Origin: Stigmatella erecta
Lineage (GTDB): Bacteria > Myxococcota > Myxococcia > Myxococcales > Myxococcaceae
Direction of reading: 5' to 3'
Length of the DNA stretch: 64,000 bases
Assembly: GCF_900111745.1 (NCBI RefSeq)
Contig: NZ_FOIJ01000015.1
Location: forward strand, 62,001-126,000
The position numbers and the translations under genes were made by a program. The notes below the pieces were generated by a model, which saw only the letters and a program-made list of their open reading frames with translations, was not told the origin of the DNA and searched no databases. Below, one piece after another: positions 1-64,000 of the stretch; the stretch's first letter is position 1; every line of letters begins with the position of its first letter.

Positions 1-510
1 ATCGGCGGCGGCCTCCGTGGCGGCCCGGCGCATGGCCTGCTCCACCTGCGCCGGATCGAAGCTCGAGGCCAGGCCCAGCGGCACCGGGAACAGGGTGCGG
101 TGGCCGTGAATCACGTCGAAGCCAAACAGCAGGGGAATCTTCAGGCGGCTGTGCTCCACCGCCAGGCGCTGCAGCCGGTTGGTCTCCTTCGCCCCCACGA
201 GGTTCAGGAACGCGCCCACCGCGCCCGCGCGCACCATCTGCTCATGGTCCGCCCGGCCCGTGCCCGGCCCCGTGGGCACGCCCTGGGAGTACTGGGCCAG
301 CTGCCCCACCTTCTCCTCCAGGGTCATCTGGCGCAGCAGCGCCTCCACCCGCGCGTTCAGCTCCGCCCCGGCCAGCTCCGCGTTGGACGGGGCCCGCACC
401 GGCGCCTCCCGCGGCGGGGGCGCCTTGCCCGCACACGCGCCCAGGGCCACGGCCAGCATCAGGCCCACCCCCCGCTTCCATCCCCCGTGCCCTCGGCGTT
501 GCTCCTTCAT
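1..510 (-). CDS. Glycoside hydrolase family 3 beta-glucosidase lipoprotein (N-terminal part only)
   Basis: Reading leftwards from the ATG at 510 gives 170 codons that stay open to the window edge, so the C-terminal part is missing. The first residues form a lipoprotein signal with lipobox LGAC, then a short Pro-rich linker. The start of a GH3 domain follows: RVEALLRQMTLEEKVGQLAQ and later PLLFGFDVIHGHRTLFPVPL are characteristic of BglX-type periplasmic beta-glucosidases. Such enzymes hydrolyse terminal beta-linked glucose from oligosaccharides. The catalytic Asp and acid/base Glu lie beyond the edge and cannot be checked. A GAGGGAG ribosome site precedes the ATG. The gene is divergent from the M28 peptidase, and an 18-bp palindrome lies between them. 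Confidence 0.88.
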   Translation of the reverse strand, partial: MKEQRRGHGGWKRGVGLMLAVALGACAGKAPPPREAPVRAPSNAELAGAELNARVEALLRQMTLEEKVGQLAQYSQGVPTGPGTGRADHEQMVRAGAVGAFLNLVGAKETNRLQRLAVEHSRLKIPLLFGFDVIHGHRTLFPVPLGLASSFDPAQVEQAMRRAATEAAAD

Positions 511-829
511 GTCGGACGGCTCCCTCGGTGCTTCAGGTCATGGGGGACTCAAGCTTCCCCAGGAAATTCCGTTCCAGCGGACAAACAATCCGTTTTAACG
601 GATTGACTCCCTGCCGGTTCCCCCCGACGATTGAACCTCGAACACTTCTCCCCGGCGAGGAACCGTTCTCCGCCTTCCGGACATCTTCCAGGGCGTCTTG
701 CCTCATTTCGCCTCCGTCCTCCGTGAGACTTCACTCCGGAGGCGGATGACTCTTCGCGCAGCCACGTTACAGTCTGCCTGGACCTCTGGCCTGCCGCTGG
801 AGAGGTCTTCACCGGTTGGAGGTATATCC
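511..829. other. Divergent intergenic region, 319 bp
   Basis: No credible gene is seen between the divergently transcribed GH3 and M28 genes. The region must carry both promoters. It holds a near-perfect 18-bp palindrome at 587-604 and a second inverted repeat, GCCTCCG with CGGAGGC, about 20 bases apart, near 710-750 in the M28 leader. Confidence 0.6.
587..604. promoter_or_regulatory. 18-bp palindrome, candidate operator
   Basis: The sequence AATCCGTTTTAACGGATT has two 8-base arms, AATCCGTT and AACGGATT, around a TT centre. It sits 76 bp from the GH3 start and 225 bp from the M28 start. The symmetry and length fit a dimeric repressor site such as a LacI or TetR type, but no regulator gene is adjacent and the target is inferred. 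Confidence 0.4.
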
Positions 830-2908
830 ATGAAGCTCAAAGGTCTTGCCCCGGCAGCGCTGCTGCTGTGGGGCGCAGCTCCCGCATTCGCGCACGGCAC
901 CGCCGTGGCCCGTCCCATCCAGCAGCCCGCCGAGGACCGGGAGCTGTGGATCACCCTGGCCACGGACTCGCTCGATGAGGTGCAGGCCACGCTGCGCGCC
1001 TCGGGCATGGCGCCCTCCACGTTGCCGCGCACGCAGAACAGCGTGTCGATGATGAAGGTGCGCGAGTCGGCGCTCTTCCGCATCTCCGAGCTGATGCACG
1101 AGCGCTACAAGCGCTGCGCGGGCTTCCTGGCCCACGAGACGGAGGCGGAGGCCACCGAGGCGATGAAGCGGGCCGGAGCCCCGGAGCTGCCCTACCTGAC
1201 CGCCGTGGACTACACGCTGGACAACGCGGACACGGTGAACGCGCTCATCGCGGACCTGCACGAGCCGAACGTGCTGGCCACCATCAGCACCCTGTCCAGC
1301 TTCCCGACGCGCTACTACAAGTCGGCCACGGGCGCGGAAGCGGCCCTGAAGCTGAAGCAGATCTGGTCGGACTACGCCGCGTCCCGGCCGGATGTCACGG
1401 TCGAGGAGTTCGTCCACACGAACTACAACCAGCGCTCCATCATCCTGACCATCCCGGGCACCACCAAGGCCAGCGAGGTGGTGGTGCTGGGCGGGCACCT
1501 GGACTCGACGGTGAGCTCCAGCGGCTCCAACCCGAACGCGGCGTCGCCCGGCGCGGACGACGATGCCTCGGGCATCGCGTCGCTCACCGAGGTGATCCGC
1601 ACCGCGCTGGCGCAGAACTACCGGCCCGAGCGCACGGTGAAGTTCATCGGCTACGCGGCGGAGGAGGCGGGCCTGCTGGGCTCGCAGGACATCGCCAAGA
1701 AGCACAAGAGCCAGGGCATCAACGTGGTGGGCGTGCTGCAACTGGACATGACCAACTTCCAGGGAACGGCCAACGTCGACGTCGGCCTCATCACCGACTA
1801 CACGAACGTGGCGCAGAACACGTTCCTGCGCAACATCATCGGCACGTACACCGGCCTCGTCATCAGGGACACCAAGTGCAACTACGGGTGCTCGGATCAC
1901 GCCTCGTGGCACGGCCAGGGCTTCCCGGCGTCCTTCCCCTTCGAGGCCACCTTCGCCGACAGCAATGACTACATCCACACGGCGAGCGACACGCTGGCGC
2001 AGAGCGGCAACAACGCGAACCACGCGCTGAAGTTCTCGAAGATCGCGGCCGCCTACCTGGCGGAGCTGGCCAAGGGCCCGGTGCAGAGCACCGCCGGGGA
2101 CACCCAGGCCCCCACGGTGGCGCTCACCGGTCCGTCCACAGCCGCCCCCCTGGTGGGCCCGGTGACGCTCACCGCCACCGCGTCCGACAACGTGGGCGTG
2201 ACGCGGGTGGACTTCCTCGTGGACGGTGCCGTGAAGGGCTCGGACACCACCGCCCCCTACAGCTTCGTCTGGGACACGGCCACCGTCACCAACGGGGCGC
2301 ACACCCTGGCCGTGAGGGCCCTGGACGCCCGGCAGAACGCGGGCTCGGGCACCCCCCTCACGGTGACGGTGAACAACCCGAGCACCGCGGCGGAGCTGCA
2401 CCCCACGCTGAAGGCGCCCGCGTGCACCACGGTGAACGCCAAGTGCGACTCGGGCACCCTGCTCGTGGGCCGCGGCACCCTGGGGCCCGAGCGCAGCGCG
2501 CCCAACACCATCAACAGCGCGTGCGCGGATCAGTCCTCGGGGAGCTTCCACGTGGACGAGTCGAATGACCGGCTCGTCGTGTCGACGGTGGACGGCACGC
2601 CGTTCGCGCCGGGCAAGACGGTGAAGATCGAAGCCACGGTGTGGGCCTACGCCAGCGGTCCGTCCGCGGACAAGCTGGACCTGTACTACGCGGCGGATGC
2701 CACCGCGCCGGTGTGGGTCTCGCTGGGCACGCTGACGCCCACGAGCGGCCGGGCGCAGACGCTGACGAAGACGTACACGCTGCCCACGGGCGGCGCGCTG
2801 CAGGCGGTGCGGGCGCGCTTCCGGTACGAGGGGGCCGCGGAAAAGCTCGCCTGTGGCACCGGCAAGTACGACGACCACGACGACCTGGTGTTCGCCGTCA
2901 CGAAGTAA
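830..2908 (+). CDS. Secreted M28 zinc aminopeptidase with Ig-like and C-terminal domains
   Basis: The ATG at 830 is chosen over upstream in-frame starts because GGAGGT lies 6 bases before it and it begins a clear signal peptide (MKLKG...APAFA, about 21 residues). The 692-aa protein has an M28 di-zinc peptidase domain at about 200-435. All family ligands are visible: H223 and D225 in HLDS, the GADDDASG loop at 241-248, E278-E279, D306 in QLDM and H357 in CSDHASW. An Ig-like domain follows at about 435-520 (APTVALTG...DNVGVTRVDF), then a 170-residue C-terminal domain with several Cys that I do not recognise. The family removes N-terminal residues from peptides. Here it is probably exported for protein digestion, as in predatory myxobacteria. 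A weak hairpin follows the stop. Confidence 0.93.
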   Translation: MKLKGLAPAALLLWGAAPAFAHGTAVARPIQQPAEDRELWITLATDSLDEVQATLRASGMAPSTLPRTQNSVSMMKVRESALFRISELMHERYKRCAGFLAHETEAEATEAMKRAGAPELPYLTAVDYTLDNADTVNALIADLHEPNVLATISTLSSFPTRYYKSATGAEAALKLKQIWSDYAASRPDVTVEEFVHTNYNQRSIILTIPGTTKASEVVVLGGHLDSTVSSSGSNPNAASPGADDDASGIASLTEVIRTALAQNYRPERTVKFIGYAAEEAGLLGSQDIAKKHKSQGINVVGVLQLDMTNFQGTANVDVGLITDYTNVAQNTFLRNIIGTYTGLVIRDTKCNYGCSDHASWHGQGFPASFPFEATFADSNDYIHTASDTLAQSGNNANHALKFSKIAAAYLAELAKGPVQSTAGDTQAPTVALTGPSTAAPLVGPVTLTATASDNVGVTRVDFLVDGAVKGSDTTAPYSFVWDTATVTNGAHTLAVRALDARQNAGSGTPLTVTVNNPSTAAELHPTLKAPACTTVNAKCDSGTLLVGRGTLGPERSAPNTINSACADQSSGSFHVDESNDRLVVSTVDGTPFAPGKTVKIEATVWAYASGPSADKLDLYYAADATAPVWVSLGTLTPTSGRAQTLTKTYTLPTGGALQAVRARFRYEGAAEKLACGTGKYDDHDDLVFAVTK

Positions 2909-2913
2909 ACGCC

Positions 2914-2944
2914 GGGGGCATGTGACTTCCGGCACATGTCCCTG
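2914..2944 (+). terminator. Hairpin after M28 peptidase gene
   Basis: GGGCATGTG (2916-2924) pairs with CACATG-T-CCC (2933-2942), a nine-pair stem with one bulged T and an 8-base loop, six bases after the stop codon. No T-run follows, so it is only a possible terminator or mRNA 3' stabiliser. Confidence 0.35.
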
Positions 2945-3040
2945 CCGGCGGCGGTCTGTAGAGTGAGGTTCATCGGCGGTGGCTTCCGCCGGTCTGTGTC
3001 CCCCTCCCTCTCGTCTCCTCTTCAGGAGAAGGCCAAGAGC

Positions 3041-3176
3041 AAGGGTACCCGTTCACGGGTCATCGTGTGGGTTGTCTGAGACGTGCTTGCATCTCGGGGA
3101 GCCGTCCAGAGCAGCCGCGCAACATGAGGCGGTCTGTATCCCCCGCTGCCCCACGTTGCCGTGAACGGGTACCTTT
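3041..3176. repeat. 136-bp element bounded by 18-bp inverted repeats
   Basis: The left arm AAGGGTACCCGTTCACGG (3041-3058) and the right arm CCGTGAACGGGTACCTTT (3159-3176) match over 15 uninterrupted bases, and over 18 with one G-U pair. Pairing continues imperfectly inwards (CATCGTGTGGG near 3063 against CCCCACGTTG near 3150), leaving a region of roughly 75 bases. Each arm contains GGTACC. There is no open frame or T-run. It could be a small non-autonomous mobile element (MITE), a structured RNA or a protein-binding cruciform. Confidence 0.6.
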
Positions 3177-3263
3177 CTCACAACGTTTCAGCAGGAAACG
3201 GCCTGGGCCTCCCCGGGCTTCATGGACTGTCCCTGGCACGTGCCTCGTGAGAGAAGCCCCCTC

Positions 3264-4343
3264 ATGGACAGCCACCTCTTGAAAGAGCGCGCCCTCGCCG
3301 AGGGCTCGCCCATCATCGACTCCCGCTCCGCCACCTTCGTCTGGCGCGGCGCCCAGCGCGTCTTCGTCTCGGGCGACTTCCAGGACTGGAGCGAGCCCCT
3401 TCCGCTGGAGCGCGTGGGCCCCGGCCTCTGGGCCCGCACCCTCGAGCTGCCCCACGACGCCTACGTCGAGTACGCGTTCACCGACGCCAAGGGCAAGCGG
3501 GTGAAGGATCCGCTCAACCCGCTCCTCGTCGACAACGGCATTGGCGGCCGCAACCACTTCTTCTACATGCCCGGCAGCGCCCCCACCCCGCTCGGCCACC
3601 GCGCGCGCGGCGTGCCCCGGGGCCGCGTCACCCGCCACAAAGTGGACACCTCCGAGTTCGCCATCGGCACCTCGCGCCAGGTGGTGCTCTACCAGCCGCC
3701 CGTCTCCGGCCCCTGCCCCCTGGTGGTGGTGCTCGACGGGCTCGACTACCTGAAGCTCGCCAGCCTCACCACCGTGGTGGACAACCTCATCCACGCAGGC
3801 CGCATCCGCCCCGTGGCGCTCGCGATGGTGGCCAACGGCGGCCCGGCCCGCACCGTGGAGTACTTCTGCAGCGAGGCCACCCGCTACTTCCTCCTGCGCA
3901 AGGTGCTGCCCCTGGCCCACGAGAAGCTCCAGCTCGTGGACGAGCAGCGCCAGCCCGGCGTCCACGGCGTGCTGGGCGCCTCGCTCGGCGGCCTCATGGC
4001 CCTGTACATGGGCCTGCGCTCCCCGGAAGTCTTTGGCCACGTGCTCAGCCAGTCGGGCGCCTTCGCCATCCCCGGCGAGGGGGACACCAACGTCTTCCCG
4101 CTTGCCCGGGTGCCTCCCACCGCCCCGCTCCAGGTGTGGATGGACTGTGGCGTCTTCGAGCAGCTGCGCGAGGGCAACCAGCGCATGCTCCCCGTGCTCA
4201 CCGAGGCCGGGCACCGCGCCGAATACTGGGAGTACAACGGCGGCCACAGCTACGCGGCCTGGCGCGACGACATCTGGCGCGGCCTGGAGTGGCTCTTCCC
4301 GCCTCAGAACCTGAAAAATTCCAGACGCGCTGGAGCTAAATAA
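3264..4343 (+). CDS. Alpha/beta-hydrolase esterase with N-terminal E-set (CBM48-like) domain
   Basis: The 359-aa protein starts with a beta-sandwich of the glycogen-binding/isoamylase-N type (TFVWRGAQRVFVSGDFQDW, about 22-40) that continues to about 95. A Fes/esterase-D-type alpha/beta hydrolase follows. The nucleophile elbow is GASLGG with Ser240, and the probable catalytic His is H328 in GGHSY. The layout matches enterochelin-esterase-like proteins, which cleave esters or trilactones. No signal peptide is seen, so it is probably cytoplasmic, and the substrate is unknown. An alternative ATG at 3222 would add 14 residues of unlikely composition. The kinase gene follows after 46 bp on the same strand. 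Confidence 0.82.
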   Translation: MDSHLLKERALAEGSPIIDSRSATFVWRGAQRVFVSGDFQDWSEPLPLERVGPGLWARTLELPHDAYVEYAFTDAKGKRVKDPLNPLLVDNGIGGRNHFFYMPGSAPTPLGHRARGVPRGRVTRHKVDTSEFAIGTSRQVVLYQPPVSGPCPLVVVLDGLDYLKLASLTTVVDNLIHAGRIRPVALAMVANGGPARTVEYFCSEATRYFLLRKVLPLAHEKLQLVDEQRQPGVHGVLGASLGGLMALYMGLRSPEVFGHVLSQSGAFAIPGEGDTNVFPLARVPPTAPLQVWMDCGVFEQLREGNQRMLPVLTEAGHRAEYWEYNGGHSYAAWRDDIWRGLEWLFPPQNLKNSRRAGAK

Positions 4344-4389
4344 GCACCTGCGGCATGCTCGCGGCGTCTCGCCTTCCCCCGCCACCGCC

Positions 4390-7815
<3,426 letters not shown>

Positions 7816-7817
7816 AA

Positions 7818-7867
7818 CCACCGGGAGGCAGGGGGGGGATTGAACCCCGGTCCCCCGCTCCCGGTGG
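7818..7867. terminator. Long hairpin between convergent genes
   Basis: CCACCGGGAG (7818-7827) pairs perfectly with CTCCCGGTGG (7858-7867), and inside it a G-run at 7831-7838 can pair with CCCC and CCCCC runs at 7845-7856. It lies three bases after the kinase stop and ten before the stop of the convergent lipoprotein gene, so it can end both transcripts. There is no T-tract. The inner GGGGTTCAATCCCC on the minus strand looks like a tRNA T-arm but no tRNA surrounds it. Confidence 0.5.
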
Positions 7868-7877
7868 CAGGCGGGAC

Positions 7878-10751
7878 CTACTGGTGCAGCACCCAGTGCA
7901 GGGAGTTGTTCAGCAGCGTCCGGGCCACGTTGGCCGGGACCGTGGGGCCGATGTGCGGCACCCCGTTGTAGGGCGTCGTGTCGATGCCGTTGTAGAAGCC
8001 CAGGTTGATGGTGACGACCCGGCCGCCCTGCCCGTTGGCGTTCTCGGAGGCCGTGAGGACCGGCCCCACGGAGGCACCGCTGTGGGCGCGCACCGCCGAG
8101 CCGAGCACCGTGGGGGGCCCGGACGTCTTGGCCTGCTTCACATCGATGTCGAGCGGGTAGAGGAACGACGTCCCCCCGATGCCCGCGACGACCGGATGGC
8201 TCGAAGCGGGAATGCTCACGGTGTGCAGCGCGATGTCCCCGTTGCTCACGTGCGTCAGCCGCGTCAGGGCTTCCCACCCCGCCCGGGTCGCGCCGGCCTG
8301 CTGCGTCCAGGTGATGTCATCTCCCGTGACGACCACCCCGCCCCCCTGCGCGGAGAAGGCGCTGAGCGTGGAGGCGGTGACGGCGCTCTCCACGGGCGCG
8401 GTGAAGGTCAACAGCAGGACGGCGCCGTAGCCCTGCACCTGCGCGGGCGTCAGCCCCCCGGAGCCGATCTCCAGCCCCGTATAGGGAACCCCCAGCGCGC
8501 CCAGGTAGCTCTGGACCAGGGCATACTCCTCGCTGCCCCCCGCCCACACCGAGGGCTGGTAGGCCAGCAGGACCTTGGGCGAGGAGCCCTCCTCGCAGAT
8601 GTCCCGGTCTCCCAGCGGGTTGAGGTGGCCCTCGGCATTGCCCGTGAGGGACTTGGCGTAGATGCCGCCATCGAAGCTGCCGTTGGTGAAGTTCACGTGG
8701 GCGTTCGGGGCGAGCAGCGTGCCCCACAGGCCGTAGCCCTGGGCGTTGATGGACGTGGCATCCACGAAGTTGAAGAGCACGCCCCGCTGATCGATTCCGC
8801 CACTGAACGCGTGGCCACCGGCCAGCGTGGCCGAGGCGCCGTGGATGTTGAGCACCGCCAGGGAGCCGGCGGGCGCATCGATGGACAGCAGCACGGCGCC
8901 GGTGAAGTCACTGGCGTTCACGTGGAACACGTTCACGTCCGGCGAGGTGCCGTTCAGCATGAGGCCGCCCCAGGACTCGCGCCGGGTCATCCCGTTGACC
9001 GGCAGGCCGGCGAGCCGCGTGGACAGCGCGCGAAGCTCCGCACCCCGCGCGGCGAAGTCCACGGGGGTGCCCTGGGCAGGCGCGCCCCGGACATACGTCA
9101 CGTTGCTGGGGTTGTAGGTGCCCCCGTAGGCGGCATCGCCCCAGACGCCACCGTGGGAGAGCGTCAGGTTACCGCCCGCCACCAGCACCGGCGCGGTGTC
9201 CGAGGACGGCAGCCGCCAGCCCACGGAGAAGTTCGTCATGGAGATGTTCCCCCCGGCGGCCACCCGGCCCTCCACGTCCGTGCCCAGGGCGTAGTCGCCC
9301 GTCAGGAACACGTTGTAGTCATTCAGGCGGACCTCGATGCACGTGGGCGGGGGCTGGCACACCAGCTCCACCATCTCCGAGGCGGTGTTGTTGCCCTCGC
9401 TGCACTCCACCTCGCGCCCGTGGCCCGTGCCGTCATCATCCGCCACGGCGAAGATGGGCAGCGGCCCCCCGGGGATGGGGTCCACCACGATGGACGCCAC
9501 GGCCTGGCCGCCGGCGGGGATGCCCTCCGCCAGCGTGGCCACGCCGAGCACGGAGCCCTGCGGGCCCGCCGTGACGGCATAGAAGGTGACCCGGAGGCCC
9601 GGGGCCACGGCGGCAGGCCCCGCGTTGGCCACCTGGGCGCTCAGCGTGAAGCGCTGCGACGCCACATCGCACGTGCCCGACACCTGGGAGGTGATGAGGT
9701 CCACCGGCCCAGGGCAGGAATCGCACACGTTGCCCAGCCCGTCGCCGTCCGAGTCCGTCTGGTCCGGGTTGGGCAGGGTGGGGCAGTTGTCGTTCTCGTC
9801 ACAGGCGCCATCGCCATCGACGTCCGTGCACTCGTCGCACGCATCGCCGAAGCCGTCGCCATCCGAGTCCGTCTGGTCCGGGTTGGGCACCGACAGGCAG
9901 TTGTCATCCTCGTCCAGCACCCCGTCGTTGTCGCTGTCGCTGGAGAAGCCGTTGCGGCAGCACACCACGCCGCCCGTGGAGGGCTTGGAGTGCACGATGG
10001 TGAAGGTCTCGCAGTAGCCCGTGTCGTCGGCGGCGCCCGGCAGGTTGCAGGACCAGCCCTGGCCCCCGATGGCACTGCACAGGTTCGCCGAGAACCGGTT
10101 GAGCGGGTTGCACGCGCCGGAGGGGATGTCGCCGTAGTTGCCGCAGCCGAACACGTCGTTGGAGACCTGCTCCGTCTGCAGACACCCCGGCTGGCAGGTG
10201 CGCGAGCTGCACGCACTGTCGGCCCGCGTCCCGGTGGCGCACTCGCCGCAGCCGGTGCTGCTCTGGCGGGTGAGGAACAGGAGCGGCGGATCGCCGGGCC
10301 GCGTCGCGCCCCCACATCCGGACACCGAGGCATTCTTCACGTCATTGGCGTCCAGGCACACGTGCCAGCCGGGGGCGCACAGGTCGGCCACGTTGCAGCC
10401 CGCGCCCGAGGGGTTGGTGCTGTCATCTCCCGCCGCGCGGCCGCAGGCGGGGTTGCGCGTGTCCTGCGGCGTCAGGCCCGGACAGGAGGGGGCCTCCTCC
10501 GGGGCGAACAGCGACACGCCGGGCACCGTCCACGCGCCGCTACAGCCGGCGATGTGGGGGTAGGCCCCGGAATCCACGAACCCCTCGCGCTGGCCGTCCG
10601 CGCAACCACTCGCGTTCACCGAGGCCGAGACGGCCGAGGGATTGGCTTGCGCCGAATCCCCCGGGTCCTGCGTGGGGCCACAACCCAAGACAAACAATTC
10701 AAGCGAGAGGAGTGCTGAGAGAACACCCCGTGAAAGCTGCTTTGAAAGCAT
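7878..10751 (-). CDS. Surface lipoprotein with thrombospondin type 3 repeats and choice-of-anchor-A domain
   Basis: The 957-aa product begins with a lipoprotein signal (lipobox VLGC, Cys24). A Cys-rich region (about 50-265) resembles myxobacterial secreted proteins. Two calcium-binding thrombospondin-3-type stretches at about 272-345 (DSDNDGVLDEDDN, DSDGDGFGD, DSDGDGLGN) follow, then a CARDB-like adhesion domain (about 350-465). A choice-of-anchor-A type domain lies at about 475-720 (NDYNVFLTGDYALGTDVEGR). The C-terminal 230 residues look like a glutamine-amidotransferase-like Rossmann fold (GGGVVVTGDD). It probably sits on the outer membrane surface and has a binding or adhesive role; no enzymatic function can be assigned. 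Confidence 0.8.
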   Translation of the reverse strand: MLSKQLSRGVLSALLSLELFVLGCGPTQDPGDSAQANPSAVSASVNASGCADGQREGFVDSGAYPHIAGCSGAWTVPGVSLFAPEEAPSCPGLTPQDTRNPACGRAAGDDSTNPSGAGCNVADLCAPGWHVCLDANDVKNASVSGCGGATRPGDPPLLFLTRQSSTGCGECATGTRADSACSSRTCQPGCLQTEQVSNDVFGCGNYGDIPSGACNPLNRFSANLCSAIGGQGWSCNLPGAADDTGYCETFTIVHSKPSTGGVVCCRNGFSSDSDNDGVLDEDDNCLSVPNPDQTDSDGDGFGDACDECTDVDGDGACDENDNCPTLPNPDQTDSDGDGLGNVCDSCPGPVDLITSQVSGTCDVASQRFTLSAQVANAGPAAVAPGLRVTFYAVTAGPQGSVLGVATLAEGIPAGGQAVASIVVDPIPGGPLPIFAVADDDGTGHGREVECSEGNNTASEMVELVCQPPPTCIEVRLNDYNVFLTGDYALGTDVEGRVAAGGNISMTNFSVGWRLPSSDTAPVLVAGGNLTLSHGGVWGDAAYGGTYNPSNVTYVRGAPAQGTPVDFAARGAELRALSTRLAGLPVNGMTRRESWGGLMLNGTSPDVNVFHVNASDFTGAVLLSIDAPAGSLAVLNIHGASATLAGGHAFSGGIDQRGVLFNFVDATSINAQGYGLWGTLLAPNAHVNFTNGSFDGGIYAKSLTGNAEGHLNPLGDRDICEEGSSPKVLLAYQPSVWAGGSEEYALVQSYLGALGVPYTGLEIGSGGLTPAQVQGYGAVLLLTFTAPVESAVTASTLSAFSAQGGGVVVTGDDITWTQQAGATRAGWEALTRLTHVSNGDIALHTVSIPASSHPVVAGIGGTSFLYPLDIDVKQAKTSGPPTVLGSAVRAHSGASVGPVLTASENANGQGGRVVTINLGFYNGIDTTPYNGVPHIGPTVPANVARTLLNNSLHWVLHQ

Positions 10752-10833
10752 ATGCCGTCCAGGGCCTTTGACAACTCACGCCCTGAATCAACACATCACT
10801 CTTTGTGTTCAACCCCGTCAAGGAGTTCCCGGC

Positions 10834-12738
10834 TCAATGCGGCGCGTCGATGAAGGGACGAGCCTGGACAATCCAGACTTTATTGCCTTCCAGTACCCAT
10901 TCAATATCGAGCGGCCCGCTGCCGGGGAACACCTTCACCAGCTTCGCCGCCACGAGCGACAGCTCCCGGGCGCGCACCTCCGAGAGCACGGGCTCCTCCG
11001 CCCCCGTGGGCACTTCCTTGATTCCACCCTGCGCGTCGAACACGAGCATGGTGGCGTCCTCCGAGCGAGACATCACCCGCGCCCCCGGGTAACGGATGTC
11101 ATACAGCACCTGCTCGGGCACGGTGGTGCCCGACACCACGCTCAGCCCCAGCCCCCGCTTCGCATTGATGGTGAAGGTATGATTGTCACTCAAATCATAC
11201 AGGTTCTTCGTCACCAGCACGCCGGCGGAGGTGGCGTTGACGCCGGCCTGCACCAGCACGGCCGAGAACACGGACGCGGGAGGAATGCCGAAGCGGCGGC
11301 GCTCCTCCATGGCGTGGAAGTTCCACAGCGAGGCCCAGACCTGCTTGATGGCCGCGCCCAGGGCTTCGCGCCCCACCACGTTGGGCACCGTGTCGTAGAG
11401 GCCCGCGCCGTTGAAGCCCTTCAGGTCCTCGGCATTGGTGGAGGAGCGCACGAAGACGCCCGCGCCGCCGAGCCGCTCGCGCACGTGCGCCTCCACCTGG
11501 TCCAGCAGCGCCTCGTCGATGGGCGCGGCGGCGATCCGCGCGCGGAAGGCCTCCAGCTGCTCCCGGCGCCAGGCGGCCTCCTCCTGGAAGCGCGGCTCGG
11601 CGAGCAGGGCCGCCAGCGCGGTGTCGAGCCCGTGGCGCTTCAGGTGCTCCTGGTAGAAGACGAACGGGATGCCGAACCCCTCCGGCACCGAGACCTCCTG
11701 GCCGCGCCGGTAGAGAATCTCCCCCAGGTTCGCCGCCTTGGTGCCGAAGAGCCGGGCATCCCGGACGCGCATCTTCTGGAGGGGGCGCAGGTCGCGCACC
11801 TTCAGGTTGGCGGCGGGCACCTGGACCTTGCGCGCGGACTCGCGGGCCCGCTTCCAGGTGGCGGCCTCGCGCTCGGTGGCGGGCCGCAGGATGTGCGTGG
11901 CGCCCCGGACGTCGAGCTGCACGAGCTGCCCATCCAGCGCGGCGTAGCGCGTGACGGCGTCCTTGAGCGTGGCGTTGGGGATGCCCCAGGCGCGCGCGCG
12001 CAGGTTCACGTGGGACAGCGGGGTGGAGAAGCGCGTGGAGAGCACACCGGCCACGGGCGGCAGGTCCGGGTAGGACTCCTGGAGGACGACGATGTCCTCG
12101 GGCTCGAAGAGGAGCGACTCGTAGGGGGTGCCCTCCGGCACGATGCGCAGGCGCCCGGTGGCCTTGCCCGTGTTGAAGGCCCGGTAGTCGGACTTCTTGT
12201 AGAGCGAGTCGCTGGTGACGGTGGGGATGTCGGTCAGCTCCGCGAGCAGGGCCTCCTGGCGCGTGGAGTCCGGCCGGAACGCCAGGTCCTGGATGAAGAA
12301 CGTCTCCTTCAAGCGCTGCTGGGTGCGGCGCACGTCCGCGGCGCGGATCTTGTCGCTCTCCCAGTAGCTGAAGGTCCACTGCTTCGCGGTGCGGTGGTGG
12401 GTGATGTAGCCCAGGATGTAGCTGGGCTTGTCCTCGCGGTAGTTCCGGAAGTAGGCGGTCCGCTCGTCCTCGCTCATGGGCCGGCGCAGGATGGCCCGGA
12501 TGACGAAGTCCTGGTGCAGCCGGTACAGGTTGACGTCGAAGAAGTAGACGCGGTTCGTCTTCACGTCGATGAGGAACTTGCCGATCTCCTCGCTCTCCAC
12601 CGGGTGGGCGTAGAGCGAGAAGGTGGCCTCGTCGCGGATCTCGTGCACGTAAGGGGGGTGCTTCCGGGGGGCCCCGGCCGCGGAGGGCAGGGCCAGCAGG
12701 AGTCCCAGCAGCACCAGGAAGGGGGCGGACTGTCGCAT
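10834..12738 (-). CDS. Exported PEP/pyruvate-binding domain protein (PEP synthase-like)
   Basis: This 634-aa protein carries a plain signal peptide (residues 1-22, ending SAAGA) and then about 180 residues with no recognised domain. A phosphohistidine swivelling domain follows (TPLSHVNLRARAWGIPNA, His243), and then an ATP-grasp PPDK N-terminal domain (about 308-630, beginning LFGTKAANLGE and ending with the binding motif QARPF). In PEP synthase the ATP-grasp domain comes first, so the order here is reversed. PEP synthase and PPDK are cytoplasmic ATP-dependent enzymes, so export is odd. The protein may have been recruited as a binding or phosphotransfer protein. It is divergent from the DUF488 gene. 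Confidence 0.8.
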   Translation of the reverse strand: MRQSAPFLVLLGLLLALPSAAGAPRKHPPYVHEIRDEATFSLYAHPVESEEIGKFLIDVKTNRVYFFDVNLYRLHQDFVIRAILRRPMSEDERTAYFRNYREDKPSYILGYITHHRTAKQWTFSYWESDKIRAADVRRTQQRLKETFFIQDLAFRPDSTRQEALLAELTDIPTVTSDSLYKKSDYRAFNTGKATGRLRIVPEGTPYESLLFEPEDIVVLQESYPDLPPVAGVLSTRFSTPLSHVNLRARAWGIPNATLKDAVTRYAALDGQLVQLDVRGATHILRPATEREAATWKRARESARKVQVPAANLKVRDLRPLQKMRVRDARLFGTKAANLGEILYRRGQEVSVPEGFGIPFVFYQEHLKRHGLDTALAALLAEPRFQEEAAWRREQLEAFRARIAAAPIDEALLDQVEAHVRERLGGAGVFVRSSTNAEDLKGFNGAGLYDTVPNVVGREALGAAIKQVWASLWNFHAMEERRRFGIPPASVFSAVLVQAGVNATSAGVLVTKNLYDLSDNHTFTINAKRGLGLSVVSGTTVPEQVLYDIRYPGARVMSRSEDATMLVFDAQGGIKEVPTGAEEPVLSEVRARELSLVAAKLVKVFPGSGPLDIEWVLEGNKVWIVQARPFIDAPH

Positions 12739-12854
12739 GGCGCACGCACTCTAGCGTCCCAGGCCCACGGCCCGTGAGCGGGGGCCCCCTCCCACCTTCT
12801 GAGAGAATGACGGCTAGCATGGGGAGCCTGCCTGCACGCCCGTCCCAGGAGACC

Positions 12855-13292
12855 ATGAAGCTCTACACCATCGGGTTCACCCAGAAGAGCGCCCAGCAGT
12901 TCTTCGAGACGCTGAAGCACGCGGGGGTGAAGAAGCTCGTCGACACCCGGCTGAACACCACCTCCCAGCTCTCCGCCTTCGCCAAGCGGGACGACCTGCG
13001 CTACTTCCTCCAGGCGCTCTGCGGGGCCAGCTACCACCCCTTTCCGAGCCTCGCCCCCACGCAAGGGATGCTCGATGACCTCAAGAAGCACCGGGGGGCC
13101 TGGGAGGACTACGCGCCCCGGTTCCAGGCGCTGATGCGCGAGCGCCAGGCCATCGAGGCGTTGGAGCACGCCTTCTTCGAGGAGCCCTGCTGCCTGCTGT
13201 GCAGCGAGGCGAGCCCGGAGCACTGCCACCGGCGCCTGGTGGCGGAGGCCCTTCAACGCCGGTGGAAGGAGATCGAGATCATCCACCTCTGA
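12855..13292 (+). CDS. DUF488 family protein
   Basis: A 145-aa protein starting at the ATG preceded by AGGAGA. It begins KLYTIGFTQKSAQQF and carries the family's C-terminal Cys/His motif (CCLLCSEASPEHCHR), in which the second and third Cys and the following His resemble a metal or redox site. DUF488 proteins are widespread and small, with no firmly established role. The DEAD-box helicase gene follows after 19 bp, which suggests co-transcription. Confidence 0.85.
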   Translation: MKLYTIGFTQKSAQQFFETLKHAGVKKLVDTRLNTTSQLSAFAKRDDLRYFLQALCGASYHPFPSLAPTQGMLDDLKKHRGAWEDYAPRFQALMRERQAIEALEHAFFEEPCCLLCSEASPEHCHRRLVAEALQRRWKEIEIIHL

Positions 13293-13311
13293 AGGTGATA
13301 CTCCCGGTGCC

Positions 13312-14568
13312 GTGAGCTCTCCTTTCGACCAGCTCGGCCTCTCGCCGGCCTCCCTCGACGCCCTGCAGCGCGCGCGCTTCAGCCAGCCGACGCCCATCCA
13401 GGCGCGGGCCATCCCCCCGGCGCTGGCGGGCAAGGATGTGGTCGGGTGCGCGGCCACGGGCACGGGCAAGACGGCCGCCTACGTGCTGCCCCTGGTGGAG
13501 CGCTTCTCGGGGCGCAAGGGGCTCCTGGGGCTGGTGCTGGCGCCCACCCGGGAGCTGGTGCAGCAGATCGCCGAGCCGGTGCGCCTGTTCGCCGAGCCCC
13601 ATGGATTGACCCACACGGTCATCGTGGGCGGCGAGGACATGGCGGCCCAGGTGGAGGCACTGAAAGAGCGCCCCACGTTCGTGCTGGCCACGCCGGGGCG
13701 GCTGGTGGACCTGATGGCCTCCCAGGCGGTGGCGTTTCCCAAGCTGGAGGCGCTGGTGCTGGACGAGGCGGACCGGATGCTGGACATGGGGTTCCAGTTC
13801 CAGCTCGAAACCATCCTGAAGGCGCTGCCCCGGCGGCGGCAGACGCTGCTGTTCTCGGCGACGCTGGGGCCAGATGTGACGCGCTTCGTGCGCGAGCGGC
13901 TCTACCAGCCGGTGCGCGTGGAGGTCACCCGCAGCGGCACGCCCGCCGAGCGCGCCGAGCAGCGGCTGTACAACGTGAAGGCGGAGGAGAAGTCCGCGCT
14001 GCTGCTCACGCTGATGCGGAAGAACGAGGGCACGGCGCTCATCTTCACCCGGACGAAGGAGCGCGCGGACAAGGTCCACAAGGCGCTGCAACGCGCGGGC
14101 TACCCGTGCGAGGTGCTGCACGCGGACCGCACGCAGGGCCAGCGCAAGCAAGCGCTGGACGCCTTCCGCCAGGGCACGTGCCGCTGCCTGGTGGCTACGG
14201 ACATCGCGGCGCGCGGGCTGGACGTGGAGGCGGTGGGGCACGTCATCAACTACGACTTGCCGCACGCGCCGGAGGACTACGTGCACCGCATCGGCCGCAC
14301 GGCGCGGGCGCAGGCGAGCGGCGTGGCCACCACGTTCGCCACCCCGAGAGACAACCCCACGCTGGCGCGCATCGAGAGCATCATGCGCGCGAAGGTGCCG
14401 CGCGTGCCGGTGCCGCGCGAGGACCCCGTCTTCCAGGAGGAGTGGCAGCGCCACCTCGCGGCCCAAAAGGACCCGGGCCCTCCCCAGAAGGACCACGGCG
14501 TCTCGAAGCGCGAGCCCAGCCAGGAGCCGGGACGGCACGCCCGCTCGCACAAGCGCAAGTCCCCGTAG
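13312..14568 (+). CDS. DEAD-box ATP-dependent RNA helicase (RhlE type)
   Basis: A 418-aa helicase from a GTG start. The Q-motif region SQPTPIQ, Walker A ATGTGKT (48-54), PTRELV, TPGR, DEAD (150-153), SAT (181-183), ARGLD and HRIGRTAR are all intact and correctly ordered, giving two RecA-like domains. The last 50 residues are basic and hydrophilic (HARSHKRKSP), as in RhlE proteins, where such tails bind RNA. The likely role is remodelling of rRNA or mRNA structure in the cytoplasm. Confidence 0.95.
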   Translation: MSSPFDQLGLSPASLDALQRARFSQPTPIQARAIPPALAGKDVVGCAATGTGKTAAYVLPLVERFSGRKGLLGLVLAPTRELVQQIAEPVRLFAEPHGLTHTVIVGGEDMAAQVEALKERPTFVLATPGRLVDLMASQAVAFPKLEALVLDEADRMLDMGFQFQLETILKALPRRRQTLLFSATLGPDVTRFVRERLYQPVRVEVTRSGTPAERAEQRLYNVKAEEKSALLLTLMRKNEGTALIFTRTKERADKVHKALQRAGYPCEVLHADRTQGQRKQALDAFRQGTCRCLVATDIAARGLDVEAVGHVINYDLPHAPEDYVHRIGRTARAQASGVATTFATPRDNPTLARIESIMRAKVPRVPVPREDPVFQEEWQRHLAAQKDPGPPQKDHGVSKREPSQEPGRHARSHKRKSP

Positions 14569-14578
14569 CCGCCGCGCC

Positions 14579-15598
14579 TCACACGGGCGCGAGCACCGTC
14601 TTGCCCAGGGCCCGGCCGCTCTCGCTGAGCACGTGGGCCTCGGCCAGCGCCGCCACCGTCCACGGGAGCTTCTTCACCAGCGTGGTGCGCAGCGTCCCGG
14701 CATCCAGCAGCATGGAGACATGGTCCAGGATGGCGCCTTGCGCCTCCGGCGAGGCCCGGAGCAGCGGGCGCGTGAACACCGCCTCGAACACCACCGAGAG
14801 GCGCCGCAGGAAGAGCGGGGCCAGGTTCGCGGGCTTGGTCATGGGCTGCAAGCAGCACATCTTTCCCAGGGGGGCCAGCAGCGCCACCAGCGCATCGAAG
14901 TTGGTGTTTGGGTCGGCGGTGTTCAGCACGTAGTCCACCGCTTGAATCCCTTGCGAGGCGAGCTGCTCCTTCATGTTCTTGTAATGGTCGATGACGCCGG
15001 AGGCGCCCATCAGCCGGCAGTGCTCCGCGCTCTCGCGCCGGGAGGCCGTCGCAATCACTTGCAGGCCACACACGCGGGAGAGGATTTGAATGCCCAGGGA
15101 GCCCACGCCCCCGGCGCCGCCCACGACCAGGGCCCGCTGGGGAGGACCCAGCCGGGGCTCGCGGGGAATGCCACAGCCTTCGATCATCCCCTCCCAGACC
15201 GCCAGCGCGGCCAGGGGAATGGCGGCGGACTCCGCGAAGGACAGCGAGGCGGGCTTTCGCCCGGCCACGCGCGCATCCACCGCCACGTACTCGGCATGGC
15301 ATCCCCGGCGGGACAGGTCTCCCGCGAAGAAGACCTCGTCTCCGGGACGGAAGCGCCCCCCTACCGCCGAGCCCACCTCCTCCACCATGCCCGCGCCGTC
15401 CCAGCCCGTGACGCGCACCTCCTCCTGCTGGAACTGGCCATGGCCCGCGGCGTTGCTGCGCACCTTCGTGTCCACGGGGTTGATGCCCACCGCCTTGACG
15501 CGCACCAGCAGGTCCGTGGCCCGGAGCTCGGGCACGGGAAGGGAGACCTGCTTCAAGACCTCCGTCCCACCGAACTGCGTCTGTCCCAATGCCTTCAT
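14579..15598 (-). CDS. Zinc-type alcohol dehydrogenase-like MDR oxidoreductase
   Basis: A 339-aa medium-chain dehydrogenase/reductase. It has the N-terminal GroES-like fold (GINPVDTKVR, GWDGAGMVEEVG) and a Rossmann domain with VVGGAGGVGSLGIQ. The structural and catalytic zinc Cys residues of classical alcohol dehydrogenase are absent, placing it with NADPH quinone/enone reductase-like members (TIGR02817 type). The start at 15598 (MKALGQTQFGG) matches family N-termini, and a second ATG directly before it at 15601 is possible. It is convergent with the helicase gene (10-bp gap). Its leader contains an intrinsic terminator on the same strand. Confidence 0.88.
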   Translation of the reverse strand: MKALGQTQFGGTEVLKQVSLPVPELRATDLLVRVKAVGINPVDTKVRSNAAGHGQFQQEEVRVTGWDGAGMVEEVGSAVGGRFRPGDEVFFAGDLSRRGCHAEYVAVDARVAGRKPASLSFAESAAIPLAALAVWEGMIEGCGIPREPRLGPPQRALVVGGAGGVGSLGIQILSRVCGLQVIATASRRESAEHCRLMGASGVIDHYKNMKEQLASQGIQAVDYVLNTADPNTNFDALVALLAPLGKMCCLQPMTKPANLAPLFLRRLSVVFEAVFTRPLLRASPEAQGAILDHVSMLLDAGTLRTTLVKKLPWTVAALAEAHVLSESGRALGKTVLAPV

Positions 15599-15663
15599 CA
15601 TCCTCATGCGTGCCGGCCTCCCGAGGAGGAGCCGGACCCAAGCACAAGGCACCGTCCTCCGAA

Positions 15664-15706
15664 CAAAAAAACCCCACGGGCCTCAATTTTTTGAGAAGGC
15701 CCCGTG
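15664..15706 (-). terminator. Intrinsic terminator inside the leader of the MDR gene
   Basis: On the minus strand CACGGG-GCC-TTC-TCAA, loop AAAA, TTGA-GGC-CCGTG forms a long stem with one 3-base bulge, followed a few bases later by seven to eight T. It has all the marks of a Rho-independent terminator acting leftwards. No minus-strand gene lies upstream of it (the next gene to the right is on the plus strand), so it sits about 65 bases before the MDR start codon and could act as an attenuator. An 8-bp hairpin (GCGGGGGA/TCTCCCGC) lies just upstream, near 15729-15751. Confidence 0.7.
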
Positions 15707-15803
15707 CCCCCGGACCGCTAACAGCGGGAGATCTGGTGTCCCCCGCCGTGGCCTGCGCCTTGCTGAGTCACCTCCGCCACCCTTTTTGAGAGGAAGACCT
15801 GCG

Positions 15804-16163
15804 ATGACGCGACTGCTGCTGTGTGTGCTGGCCCTGAGTGCCGTGAGTGCCTGTGGAAGCGACTCGAAGGAGCCCCTGCGCCAGGGCCGGTTGACCTTGC
15901 GCGAGGGGGGCTCCCTGGGCGAGCTGACCCAATGTGGCCTGGACCTGCCCGCCTGTCCCGCCCCCCTGCATTGCGTGTCCTTCCGCCTGGAAGGCGTGTC
16001 TCAGGCGCGCTGTGTGGATCCCGAAATCATCTGCACGGAGGTCCTCGCGTGTACGGGCGGGACCACCTGCGCCCTCCTGGAATCCTATCCCGAGCAGGTG
16101 GTGTGCTCAGGCAGTTGCAAAGGCGACGCCTGCGACGCGCCCGTGTCAGACTCGGGGCCATGA
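15804..16163 (+). CDS. Small Cys-rich lipoprotein
   Basis: A 119-aa protein with a good AGAGGAAG ribosome site and a lipoprotein signal (lipobox VSAC, Cys17). The mature part has about ten Cys in paired spacing (CGLDLPACPAPLHC, CTEVLACTGGTTC, CSGSCKGDAC), which indicates a disulfide-rich extracytoplasmic domain. I do not recognise a family. Its stop overlaps the start of the DUF885 gene by four bases (ATGA), so the two are translationally coupled and may work together. Confidence 0.8.
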   Translation: MTRLLLCVLALSAVSACGSDSKEPLRQGRLTLREGGSLGELTQCGLDLPACPAPLHCVSFRLEGVSQARCVDPEIICTEVLACTGGTTCALLESYPEQVVCSGSCKGDACDAPVSDSGP

Positions 16164-17899
16164 GCCTTTCCCGTCCCGCCTGGTGCCTGCTCCCGGGCCT
16201 TGTCCTGCTGTGGGCTGCCGGGAGCGCGCACGCCGCGCCCTCTCCGTCCGAAGAAGTCCAGACGCTCGCCACCCAGATGGTGGCCCTGAGCCTGGAGGCG
16301 GATCCCACCGTCGCGTACTTCAACGGGCTGACCCCGCCCACGCATGGCCGCTTCGCGGACCACAGCCCCAAGGCACTGCGAGCCCTGGAGCGCCAGGAGG
16401 ACGCGCTCTGGGCCCGGCTGAACGCCCTCGACGCGAAGGCGCTCCAGGGGACGGACCTCACCACCTACGCCATCCTCCGGGAGATGCTGGAGGCCAGCCG
16501 CGGCCTGCGCGTCTGCCACGCCGAGCAGTGGGCTGTCTCGCACATGTTCGGCTGGCAGCTCCAGTTCCCGGAGTTCGCTGGGAAGCAGCCCGTCGAGACC
16601 GCCGCGCTGCGCGAGCAGGCCCTCCAGCGGTGGCGCTCGGTTCCCCGCTATGTCGATACGGAGATCGCCCAGCTCCGCGCGGGGCTGGCCCAGGGATACT
16701 CGGTGCCCAAGTCCGTGGTGCGCCGGGTCCTCAAGCAGCTCGACGGTCTGCTGGCCGTCAAGGCCGGGGACTCGGCCTTCGTCTCCCCCGCCAAGCGCTC
16801 TGGAGATGCGGCCTTCCAGAAAGCCTTCACCGCCGTTGTCACCACGCGCGTCTATCCCGCCCTCCAGAAGTACCGCCAGTTCCTGGAGAAGACGTACCTG
16901 CCCAAGGCCCGCGACAGCCTGGCGCTGTCCGCGCTGCCCAACGGCAAGGCGTGCTACGCGGCGTACCTGCGCGTCTTCACGACGCTCGACCGCTCGCCCC
17001 AGGAGGTGTTCGAGCTCGGGCAGCAGACGGTCGCGAAGAACGTCTCCGAGGTGAAGGCCCTGGGACAGAAGGCCTTCGGCACCAGCGACTTCGCGGAGAT
17101 CATCGCCCGGCTGAGGACGGATCCCTCCAACCGCTTCACCTCCGAGGAAGAGGTTTTCCGCTACTCGCGGGAGCTCGTCGAGAAGGCCCAGCAGGTGTGC
17201 ACGGGCAGCTTCCTGAAGATGCCCGCCCACGCCCTGGAGGTGCGCCCCTACCCGGACTACATGAAGGGCTCGGGGGTCAGCTCGCATTACGAGTTCGAGC
17301 CGGATCCGGCGAAGCCCTCGCGCTACATGTTGCAGCTCGATGACTGGAAGGAGCAGCTGCGCTCGGATGCGGCGATCACCGCGCTGCACGAGGCCTGGCC
17401 CGGGCATCACCTGCAAGCGGCCACCGCGTACGCCGCGGCCCAGAGCGACCTCAGTCGGCTGGCGTTCAACTCCGCGTACGCCGAAGGGTGGGCCCGCTAC
17501 GCGGAAGCCCTCTCGGAGGAACTGGGGCTCTATGACAGCGACACCGCCAAGATTGCCCGCCGCGCCTGGCCCGCGCGCGGCATGGTGGCGGATCCCGGCC
17601 TCCACCTCTATGGATGGACGCGCGAGCAGGTGACGGCCTACGCGTTAGAGACGGGCCGCTTCAACCAGGCCGTGGCCGAGGAGCTGGCGGACCGCATCGC
17701 GGTGATGCCCGGACAGTTGACGGCCTACGACTCGGGAGGCCTGGAGTTCCGCGCGCTGCGCACCCAGGCGGAGGCGGCGCTCGGGCCCCGGTTCGACCTG
17801 CGCCAGTTCCATCAGGTGGTGCTGGAAAACGGCACCCTGCCGCTCCTGCAACTGCGCGCCAACGTCGAGGCGTGGATTCAGCGCCAGCAGCCGCGCTGA
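16160..17899 (+). CDS. Exported DUF885 metallopeptidase-like protein
   Basis: A 579-aa protein with a signal peptide (about 1-26, ending SAHAA). It shows the DUF885 signature HEAWPGHHLQ (H410, E411, H416, H417), an HExxxGH-type zinc site, and the downstream AYAEGWARYAE helix carrying the third ligand Glu. Family members are putative zinc carboxypeptidase-like enzymes of the periplasm or exterior. It is coupled to the upstream small lipoprotein and followed 45 bp later by an M19 dipeptidase, so the three probably form a peptide-degrading export operon. Confidence 0.9.
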   Translation: MSLSRPAWCLLPGLVLLWAAGSAHAAPSPSEEVQTLATQMVALSLEADPTVAYFNGLTPPTHGRFADHSPKALRALERQEDALWARLNALDAKALQGTDLTTYAILREMLEASRGLRVCHAEQWAVSHMFGWQLQFPEFAGKQPVETAALREQALQRWRSVPRYVDTEIAQLRAGLAQGYSVPKSVVRRVLKQLDGLLAVKAGDSAFVSPAKRSGDAAFQKAFTAVVTTRVYPALQKYRQFLEKTYLPKARDSLALSALPNGKACYAAYLRVFTTLDRSPQEVFELGQQTVAKNVSEVKALGQKAFGTSDFAEIIARLRTDPSNRFTSEEEVFRYSRELVEKAQQVCTGSFLKMPAHALEVRPYPDYMKGSGVSSHYEFEPDPAKPSRYMLQLDDWKEQLRSDAAITALHEAWPGHHLQAATAYAAAQSDLSRLAFNSAYAEGWARYAEALSEELGLYDSDTAKIARRAWPARGMVADPGLHLYGWTREQVTAYALETGRFNQAVAEELADRIAVMPGQLTAYDSGGLEFRALRTQAEAALGPRFDLRQFHQVVLENGTLPLLQLRANVEAWIQRQQPR

Positions 17900-17944
17900 G
17901 CCGGCATCTCGTCAAAGCCATTCCATTGCGGTAAGCGGCAGGCC

Positions 17945-19198
17945 ATGCGCCCTCTCCCATCCCTTGCCTGCCTTGCCGCGCTCACCACCCTGTCCTGCGC
18001 CCACGGTTCGAACCCGGCGGGCGCGCCCGGGCCCACGGACCTCGAGGCCCGGGCGCGCGCGCTGGCCCAGCGGATCATCATCGCCGATGGACACGTCGAC
18101 GTGCCCTACCGCCTCCAGGAGACGCTGGGGCCGGACGGCGAGCCCACCGAGGACATCTCCCAGCGCACCCAGGGCGGTGACTTCGACTACCCGCGCGCGG
18201 TGGAGGGAGGGCTGGATGTGCCCTTCATGTCCATCTATATCCCGGCCGATCTCCAGCAGACGCCGGGGGCCTCCAAGAAGCTGGCGGACACGCTGATCGA
18301 CAGGGTGGAGCAGATCGCCCGGAAGTCGCCGGAGAAGTTCGCGATGGCGCACTCGGTGGAGGAGGCCCAGCGCAACACGAAGGAAGGGAAGATTTCGTTC
18401 GCGCTGGGCATCGAGAACGGCTCGGCGCTGGAGGACTCGCTGGCGAACGTGGCGCACTTCCAGCGCCGGGGCGTGCGCTACATCACCCTCACGCACTCGA
18501 AGGACAATCTCCTCAGCGATGCCTCGTTCAACACGGGCAAGCGGACCTGGAATGGGCTCAGCCCCTTCGGCCGCGAGGTGGTGGCCGAGATGAACCGCGT
18601 GGGCATCATGGTGGACGTCGCGCACTTGTCGGATGACGCCATCCGGCAGGCGGTGGAGCTCAGCCAGGTGCCTGTCATTGCCTCGCACTCGTCGTGCCGC
18701 CACTTCACGCCTGGCTTCGAGCGCAACATCAGCGACGAGCTGATCCGCGCGGTGGCGGCGAAGGGGGGCGTGGTGATGATCAACTTCGGCTCCAGCTTCC
18801 TCACCGCGGAAGCCAATGCCTCCCTGGAGAAGTTCCACAAGGCCATCCAGGCCTTCATGGAAAGCCGGAGCATCAAGTCCTTTGGAGCTCCCGAGGTGGC
18901 GGCCTTCATCAAGTCTTACCTGGCCGAGCACGCGGTCACCCTGGCGCGGGTGGAGGACGTGGCGGACCACATCGAGCACGTGGTGAAGCTGGTGGGCATT
19001 GAACACGTGGGGCTGGGCTCGGACTTCGACGGGGTGGGGCCGACGCTGCCCACGGGGCTCAAGGACGTCTCTCAGTACCCGAACCTCTTCCGCGTGCTGC
19101 TGGAGCGCGGACACAGCGAGGCGGACATCGAGAAGATCGCCTCCGGCAACGTCTTCCGCGTCTGGAAGCAGGCCGCGGCCCACGCCGCCTCGAAGTAG
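17945..19198 (+). CDS. Membrane dipeptidase lipoprotein (peptidase M19)
   Basis: A 417-aa protein with lipobox TLSC (Cys18). The M19 binuclear zinc ligands are visible: H50 and D52 in ADGHVDVP, E157 in GIENGS, H227 in DVAHLS and H248 in IASHSSCRHF. The C-terminal GLGSDFDGV motif is also present. Family enzymes hydrolyse dipeptides, often with D-residues. Anchoring at the membrane fits use of extracellular peptides released by the neighbouring peptidases. Confidence 0.94.
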   Translation: MRPLPSLACLAALTTLSCAHGSNPAGAPGPTDLEARARALAQRIIIADGHVDVPYRLQETLGPDGEPTEDISQRTQGGDFDYPRAVEGGLDVPFMSIYIPADLQQTPGASKKLADTLIDRVEQIARKSPEKFAMAHSVEEAQRNTKEGKISFALGIENGSALEDSLANVAHFQRRGVRYITLTHSKDNLLSDASFNTGKRTWNGLSPFGREVVAEMNRVGIMVDVAHLSDDAIRQAVELSQVPVIASHSSCRHFTPGFERNISDELIRAVAAKGGVVMINFGSSFLTAEANASLEKFHKAIQAFMESRSIKSFGAPEVAAFIKSYLAEHAVTLARVEDVADHIEHVVKLVGIEHVGLGSDFDGVGPTLPTGLKDVSQYPNLFRVLLERGHSEADIEKIASGNVFRVWKQAAAHAASK

Positions 19199-19202
19199 CC
19201 GC

Positions 19203-20246
19203 TCACTTCGGCCAGAACGTCACCGCCCGGGCCGTCTCGGAACTCCAGATCCGCTTGTTGCCCCGGTACATCCGGGGGTGGCCCCCGGAATCTGAGAGCG
19301 AGATGAGCAGATACGGCCCTCGCGTCCTCAGGCTCATCATGTCGTTGGCCTGGTACGCATAGGACGGCAGGGCCACCACCTTGCCCCGCTCCAACCGCCG
19401 CACGAGTCCCGTGGCCAGCATCTCATTTCCAAACGGTGTGCCCCAGACGGCCAGCGAGTGTGCGCCGCTCTTGAACTCCACCCACTGCCCCTCGGGTTGC
19501 TCGGGCGACAGCTCGTACAGTTGATCGAGCACTGCGTCGTCCTCGATGTCCCGGGCCTCGAAGCGCGGATCCAGGGCTCGGATGGACCGCTCTCCCAGTT
19601 CCTTGCGGTGCTCCAGGGCCGCGGTGCCCAGGGTCTCGGACGAAGCCTTCATCTCCAGCTGCGTCCACTTGCCCTCCTGGAAGAGGAAGGCCAAGGCCCT
19701 CAAGGGCTTCTTGCCTCCGCCGACACCCCGGGTTTTCCCTGCGCCATCCAGTTCCACCACGCGGGAGTTCGACACCTCTTCCGTTGGAAGTCCCTGGAGG
19801 CTGAGCCCCAACAACCTGCCCTTGGCATCGAAGCCGTATTCGATGAGTTCTCCCGCCGGCGGCAACGGCAGTTCCTCGGCCGTGCCCGTGGCGAGATCCA
19901 CGAGGAACAGCCGGTCCCGGAATGCCTGTGAGGGGAAGGGCTCGGGGAAGGTGGGCTTGCCCACCACGGGCATGCTGACCGCGCCTCTCCAGAACCGCAC
20001 CGCGCCCCGCTTGCCATCCTGGCTCAGCGCCGTGCTTCCGCCCTGGCAGCCCGAGGAAAGACGCGCGAGCACCTGGCTTGCCGCGGAGAGCGGCTCGACC
20101 TTCCGCCACTCGCAGACGCCTGCATCCACGGGTTCCAGCAAGGACAGTGTGCTCTCCGCCGTGGGCAGGGCCGGTCCCGCCGCATGGCCCGGAAGCACGG
20201 GTACCAGCAGGAACGCGGTGAGCAGAGAGAATGGAAGTGTCTTCAC
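19203..20246 (-). CDS. Exported hypothetical protein
   Basis: The open frame runs further upstream, but the GTG at 20246 (with AAAGGG before it) begins a clear signal peptide, VKTLPFSLLTAFLLVPVLPG, so this start is preferred and gives 347 aa. The mature part contains blade-like repeats (FLVDLATGTAEELPLPP, EYGFDAKGRLLGLSL) suggestive of a beta-propeller, but no family is recognised. It is convergent with the M19 gene (4 bp) and divergent from the small gene at 20326. Confidence 0.7.
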   Translation of the reverse strand: MKTLPFSLLTAFLLVPVLPGHAAGPALPTAESTLSLLEPVDAGVCEWRKVEPLSAASQVLARLSSGCQGGSTALSQDGKRGAVRFWRGAVSMPVVGKPTFPEPFPSQAFRDRLFLVDLATGTAEELPLPPAGELIEYGFDAKGRLLGLSLQGLPTEEVSNSRVVELDGAGKTRGVGGGKKPLRALAFLFQEGKWTQLEMKASSETLGTAALEHRKELGERSIRALDPRFEARDIEDDAVLDQLYELSPEQPEGQWVEFKSGAHSLAVWGTPFGNEMLATGLVRRLERGKVVALPSYAYQANDMMSLRTRGPYLLISLSDSGGHPRMYRGNKRIWSSETARAVTFWPK

Positions 20247-20286
20247 GATGCACCCTTTCGCCTGCCCATCATGGCGTGCCCGGGAA

Positions 20287-20301
20287 GACGCTGATAGCGT
20301 C
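20287..20301. promoter_or_regulatory. 15-bp dyad in divergent promoter region
   Basis: GACGCT-GAT-AGCGTC is a perfect 6+6 inverted repeat between the divergent genes starting at 20246 and 20326. It may be an operator. No other evidence is available. Confidence 0.3.
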
Positions 20302-20325
20302 CCATGACCCTCTCGGGAGGAACGC

Positions 20326-20538
20326 ATGAGCTGGCTCCGGGCAGGAAGCTGCGTGGTGGTGCTCATGGCGCTGACCGATTGCCCCTCTGAGTTCGGCAAG
20401 GAAGGCCGCATTTCCAAGGCCGTGCACAAAGACACGAAGGGGCAGCTCGTCATCAAGCGCTGCGCGGAGGGACGGCGCAAGGAAGTATGCGAAGGTCCGT
20501 ATAGGGATCCTGACAAATGCCGCGAATGCGGTGGGTGA
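20326..20538 (+). CDS. Small Cys-containing exported protein
   Basis: A 70-aa product with a strong GGGAGGA ribosome site. The hydrophobic N-terminus (GSCVVVLMAL) followed by TDC resembles a weak lipoprotein signal. The mature half is basic and ends in CEGPYRDPDKCRECGG. The family is not recognised, but the ribosome site and coupling to the next gene make it a real gene. Its last 22 bases overlap the start of the following Cys-rich gene. Confidence 0.65.
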   Translation: MSWLRAGSCVVVLMALTDCPSEFGKEGRISKAVHKDTKGQLVIKRCAEGRRKEVCEGPYRDPDKCRECGG

Positions 20539-21416
20539 ACGGACGCGCCCTCATTCGCATGGGCGTGGGGGTGCTTCTTCCGCTGCCGCTCGTGCTCCTG
20601 CTGGGGACGCTTCTTCGTCCTTCTCCACCTTCAGACGCCCGTGTCAGCCCCATGCTCGACAACGAGCAACGCATGCGGTTGGCGACGTACGGCCGCACCT
20701 GTGAATCGACCAGCGCGTGCGAGCCCCCCTTGGGATGCCTCTATGAACTCCGCCATGGGCACGCCTACTGCACCGACAGCCAGTGCCTCACGGATGCCCA
20801 GTGTCCCGAAGGAGAGGTCTGCCGCGCGTTCGCCACGGGGGAGCAAGGCCCGCTCGTGCGCATCTGCGCCCCCGTGGGTGTGCGCCAAGAAGGCGAGGGC
20901 TGCTTCAAAGTCCCGGTAGACCAGCAGAGTGCTTGTGCTTCAGGGCTTTTGTGCGGGGGGAAGGACAATTGGTGCGCCCGCCCGTGCCGCTTGGACGCTC
21001 CTACGGAGTGTCCGGAAGGCTTCTTCTGCGCGGACACCACGCCCCAACCGGTCTGTCTGCCCACCTGTGAAGGACGAGGATGTCCCCCAGGCAAGCAGTG
21101 CATCCGGTTCGAGGAGGGCGCCTCCCTGTGCGCGAGCGTGTATGGCATCTCCTGCCAGCAGGCGCCTTGCCCCGAAGGCCAGCGATGTACCGTGCGCACG
21201 GATCCGCCGCAGCCAGGAAAGGTCTGGATGCGGTGTGTCGCGGAATGCGGTGAGAATCATCCGCCCTGTCCCTCCGGGATGATCTGTGACGACTGGCAGT
21301 GCATCCCAGGCTGTGAGCCTCAGGGCCCTGCCCTCTGCGCCGAAGGGTTTCGATGCCGGCAAGCCTGGCCGGACGCCCCCTTCGCCTGTCATCCGGATTG
21401 GTCACCCGTTCCGTGA
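20517..21416 (+). CDS. Cys-rich secreted or membrane-anchored protein
   Basis: A 299-aa protein with one N-terminal hydrophobic segment (about 15-33, GVGVLLPLPLVLLLGTLL) serving as signal or anchor, then about 24 Cys in repeated CPEGxxC-like units (CPEGEVC, CPEGFFC, CPPGKQC, CPEGQRC, CPSGMIC). This spacing recurs in myxobacterial secreted Cys-rich proteins and suggests tandem disulfide modules. Starts at 20526 and 20559 are also possible. It overlaps the small gene upstream by 22 bases and the convergent oxidoreductase gene by 15 bases. Confidence 0.75.
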   Translation: MPRMRWVNGRALIRMGVGVLLPLPLVLLLGTLLRPSPPSDARVSPMLDNEQRMRLATYGRTCESTSACEPPLGCLYELRHGHAYCTDSQCLTDAQCPEGEVCRAFATGEQGPLVRICAPVGVRQEGEGCFKVPVDQQSACASGLLCGGKDNWCARPCRLDAPTECPEGFFCADTTPQPVCLPTCEGRGCPPGKQCIRFEEGASLCASVYGISCQQAPCPEGQRCTVRTDPPQPGKVWMRCVAECGENHPPCPSGMICDDWQCIPGCEPQGPALCAEGFRCRQAWPDAPFACHPDWSPVP

Positions 21417-23588
21417 AGTCTGGGCCCGGGCGACCCGTACGGGGACTCCGCTGAACGCGGCATTGCCGCAGAGCGCATCCACCCGCTGCTCGTCCGTCAA
21501 GTCGTTGAGGCTCTCGCCCGCGTGCTCCGCCGCCACCGTGGACGGCATTCCCTTGCGCCGGTGCCCATAGCCGTGCGGCAGGCTCACCACGCCCCGCATC
21601 ACCTCGTCCGTCACCACCACCGGCACGGACACCTCGCCCACCCTGGAAGTCACCACCGCCTCGTCCCCCTCCCCCAGCCCCGCCGCCTTCGCGTCCTCCG
21701 GGTGAATCATCAGCGTGCAGCGCGGCTTGCCCGTCATCAGCTTCGGCACGCGGTGCATCCAGGAGTTGTTGTCCCGGAGGTGCCGCCGGCCGATCAGCAG
21801 CAGCTCGCCCTGTCCAGGCACCACCGTCCCGTCCAACAGTTCCCGCAGCCGCTTCACGTCCTCCACGAAGGGCGCGGGCGCCAGGTGGATGCGGCGGTCC
21901 TTCGTCTGCAACCGTCCTGGCAGGCTCGGCTTCAGCGGCCCCAGGTCCACCCCGTGCGGCGCCCGCCGGAGCGCCTTCAGGCTCAGGCTTCCGCGCAGCC
22001 CCCGCGCGCGCAATCCGTAAGGCCCCGTCCGCAGACCGATCTCCAGGATGCCCTCCGTCCCCATCCGCCGCAGGGCCTGGTACTCCAGCGCTCCCCGCAC
22101 GCTCCGCCCCTTGCGGAGCACCGCCAGCCGGTGCCGCAGTTCCAGGAGGATCCGCCAGTCGTGCATCGCGTCCGGCCCCGGCTCGAACAGCGGCGGCGCG
22201 TACCGGGCGGTGTTCCTCACCGCGAACACGTGGAACACCACGTCGTACTGGCTCCGCTCCAGGGGCGAGGGCGGCGGCAGGATGTAGTGCGCGTGCCGCG
22301 TCGTCTCGTTGAGGTACGGATCCAACGACACCATGAAGTCCAGCGACGCCAGCGCCTGCTCCAGCCGCGCGCCGTTGGGCGTGGAGAGCACCGGGTTGCC
22401 CGCCACCGTCACCAGCGCGCGCACCTGGCCCGCCCCCCCGGTGAGAATCTCATCGGCCAGCGTGGCCACGGGCAGCTCCCCCGAGGACTCGGGCAGCCCC
22501 CGCACCCGGCTCTTCCACCGCCCGAAGCCGCCCCGGCCCGCCCGGATGCCGTCCAGCCCGCCCACCACGTCGAACGCGGGCCGGGTGAACAGCGCGCCCC
22601 CCTCCCGGTCGAAGTTGCCGCTCACGATGTTCAGGACGTTGATGAGCCACTGGCACAGCCCCCCGAACGCCTGCGTGGACACCCCCATGCGCCCGTAGCA
22701 CACCGCCGTCTCCGAGCCCGCAAAGGCTGCCGCCACGCGCCGGATATCCGCCGCGCTCACCCCCGTCGCCCCCTCCACGCGCTCCGGCGCGAAGCCCTCC
22801 GCCAGCGCGCGCACCGCCTCCAGCCCCTCGGTGAACGCCTCCAGCCGCCCCAGCCGGGGCGCCTTCAGCACCTCGTGGAGCACCGCGAACAGGAACAGCG
22901 CGTCCGTGCCGGGGCGGATGAACAGGTGCTCGTCCGCGATGCCCGCCGTCTCCGTGCGGCGCGGATCCACCACCACCACCTTCCCCCCGCGCTGCTGGAT
23001 GGCCCGGAGCCGCGCCCGCACGTCCGGCGCCGTCATCAGGCTGCCATTGGAGGCCAGCGGGTTCGCCCCCAGCATGAGCAGGTACTGGGTGCGGTCCAGG
23101 TCCGGAATCGGGATGAGCAGCTGGTGGCCGAACATCAGGTGCGAGGCCAGGTGGTGCGGCAACTGGTCCACCGACGTCGCGCTGTATTTGTTGCGCGAGC
23201 CCAGGGTGCGCAGGAACCCAGGCACGAAGAGCAGCACCCCCGTGTTGTGCGAGCCCGGGTTGCCCAGGTACGTGGCCACCGCCTCCTTGCCGTGCGCCCG
23301 CTGCGTCTCGTGGAGCCGCCGCGCCACCGCGTCCAGCGCCTCCTCCCAGGACACCTGCTCCCAGCCATTCGCGGTGCGCCGCACGGGGTGGCGCAGCCGC
23401 TCCGGGTCCTCGTACAGGTCCTTGAGCGCCAGCGCCTTGGGGCAGAGGTGTCCCCGGCTGAAGGGATCCTCCGTGTCCCCCCGGATGGAGGTGATGCGGC
23501 CCTCCTCCACGTCGATGCGAATTCCGCACAAAGCCTCACAGAGGTTGCATGCGCGAAAGTGGGTCTTTGTGCCGGCCATGGGTGCCAT
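21402..23588 (-). CDS. Molybdopterin-dependent oxidoreductase (FdhF/NarB-like)
   Basis: A 728-aa protein without a Tat signal, so cytoplasmic. The N-terminal 4Fe-4S motif is CNLCEALCG followed by GHLCPK, then the molybdopterin domain (GSHNTG, MLGANPLASNGS, VVVDPRRTET) and the C-terminal molydop-binding domain (RRHLRDNNSWMHR, LPHGYGH). It resembles the formate dehydrogenase/assimilatory nitrate reductase group. The substrate cannot be read from sequence, and the Mo ligand position is not clearly Cys or Sec. The XdhC/MobA-like pair 6 kb downstream could serve cofactor maturation, but nothing links them directly. Confidence 0.88.
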   Translation of the reverse strand: MAPMAGTKTHFRACNLCEALCGIRIDVEEGRITSIRGDTEDPFSRGHLCPKALALKDLYEDPERLRHPVRRTANGWEQVSWEEALDAVARRLHETQRAHGKEAVATYLGNPGSHNTGVLLFVPGFLRTLGSRNKYSATSVDQLPHHLASHLMFGHQLLIPIPDLDRTQYLLMLGANPLASNGSLMTAPDVRARLRAIQQRGGKVVVVDPRRTETAGIADEHLFIRPGTDALFLFAVLHEVLKAPRLGRLEAFTEGLEAVRALAEGFAPERVEGATGVSAADIRRVAAAFAGSETAVCYGRMGVSTQAFGGLCQWLINVLNIVSGNFDREGGALFTRPAFDVVGGLDGIRAGRGGFGRWKSRVRGLPESSGELPVATLADEILTGGAGQVRALVTVAGNPVLSTPNGARLEQALASLDFMVSLDPYLNETTRHAHYILPPPSPLERSQYDVVFHVFAVRNTARYAPPLFEPGPDAMHDWRILLELRHRLAVLRKGRSVRGALEYQALRRMGTEGILEIGLRTGPYGLRARGLRGSLSLKALRRAPHGVDLGPLKPSLPGRLQTKDRRIHLAPAPFVEDVKRLRELLDGTVVPGQGELLLIGRRHLRDNNSWMHRVPKLMTGKPRCTLMIHPEDAKAAGLGEGDEAVVTSRVGEVSVPVVVTDEVMRGVVSLPHGYGHRRKGMPSTVAAEHAGESLNDLTDEQRVDALCGNAAFSGVPVRVARAQTSRNG

Positions 23589-23674
23589 GTCCGTCAGCCT
23601 ACCCTCCCGCCAGAGCTCCCGGAAAAGAGGCTAGAGTCGATGCTCCCGTCTTCGATTCATTCCGGGGGTTTTGG

Positions 23675-26281
23675 ATGTCCCATCGACGCAGTCCCTTCCC
23701 TGTTCTGATTGCCACGCTGGCCTTGTGGGTGGCGTGCTCTCCCTCGAATGCCCCCCAGGCACCGCTTGGCGCGGCCCGCTTCGTCGTCGCCACGCTCGCC
23801 CCACAGGACGTGACGCGCGTGGACGTCACCGTGCAAGCCGAGGATGTGTCCCCCATCGTGTTGCCCCTGGAGAAGCAGGGCGAAGTCTGGGTGGGGCTCC
23901 TCGGCGAGCTGCCCGCGGGCACCGGCCGCCGCTTCCACGCCGAGGCCTTCGACGGCGCGGGCACCAAGCGCTACGAGGGCGAGCTCACCGGCGTCACCAT
24001 CGTGGAGGGGGAGACCGTCCAGGTGAGCATCCTCGCCCAGGAGGTGCAGCGGCCCGTGCCGTTCGAGAACGAATCGCCGCTCATCGACTCGCTCATCGTC
24101 ACCCGCCCCACCGTGCGGCCCGGCAGCACGGTGACCCTCCGCGCCGCGGCGCATGATCCCAACCCGGGCGACACCGTCACCTCCGAGTGGACGGCCACCG
24201 GCGGCACCTTCGGCAGCCCCTCCGCGCTCGAGTCCACCTGGACGGCGCCCAGCACCCTGGGGGCCGTGACGCTCACCTTGCGCGTGACGGATAACCGGGG
24301 CGCCACGTCCGCCCTGAGCTTCGTCCTCCAGGTCGAGGGGAGCTCGGAGTTAGAGGGAGGCAGCGCCGCCATCACCGTGCGCTTCAACGCCTGGCCCCGC
24401 GTCAACGCCCTGAGCGCCGCGCCCGCCCAGGTGCGCCCCAACCAGCCCCTCACCGTCACCGCCACCGCCGAGGACGCGGACACCCCCGCGGGCTCGCTCA
24501 CCTACGCGTGGACGGCGAGCTGCCCCGGCACCTGGTCTTCCGCCCAGTCCCGGGTGGCGCAGTTCACCCCCACCGCGCAGCCCGCGCAGACCACCTGCAA
24601 CAACTGCCAGCTCACCGTCACCGTCTCGGACGCGCAGGGCGGCTCCACCACCGGCACGCTGGGCATCTGCGTGGGCCAGACGCCGGGGCTCCAGTTCATG
24701 CCCTACATCGAGGACAGCTGGCAGTCGGCCACCACCGTGGGCCCGGGAGACCTGCTCACCTTCCGCGCGCTGGGCGCCGACGCGAACCACCAGCCCCTGA
24801 GCTTCACCTGGGCGGGGCCCGGCGTGCTCAGCAGCCCCCGCACCCCCGCCACGGACACGAGCGAAATCACCTGGACGGCCCCCTCCTGTCTGCCCCCGGG
24901 GCCCCACGCGGTGACGGTGACGGCGGCCAACCCCTCGGGGCTGTCCGGCTCCCAGCGCCTGCCCTTCCTGTGGACAGGCCCCACGTGCAGCCAGGCCGCC
25001 TGCACCTTCTCCATCGCCCCCGAGCTGACGACGCTCGTGCTCAGCAGCCACTGCCGGGTGGACGCGCCGGTGTACATCCCCGATGGCTACCGCCTCGAGG
25101 GCACGGGCCACTCGCTCACGGCGGTGGATCCGCCCGGCGGCCACTTTCAGGGCGCCGTGCTCCGCAACCGGGGCGCCACCGCCTACGTCAGCTCCGTCAC
25201 CGTGCGCGCCCAGGGGCTCGGGGACATCTGCTACGACGGGGACGCGCGGCTGCGCGGCATCCTCTTCGAGGACGCCTCCGGCACCATCACCAGCACCCAG
25301 GTGCTGAACATCCGCAAGGCCGAGGGGGCCAGCGGCTGCCAGGAAGGCACCGCCATCGAGGTCCGCGCCACGGGGAGCCCGCCCTCCCGCCGCCAGGTGG
25401 ACATCGTCAACAACTTCCTGTCGGGCTACCAGAAGACGGGCCTCTCCGTCTCCGGGCCGGTGGATGCCATCGTCGCCAGCAACATCGTGGAGGGCCGGGG
25501 CCGCATCACCAACATCGTCCAGCAGGGCATCCACTTCAAGCTGGGCGCCCAGGGCGCGGTGATGGGCAACGTGGTGAAGGACCATGCCTATGGCGGCTCG
25601 GATGACATCGCCCCCGGAATCCTCGTGACCGGCGGGGGCTATTACGGCGGGCCCCTCTGCAAGGAGCTCGTCATCGAGGGCAACACGGTCACGGGGAACG
25701 ATCTCGGCGTCTACCTGTCCCAGCTCGAGGCGAACGGCAGCGCGCCCACGAGCCCCACGCGCATCCGCGTGGCGTCCAACACGCTGAGCCACCCGAGCGT
25801 GACCAACGGCTACGTCTACCAGGCCGCCATCGCGGACTCGGGCACCGGCAACATCATCACCTCCAACACCATCTCGGGCGCGGGGTATGACCCCGCCACG
25901 CAGCCGGGCGCGACCTTCGCCGTGGATGTGTCCGCGGGCGCCGCCTCGCAGCTCGTCTTCCTCACCGCCGCGCAGTCCGTGCCGGTGGGCGCGTGCTCGG
26001 GCAGCCTCACCGTGCAGAGCCAGGATGCGGCCGGCAACCTCGCCGTCCCCGCCCCCGCCACCGTCTCCCTCACCGCCCAGGGCGAGGCCTCCGCCGGGGT
26101 GAGCTTCCACTCCGACCCGTCCTGCACGAGCGCGCCGCTGACGGGCCTGAACCTGGCCAACCCGCACGCCGAGGGGACGTTCTACTTCAAGGGAACCCAG
26201 ACGGGCACGGTGGGCGTGGTGGCCACGCTCGGGGGCCGCACCGTCTCCCAGTACCAGGGCCTCTTCGTGCCCCTCCACTGA
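23675..26281 (+). CDS. Lipoprotein with PKD-like repeats and right-handed beta-helix
   Basis: The ATG at 23675 starts a lipoprotein signal (lipobox WVAC, Cys21) and gives 868 aa. Three Ig/PKD-like domains are seen at about 135-460 (TVTSEWTATGGTFG, SLTYAWTASCPGTW, PLSFTWAGPG). A parallel beta-helix at about 480-745 has repeated NxV/NxI rungs (IVASNIVEGRGRI, VMGNVVKDHAYG, VIEGNTVTGNDLGV). The last 100 residues form another beta domain. Such proteins bind or cleave surface polysaccharide; no catalytic residues can be assigned. The gene is divergent from the molybdenum enzyme, with only 86 bp between the starts. Confidence 0.8.
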   Translation: MSHRRSPFPVLIATLALWVACSPSNAPQAPLGAARFVVATLAPQDVTRVDVTVQAEDVSPIVLPLEKQGEVWVGLLGELPAGTGRRFHAEAFDGAGTKRYEGELTGVTIVEGETVQVSILAQEVQRPVPFENESPLIDSLIVTRPTVRPGSTVTLRAAAHDPNPGDTVTSEWTATGGTFGSPSALESTWTAPSTLGAVTLTLRVTDNRGATSALSFVLQVEGSSELEGGSAAITVRFNAWPRVNALSAAPAQVRPNQPLTVTATAEDADTPAGSLTYAWTASCPGTWSSAQSRVAQFTPTAQPAQTTCNNCQLTVTVSDAQGGSTTGTLGICVGQTPGLQFMPYIEDSWQSATTVGPGDLLTFRALGADANHQPLSFTWAGPGVLSSPRTPATDTSEITWTAPSCLPPGPHAVTVTAANPSGLSGSQRLPFLWTGPTCSQAACTFSIAPELTTLVLSSHCRVDAPVYIPDGYRLEGTGHSLTAVDPPGGHFQGAVLRNRGATAYVSSVTVRAQGLGDICYDGDARLRGILFEDASGTITSTQVLNIRKAEGASGCQEGTAIEVRATGSPPSRRQVDIVNNFLSGYQKTGLSVSGPVDAIVASNIVEGRGRITNIVQQGIHFKLGAQGAVMGNVVKDHAYGGSDDIAPGILVTGGGYYGGPLCKELVIEGNTVTGNDLGVYLSQLEANGSAPTSPTRIRVASNTLSHPSVTNGYVYQAAIADSGTGNIITSNTISGAGYDPATQPGATFAVDVSAGAASQLVFLTAAQSVPVGACSGSLTVQSQDAAGNLAVPAPATVSLTAQGEASAGVSFHSDPSCTSAPLTGLNLANPHAEGTFYFKGTQTGTVGVVATLGGRTVSQYQGLFVPLH

Positions 26282-26308
26282 GGAGGGACACGGCTGCTCC
26301 CGCGCGCC

Positions 26309-28246
26309 TCAGCCGATGGCGCGCAGGGGCTCGTTGCCCCGGTGCGGCACGTCGCTGGGGCCCCGCAGCGTCTCGGCGGGCACCCCGACGTCCAGCAGCT
26401 CGCGCAGCTGCGCGGGCAGGCCGTCGAGCAGCAACAGCACCGAGGCGTTCGTCCACGCGAAGCCCAGCGTCCGCTCGTTCCGGGGCGAGAGGTACGCGCC
26501 GCGATCCGCGCCCTGGTTGCCGTACTCGACGGACACGTTCGCCGAGCGGCGCACCACGTCGTACTTCTCCTTGATGAGGCCGTTGTGCTCCCCCGCGGTG
26601 TCCAGCACCATGGACAGCCAGCGGTAAGCCACCAGGTCCGCCTCCGCGTCGAAGCCGTACCGGCGCAGCCCCTCCACGGCGATGATCTGATGGGGCGCCC
26701 AGCCAAAGGGCCAGTCCCACTGCAGGTCCTCGCCGCCCGCGCCCTCGCGCGAGGGCCGGCTCGTGGCGGACAGGCCGCCCGCCTGGAGGAAGCGCGGCAC
26801 GGAGGCGGCCACCGCGGCGGCCTCCTTGCGCGAGGCCCAGCCCGTCCACAGCGGGTAGAAGGTGGCCACGGACTCGTACGCCGAGCGCTTGCCCGCCACG
26901 AAGTCGTGGTCGAAGAACATCCCCTTCGCCTCGTCCCAGAAGCGCGCGCGCATGGTGCGCGCCCGGGCCCGCGCCGCCTTCTCGTAGGCGGCGGCCCTCA
27001 GCGAGTTCTCCCCCTCCAGCAGCCGCAGGATGTGCGCCAGGTCCTGCTCGTACTGGAAGAGCAGCGAGTTGAGGCACACCGGCTCGTGGTGGTGCGTGGC
27101 CTGGCCGAAGCGGTGGCACATGTCCCAGCCGCTCTCGCGGATGGCCCGGTCATGCCGGTGGAACTCCGCGTTGTCCGGGCGCGGCTCGTCATAGAAGGCC
27201 GACAGGTCCTCGGCGTCGGGGCCTTCCGCGTCGTCCTTGAAGCGCGACAGCCCGCTGGGCGTGCCGCGGGGGCCGGTGCGGAACACCGTCTCCAGCTCCT
27301 TCATGGCCATCTTCGCCACGCGCTGGAGCAGCTTGCGGTCCGGCCGCACCGCGTGCAGCTCCAGCGCCAGCCGGGGCATCAGCGGCGGCTGCGTGCGCGA
27401 CAGGTGGTAGCTCAGGTTGGAGTTGGAAATCTTCCCGTAGTGCTCGATGGCGTAGAGCTGGTTCTCGAGCATGTCGCGCGCCAGCTCCGCGCGCCCCGAG
27501 GCCAGCGCCCCCCGCCCGTTGAAGTAGCTGTCCCAGCCGAACATCTGCACGAACCGTCCGCCCGGGACGATGTACGGGCGCGGCAGGTACGCCATGCCCG
27601 GCTCGCGCATGAGCCGCACCCAGTCCCCTTGCGTCTTCGGCGGGGCGAGCGGCACCACCTCCAGGCCCGTGCGCACCGCCTGCGCGCGCAGCTTCTGGAT
27701 GGCCTTGCGGTCCGCGCTGGGCACGTACACGCGCCGGCGGCCCTCGGGGCTCTTCACCGGCATCACCCGCAGGGCGGCCTCCAGCGACTCCACCCGGTCC
27801 GAGCGCCGGACGAGCCCGTCCCAGCCTTGATCGATCAGCCGCCGCAGCGCCTCGGTGCGCCGCTCCAAGAGCCGCGTGGCCGGCAGGCCCGGCAGCTCGC
27901 CGCGGCCCTGGAGGATTTCCTCGGCGAGCACGTCCGCGGCGTGCGACAGCCGCTCCGCGCCGGACAGCTCCAGGCGCACGCCCGGGCCCAGGAGGAAGTC
28001 CACCGCGAAGCGCAGGTTGCTGGAGCGCGCGCGCTCCGCGTCCTTCGCGGTGATGCGCCCATCCCGGTCGAGATCCAACGCCATCAACACCTCGTACGCC
28101 AGGCGCGCGGTGAACGCGCTCGGCGACAAGGGGCTGGCGGCGGAGGGCGCCCCGGGGGCGCGGCTCGGCTCGACAGACAGGGCGGACAGGGGCGCTGCCC
28201 CGAGCACCTGGGGCAACACAGAACGAGACGGAGGGAGAGACGGCAT
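26309..28246 (-). CDS. GH37 trehalase of the fungal neutral-trehalase type with EF-hand-like loop
   Basis: The start at 28246 is preferred because GAGGTGAT precedes it; an ATG at 28303 would add 19 residues. The 645-aa protein has both trehalase signatures, PGGRF...GWDSY (228-241) and QWDWPFGWAP (509-518), plus the catalytic acid region ESGWD (D375) and base region EKYD (E560). It hydrolyses trehalose to glucose and has no signal peptide. At 58-69 it has a canonical calcium loop, DLDRDGRITAKD. The stretch RRVYVPSADRKAI...EVVPL (171-200) resembles the region of yeast Nth1 that follows its calcium motif, not E. coli TreA/TreF. The GH18-like gene lies 126 bp upstream on the same strand. Confidence 0.9.
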   Translation of the reverse strand: MPSLPPSRSVLPQVLGAAPLSALSVEPSRAPGAPSAASPLSPSAFTARLAYEVLMALDLDRDGRITAKDAERARSSNLRFAVDFLLGPGVRLELSGAERLSHAADVLAEEILQGRGELPGLPATRLLERRTEALRRLIDQGWDGLVRRSDRVESLEAALRVMPVKSPEGRRRVYVPSADRKAIQKLRAQAVRTGLEVVPLAPPKTQGDWVRLMREPGMAYLPRPYIVPGGRFVQMFGWDSYFNGRGALASGRAELARDMLENQLYAIEHYGKISNSNLSYHLSRTQPPLMPRLALELHAVRPDRKLLQRVAKMAMKELETVFRTGPRGTPSGLSRFKDDAEGPDAEDLSAFYDEPRPDNAEFHRHDRAIRESGWDMCHRFGQATHHHEPVCLNSLLFQYEQDLAHILRLLEGENSLRAAAYEKAARARARTMRARFWDEAKGMFFDHDFVAGKRSAYESVATFYPLWTGWASRKEAAAVAASVPRFLQAGGLSATSRPSREGAGGEDLQWDWPFGWAPHQIIAVEGLRRYGFDAEADLVAYRWLSMVLDTAGEHNGLIKEKYDVVRRSANVSVEYGNQGADRGAYLSPRNERTLGFAWTNASVLLLLDGLPAQLRELLDVGVPAETLRGPSDVPHRGNEPLRAIG

Positions 28247-28372
28247 ACCGGAAATCACCTCGCGCAACGGCTTGCACCGTACACGAGTTTTCCCTTTCGT
28301 CATCTCCCGCTTCGCGCGTTCGCCTGTCTCCTCCCATCTGCTCTGAGTCCCAAATATTGGGCCTCAAATTGA

Positions 28373-29365
28373 TTAGCCATTGTGTGTCTTCCGCTCCAGG
28401 GCGGCGGCGGCCTCCAGCAATCCCAATGCATGGAGCACCGGGTCGTGGAGCGAGGAGCCCCAGCCCTCCGCGGGCGGGGGCGGCACCTGGCCCGGCCGGT
28501 AGGCGGCGATGAGCCGCGAGAAGCCAAACCCCTGGCCGCGGTCGTCCGCGGCCTCCCACCCGGAGACACACCCCAGGTGCCGCTCCTGCGCGAAGGCCAC
28601 CAGCCGCCGCAGGTGCTCCAGGGTGAAGGTCCTCCCCCCCGGGTGGAGGCTCAGCACGGGGCGCGCCCCCAGGCGCCGCCACACCTTGCGCGCATCCCAG
28701 CGGAGGAACGCCGCCGAGAGGTGGCGGTGCATGCCGTACAGGGCCCGCGTCCAGCACGCATCGGCCTCCAGGGGCGCCCCCGGCCCGAACTCCTTCACCC
28801 AGCCGTTGATCAACGCCGGCTCCACGCCGCCGCGCGCCAGCGTGTGGAGGAACCGGACCGCCGCGCCGCTGAAGCCCTCCCGCACGCCCGGCACCACCAC
28901 GCCCGGCAAGGTGTAGGAGACCTGGAGCCCCGGCAGCGCGGCCCGCAGCCGGGCCACCACCAGGGCATGCCGCTCCGGGCCCACAGGCTCGTCGAGGAAG
29001 ACGCCCGGGATGTGGAAGTCGAGGTGCCGCACCCCGTGGTGGCGGACCATGGCCTCGTAGCAGGCGGCCACCTTCGGCACGTCGGCCTCCCGGGCCTCGA
29101 GCAGCTCCGCCGCGCCGCCGATGGACAGGATGGCCGTGCCCCCCCGCGCCTGAAACGCCTGGATGTCGGCCTGGTGGCCACACGCGATGGAGGCCTCTCC
29201 CATCTGGAGGAAGAAGCCGTCCAGGCCCGACTCGGCCGCGTAGGCGGTACACGCCGGGGTGGGCCCCCGGGAGAAGTCCACGGCCATGGCCCGCGGCACG
29301 TCCCAGTCTCCCGGCGTTTCTTCCAGCGCTTCCCTGGCGCGCGCGAAGCGTTCATTTCCGCTCAT
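28373..29365 (-). CDS. GH18 chitinase-like protein, probably inactive
   Basis: A 330-aa protein with a TIM-barrel-like pattern: VDFSRG near the N-terminus, GGTAILSIGGAAELL (the SxGG strand of GH18 enzymes), then VRHLDFHIPG where active members have DxxDxDxE. The catalytic Glu is not present there. No signal peptide is seen. It may bind a glycan or act on something else; the family placement is by pattern only. It lies upstream of trehalase on the same strand and divergent from the XdhC-like gene. Confidence 0.55.
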   Translation of the reverse strand: MSGNERFARAREALEETPGDWDVPRAMAVDFSRGPTPACTAYAAESGLDGFFLQMGEASIACGHQADIQAFQARGGTAILSIGGAAELLEAREADVPKVAACYEAMVRHHGVRHLDFHIPGVFLDEPVGPERHALVVARLRAALPGLQVSYTLPGVVVPGVREGFSGAAVRFLHTLARGGVEPALINGWVKEFGPGAPLEADACWTRALYGMHRHLSAAFLRWDARKVWRRLGARPVLSLHPGGRTFTLEHLRRLVAFAQERHLGCVSGWEAADDRGQGFGFSRLIAAYRPGQVPPPPAEGWGSSLHDPVLHALGLLEAAAALERKTHNG

Positions 29366-29512
29366 ACGTGATGGCCCCCCTGGACGTCGTGACGGTGCAG
29401 GAGCGTTGTGGCACGGGTGCGGAGCGGAGAGGATTGGCCGGCCGGCAGGGGTCACTGTTGGGCCCGCGCCACAAGAGGGCGTAGACTTCCGCCCCCTCGG
29501 AAGGGATGACCT

Positions 29513-30625
29513 GTGAAGGATCTGGATGACATCCTGCGGGCCCGCGCCCGGACCCCGGGCCCGTACGTCATGGCCACCGTGGTGGCCGTGGCGGGCTCGG
29601 CGTACCGGCGCCCCGGCGCGCGCATGTTGATGGCCGAGAGCGGCTGGCTGGCCGGGGGGGTGAGCGGCGGCTGCCTGGAGGGCGACATCGTCCGCAAGGC
29701 CTTCTTCTGGACGGCCCAGGGCCCCCACCTGCTGCGCTACGACTCCACGGGCGAGGGCGCCGACGACGAGGGCGGCCTGTCCTTCGCGCTCGGGTGCAAC
29801 GGCGTGGTGGACGTGCTGCTGGAGCGCTGGGAGCCGGGGCCGGTGGATCCGCTCGCCTTCGCCGGGGAGGCGCGGCGGCAGGAGCAGCGCGCGGTGGTGG
29901 CCACGGTGTACCGCGGCCCCGCGCACGCCGTGGGCGCCCGGCTGCTCTTGCGCGAGGACGGCGTGGAGGCCAGCACCCTGTCGGGCCTGCTGCGCGAGGC
30001 GGTGCATGCCGCGGCCGGGGAGGCCCTCGCCCAGGGGCGCACCTGGAGCGGCCCCTGCGGCGGCGCGGACGTGCTGGTGGAGGTGGTGGAGCCCCCCGCG
30101 CCCGTGGTGCTGTTCGGCGGCGGCTTCGATGTGGTGCCGATGAGCGCGCAGGCCGCGGGCCTGGGCTGTCACGTCACGGTGGTGGCCGACAAGCCGCAGG
30201 ACACGCTGCGGCGGCGCTTTCCCCGCGCCCACGCGGTGGTGGCCGCCAAGGCCAGCGAGGTGCTGGACAAGGTGCCCCTCTCGCCGCGCACCCTCGCGGT
30301 GCTGATGACCCACAGCCTGCCGCAGGACCGGCAGCTGCTGCCCCAGCTGCTGACCCGGCCGCTGCGCTACCTGGGCGTGCTGGGCCCCCGCTCCCGCACG
30401 GAGAAGCTGCTCGCCGAGCTGCCCTTCACCCCCACCCCCGCGCAGCTCGGCATGCTGCACGCCCCAGTGGGGCTGGACCTGGGCGCCGAAGGGGCGGACG
30501 AGGTGGCCCTGTCCATCGCCGCCGAGCTGCGCGCCGTGCTCTCCGGGCGCGAGGGGGGCAAGCTGCGCGAGCGCCAGGCCCCCATCCACGCGCCGGCCCC
30601 GCCGCTGGCGCGGAGGCTCGCGTGA
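29513..30625 (+). CDS. XdhC/CoxI family molybdenum-cofactor insertion protein
   Basis: A 370-aa protein from GTG with AAGGGATG upstream. The N-terminal XdhC domain has ATVVAVAGSAYRRPGARML and GGVSGGCLEGDI, and the C-terminal Rossmann domain has VVLFGGGFDVVPMS and LGVLGPRSR. XdhC binds molybdenum cofactor, protects it and helps its sulfuration for xanthine dehydrogenase-family enzymes. No such enzyme is encoded in this window. The gene overlaps the nucleotidyltransferase gene by four bases (GTGA). Confidence 0.9.
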   Translation: MKDLDDILRARARTPGPYVMATVVAVAGSAYRRPGARMLMAESGWLAGGVSGGCLEGDIVRKAFFWTAQGPHLLRYDSTGEGADDEGGLSFALGCNGVVDVLLERWEPGPVDPLAFAGEARRQEQRAVVATVYRGPAHAVGARLLLREDGVEASTLSGLLREAVHAAAGEALAQGRTWSGPCGGADVLVEVVEPPAPVVLFGGGFDVVPMSAQAAGLGCHVTVVADKPQDTLRRRFPRAHAVVAAKASEVLDKVPLSPRTLAVLMTHSLPQDRQLLPQLLTRPLRYLGVLGPRSRTEKLLAELPFTPTPAQLGMLHAPVGLDLGAEGADEVALSIAAELRAVLSGREGGKLRERQAPIHAPAPPLARRLA

Positions 30626-31209
30626 GGGTGGGCGGGGTGGTGCTGGCCGCGGGGAGCTCCTCGCGGCTGGGCCAGCCCAAGCAGCTGCTCCTCCACGAGG
30701 GCAAGACCCTGGTGCGGCGCACCGCCGAGGCCGCCGTGGCCGCGGGCCTCGCCCCCGTCATCACCGTGCTCGGCGCGCACCCCGAGGCCGTGGCCGCCGA
30801 GCTGGCCGGCCTGCCGGTGCACCCCGTGCTCAACCCGGACTGGACCGCGGGCATGGGCCTGTCGCTGCGCGTGGGCCTGCGGGCCCTGCCCCCCGGGGTG
30901 GACGCGGCGCTCGTGGTGCTGTGCGATCAGCTCCGCGTGGATGCCGCCCACCTGAGCGCCCTGGTGGACACCTTCACGCGCACCCACGCCCCCATCGTCG
31001 CCTCGGGCTACGCGGGCGCGCGCGGGGTGCCCGCGCTGTTCTCCCGGGCGCTCTTCGCGGAGCTGGAGGCCCTCTCCCCCGGGGAGGGCGCGCGGCGGGT
31101 CATCGCGCGGGAGCCCTCGCGCGTGGTGGAGGTGGCGCTCGCCGGGGGGGACGAGGACCTCGACACCGCCGCGGACCTCGCCCGCCTTACCGGAACTCCA
31201 CGGGGGTGA
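30622..31209 (+). CDS. MobA/MocA-like molybdopterin nucleotidyltransferase
   Basis: A 195-aa protein from an overlapping GTG. The N-terminal NTP-binding loop LAAGSSSRLGQPKQLL and the later VVLCDQ metal-binding motif place it in the NTP_transf_3 family with MocA/MobA, which attach CMP or GMP to molybdopterin. Coupled to the XdhC-like gene, it probably makes the cytosine dinucleotide cofactor. Its last 23 bases overlap the convergent membrane-protein gene. Confidence 0.9.
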   Translation: MRVGGVVLAAGSSSRLGQPKQLLLHEGKTLVRRTAEAAVAAGLAPVITVLGAHPEAVAAELAGLPVHPVLNPDWTAGMGLSLRVGLRALPPGVDAALVVLCDQLRVDAAHLSALVDTFTRTHAPIVASGYAGARGVPALFSRALFAELEALSPGEGARRVIAREPSRVVEVALAGGDEDLDTAADLARLTGTPRG

Positions 31210-31696
31210 CGCCCTTGCTGCCCTCCAGGTAGGCGTGGAGCGCCCGCCAGGACTGGAATGCCGTGGGCTCCTGCGCGAGCGCGCTCGGGTACATGGCCCC
31301 CTGGTGGGTGTGCAGCCGGACGCTCCAGCGGCCCGGCAGCATCGCCACGCGCTCCACCTCGGCCAGTTCCACGCGCGGCAGCGAGACGACGTGCGAGGGG
31401 AACAGGTAGTGCAGCAGCACCTCCTCCTCGTGCAGCTCCACCCGGTAGAAGCCGCTCAGCACCGTGGCGTACACCGTGCCGAACAGGAGCGCGAACAGCA
31501 GGAGGCTGGCCACCGTCGCCACCGGGCCGCGCACCCGGGGCTCCTCGCGGAACATGGCCCGGCCGCCCGAGGCCCGCACGAGCACCGCATAGAGGACCGC
31601 CGCGCCTCCCAGGGCCAGGAGCAGAAAAACGACACAGGCCACCCTCGCCCCTGATGCACTGACCAGCTCGTACACCGCCGTTGCTCCTGACCGCAT
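31187..31696 (-). CDS. Two-helix membrane protein with PH-like tail
   Basis: A 169-aa protein (start at 31696 preferred over 31756). Two membrane helices at about 16-40 and 58-80 are followed by a beta-rich domain (RVELHEEEVLLHYLFPSH, VELAEVERVAMLP) that resembles bacterial PH or YcxB-type domains. The function is unknown. The 3' end overlaps the convergent MobA-like gene. Confidence 0.65.
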   Translation of the reverse strand: MRSGATAVYELVSASGARVACVVFLLLALGGAAVLYAVLVRASGGRAMFREEPRVRGPVATVASLLLFALLFGTVYATVLSGFYRVELHEEEVLLHYLFPSHVVSLPRVELAEVERVAMLPGRWSVRLHTHQGAMYPSALAQEPTAFQSWRALHAYLEGSKGVTPVEFR

Positions 31697-31766
31697 CTCG
31701 CACGCTCCGCGCCCAAGGACGCACGGGTGCCCCCGCGCTGACGGGGGCCCCGACACTACCCCGCCC

Positions 31767-31790
31767 CTCTGACGCTCCTGTCCGTCAGAG
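31767..31790 (-). terminator. Perfect 8-bp hairpin after the 31819-32340 gene
   Basis: CTCTGACG and CGTCAGAG flank an 8-base loop, about 28 bases after the stop of the minus-strand gene ending at 31819 and 71 bases before the next minus-strand start. There is no T-run; it may be a weak terminator or an operator for the downstream gene. Confidence 0.35.
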
Positions 31791-31818
31791 ACTTAACCGG
31801 CGGCGCGCGCGCGGGCTG

Positions 31819-32340
31819 TCAGTTCACGTAGCTCGGCAGCATGGGCAGCCCGTGGAAGAAGCGGCGTCCACTTTCGAACTGGCGGATGAACGCCGCCCGG
31901 TCGTGCAGGAACACCTCCGCCATCACTTCCTCCCCGGCATCCCGGAAAAACGCCGCGCGGGCCTCGTCACAGGCCATCTCGTACTCGACCAGCAGTGCTT
32001 CCCACTCTTCCGGGATGTCCTCGGGCGCCCAGAAGGTGTCCACCTCCAGGCCCGCGTCGCGCTCCAGGGCCTCCAGCTCGCCATTGAGCGTGCGCACCCG
32101 CGCATCCGCGGCGAGCGCCTCGTCCGCCATGGCGAGCAGGATGTGGGCCACCAGAAAGAAGCCCGCATCCAGGGGCACCGTGCCCGTGTCCCGGGCTTCC
32201 TGGAACGTCAGCAACAGCTGCGCGTCCAGCCCGGCCTCCTCCACGTCCTCGGCCGTCCGGCGGGCGAGGTGCCGCAGCGCCTCCTCGACTTCGCTGGGCG
32301 TTTCCGGAGGACAGGACTTTCCCCACCGTGTGTTCTTCAT
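31819..32340 (-). CDS. Acidic hypothetical protein
   Basis: A 173-aa protein starting at the ATG preceded by TGGAGA. It is helical and acidic (EVEEALRHLARRTAEDVEEA, ADARVRTLNGELEALERD) with no signal peptide or membrane helix. No family is recognised. It is divergent from the tail-collar gene across a 306-bp gap. Confidence 0.6.
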   Translation of the reverse strand: MKNTRWGKSCPPETPSEVEEALRHLARRTAEDVEEAGLDAQLLLTFQEARDTGTVPLDAGFFLVAHILLAMADEALAADARVRTLNGELEALERDAGLEVDTFWAPEDIPEEWEALLVEYEMACDEARAAFFRDAGEEVMAEVFLHDRAAFIRQFESGRRFFHGLPMLPSYVN

Positions 32341-32646
32341 GGTTTCTCCAGGCCGACTGTCCACAGCGTCTCATGGGACTCCGACGTCCCCGGAAGACGC
32401 GCCTACAGCGGTTGTCCTGGAGCGAGCCGGCTCCTGGGCCCATGCCCATTCAACACATCGTGCGACCGCACGGCCGAAATCTGCATGTCCCCCCCCCGCG
32501 TAACTCGGAGCCGGGATTCCGGCTGGGAATCAGGTGGCTCCGTGAGACCCAGCGTGCGGCAGGTGCGCCACGGACTCCATGGATCCGGCGGGAGGGCTGT
32601 CGCGCTCCCGACGCTTGCGGAGCGCTTCCCTGGAAAGGAGACACAC
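32341..32646. other. Divergent intergenic region, 306 bp
   Basis: No gene is supported. It holds the promoters of the acidic hypothetical protein and the tail-collar gene. A small hairpin AGCCGG-GATT-CCGGCT is visible near 32507-32522; nothing else stands out. Confidence 0.55.
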
Positions 32647-33180
32647 ATGTCCGAGCCACTCCTTGGCGAAATCCGGATGTTCGGCGGCCCTTCCGCGCCG
32701 CCCGGGTGGGCGCTGTGCAACGGGCAACTCTTGCCCATCTCGCTCCACCCCTCGCTCTTCTCGCTGCTGGGCACGAGCTACGGGGGCGATGGGCGCAACA
32801 CCTTCGCCCTGCCGGACCTGCGCGGGCGCCTGCCCATGCACTGGGGCACCGGGCCGGGCCTGTCGGCGCGCCCGCTGGGCACGCGCGGGGGCGCGGAGAC
32901 GGTGACGCTGACCTCCGGCCAGATGCCCTCGCACGCGCACAAGCTCTCGGCGTACGCGGGGGAAGGCGACGCGAGCGTGCCCGAGGGGTGCGTGCCCGCG
33001 GTGCTGGTGAATGGCGCCACGCACGAGCCGGCGCACCTCTACAGCACCGTGCCCAACACCAGCATGAACGCCAAGGCCATCGGCATCGCGGGAGGAGGCC
33101 AGCCCCACGACAACCTGCCGCCCTTTCAGTGCGTGAGCTTCATCATCGCCATCCAGGGCCACCTGCCGCCGAACGGATGA
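32647..33180 (+). CDS. Phage tail collar domain protein (microcystin-dependent protein family)
   Basis: A 177-aa protein with an AAAGGAG ribosome site. It has the collar signature GWALCNGQLLPIS...LFSLLGTSYGGDG and TFALPDLRGRLPMHWG, and ends in PFQCVSFIIAIQG. Bacterial chromosomal members are often called MdpB and have no firm role. There are no other phage genes nearby, so this is not evidence of a prophage. Confidence 0.92.
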   Translation: MSEPLLGEIRMFGGPSAPPGWALCNGQLLPISLHPSLFSLLGTSYGGDGRNTFALPDLRGRLPMHWGTGPGLSARPLGTRGGAETVTLTSGQMPSHAHKLSAYAGEGDASVPEGCVPAVLVNGATHEPAHLYSTVPNTSMNAKAIGIAGGGQPHDNLPPFQCVSFIIAIQGHLPPNG

Positions 33181-33555
33181 CGCGGCGGGGCCACCGGCGA
33201 AAATAATGGGCCCCGGACCACTCCCTCTCTAGTGGTCCGGGAACCCATCTCTCCAGGCCCAGGTCCTTCGAGGACCCGGAGAGGGGGACGACACAGACAT
33301 GCATCCGGCGCGCGCAGGCACCGTGAGCTTCCGGCGCCTTGCGGCGTCCGTGCAGGGTCTTTGACGTTCACCGGGCGCCTTGGATCTCCCGCGGATTAAT
33401 TTTTTCGGTTTTGAGCCCTTTTCCCTCCCCCCGGGGCTCGGTTGACGGGACAACGCTCCGGGCCCCGCCCTTCCCCGGAAGTATCCGGGTAGGCTTGTCC
33501 CTCCGCCGGGGCGGCCCCATGCAAGGGGCCACGCACCCAGCAGCAAAGCGAGGCG
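33181..33555. other. Intergenic region, 375 bp
   Basis: No gene is supported. It starts with two hairpins (33212-33241 and 33262-33276), and a T-rich stretch lies at about 33394-33425. The rest must contain the promoter of the AI-2E family gene; no convincing -35/-10 pair is seen. Confidence 0.55.
33212..33241. terminator. Perfect 11-bp hairpin after the tail-collar gene
   Basis: CCCGGACCACT and AGTGGTCCGGG pair over 11 bases around the loop CCCTCTCT, 31 bases after the stop. On the minus strand the stem is followed by an AT-rich stretch. A second small hairpin, GGTCCT-TCG-AGGACC, lies at 33262-33276. Confidence 0.6.
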
Positions 33556-34659
33556 ATGGTGGCAGAGGGCGGGTCTTCGGGTTGGCAGAAATCCCAGGTG
33601 ACGTTGCGCACGGCCTTCACGGTGGGCTTTGCCCTGCTGGCCATGGGGGTGCTCACCGTGCTGGTGATGAAGACGCGCGTGGCGCTGACGCTCACGGGCA
33701 TCGCCACCCTGCTGGCCCTGGCGCTGGAGCACGGCGTGTCCCTGCTGCAGCGCAAGGGGATGCGGCGGGGGCTCGCCATCACCCTGGTGATGGTCTCGGT
33801 GCTGGCGCTCGTGGGGGGGCTGGGCATGCTGCTCATCCCCGCGGCGATGACCCAGGGCGAGGCGCTGCTGACCCAGTTGCCTACATTGATGGCGGAGGTG
33901 CGCTCGTACCGGCTGTTCCGGGTGCTGACCAAGCACTTCGGCATGCTGATGCAGCTGGGCGGGGACGTGGCCGTGGCGGGGGCCTCGGCGGGCGCGGTGG
34001 CCTCACCGGCGGCCAACACGCTGTCGCTCACGCCGGTGCTGGAGGCCATTGGCGGGGCAGTGAGCGTGGTGGGCGGCATCGTCACGATCTTCTTCCTGGT
34101 GGTGTTCATGCTGGCGTTCGGCCGGGGCATGCCCCGCTGGCTCATCGAGCAGCTGCCCGTGGCGCACCGCGAGCGCTACGAGCGGGTCATGCTCAAGGTG
34201 TACCAGGCCACGGGCGGCTACCTGTCGGGGCTGTCGCTCATCTGCACCATCAACGCCACGCTCACCACGGTGGTGCTGGCGGTGCTGGGGCTGCCGTTCT
34301 TCCTGCCGCTGGGCATCGTCAGCGGCTTCTCCAGCATGGTGCCCTACGCGGGGCCGGTGGTGGCTGGCGGCTTCATCACGCTGCTCACGTGGGTGACGGG
34401 CGGGTGGTTCAAGGGGATGGTGGTGCTCATCTACTTCGTCATCTACGGGCAGCTGGAGGGCAACGTGCTGGCGCCGCTGGTGTTCCGGCGCACGGTGCAC
34501 GTCAACCCGCTGCTCACGCTGCTGGCGGTGCTGTTCTGCGTGGAGCTGGCCGGCATCATCGGCGCGATGGTGGCGGTGCCGGTGGTGGCCACGGTGCAGA
34601 TCATCGTCCGCGAGCTGCTGCAACTGCGCCAGGAGCGGCGCGCCAGCCCGCTGGTCTAG
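33556..34659 (+). CDS. AI-2E family transporter
   Basis: A 367-aa membrane protein with about eight predicted helices arranged as in PF01594: paired N-terminal helices (TAFTVGFALLAMGVLTVLV), a soluble segment, then the conserved C-terminal block with FLPLGIVSGFSSMVPYAGP and QLEGNVLAPLVF. Members include TqsA-like exporters and Na+/H+ antiporters, so the substrate is not known. The DedA gene follows after 31 bp. Confidence 0.9.
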   Translation: MVAEGGSSGWQKSQVTLRTAFTVGFALLAMGVLTVLVMKTRVALTLTGIATLLALALEHGVSLLQRKGMRRGLAITLVMVSVLALVGGLGMLLIPAAMTQGEALLTQLPTLMAEVRSYRLFRVLTKHFGMLMQLGGDVAVAGASAGAVASPAANTLSLTPVLEAIGGAVSVVGGIVTIFFLVVFMLAFGRGMPRWLIEQLPVAHRERYERVMLKVYQATGGYLSGLSLICTINATLTTVVLAVLGLPFFLPLGIVSGFSSMVPYAGPVVAGGFITLLTWVTGGWFKGMVVLIYFVIYGQLEGNVLAPLVFRRTVHVNPLLTLLAVLFCVELAGIIGAMVAVPVVATVQIIVRELLQLRQERRASPLV

Positions 34660-34690
34660 CGGGCGTTGTGCTGCCGGGGGGGGAAGACAC

Positions 34691-35293
34691 ATGGAGCACG
34701 GACTGCTGGGACTGCTGCTCACCCATGGCTCGTATGCCCTGCTGTTCGTGGCGCTGATGGCCGGCGGGGTGGGGCTGCCCCTCCCGGAGGACCTCGTGCT
34801 GCTCACGGGTGGAACCCTGGCCCACCTGGGCGTGGTGAAGCTGCCGGTGGTCATCGGGGTGTGCTTCGCCGGGGTGCTCAGCGGGGACCTGCTGCTGTTC
34901 CACACGGCGCGCAAGCTGGGGCCCCGCATCTATGAGAAGCGCTGGATGAAGGCGCTGCTCACGCCCGGGCGCCGCACGCGCATCTCCGGGCTCTACGCGC
35001 GCTTCGGGGGGCGGGTCATCTTCCTGGGCCGGTACCTGTCCGTGCTGCGCGTGCCCCTGTTCGCGATGGCGGCCATCCAGGGCATGAAGACGCGCACCTT
35101 TCTCCTCTGGGATGCGCTGGCCCTGAGCCTCAGCGCGCCGCTGCTCGTGAGCCTGGGCTACCTCTTCTCCCACAGCGTCAGCCGGGTGACGGCGGGCGTG
35201 GGCCATGCGGAGCATGTGCTCGCCATCGTGGCGGTGGGGCTCTTCGCGGGCTTCATCCTCGTGCACGCGCTGCGGGCCCGGCGCGCGGGCTGA
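34691..35293 (+). CDS. DedA family membrane protein
   Basis: A 200-aa protein with an N-terminal re-entrant region (GGVGLPLPEDLVLLTGGTLA), the conserved GDLLLFHTARKLG and F-GRYLSVLRVP motif, and three to four membrane helices, as in the SNARE-associated/DedA superfamily. DedA proteins are linked to lipid-carrier flipping and membrane potential. It is probably co-transcribed with the AI-2E gene. Its last 41 bases overlap the convergent IS110-like frame. Confidence 0.9.
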   Translation: MEHGLLGLLLTHGSYALLFVALMAGGVGLPLPEDLVLLTGGTLAHLGVVKLPVVIGVCFAGVLSGDLLLFHTARKLGPRIYEKRWMKALLTPGRRTRISGLYARFGGRVIFLGRYLSVLRVPLFAMAAIQGMKTRTFLLWDALALSLSAPLLVSLGYLFSHSVSRVTAGVGHAEHVLAIVAVGLFAGFILVHALRARRAG

Positions 35294-36038
35294 GCCGTTC
35301 TCCCGCGAGGCCCTGCACGGCCTCGGCCTCCTGGGACACGCCGGGCAGGGGGGCGAGGCACTCGGCCAGCCTGCCATCCACCTGCGCGATGGAGCCGCGC
35401 AGCGCGTCCACCTGCGCCAGGTGGAGCTTCAACATGAACCGGTGGTGCGCCGCCAGGGGCGCTTCCGGCGGGGCGCCGGGAGCCTCGCTGGGCCTCGAGG
35501 CCTGCCGGGCCATGAACTCCTGCAGGATGGCCGCGCCGCTGAGGCCCCGTCCGCCCGGCGCGGCGCCGGTCGCCTGCAGGCTCGCGTCGCTCAGCACCTT
35601 CTGAATGTGCAGGTGGTGCTGCGCCAGCTCCCGCGAGAGCAGGCGGCGGGCCCGGCAGAGGTCTCTCACCTCCGGCAGAGGCTCCAGGGGCGCGGGGCGG
35701 CCGCGGATCATCCCATGCGCCAGCAGCTCCGCCAGCGACAGGGCATCCTCCTGCCCGGGCCCACGCGCAGGGGCGCTCAGGGGCTCGGCGAGCACCAGCT
35801 CGAGCTGCCCTTCCAGCAGATACCAGGCGTGCTTCCAGGACTCCCCCGTGGCCCGCATGACCACGCACCGGCAGCCATAGGAGCCCAGCCACTCCGCCAG
35901 CGCTCCCAGACCCGAGGGCGTGGCCTCGAAGCGCTGGAGCTCTTGAATGATCCGCCCGGCCGCCACGATGCGGACCACGGCGGCCACGGCCTCCTCCTGA
36001 AACGCCAACGCGGCACAGCGAGGGTGAATGACTTTCAT
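35253..36038 (-). CDS. IS110-family transposase derivative, catalytic residues and C-terminal domain lost
   Basis: The 261-aa frame aligns along its length with the N-terminal RuvC-like part of IS110-family transposases: MKVIHPRCAAL, then GSYGCRCVVMRATGESWKHA, ELLAHGMIRG, LCRARRLLSRELAQHHLHIQK and HHRFMLKLHLAQVDAL. At catalytic positions the usual LDVHK has become LAFQE and MEATGVYWK has become MRATGESWK, so the first Asp and the Glu of the DEDD set are gone. The third motif (usually KTDxxDA) is shortened to GQEDA. The Ser-containing Transposase_20 domain is missing. Yet the frame is uninterrupted and has a GGAG ribosome site. It is either an old remnant or a domesticated protein. Confidence 0.8.
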   Translation of the reverse strand: MKVIHPRCAALAFQEEAVAAVVRIVAAGRIIQELQRFEATPSGLGALAEWLGSYGCRCVVMRATGESWKHAWYLLEGQLELVLAEPLSAPARGPGQEDALSLAELLAHGMIRGRPAPLEPLPEVRDLCRARRLLSRELAQHHLHIQKVLSDASLQATGAAPGGRGLSGAAILQEFMARQASRPSEAPGAPPEAPLAAHHRFMLKLHLAQVDALRGSIAQVDGRLAECLAPLPGVSQEAEAVQGLAGERLSPRAGPAARARG

Positions 36039-36216
36039 GTCCGGCTCCAAGAGCGCTTCTGGAAGCGAGGGGGGCTCTTCCTGTCCGCTCTGTACGGAAT
36101 CGTTGAGGCTCTATTCACCCCGCGTCAAACCCGGGCGCCGGCAACTTCTGGTTCTCACGCTCCGATAATTCAGGCTCAGGGGGTCTTCTGGCCTCTCCCC
36201 CCTTCTGGAAAATCAC

Positions 36217-37035
36217 ATGACCGTTCAGCGCTCCTCCGCCCCCGTTGCCCCGCGCGCCGTTACCGCCACCGCCGCGGCCCCGGTGACCGCCCCCCCCGCC
36301 GGCCTCAGCCGGGGCGACACGGGGCCCAACGTCAAGAAGCTCCAGGATGCGCTGGTGAAGACCGGCTACATGACCCGGGCCCAGGTCAACACGGGCTACG
36401 GCACCTTCGGTCCCCAGACCGAGGCGGCGGTGAAGAAGTTCCAGGCCGACAAGAAGCTGCCCACCACGGGCTACTACGGCGACATGACCCACGCGGCGCT
36501 GAAGAAGGCGCTCGCCGGCGGGGTGCAGGGCCCCACCCCTCCCACCCAGCCGGGCGGCAAGTTCACCAAGCCGGCCGTCATCAGCGCGCCCTCCCCCAAC
36601 TTCAATGAGCGCGGGGGCAAGGACATCGACACCATCGTCATGCACCACACCGCGTCCAACAACGGCGCGGGCGACCTGGCCCACATGCGCAACCCCGCCA
36701 GCGAGGTGTCGGCCCACTACATGGTCGACCGGGATGGGAAGATTTACCAGCTGGTCAACGACAGCAAGCGCGCCTGGCACGCGGGCAAGGGCGAGCTGCA
36801 CGGCGTGCCCACGGACGTGAACGGCCGCTCGATCGGCATCGAGATCGTCAACGACGGCAGCGGCAAGACGCCCTTCACCGAGGCCCAGTACAAGGCGCTC
36901 AACCAGCTCGTCGGCTACCTCAAGCAGGAGTACAACGTGCCCACGAAGAACGTCGTCGGGCACAAGGACGTGGCCGTCCCCAAGGGCCGCAAGAGCGACC
37001 CGGCCTCCAACTTCGACTGGAGCCGGCTGCCCTGA
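36217..37035 (+). CDS. N-acetylmuramoyl-L-alanine amidase with peptidoglycan-binding domain
   Basis: A 272-aa protein. A low-complexity Ala/Pro-rich N-terminus (1-28) precedes a PG_binding_1 domain at about 30-98 (GDTGPNVKKLQDALVKTGY, FGPQTEAAVKKFQ) and an Amidase_2 domain at about 120-272. Zinc-site residues are visible in IVMHHTAS (H143/H144) and VVGHKDV, with GIEIVN between them. It cleaves the amide bond between MurNAc and the stem peptide. No standard signal peptide is present, so if it acts outside the cell another export route is needed. Confidence 0.92.
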   Translation: MTVQRSSAPVAPRAVTATAAAPVTAPPAGLSRGDTGPNVKKLQDALVKTGYMTRAQVNTGYGTFGPQTEAAVKKFQADKKLPTTGYYGDMTHAALKKALAGGVQGPTPPTQPGGKFTKPAVISAPSPNFNERGGKDIDTIVMHHTASNNGAGDLAHMRNPASEVSAHYMVDRDGKIYQLVNDSKRAWHAGKGELHGVPTDVNGRSIGIEIVNDGSGKTPFTEAQYKALNQLVGYLKQEYNVPTKNVVGHKDVAVPKGRKSDPASNFDWSRLP

Positions 37036-37124
37036 GCCATTCCCGGGCCTCCCCGGCCCCGGGGATGGACCGGTCTGTTACCCAGGCGGCCTCCCGGTGC
37101 TCCGGGTTTGCACGGGGAGACGGC

Positions 37125-37142
37125 GGAGGGTAAATACCCTCC
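37125..37142 (+). promoter_or_regulatory. 18-bp palindrome just before the metal-efflux operon
   Basis: GGAGGGTAAATACCCTCC has 8-base arms GGAGGGTA and TACCCTCC around AA, ending two bases before the GTG at 37145. The centre TAAATA could be part of a -10 element, and the first arm could double as a ribosome site. A metal-responsive repressor bound here would block both steps. No regulator gene is adjacent. Confidence 0.5.
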
Positions 37143-37144
37143 CC

Positions 37145-37474
37145 GTGCTGCGCGTGCTGCTCATTGCCGCCGTCCTGTCAGGCCTCGTCCCCTCGCTGGG
37201 GGAGGCCGTCGAGCTGGTGGTGCATTACGCGGCCACCGGGCACGTGGCGCACTTCGAGCCCCATGAGACGGACCTGGGCGCGGAGGGCAAGGAGCACGGC
37301 TGCGGCCCCATCGCCCACCACTGCGGCTGCTGCGTGAGCCAGTGGGTGCTGCTCCCCTCGGTGCCTGGATGGGCCCCCGGTCCCCAGGAACCCCAAGCAC
37401 CGTTCCTCGCCCCCGAGCAGCGCATCACCCCCGGGGTGATGCGGCGCCTGCTGCGTCCCCCCATCGCGTCCTGA
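37145..37474 (+). CDS. CzcI-like exported His/Cys metal-binding protein
   Basis: A 109-aa protein from a GTG start, with a signal peptide (LRVLLIAAVLSGLVPSLGEA) and a short mature part rich in His, Cys and acidic residues (HVAHFEPHETD, EHGCGPIAHHCGCC). Small exported proteins with this His/Cys cluster often open czcCBA-type operons and are thought to sense or buffer periplasmic metal. The start is uncertain, since an in-frame GTG at 37097 exists upstream of the palindrome. Confidence 0.7.
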   Translation: MLRVLLIAAVLSGLVPSLGEAVELVVHYAATGHVAHFEPHETDLGAEGKEHGCGPIAHHCGCCVSQWVLLPSVPGWAPGPQEPQAPFLAPEQRITPGVMRRLLRPPIAS

Positions 37475-37593
37475 GCGTGGCGTTCGTCTAACGGCTTCCA
37501 GGGCCTCGTGGCCCGGGCAGGCCGTGCGTCCGTTGCTCCCTCTCTGCCGCGCGTCCGCTGCCCTTGCCGGCCGCCTCGCGCCGTGGGCCGCTC

Positions 37594-38835
37594 ATGCTTT
37601 CGCGCGGAGTCTCCGCCTCTCCCCTGCTGTGTCTGTGTCTCTATGGGTTTCTCTCGCTGTCCGAGGCCTCCGCCGGGCCGCTGACGCTCGGCCAGGCCGT
37701 CGCGCTCGCCCTGGAGCGGAGCCCCGTCCTCGTCTCGCTGGAGGCCGGGGTGGCCCGGGCCCAGGCGCAGGCCCGGAATGATGCCCGATTCTTCCAAACC
37801 AACCCCGAGCTCTCCGCCGCGGCGGGCCCGCGCCTGCGCGACGGCGGAAACACCCTGGAGCTGGGCGTGGGCCTCAGCCAGCAGGTGGAGCTCTTCGGGC
37901 AGCCCTCCGCCCGGAAGGAGGCCGCCCGGGCCCTCGTCACCGCGAGCGAGGCCCAGCTCCGGACCCGGCGCGTGGAGCTCGTGGCCGAGGTCCGCACGGC
38001 GTTTGCCCGCGCCCGGGCCGCGGGACAGGAGGTGCGCCTCGCCGAGGATGCCCGCACGCTGGCCGCCGAAGCGCTGAGCGCGGCGGAGGAGCGGCTGGAG
38101 GCCGGCGCCGCCTCCCGCCTGGAGGTCAACACGGCCCGCGTCGAGGCGGGCCGCGCCGCCCGTGAGCACAACCGCGCCGTCTTCCGCCATGCGTCGGCCC
38201 TCAACGCCCTGGGCCTGCTCATCGGGCTCGACGAGGCCGTGGAGATTCATGCCCAGGACACGCCCCTTCCGGACAACCCGCCGGCGCTGTCCTTGCCCAC
38301 CCTGCTCGGCCAGGCCCTCCGTGACCGGGCAGATCTCCAATCGGCGCGCGCGGAGCTGGAAGCCAGCCAGGCCCAGCAGCGGCTGAGCCAGCGGGCGGCC
38401 CTGCCCAGCCCCCGCGCGGGCGTCAGCTACGGCCGGGAGGAGGAGGCCCACATCGTCCAGGGCACCCTGTCCATCGAGCTGCCGGTGTTCGACCGCAACC
38501 AGGCCGGACGCGGCACCAGCGCCGCGCGCGTCACCGAGGCGGCGCGCACCCTGGAAGCGGTGGAGCGGCTCGCGCGCGCGGAGGTGCGGCTGGCGCTCGT
38601 GCGCTACCAGACCGCCGAGGCCTCCCTGCGCCTCTTCGGGGAGAACGCCCAGCAGTCGCTCCAGGAGAACCTGGCGCTGGCCACGGAGGGCTACCGGGCC
38701 GGCAAGATGGACTTCCTGGAGCTGCTCGTCATCCGCCGGGAGACGCTCGAGGCCCGGCGCGACCACATCGAGGCGATGGAGGAGTTCGGCACCGCGCAGG
38801 CCCAGCTCCAGCGGGTCATCGGGAGCCTTCCATGA
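37594..38835 (+). CDS. czcC: Outer-membrane efflux protein of the TolC family (CzcC)
   Basis: A 413-aa protein with a signal peptide and two OEP repeats: LTLGQAVALALERSPVLVSLE near the start and a second heptad-rich half (LGQALRDRADLQSARAELEASQAQ). It forms the outer-membrane channel of a heavy-metal RND pump. The ATG at 37594 is preferred over a TTG ten codons upstream. Its stop overlaps the start of czcB (ATGA). Confidence 0.9.
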   Translation: MLSRGVSASPLLCLCLYGFLSLSEASAGPLTLGQAVALALERSPVLVSLEAGVARAQAQARNDARFFQTNPELSAAAGPRLRDGGNTLELGVGLSQQVELFGQPSARKEAARALVTASEAQLRTRRVELVAEVRTAFARARAAGQEVRLAEDARTLAAEALSAAEERLEAGAASRLEVNTARVEAGRAAREHNRAVFRHASALNALGLLIGLDEAVEIHAQDTPLPDNPPALSLPTLLGQALRDRADLQSARAELEASQAQQRLSQRAALPSPRAGVSYGREEEAHIVQGTLSIELPVFDRNQAGRGTSAARVTEAARTLEAVERLARAEVRLALVRYQTAEASLRLFGENAQQSLQENLALATEGYRAGKMDFLELLVIRRETLEARRDHIEAMEEFGTAQAQLQRVIGSLP

Positions 38836-40049
38836 GAGCCTTCGCCCTGTTGTCCGTGCTGGGGCTCGTCCTGCTTCCGGGGTGCAAGCAGGAGCCGCCC
38901 CCCGCCGCCCACCCAGCGGAAGCGCCTCATGGCGACGAGCATGGCCATGAGAAGGAAGCGGCCCACGCCGAGGCCATCACCCTGACGCCGGAGTCCGTGC
39001 GCAACGCGCGCTTGCAGACCGCCGAGGCCCAGCGCAAGCCGCTCGCCGTGGGGCTCACCGTCCCGGCGCGCCTGGCCTTTCCCCAGCGCGGCGTGGCCCA
39101 GGTGGCCGCCCGCGTCCCCGGCCGCATCGCCAGCATCGAGGTGGACCTGGGAGACCGCGTGAAGAAGGGCCAGGTGCTCGGCTACCTGGAGAGCCCGGAC
39201 CTGGGCCGGGCCCGCGCGGACTACCTGGCCGCCACGATGAAGGCCCAGGTGGCCGCGGAGAACTTCCGCCGCGAGAAGGAGCTGTTCGCCAAGGGCATCA
39301 CCAGCGAGCGCGAGATGCGCGAGGCGGAGGGCACCTACGTCACCATCGAGGCGGACCGCAACGCCGCCGATGCCCGGCTGCACGCGCTGAGCCTCACGGA
39401 TCAGGAAATCAAGGCGCTCCGGTCCGATGAGCACTACAGCACGCGCTTTCCCGCGCGCGCCCCGCTCGACGGCACCGTGGTGGACATCCCCGTCACCGTG
39501 GGCCAGGAGGTGGGCGGCACCACGCCGCTGTTCACCGTGGGCGACCTGTCCACGCTCTGGGCACTGCTGGAAGTCTCCGAGGCGCAGCTCGCCACCGTCC
39601 GCCAGGGACAGGCCGTGGCCCTGGCCGTCCAGGCGCTCCCCGGCCAGCGCTTCCAGGGCAAGGTGACGTACATCGGGGACATCGTGGACGAGAAGACCCG
39701 CACCACCCCCGTGCGCGTCGTGCTGCCCAACACCGAGGGCAACCTCAAGCCCGGGATGTTCGCCACCGCGGAGATCAGCACCGGCGGCACCGCCCCGGGC
39801 GCCCCGGGCACCGAGCAGCTCGTCGTGCCCCGCGAGGCCGTGCAGCAGGTGGCCGACGAACAGGTCGTCTTCGTCCCCCAGGGGCCAAACCAGTTCCAGG
39901 CGGTGGAGGTGAAGACCGGCGCCTCGTCCGCCACGGAGATCGAAATCCTCGAAGGGCTCGAACCGGGCACCCCCGTGGTGACCCAGGGCGCCTTCATCCT
40001 CAAGTCCGAGCTCTCCAAAGAGAGCATGGGCGAAGGCCACTCCCACTAG
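38832..40049 (+). CDS. czcB: Membrane-fusion lipoprotein of heavy-metal RND efflux (CzcB)
   Basis: A 405-aa protein with lipobox LPGC. A His-rich stretch (HGDEHGHEKEAAHAEA, about 35-50) resembles the metal-binding N-terminus of CzcB. The barrel-sandwich hybrid (VPGRIASIEVDLGDRVKKGQ), coiled-coil hairpin and beta-barrel (LWALLEVSEAQLATVRQGQ) follow, and the C-terminus ends in GEGHSH. It links the inner-membrane pump to the outer channel. Confidence 0.93.
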   Translation: MRAFALLSVLGLVLLPGCKQEPPPAAHPAEAPHGDEHGHEKEAAHAEAITLTPESVRNARLQTAEAQRKPLAVGLTVPARLAFPQRGVAQVAARVPGRIASIEVDLGDRVKKGQVLGYLESPDLGRARADYLAATMKAQVAAENFRREKELFAKGITSEREMREAEGTYVTIEADRNAADARLHALSLTDQEIKALRSDEHYSTRFPARAPLDGTVVDIPVTVGQEVGGTTPLFTVGDLSTLWALLEVSEAQLATVRQGQAVALAVQALPGQRFQGKVTYIGDIVDEKTRTTPVRVVLPNTEGNLKPGMFATAEISTGGTAPGAPGTEQLVVPREAVQQVADEQVVFVPQGPNQFQAVEVKTGASSATEIEILEGLEPGTPVVTQGAFILKSELSKESMGEGHSH

Positions 40050-40060
40050 AGGCCCGCGCC

Positions 40061-43000
40061 ATGTTCGATCAACTCATCCGGCTTTCGATCCGGAACCGCT
40101 TCATCGTCCTGCTGCTGTCCTCGGCCGTCATCGTCTTTGGCCTCCGGGCCCTGAGCCAGCTGCCCATCGACGCGGTGCCCGACGTCACCAACGTGCAGGT
40201 GCAGGTGCTCACCTCCGCGCCGGGGCTCGGCCCCGTGGAGGTGGAGCGGTTCATCACCGTGCCCGTCGAGACGGCCATGGGCGGCCTGCCCCACACGGAG
40301 GAGATCCGCTCCGTCTCCAAGTTCGGCCTGTCCGCCGTCACCCTCGTCTTCGAGGACGGCACGGACATCTACTTCGCCCGCCAGCTCGTGAGCGAGCGGC
40401 TCCAGGAGGCCCGGGAGAACATCCCCGAGGGCTATGGCATCCCGGAGATGGGCCCCACGGCCTCGGGGCTCGGCGAAATCTACCAGTTCGAGGTCCGGGG
40501 CCCCGGCAAGAGCCCCATGGAGCTGCGGGAGATCCTCGACTGGCAGCTCATCCCCCGGCTGCGCGCGGTGCCAGGCGTGGTGGAGGTGAACGCCTTCGGC
40601 GGCGAGCTGAAGACCTATGAAGTCCAGCTCGAGCCCTCGCGCCTGACGGCCTATGGCCTGTCGCTCCAGCAGGTGTTCGACGCCCTGGAGCGCAACAACG
40701 CCAACGCGGGCGGCGCCTACATCGCCCGGGGGCCCGAGCAGGTGCTCATCCGGGGCGAGGGCCTGGTGGAGACGCTGGAGGACATTGGCCACATCGTCGT
40801 CGCCACCTCATCCCGGGGCGTGCCCGTGTACGTGCGGGACATCGCCGAGGTGAAGTACGCCCCGCTCGTGCGCCAGGGGGCCGTCACGCGGGATGGACGC
40901 GGCGAGGCGGTGACGGGCATCGTGATGATGCGCCTCGGGGAGAACTCCCGCACCGTCGTCAACCACGTGAAGGAGGCCGTGGAGCGCATCCGCCCCACCC
41001 TGCCGCCGGGCGTGACGATCGACACCTTCTATGACCGGACGGAGCTGGTGCGGCAGACGCTCCAGACGGTGGCCACGAACCTGCTGGAGGGCGGGCTGCT
41101 CGTCGTCGTGGTGCTCTTCCTCATGCTGCGCAACCTGCGCGCGGGGCTGCTCGTGGCGAGCATCATCCCCCTGTGCATGCTGGCCGCCTTCATCGGCATG
41201 CGGGCCCTCGGCATCTCCGGCAACCTCATGTCCCTGGGGGCCATCGACTTCGGCCTCATCGTGGATGGCGCGCTCATCATCGTGGAGAACGCGGTGCGCC
41301 ACATCGCCACGGAGAACCACCGGCTCGGCCGCGCGCTCACCCGCGCGGAGCGCGACGAGGTGGTCTGCCGCGCGGCGGTGGAGATCCGCGGCGCGGCGGC
41401 CTTCGGCGAAATCATCATCGGCATCGTCTACCTCCCGGTCCTCACGCTCTCGGGCATCGAGGGGAAGATGTTCGTGCCCATGGCCACCACCGTCCTGTGT
41501 GCCCTGGGCGCCGCGTTCGTCTTCTCGCTCACCCTCGTCCCGGCGCTCGCCTCGCTCGTGCTGCCGCTCCGGGTGACGGAGAAGGAGAGCCCCCTCGTCA
41601 CCGGCGCCCGGAAGCTCTACGCGCCCGCCCTGCGCGCGTGCATGGCGCACCGCCGGGCGGTGGTGGCGGGCGCCGTGGGCGTGCTCGGGGTCAGCCTGGC
41701 GCTCGTGCCGTTCCTGGGGGCGGAGTTCATGCCCCGGCTGGACGAGGGGGCCCTGGCGCTCCAGGCCTGGCGCGTGCCCTCCGTGTCCCTGGAGGAGTCC
41801 CTGCGGCAGACCACCCTCATCGAGAAGGTGCTCAAGCGCTTCCCCGAGGTGCGCACCGTGGTCTCCAAGACGGGCCGCGCGGAGATCGCCACCGACCCCA
41901 TGGGCGTGGAGATCAGCGACATCTTCGTGATGCTCAAGCCCCGGGGGGAGTGGACCACGGCCCGGGACCGGGAGGGGCTCATCGCCACCTTCGACGCGGC
42001 CCTCAAGAAGGAGGTGCCCGGCAGCCTCTTCTCCTACTCCCAGCCCATCGAGCTGCGGGTGAGCGAGCTCATCTCCGGGGTGCGCTCGGACGTGGCGCTC
42101 AAGCTGTACGGCGAGGACCTGGAGGTCCTCAAGCGCACGGGGGACAAGCTCGCGGCGGTGCTCGCCCGCGTGCCCGGCGCCGCGGACGTGAAGGCCGAGC
42201 AGGTCGCCGGCCTGCCCGTGGCGCGCGTCCAGGTGGACCGGCAGGCCATCTCCCGGTACGGCATCAACGCCCGGGACGTGCTCGATGCCATCGAGACGCT
42301 GGGCGGCAAGCAGGTGGGCGTGGTGCTGGAGGGCCAGAAGCGCTTCGCCCTCCAGGTGCGCTTCGCCCCCAGCGCCCGCCAGCACGTGGAGCAGCTGGGC
42401 AACATCCAGGTCACCAGCCCCTCCGGGCAGTTCGTGCCCCTGTCCCAGATTGCCCGCATCGAGGTGGACGAGGGGCCCGCCCAGGTGAGCCGCGAGAACC
42501 TCCAGCGGCGCCTCACCCTGGAGGCCAACGTGCGGGGCCGCGACATTCAGGGCTTCGTCAGCACCGCGCAGGAGGCCATCGCGCGGGAGGTGCCGCTGCC
42601 CCCGGGCTACTGGCTGGAGTGGGGCGGGCAGTTCGAGAACCTCCAGACGGCCAGCGCCCGGCTCGCCGTGGTGGTGCCCTTCACCCTGCTGCTCATCTTC
42701 GTGCTGCTCTACCTCACCTTCCAGGCGGCGCGGCCCGCGCTCCTCATCTACCTCAACATCCCCTTCGCGGTGACGGGAGGCCTGCTGGCGCTGGCGGTGC
42801 GCGGCCTGCCCCTGTCCATCTCCGCGGCGGTGGGCTTCATCGCCCTGTTCGGGGTGGCGGTGCTCAACGGCCTGGTGCTGGTGTCCGCCATCCGCCGGCT
42901 GCGCCAGGAGGGACAGCCCGCCGCGGCGGCGGCGCACGAGGCGGCCCACCTCCGGCTGCGGCCCGTGCTCACCACCGCGCTCGTGGCCAGCCTGGGCTTC

Positions 43001-43159
43001 CTGCCCATGGCCCTGTCCACCGGCGCCGGCGCCGAGGTGCAGAAGCCCCTGGCCACCGTCGTCATCGGCGGCCTGCTCAGCTCCACGCTGCTCACCCTGC
43101 TGGTGCTGCCCACCGTCTATGCGTGGTTCGACCCGGACCGCGCGCAGCCCCCCACATGA
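40061..43159 (+). CDS. czcA: Heavy-metal RND efflux pump (CzcA family)
   Basis: A 1032-aa HME-RND protein with 12 predicted membrane helices and two large periplasmic loops. The helix-4 proton relay of heavy-metal pumps is intact: AIDFGLIVDGALIIVEN with D396, D402 and E409. Other family motifs include VPDVTNVQVQV near the N-terminus and a C-terminal helix block (AVGFIALFGVAVLNGLV). It exports divalent metals such as Co, Zn, Cd or Ni by proton antiport, or Cu/Ag in the CusA branch. No CusA Met triad is obvious, so the Czc branch is favoured. The gap to czcB is 11 bp. Confidence 0.94.
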   Translation: MFDQLIRLSIRNRFIVLLLSSAVIVFGLRALSQLPIDAVPDVTNVQVQVLTSAPGLGPVEVERFITVPVETAMGGLPHTEEIRSVSKFGLSAVTLVFEDGTDIYFARQLVSERLQEARENIPEGYGIPEMGPTASGLGEIYQFEVRGPGKSPMELREILDWQLIPRLRAVPGVVEVNAFGGELKTYEVQLEPSRLTAYGLSLQQVFDALERNNANAGGAYIARGPEQVLIRGEGLVETLEDIGHIVVATSSRGVPVYVRDIAEVKYAPLVRQGAVTRDGRGEAVTGIVMMRLGENSRTVVNHVKEAVERIRPTLPPGVTIDTFYDRTELVRQTLQTVATNLLEGGLLVVVVLFLMLRNLRAGLLVASIIPLCMLAAFIGMRALGISGNLMSLGAIDFGLIVDGALIIVENAVRHIATENHRLGRALTRAERDEVVCRAAVEIRGAAAFGEIIIGIVYLPVLTLSGIEGKMFVPMATTVLCALGAAFVFSLTLVPALASLVLPLRVTEKESPLVTGARKLYAPALRACMAHRRAVVAGAVGVLGVSLALVPFLGAEFMPRLDEGALALQAWRVPSVSLEESLRQTTLIEKVLKRFPEVRTVVSKTGRAEIATDPMGVEISDIFVMLKPRGEWTTARDREGLIATFDAALKKEVPGSLFSYSQPIELRVSELISGVRSDVALKLYGEDLEVLKRTGDKLAAVLARVPGAADVKAEQVAGLPVARVQVDRQAISRYGINARDVLDAIETLGGKQVGVVLEGQKRFALQVRFAPSARQHVEQLGNIQVTSPSGQFVPLSQIARIEVDEGPAQVSRENLQRRLTLEANVRGRDIQGFVSTAQEAIAREVPLPPGYWLEWGGQFENLQTASARLAVVVPFTLLLIFVLLYLTFQAARPALLIYLNIPFAVTGGLLALAVRGLPLSISAAVGFIALFGVAVLNGLVLVSAIRRLRQEGQPAAAAAHEAAHLRLRPVLTTALVASLGFLPMALSTGAGAEVQKPLATVVIGGLLSSTLLTLLVLPTVYAWFDPDRAQPPT

Positions 43160-43234
43160 TGCGCCATGTCAGAGGCCCCGGGGAGCCCACGGAGTTCCCC
43201 CAACGTTGCCGCGCCAGGGTAGAAGCGGCGCCCC

Positions 43235-45514
43235 ATGGACGACGATTTCCGCAAAGCAGCCCTCGACTACCACCGCCTGCCCCGGCCGGGAAAGCTGGCC
43301 ATCGAGCCCACCAAGCGCATGGCCACCCAGCGCGACCTGGGCCTTGCCTACTCTCCCGGAGTCGCCGCCGCGTGTGAGGCCATCGTCGCCGACCCCGAGG
43401 CCGCCCGGGACTTGACCGCGCGCGGCAACCTGGTGGCGGTCATCACCAACGGCACGGCCGTGCTGGGGCTGGGCAACATCGGCGCCCTGGCGGGCAAGCC
43501 GGTCATGGAGGGCAAGGCGGTCCTCTTCAAGAAGTTCGCCGGCATCGACGTGTTCGACCTGGAGGTCAACGAGAGCGAGCCCTCGCGCTTCGTGGACGTG
43601 GTCGCCTCGCTGGAGCCCACCTTCGGCGGCATCAACCTGGAGGACATCAAGGCCCCCGAGTGCTTCATCATCGAGCGCGCCCTGCGCGAGCGGATGAAGA
43701 TTCCCGTCTTCCACGACGACCAGCACGGCACCGCCATCGTCTGCGCGGCGGCCATCCGCAACGGGCTCGTGCTCCAGGGCAAGCGGCTGGAGGAGATCAA
43801 ACTCGTCACCTCGGGCGCGGGCGCCGCGGCGCTGGCGTGCGTGGATCTGCTCGTGGAGATGGGGCTGCCCATCGAGAACGTGACGCTCACCGACATCAAG
43901 GGCGTGGTCCACGCGGACCGGGGCGATCCGATGGCGCCCAACATGGCCCGCTACGCCCGGCGCACCGAGGCGCGCACCCTGCCGGACGTGCTCGGCGGGG
44001 CCGACGTGTTCCTGGGGCTCTCCGCGCCGCGCGTGCTCAAGGCCGAGTGGCTGCCGCTGCTCGCCCCCAAGCCGCTCATCCTCGCGCTCGCCAACCCCGA
44101 GCCGGAGATCCGCCCCGACGTGGTCCGCGCCGCGCGGCCGGATGCCATCGTCGCCTCGGGGCGGACGGACTTCGCCAACCAGGTCAACAACGTGCTGTGC
44201 TTCCCCTTCGTGTTCCGGGGCGCGCTGGACGTGGGCGCCACGGAGATCAACGAGGCCATGAAGCTGGCGGCCGCCGAGGCCATCGCCGAGCTGGCGCGGG
44301 CGGAGGCCAGCGAGGTGGTGGCCGCGGCCTACGGCGGGGCGGCCCCCGTGTTCGGCCCCCAGTACATCATCCCCAAGCCGTTCGATCCGCGGCTCATCCT
44401 GAAGATCGCCCCCGCGGTGGCCAAGGCCGCCATGGACTCGGGGGTGGCGCGCCGGCCCATCGCGGACTTCGACGCCTACCACCGGGAGCTGGAGCTGTTC
44501 GTCTACCGCTCGGGCCAGCTCATGCGTCCGGTGTTCGAGGTGGCCCGCCGGGCGCCGGGGCGCGTGGCCTACGCCGAGGGCGAGGACGAGCGCGTGCTGC
44601 GCGCGGTGCAGACCGTGGTGGATGACCGCATCGCCCAGCCGGTGCTCATTGGCCGGCGCGCCATCATCGAGGCCAAGGTGCGGGAGCTGGGCCTGCGGCT
44701 CGACGTGGGCCGCCAGGTGCGCGTGCTGGACCCGAACGAGGACGCGGCGGTGTTCGACCCGCTGGTCCACCGCTACCAGCACCTCGTCGGCCGGCGCGGC
44801 GTGCCCCCCGAGGCGGCGGCCCGGCGCGTGGCGCGCAGGCCCACGGTGACCGCGGCCATGCTGCTGGAGGCGGGCGTGGTCGACGCGGCGCTGTGCGGCG
44901 GCAATGGCGACTGGGGCCGGCAGATGAGCGAGGTGCTGCCCATCATCTCCAAGAGCGAGGGCGTCAGCCGCATCTACGCGCTCTCCTGCCTCATCCTCCC
45001 CAAGGGCGCGCTGTTCTTCTGCGACACCCACGTCAACCTGGACCCCACCGCCGAGCAGGTGGCGGAGATGACGCTCATGGCCGCGGACGCCGTGCGCCAC
45101 TTCGGGCTCGTGCCGAAGGCCGCGCTGCTGTCCCACTCCAGCTTCGGCGCCAGCAACTCGCAGAGCGCGCGCAAGATGCGCCAGGCCCTGAAGCTCATCC
45201 GCGCCCGGGCGCCCGGGCTGGAGCTCGACGGCGAGATGCACGCCGACGCGGCGCTCAGCGAGGCGCTGCGCGGCCGCCTCGTCTCGGACAGCCCCCTGAC
45301 GGGCACGGCCAACCTGCTGGTCATGCCCACCCTGGACGCGGCCAACATCGGCCTGACGCTGCTCTCGGCCGCCACCGAGGCGCTCCTGGTGGGCCCCATG
45401 CTGCTGGGCATGTCCAAGCCGCTCCACGTGCTCGTGCCCCGCGTCACCGCGCGCGGCATCGTCAACATGACCGCCCTGGCCGTGGCGCAGATGCAGACCC
45501 AGGCCAAGGGGTAA
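43235..45514 (+). CDS. maeB: NADP-dependent malic enzyme with phosphotransacetylase-like domain (MaeB)
   Basis: A 759-aa protein. The malic domain (about 1-165; [27 protein letters not shown]) and the NAD(P)-binding domain (to about 420; [16 protein letters not shown]) carry out oxidative decarboxylation of malate to pyruvate. The C-terminal 330 residues resemble phosphate acetyltransferase ([32 protein letters not shown]) and act as a regulatory acetyl-CoA-sensing domain in this family. Full length matches E. coli MaeB. It makes NADPH for anabolic use, possibly including the lipid cluster beside it, though it is probably housekeeping. Confidence 0.95.
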
Positions 45515-45529
45515 ATCAGTCCACCTACA

Positions 45530-45557
45530 TTGATTATTTCTACAAATATCGTATTCA
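45530..45557 (+). promoter_or_regulatory. Candidate promoter of the diiron-enzyme/cupin pair
   Basis: An AT-rich island after maeB contains TTGATT at 45530-45535 and TATTCA at 45552-45557, 16 bases apart, about 50 bases before the ATG at 45606. Such AT-rich DNA is rare in this window and recurs at the other starts of the cluster. Confidence 0.4.
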
Positions 45558-45605
45558 AGGGAATGTCCCCCTTTCTGGCTTACCCCGGCCAGCCGAGAGG
45601 CGAAC

Positions 45606-46403
45606 ATGCACCCAGGATTAAGCCAGCTGGTCGATTCCAATCTCTCGGCCGAGGAGTTCGTCGTCGCGCTCCAGGGCTTCGCGGCCCGGTCACGCGCGGT
45701 GAACCACCCTCTGCTTCAAGCGTTCGCCCAGCGCGAATTCACCCGGCCCGAAGCGGCGCTGAAGGACTTCTTCGGCCAGTACTTCTTCTACAGCTACCGC
45801 TTCACCCAGTACCTCACCTCGGTCATCTCCCGGCTGGACTCGCCGCAGCACCGGGCCCAGCTCGCCGGCAACCTGGCGGAGGAGACGGGGCACCTGGATC
45901 CGGAGCACGCGGCGCTGCTGCGCGGTGCCGGCATCAACCCGGCGGACGCAAGCTTTCCCCACCCGCTGCTGTTCCGGCGGTTCCTGGAGGCCATCGGGCT
46001 CGATGTGACGCAGCTGATGGGCCGCGAGCCCGACGTGGCGACGGCCGCCTGGGTGGAGACCTTCCAGGAGGTCTGCCGGAGCCCGGACGCGGCGCAGGGC
46101 GTGGGCGCGCTGGGCATCGCCACCGAGGCGATCGTCCGCTTCATGTACGCGAGCCTGCTCACCGCCATCCAGCAGACCTGGCCCCAGATGTCCCTCCGGG
46201 ACCGGGTCTTCTTCGATCTTCACGCGGCGGTGGATGACGAGCACGCCGAGGTGCTGCGGGGCATCGCGATGAACCTGGCGCAGACTCCTCGCGGACGCAT
46301 GAGCCTGGCGATGGGCACGCTCCGGGCGCTGGATGCGCGCGCGAACTTCTTTGATCACATGATGGACCGGCTCCGGCGGCTCGACGCGGCCGCCCAGGGC
46401 TGA
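45606..46403 (+). CDS. Haem-oxygenase-like diiron enzyme (iron-containing redox enzyme family)
   Basis: A 265-aa all-helical protein of the TenA/PqqC/HDO superfamily. The metal-binding pattern of haem-oxygenase-like diiron oxidases is visible: EETGHLDPEH (E, H), EAIVRFMYASLL, and the C-terminal DLHAAVDDEHAEVL with the H-x4-D-x2-H arrangement. Family members such as UndA, BesC and SznF use O2 to fragment, desaturate or N-oxygenate amino or fatty acids. A role in the neighbouring lipid cluster is likely but inferred from location. The cupin gene follows after 26 bp. Confidence 0.8.
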   Translation: MHPGLSQLVDSNLSAEEFVVALQGFAARSRAVNHPLLQAFAQREFTRPEAALKDFFGQYFFYSYRFTQYLTSVISRLDSPQHRAQLAGNLAEETGHLDPEHAALLRGAGINPADASFPHPLLFRRFLEAIGLDVTQLMGREPDVATAAWVETFQEVCRSPDAAQGVGALGIATEAIVRFMYASLLTAIQQTWPQMSLRDRVFFDLHAAVDDEHAEVLRGIAMNLAQTPRGRMSLAMGTLRALDARANFFDHMMDRLRRLDAAAQG

Positions 46404-46429
46404 GACTGCACTCGGTGAGGACTCAAGAC

Positions 46430-46915
46430 ATGGCGGAAGCCAAGAACCTAGGGAACAGCGCAGGCTCCGGGACGTTCACGGACGTGGCGCACAACCGCAA
46501 CTCGCTGGAGGTCGTCCCCTCCCGCCAGCCCGACGCGGCCTGCCTGCACCGAGGCGTCGTGGGCGCCGCCCAGGCCAAGGCCTTCTCCGCGCAGCGGGGG
46601 CACCCGGTGTACCCCGTGAAGCTGCCGAGCAAGGCGGTCAGCATGAGCATTGGCGAGCTGGCGCCCGGGGAGCGGACCTCGAACCACCGCCATGGCTACG
46701 AAGCCCTGATGTACGTCATCCGCGGCAAGGGCTATTCGATCGTCGAGGGCCAGCGCTTCGAGTGGCAGGAAGGCGACGCCGTCTACACGCCGCCCTGGTG
46801 CTGGCACCAGCACGTCGCGGAGGAGGGCCACGCGGTGCAGTACATCACCTCCACCAACATGCCGCTGCTCTCCGGCATGGGGCAGACGGTCATCCGCGAA
46901 GAAGAGGCGCCCTAG
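46430..46915 (+). CDS. Cupin-domain protein
   Basis: A 161-aa single-domain cupin starting at the ATG preceded by TGAGGA. Cupin motif 1 (HRHGYEALMYVIRGKG) supplies two His and Glu, and motif 2 (YTPPWCWHQH) supplies the last His, so a metal site is expected. Cupins of this size act as dioxygenases, isomerases or binding proteins. Next to the diiron enzyme it may tailor the same product; the substrate is unknown. Confidence 0.85.
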   Translation: MAEAKNLGNSAGSGTFTDVAHNRNSLEVVPSRQPDAACLHRGVVGAAQAKAFSAQRGHPVYPVKLPSKAVSMSIGELAPGERTSNHRHGYEALMYVIRGKGYSIVEGQRFEWQEGDAVYTPPWCWHQHVAEEGHAVQYITSTNMPLLSGMGQTVIREEEAP

Positions 46916-46931
46916 GGCGCGCCCGGCCCCC

Positions 46932-46964
46932 GGGCTCCGCGGCCAGGTCCTGGCCGGAGAGCCC
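46932..46964. terminator. Bidirectional hairpin between cupin and oxoamine synthase genes
   Basis: GGGCTC and CGGCCAGG pair with CCTGGCCG and GAGCCC, forming 14 pairs with a 2x2 internal loop and a single T at the tip. It lies 16 bases after the cupin stop and 14 before the stop of the convergent gene. A T-run is lacking, as is common in GC-rich genomes. Confidence 0.6.
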
Positions 46965-46978
46965 GCGGGCCCCGGGTG

Positions 46979-49249
46979 TTACTCGTAGACGTCCGGGCGG
47001 TACGCGGCCAGGTCGATGCGGGGATCCAGATAGTCGATGAAGTGCTGCAGCTTGCCCTGGCGGAAGGTGCCGACCTGCAGGAAGGGATCCGAGTAGGCGA
47101 TGCCCGTGGGGATGGCCGTGCTGCGGAACCCTCCGAGCGAGAAGACCTGGTCTCCCCGGCAGATGAGCGCATCGATGTAGAGCTCGTGGAAGTCCATGAT
47201 GGCCGCCAGGTCCTGCCAGAACTGCAGCATGGCATCGATGCCCCGCCAGACGCCCGCGAAGGGCAGCTGCTTCGGGCCATTGATTTCCCACACCACGTCC
47301 GGCGCGCAGCGGACGATGAACTTCTCGATGTCCGCCTTGCGCACCCAGGCCTCGTAGAGATCCCTCATGAGCTGGCCGTTCTCGGTGGCCCGGACGGCAT
47401 CGTGCTGGATGAGCAGGGTGGCGGCCTCGGGGCCAGGAGCCCCCTCGCCGCGCCAGGCGGCGCCGTCCAGGACCTCTTCCACGCGGACGATCTTGCCCCC
47501 CTTCATCGTGAGCAGGTGCAGGTACCACTCCTCGCCCACCGGGAGCGTGCGCCGCCCGCTGATCGTCAGGTCATCGCCATAGGCCATGACGTAGTCCACG
47601 GTCCACTTCTCCGAGGGCCGGACCTTGCGCTGGTGCGCCCAGTAGTCCTGGAAGGCGCTCCCGCCGCGCCACCGCCCCATGGCCGCCTGGCCCTCGAGGC
47701 CGGGCACCTCCACCACGAGCGACTCGCTGAGCACCGACGTGTCGATGCCGTTCCCCGAGCCAAACTGCTCGTAGAACTTGCGCGCGGCCACCGAGTTCTG
47801 GTCCTCCTTCTCGGGATCGAAGTGCTTCTCGCGCTCGCCCGTCAGCGGATCCACCAGCTTCGCCCGGCGCCGGAAGACCTTGCCCGGATCCGTGATGCGC
47901 CCCGAGACCATCAGGTCCGCCCGGTCCCGGCTCGGCAGCGAGGACAGCGTCTCGCCAATCACGCTCGTGCGCGCGGGCAGCTTGGCGATCTCCTCCGCCA
48001 TCGCCTGCACCGCCTGGCGGATCTGCTCCGGGGTGTGGGTGGAGCTGACGAAGAAGCGCAGGCGCGCCTTGTCCTGCTCCACGGCCGGGCTGATGACCGG
48101 GTCCACGTTGATGCCCCGGCGGTGGAGCGCATCGGACAGCCGCAGCGCGTGGAAGGAACTGCCGGTGACGACCGGGAGCACGGGCGTGCCCATCGCCAGG
48201 TGGGTGTCGAGCCCCGCGGCGCGCGCCTCCTCGAGGAAGAGCTTGGCGTTGCGCTGCAGCTGGGCGACACGCTCGGGCTCGGCCGCCATGATGGAGAGCG
48301 CGGACAGGGCCGCGGCGGCATTGGGAGGCGTCAGGCCCACGCTGAAGATGAACCCGGGGGTGGTGTACTTCAGGTAGCGGATGAGCTCCGAGCTGCCCGC
48401 GATGTAGCCCCCGCAGCTGGCCAGGGACTTCGAGAGCGTCCCCATCCAGATGTCCACATCGGACGAGGGGATGCCGAAGTGCTCCTGGATGCCACGGCCG
48501 GTGGCGCCCAGCACGCCCATGGAGTGGGCCTCATCCACCATCAGGAAGGCGTTGAACTCGCGCTTGAGCTCGATGATCTTGGGCAGGTCCGGGATGTCCC
48601 CGTCCATGCTGAACACGCCCTCGGTGATGATGACCGCGCGCTCGGCGTCGGCCCGGTGCTCCTTCAGCAGCTCCCGGAGGTGCCCCAGGTCATTGTGGCG
48701 GTAGGGCCGGGCGCGGGCGCCCGACAGCGTCACGCCCTGCACGATGCTGTTGTGGGCCAGGGCGTCGTAAAGAATCAAATCCCTGCGGTTGAACAGGTGC
48801 CCGATGACGGTCACGTTCGTGGCGTGGCCACTCACGAGCACCAGCGCGGCCTCCGTGCCGAGCCACGACGCCAGCGCCGCTTCCAGCTCGCGGTGGAGCG
48901 TCTTCTCGCCAGAGGCGATGCGGCTGGCGGACGGGGACGTGCCGAAGCGGTCGATGGCGTCCTTTGCCGCGGCGGAGACGCGCGGGTCCCCCGAGAGGCC
49001 CAGATAGTTGTACGTGGAGAAGTTCAACAGCTCGCGCCCACCGATCTGGGTGGTATCGCGGGTGACGCCCTCCTGTGCCTTGAAGAAGGGATGCACCTCG
49101 GTCCAGCGGGAGACGACCGACAGGCGCGAGCGGAGTGCCTTGAACGTGCCGTGCTCTTCGAGCTTGACCGGGGTCAGGCTACCGCCCGAGCGGAGCAGCC
49201 GCTCGAGCAGGGCGCGCTTCTCCTGAGGAGACAACTGGTCGATGTTCAT
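46979..49249 (-). CDS. Alpha-oxoamine synthase fused to two NTF2/SnoaL-like domains
   Basis: A 756-aa protein. Residues 50-425 are a PLP-dependent alpha-oxoamine synthase: NFSTYNYLGLSGDPRV, SGHATN (H142 stacks on PLP), VDEAHS (D239) and the Schiff-base Lys274 in TLSKSLASCGGY. The family condenses an acyl thioester with an amino acid with loss of CO2, giving an alpha-aminoketone. An NTF2-like domain at about 485-600 (KWTVDYVMAYGDDLTISG) and a SnoaL-like one at about 620-745 (DLYEAWVRKADIEKFI) follow; such folds act as cyclases, dehydratases or isomerases. The length is nearly twice that of free-standing synthases. The start overlaps the ACP stop (ATGA), so acyl-ACP is the probable donor. It is the last gene of the FAAL-ACAD-ACP-AOS operon. 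Confidence 0.9.
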   Translation of the reverse strand: MNIDQLSPQEKRALLERLLRSGGSLTPVKLEEHGTFKALRSRLSVVSRWTEVHPFFKAQEGVTRDTTQIGGRELLNFSTYNYLGLSGDPRVSAAAKDAIDRFGTSPSASRIASGEKTLHRELEAALASWLGTEAALVLVSGHATNVTVIGHLFNRRDLILYDALAHNSIVQGVTLSGARARPYRHNDLGHLRELLKEHRADAERAVIITEGVFSMDGDIPDLPKIIELKREFNAFLMVDEAHSMGVLGATGRGIQEHFGIPSSDVDIWMGTLSKSLASCGGYIAGSSELIRYLKYTTPGFIFSVGLTPPNAAAALSALSIMAAEPERVAQLQRNAKLFLEEARAAGLDTHLAMGTPVLPVVTGSSFHALRLSDALHRRGINVDPVISPAVEQDKARLRFFVSSTHTPEQIRQAVQAMAEEIAKLPARTSVIGETLSSLPSRDRADLMVSGRITDPGKVFRRRAKLVDPLTGEREKHFDPEKEDQNSVAARKFYEQFGSGNGIDTSVLSESLVVEVPGLEGQAAMGRWRGGSAFQDYWAHQRKVRPSEKWTVDYVMAYGDDLTISGRRTLPVGEEWYLHLLTMKGGKIVRVEEVLDGAAWRGEGAPGPEAATLLIQHDAVRATENGQLMRDLYEAWVRKADIEKFIVRCAPDVVWEINGPKQLPFAGVWRGIDAMLQFWQDLAAIMDFHELYIDALICRGDQVFSLGGFRSTAIPTGIAYSDPFLQVGTFRQGKLQHFIDYLDPRIDLAAYRPDVYE

Positions 49250-49569
49250 GACTTGGTTCCCGTCATCTTGCGGAGGAGCGCTTCCACTTCGGCATCCGAC
49301 ATGCTGTCGGTGGCGCTGGGGGGCGGGGCCTGCTGCTCCCCGGTCAGGGCACGCGAGAGCGCCCGGAGGGTGCGGTAGTCCCAGAGCACGGTGGGCTCCA
49401 CGCGGCGCTTGAGCAGGGTCTCGAGCTCTCCGGCCAGGGCCACCGCTTCCATGGAGTCGATCCCCAGCTCATCGAGCGGCAGGTTGACGTCGATGGCGTC
49501 GGGACTCAGACGCGTCCGGGTGGCCACCATGGCCTTCAGCCATTGTTCGAGTTCGTCGCTGGTTATCAT
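49246..49569 (-). CDS. Acyl carrier protein
   Basis: A 107-aa carrier protein with LDELGIDSMEAVAL; Ser39 is the phosphopantetheine site. The carrier fold occupies about 1-80 and is followed by a 25-residue acidic tail (ATDSMSDAEVEALLRKM), which may dock a partner. It lies 5 bp after the acyl-CoA dehydrogenase gene and overlaps the synthase gene, so it probably holds the acyl chain made by the FAAL and passes it to the synthase. Confidence 0.93.
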   Translation of the reverse strand: MITSDELEQWLKAMVATRTRLSPDAIDVNLPLDELGIDSMEAVALAGELETLLKRRVEPTVLWDYRTLRALSRALTGEQQAPPPSATDSMSDAEVEALLRKMTGTKS

Positions 49570-49574
49570 GTCTC

Positions 49575-51176
49575 TCATCCTGCGAGTGCTGTCTCCGAGG
49601 CTGGCCCGGTGGACACATCCGTCACCGAGAGCAGGTGTCCGCCCTCGACACGCGCGGCCAACAGGTCGAAAATCTCCCGGCACGCCGTTTCAGGCAAGGC
49701 CTCGGGCTCCATCAGGAACTGGCCCGCCAGGGCGGGCACGCCCGCCCGGCACAGGGCCAGGCCGGGATTGAACCGCTCGAAGTGGAAGCAGCAGGCCGCC
49801 GCGTGCAGCAGCCCATACCGCCGCGCGGTCTCCAGCCGCGCCGGCCCGCGCAAGGCCTCGCTCCCGCCCTGCCGCAGCGCGCTCCAGTGGGGGAGCAGCC
49901 CGGGGGGAAGCTCCGCGGTGACGTCATCCACCCCGCGGGCGGTCAGGCCGAGCGACGCCGGGGCAAACGCCGGCACCGGCTCCTCCAGGCTGAAGCGCGT
50001 GCGCAGCAGGTCTCCGCTTCCCGCGTTGGCCGTGAACACCTGGGGCAGCTCCGCGGCCAGGGCATGCAGGCAGACAGGCTCGCTGCCATCGATGAGCCCC
50101 ACGGCCGCATGGTCCCGCGCCATCTTCTGGAAAATCGCCGCGGGGCCTTCCCGCATGAAGGCGCGGGCGCCCAGCACCGTCGTGGCGGACCGGATCGCCT
50201 GCTCCACCAGCGCGGGCGCGATGGCCTTGGCCAGGGGCGACGAGAGGCTCGCCTGGCCGGGGGCCCCATGCAGCGCGCGCACCCCGGACAGCAGGAGGAT
50301 CTCCGCGGCCAGGAGGCGCAGCCACGCCCCCACGAGCAACCGGCGCACGGCGGGCAGGCTCGCGGCGCTCGCCCGGTAGAGCTCGCGCTCCAGGGCGAAC
50401 CGGGTGGCCACCCGCAAGGCCCTGTCGCCCGTGCCCAGCCCCAGCCCCGCCATGAGCGGGCGGGTGAGCTGGAAAATCTTGAGGGTCAGCTCCAGCCCCT
50501 GGCCCTCCTCGCCCACGGGGCTCGCCGCCGCGCGGGCAAACCGCAGGCCGCTCAGGTCCGAGGCGCGCAGCCCCACCGTGCGGACCTTGGGCAGCCGGAC
50601 CACCGTGGGTTGATCCAGCTCCACCAGGAACCAGCTCAACGCGCGCGGCCCGGGGGCCGGACGGGTGCGCGCCAGCACGAAGGCGAACGCGGCATGGCTG
50701 GCCCGGCCAATCGGCCACTTCTCGCCCGTCACCTCCCAGCCCTCCGGCCTGGACAGGGCCAGCGTCTCGGTGGCCAGCAGGTCCGCGCCGTGGTTGGCCT
50801 CGGAGGCGGCGAAGCACGGCGCGGCGGTGCCCTGCAGGAGGGCCCGGGCCCGCTCCCGCTGGCCGGGGCTCCCCACCATCCAGGCGAGCCAGAGCCAGCA
50901 CAGCATCCCCTGGCTCAACGCGACGGACGGATCCCTCCGCGCCAGGGTGAGCCCCACCGCGAGCGCCCCCTCGAAGGAGACGAACTGCCCCCCTTCCGAG
51001 GCGGGGACGAGCAGGTCCGGCACGCCGTGAGCGCGCAGGGCCGTCAGGGCCTCCGCGGGGAAGGCCTCGCCCTCATCCCGCGCGAGCGTGGCGTCCTGGC
51101 CGAGAGGACCCTCGCCAGAAACGGGGCCCAGCCGTTGCTCCAGCTGGGCGAGCGTTGCCGCGTAGAGGCCGTTCAT
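49575..51176 (-). CDS. Acyl-CoA dehydrogenase family flavoprotein
   Basis: A 533-aa protein (start at the ATG at 51176, which overlaps the FAAL stop). The acyl-CoA dehydrogenase fold is seen from about 30 to 390: RAHGVPDLLVPASEGG, ARRDPSVALSQGM, ASEANHGADLLA and GWEVTGEKWPIG. A C-terminal extension of about 150 residues is atypical. Members placed next to an acyl-AMP ligase and ACP in other pathways introduce an alpha,beta double bond into ACP-bound fatty acids. The catalytic base could not be assigned by eye. Confidence 0.85.
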   Translation of the reverse strand: MNGLYAATLAQLEQRLGPVSGEGPLGQDATLARDEGEAFPAEALTALRAHGVPDLLVPASEGGQFVSFEGALAVGLTLARRDPSVALSQGMLCWLWLAWMVGSPGQRERARALLQGTAAPCFAASEANHGADLLATETLALSRPEGWEVTGEKWPIGRASHAAFAFVLARTRPAPGPRALSWFLVELDQPTVVRLPKVRTVGLRASDLSGLRFARAAASPVGEEGQGLELTLKIFQLTRPLMAGLGLGTGDRALRVATRFALERELYRASAASLPAVRRLLVGAWLRLLAAEILLLSGVRALHGAPGQASLSSPLAKAIAPALVEQAIRSATTVLGARAFMREGPAAIFQKMARDHAAVGLIDGSEPVCLHALAAELPQVFTANAGSGDLLRTRFSLEEPVPAFAPASLGLTARGVDDVTAELPPGLLPHWSALRQGGSEALRGPARLETARRYGLLHAAACCFHFERFNPGLALCRAGVPALAGQFLMEPEALPETACREIFDLLAARVEGGHLLSVTDVSTGPASETALAG

Positions 51177-52873
51177 GGTGCTGCCTGAGACAGCTCTTCC
51201 TCGGCGGCGGCCGGATTGAGCCTGCGCTCCATCCACTGGCGCCGGCATTCGCGGCGGCGCACCTTGCCGCTCGAGGTCCTGGGAACCCCACCCGGCCGCA
51301 GCAGGCACACCTCGAAGGGGACCACCCCATGGGCGCGCGTCACGGCGGCAGAGACCGCGTTCACGATGGGCTCGGGCGGGCTGTTGCGGGAGGTGCGCTT
51401 GAGCTCCGCCACGATGACGAGCCGCTCCTCGCCCTCCTCCTCCACGGAGAACGCCGCGAGGGCGCCCGCGCTCAGCGCGGCGTGGGCCGCGGACGCCGCG
51501 TCCTCGATGTCCTGGGCGTGCAGCGTCTTGCCCCGGATCTTCACGATGTCCTTGATGCGCCCGACGATGTACAGCGAGCCGTCATCCATGAAGCCGAGGT
51601 CGCCGGTGCGGATGAAGGTCCCCTCATGGCCCTGCACCTCGGCCTTGAACGTCTCCTGGGTGGCCTGCGCGTCGCCGTAGTAGCCATGCGTGGCGCTGGG
51701 ACCCGCGATGAGGATTTCCCCCACCATCGCATCGGGCACGGGCCGCAGCTGCTCGTCCACGATGACCACCTGCTGCCCCGGAACAGGCCGGCCACAGGCG
51801 AACAGCATCCGCGTCCGCTCCCCGCCGGGCTCCACCCGGCCCTCCTCCAGCGCGGAAGCATCCACCGACCGGAACACCAGCGGCGCATCCGTGCGCCGCC
51901 CCGTGGTGATGAGCGTGGACTCGGCCAGGCCATAGCAGGGCGAGAGGATGTTGGGGTCCAGCCCCACGGGCACGAAGCGCGGCGCGAAGGCCTGCCACGT
52001 CGAGGGACGCACGGGCTCGGCGCCGCAGATGAGGATGTTCCAGCTGGACAGGTCGAGCCGGTCGCGATCCTCGTCGCTGATGCGCTCGGCGCACAGGCGC
52101 AGCGCGAAGTCGGGGGCGGGGCTGATGGTCCCCCGGTAGCGGGTGACCGCCTCCAGCCAGCGCGCGGGGCGTTGCAGGAAGTGGTGGGGCGACATCAGCA
52201 CCGACGGCACCTGCGAGAGGATGGGGTGGATGATGCAGCCGATGAGGCCCATGTCATGGTAGGGCGGCAGCCAGCCCACCACGCGGCAAGGATCCTCGCG
52301 ACGCACCCAGACGATGGACTCGCTGTTGTGGACGAGGTTGCCGTGGCTCACCATGACGCCCCGGGGATTGCCCGTCGAGCCCGAGGTGAACTGGAGGAAG
52401 GCCAGGTCGCTGGGCTTCGGGGTAAAGGGCCGCCAGAGCTCCGCATCCGCCGCGAGGACCTGCTCGATGGCCAGCCAGCTCATCCCACTGGCCTGGCGCA
52501 GGGGCTCCGGCAGCGTTTTGATCAGATCCCCGTCGGCCAGCGCGAAGCGCGCCGTGACCCGGTGGGAGATGCCGAACAGGCGCTCGAACTCGGCCGCCCG
52601 GCGGGGCACCACGGCGGGCACGGGCAGCGCCCCCGCGTAGAGACAGGCCAGGAAGCCCGCGATGAACTCGAGCCCGGGGCGGATGAGCAGCACCACCCGC
52701 TCACCGGTGGCGCCTGCCTCTTGCAGCGCCGCGGCCCCGGCACGCGCCAGCCGGTCCAGACCGGCCGTGTCCAGCGTGCCTCCCTCCTGCTCGCCATCCA
52801 TCAACCACGTGAACTGCGGACGGCGTGGATCGCGCTCGGCGCTTTGGCGCATCGCATCGACGATGGTGTTCAC
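51173..52873 (-). CDS. Fatty acyl-AMP ligase (FAAL)
   Basis: A 566-aa adenylate-forming enzyme. The ATP loop FTSGSTGNPRGVMVSH, the FAAL-typical GWLPPYHDMGLIG, CYGLAEST, TGDLGFMDDGSLYIVGR and the C-terminal GKVRRRECR are all present. FAALs activate fatty acids as acyl-AMP and pass them to carrier proteins rather than CoA. As first gene of the operon with ACP, it would supply the acyl chain. The leader upstream is AT-rich. Confidence 0.92.
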   Translation of the reverse strand: MNTIVDAMRQSAERDPRRPQFTWLMDGEQEGGTLDTAGLDRLARAGAAALQEAGATGERVVLLIRPGLEFIAGFLACLYAGALPVPAVVPRRAAEFERLFGISHRVTARFALADGDLIKTLPEPLRQASGMSWLAIEQVLAADAELWRPFTPKPSDLAFLQFTSGSTGNPRGVMVSHGNLVHNSESIVWVRREDPCRVVGWLPPYHDMGLIGCIIHPILSQVPSVLMSPHHFLQRPARWLEAVTRYRGTISPAPDFALRLCAERISDEDRDRLDLSSWNILICGAEPVRPSTWQAFAPRFVPVGLDPNILSPCYGLAESTLITTGRRTDAPLVFRSVDASALEEGRVEPGGERTRMLFACGRPVPGQQVVIVDEQLRPVPDAMVGEILIAGPSATHGYYGDAQATQETFKAEVQGHEGTFIRTGDLGFMDDGSLYIVGRIKDIVKIRGKTLHAQDIEDAASAAHAALSAGALAAFSVEEEGEERLVIVAELKRTSRNSPPEPIVNAVSAAVTRAHGVVPFEVCLLRPGGVPRTSSGKVRRRECRRQWMERRLNPAAAEEELSQAAP

Positions 52874-52953
52874 GGATACCCTCGGAACTTGCAGCCTGTA
52901 CGGCTTGTGGGAACCGTTGATTAACTAGCACAACCCGGTTTCAGATTAAAGGC

Positions 52954-52982
52954 TTAACAAAAATATTCCGATAAACTGTAAA
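52954..52982 (-). promoter_or_regulatory. AT-rich promoter region of the FAAL operon
   Basis: The 150-bp gap 52874-53023 is AT-rich in a very GC-rich setting. On the minus strand TTTACA (52982-52977) and TGTTAA (52959-52954) are 17 bases apart; TTTAAT slightly downstream is a better -10 without a good -35. The exact element is uncertain, but a promoter in this gap is likely. Confidence 0.4.
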
Positions 52983-53023
52983 ACCAAGTCGGGTGAGGTG
53001 GGCCCAGGAAGTACCTGGAGGGC

Positions 53024-54604
53024 TCACAGCACGTAGCGCAGATCCAGGAAGAGCCCTTGGTTGGCGCGGTAGTAGCCACCGTAAGAGAACGTCTCCCCGG
53101 CCAGGAGGAGCGCGCCGGCGGTGCAGGAGAGGTGCTCGCGCTTCCAGCGCACCCCGAGCCGGCCACTCACGCCCAAGGGGACGAACCCCACCCCGCCCTG
53201 GCCTTCCAGGGAGAATTCCTCGGTCAGCCCCCAGCGCACGGTGAGCGCCGCCCCCAGGCTGTCGCGCTCGTTCCAGAGCAGCGGCGGGGGCTCGCCATTC
53301 CGGGGGAGGATCCGCCCGTAGGACAGGGCGAAATCCACCACCTGGTCGAAGTCGCGCTGGTACTCGATGCCGGCCAGACCGGTGAGGAAGGGGTGGACGG
53401 CCGTGGAGAGCGCCTGGGTGATGAACACCTTGCGCGACTCGTAGGCCCCCTCGCCGTAGAGGATGAAGGGCCCCGCCTCGCCCACCGCGGAGAAGCCCAC
53501 GTGGTGGCGGCGCTGGTAGCTGACGGAGACCGACTCGGCGAAGCGGTTGAAGGCCAGCGCCCGGGCGGCGGGATCCTCCTGAAGCGCGGGGTCCAACAGG
53601 CCCACGAGCTGCGCCTCATCCACCCGCCAGCGGGGCGTGAAGTCGAAGCCCAGGTGGTAATAGTGGTTGAGCTCCACGCTCCCCAGCCGCCAGGAGAACC
53701 GGAGCCCCGCAGCCGCCTGCGAGAGGCTCGCGCTCACGCCGCGATCCGGAGAGAACAGGGCGCTGCCCTGGGGAGAGTCTCCCGCCTGCCCCAGCACGGC
53801 GCGGTACGCCGCGGGCGCGGCGTCCTGCACCAGCGCCCAGTTGCTTCCGTAGAAGTCGAAGGTGGCCGGCTGGAAGAAGGGAATGGCGATGAGCTGCAGG
53901 GCGCTGGAGCCCATCAAGAGGTCCACCCGCGCGGCGATCACCGGCTTGTACCGGAGCTCCTCGGGGACGAGCAGCGGGTCGCGCAGGTCCTGCGGGTTGA
54001 CGACATCGTTGATGGCCAGGACCTCGTTGCGGCCCCAGGCGATCCGCTGCTGTCCGAGGGTCACGCTCAGCGAACTCCCGGAGAGGCCGAGGTAGAACTC
54101 CTGCAGCCGGGGCTCGAGCTGATAGCGCCAGGAGTCCCCCGCCTCCTGCCCCGCGGGCGGCGTCTGCGGGCGCCAAAGGACGCGGTGGTCGAGCGCGCCC
54201 GAGGCCGCGAACGACCAGCCATCGCCGCGCCGGTGGAGGAAGCGCAGGTAGAGCGTCGAACGCTCCGTCCACCGGTCGTGCGGCGTGCGCAGCCCTGGCG
54301 GCTCACCGCTGGGCGCGCTCCGGGGGAAGCCATAGGTGGGCGCGAGCCGGGCCCAGCCGAGCAGTTCGGTGGATGCCTGGCGCTCGCTGGCGAAGCCCTC
54401 TTCCTCCAGCGCGGACGCGAAGGAGTCCCCGGACGCGTCCGGGGAGGAAGGCGCCTCGGACCCGTCGGGAACGGGGGGCGCCACTTCCCCGGCCTGCGGC
54501 TCCACCTCCTGCGCGGCCCCCCCGCTCCCGGGGACGAGCATCAGGAGGGCCACCAGCCCACCGCTTCGCACCTTCTTCCGCATGGGGCTTCCGGATGACG
54601 GCAT
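53024..54604 (-). CDS. Outer-membrane beta-barrel protein (DUF1302-like)
   Basis: A 526-aa protein with a signal peptide (start at 54604, with GGGAG upstream; ATG at 54583 also possible) and an acidic linker. The rest is an amphipathic beta-strand array ending in aromatic LDLRYVL. The motif LGQQRIAWGRNEVLAIND with VVNPQDLRDP is the hallmark of DUF1302-type porins. Such proteins are regularly encoded beside LolA-like periplasmic proteins and MMPL exporters, as here. It is the distal gene of the paa/exporter operon and probably the outer-membrane exit for the product. Confidence 0.8.
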   Translation of the reverse strand: MPSSGSPMRKKVRSGGLVALLMLVPGSGGAAQEVEPQAGEVAPPVPDGSEAPSSPDASGDSFASALEEEGFASERQASTELLGWARLAPTYGFPRSAPSGEPPGLRTPHDRWTERSTLYLRFLHRRGDGWSFAASGALDHRVLWRPQTPPAGQEAGDSWRYQLEPRLQEFYLGLSGSSLSVTLGQQRIAWGRNEVLAINDVVNPQDLRDPLLVPEELRYKPVIAARVDLLMGSSALQLIAIPFFQPATFDFYGSNWALVQDAAPAAYRAVLGQAGDSPQGSALFSPDRGVSASLSQAAAGLRFSWRLGSVELNHYYHLGFDFTPRWRVDEAQLVGLLDPALQEDPAARALAFNRFAESVSVSYQRRHHVGFSAVGEAGPFILYGEGAYESRKVFITQALSTAVHPFLTGLAGIEYQRDFDQVVDFALSYGRILPRNGEPPPLLWNERDSLGAALTVRWGLTEEFSLEGQGGVGFVPLGVSGRLGVRWKREHLSCTAGALLLAGETFSYGGYYRANQGLFLDLRYVL

Positions 54605-54633
54605 GCGCTGTCTCCCGCGGCGGTGGCCGCTGG

Positions 54634-55440
54634 TTACTCCTGCTCCAGCCGGCGGGAGTCGAAGAGGTTGTCCGGGATGTCCTTGCGCGGGACGACCTGC
54701 TCGAGCACGAGCGTCGTGGCCCGCTGCGCTGAGTGGCTCTCCATGCGCGAGCGGGTGACGAACCACCGTCCCTGGATCTGCTTGCTCTCCTCGACGGTGA
54801 ACGTCTTGGAATGAGCGCCCTTGAGATCGTACATCTGGGACTTGAGGATCATGTGGTTGTCCTTGCGTGCCCACACCTCGAGCCGCGAGTACTGCGCGTC
54901 GCTGGAGGTGGGCTTCACGGTCAAGCGGTTGCACACGGTGTCCCCCAGCTTCTCATCGGGCAGGGCGGTGGCCTCCGCGAACCGGAGCTCGCGCCGGTCC
55001 AGGTCGGCGAACGCGAAGTCGGTGGTCATGAACGAGCCGGCGCGCAGCTTGCCGGAGACGCGCCGGACCCGCTTGAGCTCGGGCAGGTAGATGTAGCGCT
55101 CGTCGTCCGTGTCCCGCTTCTGGATCTGCAGGAACTTGACGCCGTTGAGGTCCGGCGGCGCCAGGAAGCGCACCAGGCTCTTGGTCAGCGTCCCCTCGTA
55201 GTAGCGCGACTGGGCCGAGAAGCGCACCGTGCGGCTCTTCCCGTCCTTCTCGCGGATGGACGCCTGGGCCTTGAGCTCCGCATCGGCGAAGCCCCAGCTG
55301 TCCGACGCGGCGATCTGCGTCAGGACCGCGGCGCCGCTGCCGGTGATGTCGTCCGCGTGCGCCCGCGAGGGCCCCAGGAGCACCGCGGCGCCCATCAGGG
55401 CGAAGGGGAGAAGCCCGAACTTCATGCCGTATCCGCTCAT
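54634..55440 (-). CDS. LolA-like outer-membrane lipoprotein-sorting protein
   Basis: A 268-aa periplasmic protein. The start at 55440 shares one base with the exporter stop (TGATG) and has GGAGG upstream; an internal ATG at 55425 begins the hydrophobic signal (KFGLLPFALMGAAVLL). The mature fold is an open barrel like LolA (RYYEGTLTKSLVRFLAPPDLNG, DERYIYLPELKRVRRV, SRLEVWARKDNHMILKSQMY). This family (PF17131-like) pairs with RND/MMPL exporters and may carry lipids across the periplasm. Confidence 0.85.
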   Translation of the reverse strand: MSGYGMKFGLLPFALMGAAVLLGPSRAHADDITGSGAAVLTQIAASDSWGFADAELKAQASIREKDGKSRTVRFSAQSRYYEGTLTKSLVRFLAPPDLNGVKFLQIQKRDTDDERYIYLPELKRVRRVSGKLRAGSFMTTDFAFADLDRRELRFAEATALPDEKLGDTVCNRLTVKPTSSDAQYSRLEVWARKDNHMILKSQMYDLKGAHSKTFTVEESKQIQGRWFVTRSRMESHSAQRATTLVLEQVVPRKDIPDNLFDSRRLEQE

Positions 55441-57878
55441 CACTTGCTGGCCTCCTTCCGGAAATCCGAAGACGTATCCTCTTGCGGGCTGCTCAGGCCG
55501 GGCACGGACTTCACCTCGGCCAGGGCCGCCCCGGACGGCGCGTGCGCCGGGAGCCGGGAGCGCCGGAACAGCGGCTCGCCCACGGCCTTGAGCACCGCGG
55601 GCGCGAAGATGAACTCCGTCACCGCGCCGAGCACCACGGTGAAGGCGATGAGCAGACCGAACTTGCTCAGGCTGGCCACCGTGGAGAAGGCATAGGTGGC
55701 AAAGCCGCACGCCAGCGCCGCCGACAGATAGAAGATGCCCTGCCCCGCCGAGGAGCTGGCGTTCACGATGGCCACCCGTAAATCTCCGGTCTCCGCGTAC
55801 TGGCGCTGGATGTCGCGCACGATGTGGATGGAGTCATCGTCCAGGATGCCCAGGGCGAAGCTGGCGATGAGGATGGTGTAGGGGTCGAGCCAGATGCCCA
55901 GGTAGCCCATGAGCCCCAGCGTGCCCAACACCGCCGAGGCGTTGAGCGCGGCCACCAGCAGCCCCAGCAGCACCGAGCGGAAGACGGCGATCATCACCAC
56001 GGCCACGGCCAGCACCGTGATGAGCAGCGCCTCGAGCTCCGTCTGGGCCAGGTAGCTGTCGATGGCGGCCCACAGGTGGATGAGCCCCGTCACCTCCACC
56101 TTGGGGCTGCCCACGGCCGCGCCCAGGTGCGCATCGGTGTACTCCTGGATGACGGCGAAGACCGCCTGGTTCTCCTGGTCCGGCCGGTTCGCGACCGCGA
56201 TGCGGATGCGCGCGTAGCGGAAGTCGGAGCTGACGAGGCTGGTGAGCTCGTCGTCACCGGAGAGCTGGTACAGGAGCAGGTTCTCGGCCACCGCGTTGGC
56301 CGTGGCCGGGATGGTGTAGGCCTTGGGATCGCCGTTGCTCAGCGCCTGGTTGATCTCACTGGTCAGGTCCGCCACGCTGTAGGGCTTGGCGCCCATGCTG
56401 GCGAAGCGCTCGGCCACGGTGCGCTCCAGGCCGAGCATGGCCTGGAGCAGGGCGGGGTTCTTCACGCCATCGGGCTTGCCCGTGTCGATGAGCACCTCGA
56501 TCGACGTGCTCGCCTTCAGGGCCCGCTCGACGTAGTCGTAGTCCTGCCGCAGCGGGGTGGAGGTCTTGAAGACGCCCAGGTAGTGGTAGTCCGAGCGGAG
56601 CCGGAGCGCGCCCGAGAGCGCCGTGGCGACGAACAGGCTGAAGATGACGATGATCTTGCGCCGGTGGCGCATCACCATCTCGGCCCAGGTGCGCAGCCCC
56701 TGCACCCGCCCCTCCAGCATCTCCTTGCGCTTCCCGGAGGCGGTGATGTGCTTGCGCCCCGCCAGCACGAAGGGGACGAGGACGAGCGTGATGCAGAAGG
56801 AGATGCAGAGCGCGGTCCCCATCGTGCGGCCCAGCTCCTCGATGGGGCGGATCTTCGAGACGGAGAAGGCGAACAGGCCCGCGGCCGTGGTCACCATCGA
56901 CAGCACGCTCGAGGAGGCCGAGTGCCGCAGCGCCTCGGCCACGGCCTCGCGCGGGGAGCGCCCCGCGTTGACGGTGTTGAAGAACGCCGAGAGCAGGAAG
57001 ATGCTCGGCCCCACGCCGGTGGAGATGAGGAAGGACGGGATGATCGCCGAGACGAGCGTGAAGGGCATCCCGGTGAGCCCCATCAACCCCAGGGCGCAGA
57101 CCACCGAGAGCAGCGCCACCGAGATGGGCAGCACCACCGCCAGCCAGCTGCGGAAGACGATGTAGAACACCGCGCTCATCAGGAGGAGGACGAGCACGCA
57201 GAAGGTGCCGCTCTCCCGGGACATGATCTCCCGGACGTCCGCGTCCAGCACGGGGCTGCCCACCACGCGGGCCCCCCAGGCCCGGTAGGGCTCCTCGGCC
57301 AGGAGGGCCCGGAAGCGCTTGGTCATCTCGATCTTGTAGTCGATCTCCCCCGCGTGGATCTGGGTCTTGAGCACCAGGCCCAGCGAAGTGCCATCCGCGC
57401 TCACGAACATGTCCCGGTAGTAGGGGTGCTCCTGCGCGGCCTTGCGCCGGGCCTCCAGCTCCGCCGGCTCCTTCATCTCCAGGGGGATGAAGTCCTCGAC
57501 GATGAGCTGGTCGTCCTCGCCCACCACGTGGCGCACGTTGGCGATGGAGGTGGCCTCAAGCACATCGGGCACCTTGGAGAGCCGGTCCGTGAGCGTCCGG
57601 AGCTGCTCGACGAACTCCTGGGTCCAGGGCTCCTTCCGCTCGAAGACGATGAGCGCGTACTCATCCGTGCCGAACAGCGCCTGGAAATGCTGGTAGCGCT
57701 CCAGCGTCTTGTCCTCCCGGAGGAAGAACGACTCGGGCGAGTTGTCGAAGCGCAGCTTCGGGACGAACGCCGCCAGGGTGGCCACCCCCACGAGCATGGC
57801 CGCCAGGAACAGGTAGCGCCGGCGCAGGAAGGCGTCCGCGTACCACGCGAAGAATTGATCGAGGAGCCGTGAAATCAC
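55440..57878 (-). CDS. RND/MMPL family lipid exporter
   Basis: An 812-aa protein with a 12-helix RND layout: one N-terminal helix (FLAAMLVGVATLAAFVP), a periplasmic loop, a five-helix block (TFCVLVLLLMSAVFYIVF onwards), and the same repeated in the second half (LLITVLAVAVVMIAVFRSVL). Short loops and the GVGPSIFLLSAF and GILDDDSIHIV motifs place it with MMPL/HpnN-type proteins that move lipids and hydrophobic metabolites rather than drugs. It lies between paaD and the LolA-like gene. Confidence 0.92.
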   Translation of the reverse strand: MISRLLDQFFAWYADAFLRRRYLFLAAMLVGVATLAAFVPKLRFDNSPESFFLREDKTLERYQHFQALFGTDEYALIVFERKEPWTQEFVEQLRTLTDRLSKVPDVLEATSIANVRHVVGEDDQLIVEDFIPLEMKEPAELEARRKAAQEHPYYRDMFVSADGTSLGLVLKTQIHAGEIDYKIEMTKRFRALLAEEPYRAWGARVVGSPVLDADVREIMSRESGTFCVLVLLLMSAVFYIVFRSWLAVVLPISVALLSVVCALGLMGLTGMPFTLVSAIIPSFLISTGVGPSIFLLSAFFNTVNAGRSPREAVAEALRHSASSSVLSMVTTAAGLFAFSVSKIRPIEELGRTMGTALCISFCITLVLVPFVLAGRKHITASGKRKEMLEGRVQGLRTWAEMVMRHRRKIIVIFSLFVATALSGALRLRSDYHYLGVFKTSTPLRQDYDYVERALKASTSIEVLIDTGKPDGVKNPALLQAMLGLERTVAERFASMGAKPYSVADLTSEINQALSNGDPKAYTIPATANAVAENLLLYQLSGDDELTSLVSSDFRYARIRIAVANRPDQENQAVFAVIQEYTDAHLGAAVGSPKVEVTGLIHLWAAIDSYLAQTELEALLITVLAVAVVMIAVFRSVLLGLLVAALNASAVLGTLGLMGYLGIWLDPYTILIASFALGILDDDSIHIVRDIQRQYAETGDLRVAIVNASSSAGQGIFYLSAALACGFATYAFSTVASLSKFGLLIAFTVVLGAVTEFIFAPAVLKAVGEPLFRRSRLPAHAPSGAALAEVKSVPGLSSPQEDTSSDFRKEASK

Positions 57879-57911
57879 CCGTGTTCTCCTATCATCGGCG
57901 CGGCCCTCCCC

Positions 57912-58418
57912 TTACAGGGGCTTGAGCTGCTCGAAAAGAGCTTGGCAAGGATTGCACCTGCGGACGGCGCGGCACCGGGTGGAGCCGAACGCGCTGACCA
58001 GGACCGTGTCCTCGCTGCCACAGCGGGTGCAGGGCACGCGGTCCTTCGCCAGCGACTCGAGCCCCCCCAGGGCGCCTTCCTCCGTGACGGCGCCGGGGCC
58101 AATGCTGATGTGCACCGCGCGCAGCGCCTCGCGCCCCTGGGCGCTGATCTGCCCGGGGCTCCAGGGCTTGGCGTGCGACACCTGGACATCCGGCTCGAGG
58201 CCCAGCCTCCGCACGGCCCGTTCGATCTCCAGGGAGATGAGCCGGCTCGCGGGGCAGCCCAGGAAGGTGGGCGAGAACACGACGGTGCACCGCGCGCCCT
58301 CGACGCGCACGTCCCGGACCATGCCCAGCTGCACGATGGAGATGACCGGCATCTCCGGATCATTCACCCCATCGAGCGCGCTCCACACCGCCCCGGTTCC
58401 CCCCTCGGCCGGGCTCAC
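57912..58418 (-). CDS. paaD: PaaD-like iron-sulfur assembly/maturation protein
   Basis: A 168-aa protein from a GTG overlapping the paaC stop. An N-terminal MIP18/DUF59 domain (GVNDPEMPVISIVQLGMVRD, FSPTFLGCPA) and a C-terminal zinc-ribbon (CTRCGSED...RCRAVRRCNPC) give the same layout and length as E. coli PaaD (about 165 aa). In the phenylacetate system PaaD helps mature the oxygenase complex. Confidence 0.92.
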   Translation of the reverse strand: MSPAEGGTGAVWSALDGVNDPEMPVISIVQLGMVRDVRVEGARCTVVFSPTFLGCPASRLISLEIERAVRRLGLEPDVQVSHAKPWSPGQISAQGREALRAVHISIGPGAVTEEGALGGLESLAKDRVPCTRCGSEDTVLVSAFGSTRCRAVRRCNPCQALFEQLKPL

Positions 58419-59176
58419 CAGTGGCCTCCCGGAGCCAGCCGGCTCACCTCGGTGACATCCCGGTGAATGGCCAGGAACGTGGGCGACGGGACGGCATACC
58501 TGTCGAGCGCCGCGCGGCTGTAGGTCATCCCCTCGGCGAGGTGGGCGAAGCCGATGTGCCCCAGGTGCTGCAACAGCTGCTCCCGCCACGTGGCCCAGAG
58601 CGGCTCCCACGAGCCGGGCAGAATCCCGTCAGAGAGCAGCGGCTCCTCGGTGGGCAGGGCCACCAGCAGCCCCGCGGACGCGGGGAGCACCGCCTGGAGC
58701 GCCTGTTCGATCCGGGAGCGGCCCGGCTCCCTCGCCGACAACCGGCGCAGCCACAGCCAGGCATGGTCGAAGTGGAGCACCTCCTCGCGGCGGATCTTCC
58801 GCGCCAGCTCCGCGAGCGGCGCCAGTGCCGAGGCGCCCAGCGCCTCGATGCGCAGCCGGTCCGCCAGCTCGTAGACGAAGCGTCGGACGATGGTGAACGC
58901 GAAGTCCCCCCGGGGCGCCTCGAGCAGGCGCGCGTGGCGGAAGTCCTGCGGCTCCCGGGAGAACACGAGGGCATTCACCTCCTGGCCCAGCCACGGGCCG
59001 GCGAGCCCATAGAGCGCCATCGCATGGCCAACCTCGTCCTGAGCGATGGAGCTGAAGGCGACATCCTCCTCGACGTTGGGCGCGATGCCCGTCCACTCGG
59101 AGTCGCGGTGGCCCAGCAGGAGTTCATCGTCGGCGAGCGCCAGGAGCAGCTCCACGCGGGGTTCAAAGGTGCGCAT
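58415..59176 (-). CDS. paaC: PaaC-like structural subunit of the epoxidase complex
   Basis: A 253-aa helical ferritin-like protein. LALADDELLLGHRDSEWTG and EEDVAFSSIAQDEVGHAMAL align with PaaC, the non-catalytic partner of PaaA. Length matches E. coli PaaC (about 248). Its start overlaps paaB by 14 bases. The AQDEVGH motif keeps more apparent metal ligands than typical PaaC proteins, which is worth checking. Confidence 0.92.
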   Translation of the reverse strand: MRTFEPRVELLLALADDELLLGHRDSEWTGIAPNVEEDVAFSSIAQDEVGHAMALYGLAGPWLGQEVNALVFSREPQDFRHARLLEAPRGDFAFTIVRRFVYELADRLRIEALGASALAPLAELARKIRREEVLHFDHAWLWLRRLSAREPGRSRIEQALQAVLPASAGLLVALPTEEPLLSDGILPGSWEPLWATWREQLLQHLGHIGFAHLAEGMTYSRAALDRYAVPSPTFLAIHRDVTEVSRLAPGGHW

Positions 59177-59495
59177 GGCCCTTCTTTCCCTCGGCCCGCT
59201 TCTCCTCCTGCTTGGGGGCGCGCTTGTGGGGCGAGTGGCTGGACGCGTTCCGCAGGGAATGGTGCTCCAGCACCCGCTCGTAGGCCGGCGCGGTCTGCTG
59301 CTTCGTGCGCGCCTCGACGTACAGGCCGTGGCACTCTCCGCGCCGGGCGAAGAGCTGGCTGGCATAGAGCCCGGCCAGCTCCTCGTCCGGGGCTTCCAGC
59401 GTGCCCAGGTGCATGACGGGCGCGCCCGGCTTCTCCCGGCCGTACACGTCATAGAGGACGCGGCCATTCGCCGCGGGGGGAAGGGGCGTGCTCAC
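59163..59495 (-). CDS. paaB: PaaB-like subunit of the epoxidase complex
   Basis: A 110-aa protein from a GTG that overlaps the paaA stop (GTGA). The core YDVYGREKPGAPVMHLGTLE and EELAGLYASQLFARRGE matches PaaB (about 95 aa), which bridges PaaA-PaaC dimers. A basic 35-residue tail (KRAPKQEEKRAEGKKGH) is an addition. No separate frame model exists in databases I can see; the call rests on motif and position. Confidence 0.9.
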   Translation of the reverse strand: MSTPLPPAANGRVLYDVYGREKPGAPVMHLGTLEAPDEELAGLYASQLFARRGECHGLYVEARTKQQTAPAYERVLEHHSLRNASSHSPHKRAPKQEEKRAEGKKGHAHL

Positions 59496-60424
59496 CGGGA
59501 GGCCTCCTGCACGGCGGGGGTGGGCGCCAGGGTCTCCGCCACCCAGCGGTTGTCCTCCATGGCGCGGCGGCGGATCTCCAGCTGCGCCTGGCTGGCGGGC
59601 CCCTGGCCCCGGCCGATCAGGCGCACCTGCTCCCAGTCCGCCGGGGTGTAGCGCCAGCGCTGCGACGCCTCGTCGAAGGCCAGCTGGGGGTCCGGCAGTT
59701 GGAGCCCCCACTTGTGAATCTTGGGAATGTAGAGCCGCAGGAACTCCTGGCGCATGTCCTCGTTGAGCCGGCCCTTCAGCTTCCAGACCGTGAGGTCGGC
59801 GTCTCTCTCCGCGGGCGTGGGGGGCCCATGGAAGTAGATCAGCCGGGGCCACCAGCGCGTCAGCGCCTCCTGGGCCATGTCGCGCTGCTCGCGCGTGCCG
59901 GACACCAGCGTGCGCATGATTTCCCGGCCATGCACGACGTGGAAGGCCTCCTCCCAGCAGATCTTCGGCAGGATGCGGCGGTAGGGCCCATAGCTCGTCT
60001 GGAGCAGGGCCTTCTGCGCGATGATCGACGCGGCATCGGACAGCCACGCGATGATGCCCACGTCCGCCCAGGAGGCCGTGGGGTAGTGGAAGAAGCTGTT
60101 GTACCGCGAGCGCCCCTCCAGCAGGTCGCTCAGCACCTCCGCGCGCGGCCGCCCGAGATCCTCCAGCAGGCAATAGAGGTGCTGGGCATGGCCCACCTCG
60201 TCCTGCACCTTGGAGGTAATGCCGATCCGGCGCTCGAGCGTGGGCGCGCGAGCGATCCAGTCGCGCTCCAGCAGCGCCCCCATGTACTCGGAGTTCGCGT
60301 GCATCTCGATGAAGCGGATGACGGCTCGCCGGTAACCCTCCGGCATCCAGTCCCCCGCTTCGATGACGCCTCCGGACTGGACGTGAGCGATGAACTCCTG
60401 CTCCGACCTCACGGTGCCTGCCAT
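59492..60424 (-). CDS. paaA: PaaA-like catalytic diiron subunit of a CoA/thioester epoxidase
   Basis: The start at 60424 is chosen for its GAGGTGAGA ribosome site and gives 310 aa, the size of E. coli PaaA (309). The diiron ligands are conserved: Glu in HANSEYMGAL, Glu/His in KVQDEVGHAQHLY, and Glu/His in ICWEEAFHVVHG. The sequence follows PaaA closely throughout (APTLERRI, NSFFHYPTASWADVG, RWWPRLIYF). In phenylacetate breakdown PaaABCE epoxidises the ring of phenylacetyl-CoA. No paaE, paaG, paaZ or paaK lies nearby, so a thioester in the adjacent lipid pathway is a plausible substrate. Confidence 0.93.
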   Translation of the reverse strand: MAGTVRSEQEFIAHVQSGGVIEAGDWMPEGYRRAVIRFIEMHANSEYMGALLERDWIARAPTLERRIGITSKVQDEVGHAQHLYCLLEDLGRPRAEVLSDLLEGRSRYNSFFHYPTASWADVGIIAWLSDAASIIAQKALLQTSYGPYRRILPKICWEEAFHVVHGREIMRTLVSGTREQRDMAQEALTRWWPRLIYFHGPPTPAERDADLTVWKLKGRLNEDMRQEFLRLYIPKIHKWGLQLPDPQLAFDEASQRWRYTPADWEQVRLIGRGQGPASQAQLEIRRRAMEDNRWVAETLAPTPAVQEASR

Positions 60425-60471
60425 TCTCACCTCTTCACTGTAAATCACTGGAGCAGCCGACTGCGCTCTCC

Positions 60472-60501
60472 TTGACATTACACCTTATCTGGATATATAC
60501 A
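60472..60501 (+). promoter_or_regulatory. Near-consensus sigma-70-type promoter
   Basis: TTGACA at 60472-60477 is a perfect -35. TATATA (60494-60499, 16-base spacing) or TATACA (60496-60501, 18-base spacing) follows as -10, about 64 bases before the ATG at 60565. The whole divergent gap 60425-60564 is AT-rich and must also hold the paaA promoter on the other strand. Confidence 0.7.
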
Positions 60502-60564
60502 AAATCCCAGGAAAGTAGGTTTATTAATTGGATGCACGCCGCGAGCGTTCACCGAGGGGAGAGC

Positions 60565-62247
60565 ATGGACTGGGTTAGCACACGGCCCTTCAACCGGCTT
60601 CGGTTTGCCCTGGACTCGACGCTGACCCTGGCCAATGTGGCCGACAAGGCCTCCGAGGCACACCATTCAGGCGCGGTCTTCTATCTCCAGGAGCCGCTGC
60701 CCTACAGCGGCCTGCCCGAGCGCTCGGTAAGCGCCAAGGAGATGCTGGGCTTCATCAACCGCGTGGGCAATGTGTTGCTGGCCGCCGGGCTCAAGCGCTT
60801 CGACCGGGTCGCCCTCTACAAGACGCACAGCCCGGACTACTTCTTTCTGGGCCTGGCCATCGTGAAGGCCGGTGGGATCGCGGTCCCCATCAACCCCCGG
60901 ATGCCCCACCGGGACCTGCGCAACTACCTGGCGCACACCGGCGCGCGCTTCGTCATCACGGATCCAGAGAGCTTCAAGGGCGGGGTGCAGGAGCTGGCCT
61001 CCAGCTCGGGCGTGGAGAAGTGGCTCTTCACCACCTCCCCGGGCACGGTGGGCGTCCCCTCGGTGGTGCTCTCGCAGGAGCTGCCCCGGGCCTCGGATCA
61101 GCTCCAGCCGGTGGAGCTGGCGAGCGACTCGGACGTGATGATCGTCCACACGTCGGGCACGACGGGCTTCCCCAAGGGGGTGCTCATCGGCAACAGCGGC
61201 ATCATGAGCGCGCTGCGGGCGAACCTGGCCATCCAGCCCTTCTCCCGGAAGAACAAGGCCCTGTTCATCGGGCCCTACAACCACTACGCCACCTACCTGG
61301 GGATGATGACCTCGCTGGTGGGCGGGGCGCCGGTGTGGGTGCACAGCCAGTTCGACGCGGAGAGCGTGCTGCGCACCATCGAGCGGGAGAAGATCTCCGT
61401 CTTCGTGGGGTTCCCGGACTCGTACCTCAAGATGTACCAGCATGGGCTCGACAAGTACGATCTCGGCTCCATGCGCGCCTGGATGTCCGCCGCGGACGCC
61501 AGCCACGAGGTCCACATCCGCGCCTTCACCCAGCATGGCGCCCTGTTCCGCGTGTTCGGGCGCCCCGTCATGCCCGCGGTGTTCGTCGATGCGTGGGGGA
61601 CCTCGGAGCTGGGCTTCTTTGGGCTGTCGCGCATCTCCACCTCGAGGACGAAGCAGTTCAGCCGCTGCATCGGCCGCCCCTCCCCCTTCGGCCACAAGGT
61701 GAAGATCGCCGACGAGACGGGCCGGGAGCTCAAGCCGGGCCAGGTGGGCCGGTTCATGGTGAAGGGCCCCATGCTGTTCAAGGGGTACTGGAACGCGCAT
61801 GACCGCCTGCACGGCGTGGTCATCGACGGGTGGTGGTGGACGGGCGATGTCGGCTACCGCGATGGCTCCGGCCGCTTCTTCCAGCTGGACCGGGCCGTCG
61901 ACGTGATGGAGACCCGCCAGGGCCCCGTCTACACCCTGCCCATCGAGGAGCAGCTGCTCAAGTTCCCCGAGATCGGCGAGGCGGTGGTCATCGGCGTGCC
62001 CGATGCCGATGGCAGCACGGTGCCGAGCGCCGTCATCCAGCTGAAGCCTGGCGTGACCGCGGACGCGGACGAGCTGCTGCGGCGGGCGAACCAGCAGCTG
62101 GAGGCCAAGAGCGCGCTGCGCCGGATCGTCTTCGTGGATGAGTCGCAGATTCCCCGGGGGCTGACCGGCAAGGTGCTCAAGCGCCAGGTGCGCGAGCGCT
62201 TCGCCCACCTGCTCGTGGCCGAGCGCTCCCAGGCCGCCGTGGCCTGA
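60565..62247 (+). CDS. AMP-dependent acyl-CoA synthetase/ligase
   Basis: A 560-aa adenylate-forming enzyme; the ATG at 60565 has GGGGAGAG upstream and is preferred over a start at 60472 that overlaps the promoter. The ATP loop is IVHTSGTTGFPKGVLI, followed by WGTSELG, the hinge region WWWTGDVGYRDGSGRFF and the catalytic Lys region PRGLTGKVLKRQ. It belongs to a branch different from the FAAL at 51-53 kb. It may activate a second acid for the condensation-like protein, whose gene starts 5 bp later. Confidence 0.88.
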   Translation: MDWVSTRPFNRLRFALDSTLTLANVADKASEAHHSGAVFYLQEPLPYSGLPERSVSAKEMLGFINRVGNVLLAAGLKRFDRVALYKTHSPDYFFLGLAIVKAGGIAVPINPRMPHRDLRNYLAHTGARFVITDPESFKGGVQELASSSGVEKWLFTTSPGTVGVPSVVLSQELPRASDQLQPVELASDSDVMIVHTSGTTGFPKGVLIGNSGIMSALRANLAIQPFSRKNKALFIGPYNHYATYLGMMTSLVGGAPVWVHSQFDAESVLRTIEREKISVFVGFPDSYLKMYQHGLDKYDLGSMRAWMSAADASHEVHIRAFTQHGALFRVFGRPVMPAVFVDAWGTSELGFFGLSRISTSRTKQFSRCIGRPSPFGHKVKIADETGRELKPGQVGRFMVKGPMLFKGYWNAHDRLHGVVIDGWWWTGDVGYRDGSGRFFQLDRAVDVMETRQGPVYTLPIEEQLLKFPEIGEAVVIGVPDADGSTVPSAVIQLKPGVTADADELLRRANQQLEAKSALRRIVFVDESQIPRGLTGKVLKRQVRERFAHLLVAERSQAAVA

Positions 62248-62251
62248 CCCC

Positions 62252-63640
62252 ATGGCACCCGGAGCCCCCATGGCAGCGGTGACGAGCACGCCCCAGACCT
62301 ATCCCCTGCCCGCCCACAACCTGTTCTACCTCTATCAGCTCATCACGATCGGGAACCTCAACTCGTGTGAGCTGATCGAGCTGGACGGCCGGCTCGACCC
62401 CGAGCGCTTGCGCGCGGCCCTGCTGCAGGCGCTCGCGCGCCACCCGGTGCTGAACAGCCGGATCAAACGCCGCTTCGCGCGCGCCTTCGATTGTGAGCTG
62501 GTGAGCGAGCCGCTCCCGGTGGATCTGCGCATCGAGCGCTGCGAGACGGACGCGCAGGACGCGGTGCACCAGCGGCTGCTGGCCAATGTCTGGCAGGAGT
62601 CCTTCGACGTGACGGCGGGCCGCCCGGTCCGCTTTCACCTGCTGGAGACGCCGTCCCGGAGCTACCTGCAGATCATCACCGTGCGGCTCTACAACGACGC
62701 CAAGGCCGGCTACCGGCTCGCGCACGACGTGGCCGAGAGCTACACCGCCCTGGAGTTCGGCCAGCCCTTCGACGCCACGCCCATCCAGGTCACGGACCGC
62801 AGCACCGCGGGGATGCTCACCTCGCACCTGCCGCTGCGCAAGCGGCTGCACCATGCCGCCGGGGCGGTGAAGCTCCTGGTTCAGGACTTCCTGCGTCCGG
62901 ACGTGTCGATGCCGCTGCCGGACACGCAGCGCGGCGCGCAGGACTTCGCCAAGGTGGACTTCGGGGCCGAGCTGCTGGAGGGGCTGCGCCGGCGGGCCAA
63001 GCAGGAGAAGGTCACCGTGCACGCCCTGCTCGCCCTGGCCATGTTCAAGGTGTGGCGGGCCAGCGCCCCCGACCAGGTGGGCCGGCGGTGGCTGCGCATC
63101 CTGGACAACTTCTCCCTGCGCCACATGACGCGGGAGAACGCGGACGAGCTCTACGAGACGCTGGTGGTGCCCTACAGCGTGCGCCTGCCCACCTCCGGCT
63201 CCGACCAGGAGGTGCTCCAGGCCATGGCCGAGCAGCTCACCCACTGGAAGAGCGGGGAGATCCTCTCGGAGCTGTACCGCGTCCGGCTCTACACGGCCCT
63301 CTCGCGCTTCTCGCCGCTGCGGCTCTCCTCCTCGCTCATCACGCGCTACGTCGCCAAGTCCAACATCGTGATGTCGAACCCCGGGCCGGTGCCCTACCCG
63401 CTCGAGCGCTTCGGCAGCGTGCCCATCGCCGACTTCATCAACTTCTCCCAGCTCTTCCCGCCGTCCCGGGTCATGCTGATCTTCAGCACCTTCCGGAGCC
63501 GGCTGCGCGCGCTCGTGGTCTGGGACTGCAACGCCTATCCCCAGGGGCCGGAGCCGGAGCTGATCGCGCCCCTGCGGGCCCAGCTCGCCGCGCTGGCGGC
63601 GGGGGCCCCGCTCGAAGCCGCCCCGCAGGCCGCGCGGTAG
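62252..63640 (+). CDS. Condensation-domain-like acyltransferase lacking the HHxxxDG motif
   Basis: A 462-aa protein with the two-lobed CoA-dependent acyltransferase pattern of NRPS condensation and PapA-type proteins: NLFYLYQLITIGN, LRAALLQALARHPVLNSRI, and a second half with VHALLALAMFKVW and SNIVMSNPGPVPY. Where the family has HHxxxDG, this protein reads Y147-N-D-A-K-A-G153, so both His and the Asp are replaced. It may use other residues, act as a binding protein or be inactive. It is co-transcribed with the synthetase (4-bp gap). Confidence 0.75.
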   Translation: MAPGAPMAAVTSTPQTYPLPAHNLFYLYQLITIGNLNSCELIELDGRLDPERLRAALLQALARHPVLNSRIKRRFARAFDCELVSEPLPVDLRIERCETDAQDAVHQRLLANVWQESFDVTAGRPVRFHLLETPSRSYLQIITVRLYNDAKAGYRLAHDVAESYTALEFGQPFDATPIQVTDRSTAGMLTSHLPLRKRLHHAAGAVKLLVQDFLRPDVSMPLPDTQRGAQDFAKVDFGAELLEGLRRRAKQEKVTVHALLALAMFKVWRASAPDQVGRRWLRILDNFSLRHMTRENADELYETLVVPYSVRLPTSGSDQEVLQAMAEQLTHWKSGEILSELYRVRLYTALSRFSPLRLSSSLITRYVAKSNIVMSNPGPVPYPLERFGSVPIADFINFSQLFPPSRVMLIFSTFRSRLRALVVWDCNAYPQGPEPELIAPLRAQLAALAAGAPLEAAPQAAR

Positions 63641-63645
63641 GCGGA

Positions 63646-63662
63646 GCCCGCGGACGGCGGGC
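63646..63662. terminator. Short GC hairpin between convergent genes
   Basis: GCCCGC and GCGGGC pair around a 5-base loop, midway in the 37-bp gap between the convergent condensation-like and copper-enzyme genes. It is small and lacks a T-run. Confidence 0.3.
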
Positions 63663-63677
63663 CCGCCCCGCTTCCGG

Positions 63678-64000
63678 CTACTGGGTTATCAGGAAGGTGC
63701 CGAAGCACATCTCCTCTTCGGTGCCCTCCCCCCAGCCCAGGTCCTTCGCGTTGGGCGCGCTGTTGTCGAACTCGCACTCGAGCGCGATGCGATCCCCGGC
63801 GCGGACCACCTTGGGCTCGGTGAGGTTGTAGATGGACTGCCAGTGGAAGTCCCAGCGGGGGATGTCGAGCATGCACTCGGTGGCGCCCGTGGCCCGTTCG
63901 ATCTCCAGCTTCGCCGTGGTGCCGCGCGTGTGCATGTGCAGCCCCGACAGGTACACGGTGATGGGCTCGCCGCTGCGGAAGGCGCCGAAGGTCCACTGGG
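63678..64000 (-). CDS. Copper type II ascorbate-dependent monooxygenase-like protein (C-terminal part)
   Basis: The frame is open through the right edge (reading QWTFGAFRSGEPIT before the GTG at 63956), so the N-terminal part is missing. The visible 107 residues match the C-terminal domain of dopamine beta-/peptidylglycine monooxygenases. GLHMHTRG supplies the HxH pair and EEEMCFG the Met ligand of the CuM oxygen site. WDFHWQSIYNL and ALECEFDNSAPN are also typical. Such enzymes hydroxylate aliphatic carbons using O2 and ascorbate. Bacterial members are little studied. Position suggests a tailoring role in the cluster, but the gene is convergent and may belong to another unit. Confidence 0.85.
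   Translation of the reverse strand, partial: QWTFGAFRSGEPITVYLSGLHMHTRGTTAKLEIERATGATECMLDIPRWDFHWQSIYNLTEPKVVRAGDRIALECEFDNSAPNAKDLGWGEGTEEEMCFGTFLITQ

Follow-up and report, generated by a model that had tools for sequence, protein, structure and literature searches.

The aminoketones freed by alpha-oxoamine synthases (AOS) are prone to dimerisation, oxidation or ring closure, and what becomes of them is commonly left to spontaneous chemistry or to enzymes further along the pathway. The locus analyzed here raises the question of whether this step can be placed under the control of the synthase itself, as one chain carries an AOS followed by two NTF2/SnoaL-like domains. We asked whether this chain is the product of a genuine gene, on which substrate its synthase may act, and what the added domains may do with the released product.

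A synthase and two NTF2-like domains in one chain

The gene lies at 46979..49249 on the reverse strand of the window, i.e., the whole 64,000-nucleotide stretch of Stigmatella erecta DNA that was analyzed, and it encodes 756 aa from an ATG start with no internal stop. The third-position GC was 0.94 across the ORF, and the codon-position pattern was typical of a genuine gene. A near relative, G003, encodes a protein 98% identical to this chain over residues 1-756, and the comparison of the two copies gave a dN/dS of 0.13 for the whole gene and 0.12 for the AOS core. The same gene block is carried by G003, with DNA about 96% identical over window positions 36141-54579 and 54635-63624; to the left of 36141 the identity was 90-98% in three pieces, as far as compared (to 32279), and the likeness ends near 63625. 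Given the identical 756-aa layout in G003 and the coding GC pattern that runs across the ORF, it is hardly credible that an assembly or frameshift artefact joined separate genes, and no point in favor of such an error was found.

An earlier note on this DNA had claimed an intact synthase followed by two NTF2-like domains, and the Pfam profiles bore this out: Aminotran_1_2 spans residues 73-416 (1.1e-48), and SnoaL_2 matched both C-terminal domains, the second above and the first just below its cut-off, the two being related to each other. The AOS core, delimited by Pfam and by alignment to solved AOS, covers residues 51-424 (47978..49099, reverse strand) and contains Lys274, Asp239 and His166. 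The note had named Lys274, Asp239 and His142, and all three residues stand at these positions. The first two, within SKS and VDEAHS, align with SKS and VDDAHS of the serine palmitoyltransferase 3a2b, whereas the histidine that aligns with the 'RDHASI' motif of this enzyme, presumably the PLP-stacking residue, is His166 and not His142, which sits in a different motif. Lys274, Asp239, His166 and Arg398 align with both 3a2b and the AOS 8s1y, as is found in the alpha-oxoamine synthase superfamily, and we take them to have the corresponding catalytic roles in the fold-type I PLP core.

The closest solved structures by sequence were serine palmitoyltransferases (3a2b and 8guh), along with BioF/KBL-type enzymes. 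The first of these similarities would fit a role in making sphingolipids, with the C-terminus as an accessory tail of a serine palmitoyltransferase, a reading that we regard as very improbable: the score against the corresponding NCBIfam equivalog, NF047600, was 337.4 bits, compared with a cut-off of 640, the operon includes genes for a fatty acyl-AMP ligase (FAAL), a dehydrogenase and an acyl carrier protein (ACP), and a second AOS in the same genome, at C1:683232 (L112) and of a type found across relatives, is probably the likelier serine palmitoyltransferase. The BioF equivalog of NCBIfam gave 370.8 bits against a cut-off of 426.

A linker of about 60 residues separates the AOS core from the first NTF2-like domain, D1 (residues 486-612; 47414..47794, reverse strand), which is divergent and precedes D2 (residues 613-756; 46982..47413, reverse strand). 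When each domain was compared alone with SnoaL_2, D2 scored 39.1 bits (1.2e-9), exceeding the gathering score of 27, and D1 scored 25.9 bits (1.6e-5), 1.1 below that cut-off, with a match covering positions 2-102 of the 102 in the profile. An independent NTF2 profile, built without D1, D2 and the G003 copies, detected D2 at 1.4e-22 and D1 at 6e-5, and the best value for 200 shuffles of D1 with this profile was 0.23. The alignment of D1 with D2 scored 69, compared with a mean of 27 for shuffled sequences, and none of 500 shuffles scored as high. By these comparisons, D1 and D2 are homologous. Moreover, D2 matched the solved NTF2-like proteins 3ebt, 3fgy and 3ec9, and a profile of D2 and its relatives matched many more, including TerC, IdmH, limonene epoxide hydrolase and SnoL, with weak matches to StmD and to a protein labelled steroid delta-isomerase. 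The predicted model of the C-terminal 330 residues had a pLDDT of 32.4, and that of D2, with D1 as the sole further alignment row, reached 44.6; in a PDB fold search with this low-confidence D2 model, nothing matched at E <= 0.001, and the 50 entries listed of 863 included no NTF2-like protein. The predicted NTF2-like (cone) fold of the C-terminus rests on the sequence profiles.

The changes relative to G003 were then counted for each part of the chain. The AOS core showed 8.5 amino-acid versus 23.5 silent changes, D1 showed 4 versus 4, and D2 showed 0 versus 5; within the limit of such small numbers, D2 seems to be constrained, and D1 less so. In addition, three residues are invariant in the D2 family alignment, and two of them (Asp28 and Pro51 in D2) are missing from D1; because of these missing residues and its even counts, D1 may be non-catalytic. 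The same could be proposed for the whole pair, which would then bind a greasy product or form a dimer platform holding the synthase, the ACP or a transporter. The divergence of D1 is in line with this proposal, as is a report that most NTF2-like proteins with solved structures form dimers and have hydrophobic-ligand pockets (PMC3955178), so that the tandem pair could be a built-in dimer. The counts for D2, small as they are, argue against it.

The operon and the probable substrate of the synthase

The gene is the last of an operon with the order FAAL > acyl-dehydrogenase > ACP > AOS-NTF2-NTF2, all on the reverse strand, in which each of the three junctions is an ATGA overlap. The ACP (49246..49578, 110 aa) has a GIDSM motif and matched PP-binding at 2.5e-14, and its gene overlaps those on both sides. 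The acyl-CoA-dehydrogenase-like protein (49575..51176, 533 aa) was assigned by family match, and its gene overlaps that of the FAAL (51173..52873). The latter combines AMP-binding with a DIP2-like C-terminal domain; FAAL models were among its top NCBIfam matches, every one below its cut-off. This context had not been used by the earlier note, and an operon that also encodes a FAAL, a dehydrogenase and an ACP points to an ACP-bound acyl substrate.

Upstream of the FAAL gene and on the same strand, we found a DUF1302-family ORF (53024..54934; PF06980 at 3.8e-7, above cut-off), whose true start is probably further in, a LolA-like gene for an outer-membrane lipoprotein-sorting protein (54634..55440, start probable; PF17131 at 2.9e-48) and an MMPL-family transporter gene (55440..57878; PF03176 at 2e-38). 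Next come paaD, paaC, paaB and paaA (57912..60478, reverse strand), of the phenylacetyl-CoA epoxidase type, which are possible members of the cluster: PaaA and PaaC scored above their NCBIfam cut-offs, PaaB and PaaD were also matched, and 33 bases separate the end of the paaD ORF from the start of the MMPL ORF. A PaaA match (E <= 1e-20) was present in 2 of the 96 genomes of the family, and these are the two with the AOS-NTF2-NTF2 gene. TIGR02278 (PaaN-DH, the PaaZ-type ring-opening enzyme) gave no above-cut-off match in the genome, and this model passes in 2 of 14 control genomes. Because of the restricted occurrence of PaaA, the lack of a TIGR02278 match and the short spacing to the MMPL gene, an oxygenase role of paaABCD in the cluster is possible. 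No paaA match was obtained in G117 or G122, which carry a related cluster, and the paa genes therefore fall outside the shared core. On the other flank, the HDO and cupin genes (45606-46915, forward strand) were considered as cluster members and rejected, since the pair is also present in G004 and G005, which are without this operon's AOS; the two are joined in one chain in G105 and G133.

The comparison of the AOS domain with its relatives agreed with an ACP-bound substrate. A pattern scan of species genomes gave at least 575 confirmed AOS matches, and a match of some kind was present in 57 of 59 genomes (the own genome and its relatives). The best 80 of the at least 575 matches were used for comparison, and in none of the 80 did the top segment run past query residue 487 into the NTF2 domains proper. 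The relatives scanned for domains included FAAL-ACP-AOS (L002), ACP-AOS (L005) and PKS-AOS chains (L108 and L110, the latter including an ACP domain), and a FAAL gene lies near the PKS-AOS gene in L161. In four of five listed proteobacterial loci (L048, L033, L056 and L059), an ORF of about 2500-2600 aa, presumably a PKS, precedes one of AOS size (455-474 aa). Because of these FAAL-ACP-AOS, ACP-AOS and PKS-AOS architectures, the AOS domain belongs with the carrier-protein-linked synthases, and the genes themselves have the arrangement of a carrier-protein-dependent AOS, with the ACP gene overlapping the AOS gene by ATGA and the two domains fused in G122. From the ACP-linked relatives and the operon, we infer that the AOS domain takes an acyl-ACP and frees the chain as an alpha-aminoketone.

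These architectures also bear on the length of the chain. The earlier note had set it apart from ordinary synthases of about 400 aa; a greater length is not itself unusual, because the relatives compared repeatedly have their AOS domain within a long multidomain chain, and it is the NTF2 domains that make this chain so. Among 25 listed of 114 matches, 8 of which were left out as short local matches within longer chains, a tail of more than 44 aa past the AOS match was found only in the window and G003 (332 aa), in L133 and L134 (165 aa), and in L112, the other AOS of the genome (134 aa), whose tail contains no Pfam domain.

Distribution of the fusion and a related cluster in a second genus

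An AOS-NTF2 fusion was detected in at least 4 of 195 genomes of the phylum, i.e., the window genome, G003, G117 and G122, and this is a lower bound because each query retrieves near relatives only. The search with the window C-terminus matched 14 of the 195 genomes, 12 of them with weak single-domain matches, and the full match was restricted to the window genome and G003. It had suggested that the fusion is unique to the window's genus, an idea overturned by the loci of G117 and G122, which belong to another genus of the same family and were reached with the dehydrogenase as query, which matched 11 of the 195 genomes at E <= 1e-30. A junction piece of the G122 protein matched 29 of the 195 genomes at E <= 1e-4 and retrieved G117 and G122, not the window fusion. 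At E <= 1e-6, this piece matched 2 of 294 sampled genomes of the L002 phylum and 3 of 369 sampled genomes of the class of L016, and none of the matches in either sample spanned the AOS-NTF2 junction. Plasmid records gave single NTF2 matches to the window C-terminus in 11 cases, and none of 724 plasmid records matching the G122 protein covered 80% of its length. The viral contigs contained no relatives of the window C-terminus or of the single-domain NTF2 relative. Beside the other AOS loci, an NTF2-like ORF was found at none of 80 (1.26 Mb scanned; median 17 kb, some under 4 kb), nor at L108-L111, L115-L117 and L161; one of these scans set aside duplicate gene copies. The fusion is rare in these samples, and no description of the architecture was found in open-licence PMC papers.

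In G122, an ORF of 726 aa encodes ACP-AOS-SnoaL_2 (PP-binding at 3.1e-12; SnoaL_2 at 5.7e-16), and the next gene, joined by an ATGA overlap, encodes a second NTF2-like protein of 134 aa (SnoaL_2, 41.9 bits). Both G117 and G122 have a dehydrogenase gene upstream of ACP-AOS-NTF2, and cytochrome c and MMPL genes downstream. An AMP-ligase gene lies upstream in G122, and the window FAAL gave no match to this ligase. In the downstream region of G117, a LolA-like gene was matched at 3.1e-47 and DUF1302 weakly (19.2 bits, below the cut-off of 23.2), and the opposite strand carries a second ligase gene, whose DIP2-type end scored 26.6 bits (cut-off 27). Two genera thus share the AOS, a pair of NTF2 domains, the ACP, the dehydrogenase and MMPL/LolA-like genes, with different fusion points.

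When the four NTF2 domains were compared, the two from G122 were strongly alike (z 16.4), D1 was closest to D2 (z 9.1), and D2 was equally close to the fused G122 domain (z 9.2). Since D2 matches the latter as well as it matches D1, each pair may stem from its own duplication, or both may descend from one old pair. The two AOS-NTF2 lineages were not sisters in the best AOS tree, and a joint clade was not rejected (p-AU 0.166; 49 of 94 rows used). Repeat copies and L083-L090 were not among the 94 rows, and the tree of all 94, which has two long outgroup rows, was not relied on for the position of the window gene.

That both lineages keep a pair of NTF2 domains at the synthase speaks for a working unit. 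Support for the conserved AOS/NTF2-pair module is good, and the reaction proposed for it is a conditional reading. The earlier proposal, in which the product is processed at the synthase, stands as regards the coupling it predicted, with the pair tied to the synthase in two genera and two gene layouts, and is kept as a proposal as regards the processing. The genes around the module bear on the non-catalytic role raised above, for MMPL and LolA-like genes adjoin it in both lineages, as a platform for a transporter would have it; on the other hand, the second NTF2 domain is a separate gene product in G122, and joining to the synthase is not required. Taking both sides, we consider a purely binding or structural pair rather unlikely.

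The dehydrogenase gene, also kept in both lineages, leads to another alternative, in which the NTF2 pair would modify the acyl-ACP ahead of the synthase, either by dehydration or as a ketosteroid-isomerase-like double-bond isomerase, and so shape the chain alongside the dehydrogenase. The matches of the NTF2 profile to limonene epoxide hydrolases and, weakly, to a protein labelled steroid delta-isomerase are compatible with such activity. Nevertheless, the domains are fused after the synthase, and four of the six aligned dehydrogenases come from loci without an NTF2-profile match (L132, L135, L136 and L137), so this subfamily needs no NTF2 neighbor; we regard the alternative as improbable. The reaction of the dehydrogenase is itself uncertain, because an Asp, invariant in six of six aligned sequences, replaces the Glu that acts as the catalytic base at the corresponding site of medium-chain acyl-CoA dehydrogenase.

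A candidate reaction and its precedents

Our preferred reading, to which we give a probability of about 0.55, is that the four-gene operon makes an aminoketone-derived product, with the NTF2 pair converting what the AOS releases and the MMPL, LolA-like and DUF1302 proteins exporting it. The AOS reaction is read from homology, and the step assigned to the NTF2 pair is putative, as are the product and its export. The FAAL would activate a carboxylic acid and load it onto the ACP, and the dehydrogenase may then oxidise the acyl-ACP. AOS enzymes such as BioF condense a thioester with an amino acid with loss of CO2, according to PMC9544090; here, the AOS would condense the acyl-ACP with an amino acid, CO2 would be lost, and the chain would leave the ACP in the form of an alpha-aminoketone. 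This reactive compound would pass to the tandem NTF2-like pair of the same protein and be converted by acid-base chemistry, most likely imine formation. Two aminoketones could be condensed in a PhzA/B-like manner, or an intramolecular ring could be closed, for example with the amine adding to a double bond that the dehydrogenase had introduced; if that enzyme makes an alpha,beta-double bond, closure on this bond would be the alternative to condensation. The product would be exported by the MMPL, LolA-like and DUF1302 proteins.

A narrower version, which we put forward as tentative, is a release and ring module within one protein, where the NTF2 pair condenses the aminoketone to a nitrogen ring and the exported lipids are dihydropyrazines, from two molecules, or a pyrrolidinone, from ring closure on the dehydrogenase-derived double bond. 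If true, it would represent PhzA/B-type chemistry built into carrier-protein chain release. The conserved module suggests enzyme control over the post-release step, and the AOS/NTF2 pair can serve as a search signature for this type of gene cluster, for which no product was found in open-licence PMC papers.

PhzA and PhzB of phenazine synthesis, which are separate proteins with a cyclic substrate, provide the nearest chemical precedent, and to our knowledge this system works without an AOS. They are duplicated NTF2-like proteins, phzB having arisen by duplication of phzA (PMC4392301), and PhzB accelerates the condensation of two molecules of the aminoketone AOCHC (PMC6722869). A further source reports that the pathway has unstable intermediates and that AOCHC is likely toxic, and proposes co-localisation of the enzymes (PMC5934903). 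The likeness is one of chemistry and layout, as the PhzA/B Pfam model did not match D1 or D2 (up to E 5), the G122 protein (up to 0.01) or the second NTF2 gene (up to 0.1). By profile, D2 shares its superfamily with the SnoaL/SnoaL_2 cyclases, IdmH, TerC and limonene epoxide hydrolase, stand-alone enzymes that act on polyketides, terphenyls or epoxides.

On the synthase side, the planctomycete FAAL-ACP-AOS fusions (e.g., L002, 1156 aa) combine the same three activities by domain, with an AOS core 57% identical to the one described here, but in a single chain with no NTF2 domain, and with no NTF2-like ORF in the compared DNA. The AOS enzymes at the end of, or next to, polyketide synthases (L108 and L110 of relatives; Pseudomonas L048), which are 53-58% identical, would likewise release a carrier-bound chain; there, a polyketide synthase supplies the chain, and no NTF2-like ORF was seen. 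Finally, BioWF of biotin synthesis is a natural fusion that passes its product through an AOS, as reported in PMC9544090, and differs in that the fused partner is a ligase, acting before the AOS.

Epoxidase-type genes and the right end of the window

Family matches identified phenylacetyl-CoA epoxidase-type genes paaABCD at window positions 57912-60478 on the reverse strand, and no paaE was noticed adjoining them. A genome search detected PaaA in only 2 of the 96 genomes of the family, and no PaaZ-type enzyme was matched above the cut-off in the genome holding the window paaABCD, so this epoxidase appears severed from phenylacetate breakdown. Divergent from paaA, a gene for a condensation-domain-like protein was found at 62252-63640 on the forward strand (PF00668, 2.3e-7, 30.3 bits; cut-off, 30.6), next to an acyl-CoA-ligase-like gene. 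Just past the right end of the window (locus L114, 4060-14328), domain matches indicated genes with two KS stretches and an AT, three ACP stretches and a KR, and DH domains. These genes, which we take to resemble polyunsaturated-fatty-acid-type synthases, fall outside the block common to the window and its near relative G003.

Planctomycete loci and the dehydrogenase subfamily

Planctomycete sequences accounted for 52 of the 94 rows of the AOS tree, many being ORFs of about 1150-1250 aa; among these loci, the domain scan covered L002 only, and its order was FAAL-ACP-AOS. The window FAAL matched 52 of the 90 loci compared. Separately, five NTF2-like ORFs were observed on both strands inside 12 kb at locus L162 (G118:C9:200000-212000).

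The acyl-CoA-dehydrogenase-like gene (window 49575-51176, reverse strand) belongs to a subfamily with about 150 residues C-terminal to the Pfam domain. In alignment A3, which includes it, the Asp of the FDGS/IDGS motif was invariant (6/6), presumably at the position of the catalytic Glu of medium-chain acyl-CoA dehydrogenase.

Haem-oxygenase-like and cupin genes

A haem-oxygenase-like (CADD-related) gene and an adjoining cupin gene occupy window positions 45606-46915 on the forward strand, and the same combination was found at L128 (1423-2754) and L129 (1195-2763). The two were separate adjoining genes in genomes G004 and G005 and a single ORF in G105 and G133. Their order is reminiscent of what we take to be the arrangement of the two metal domains of SznF.
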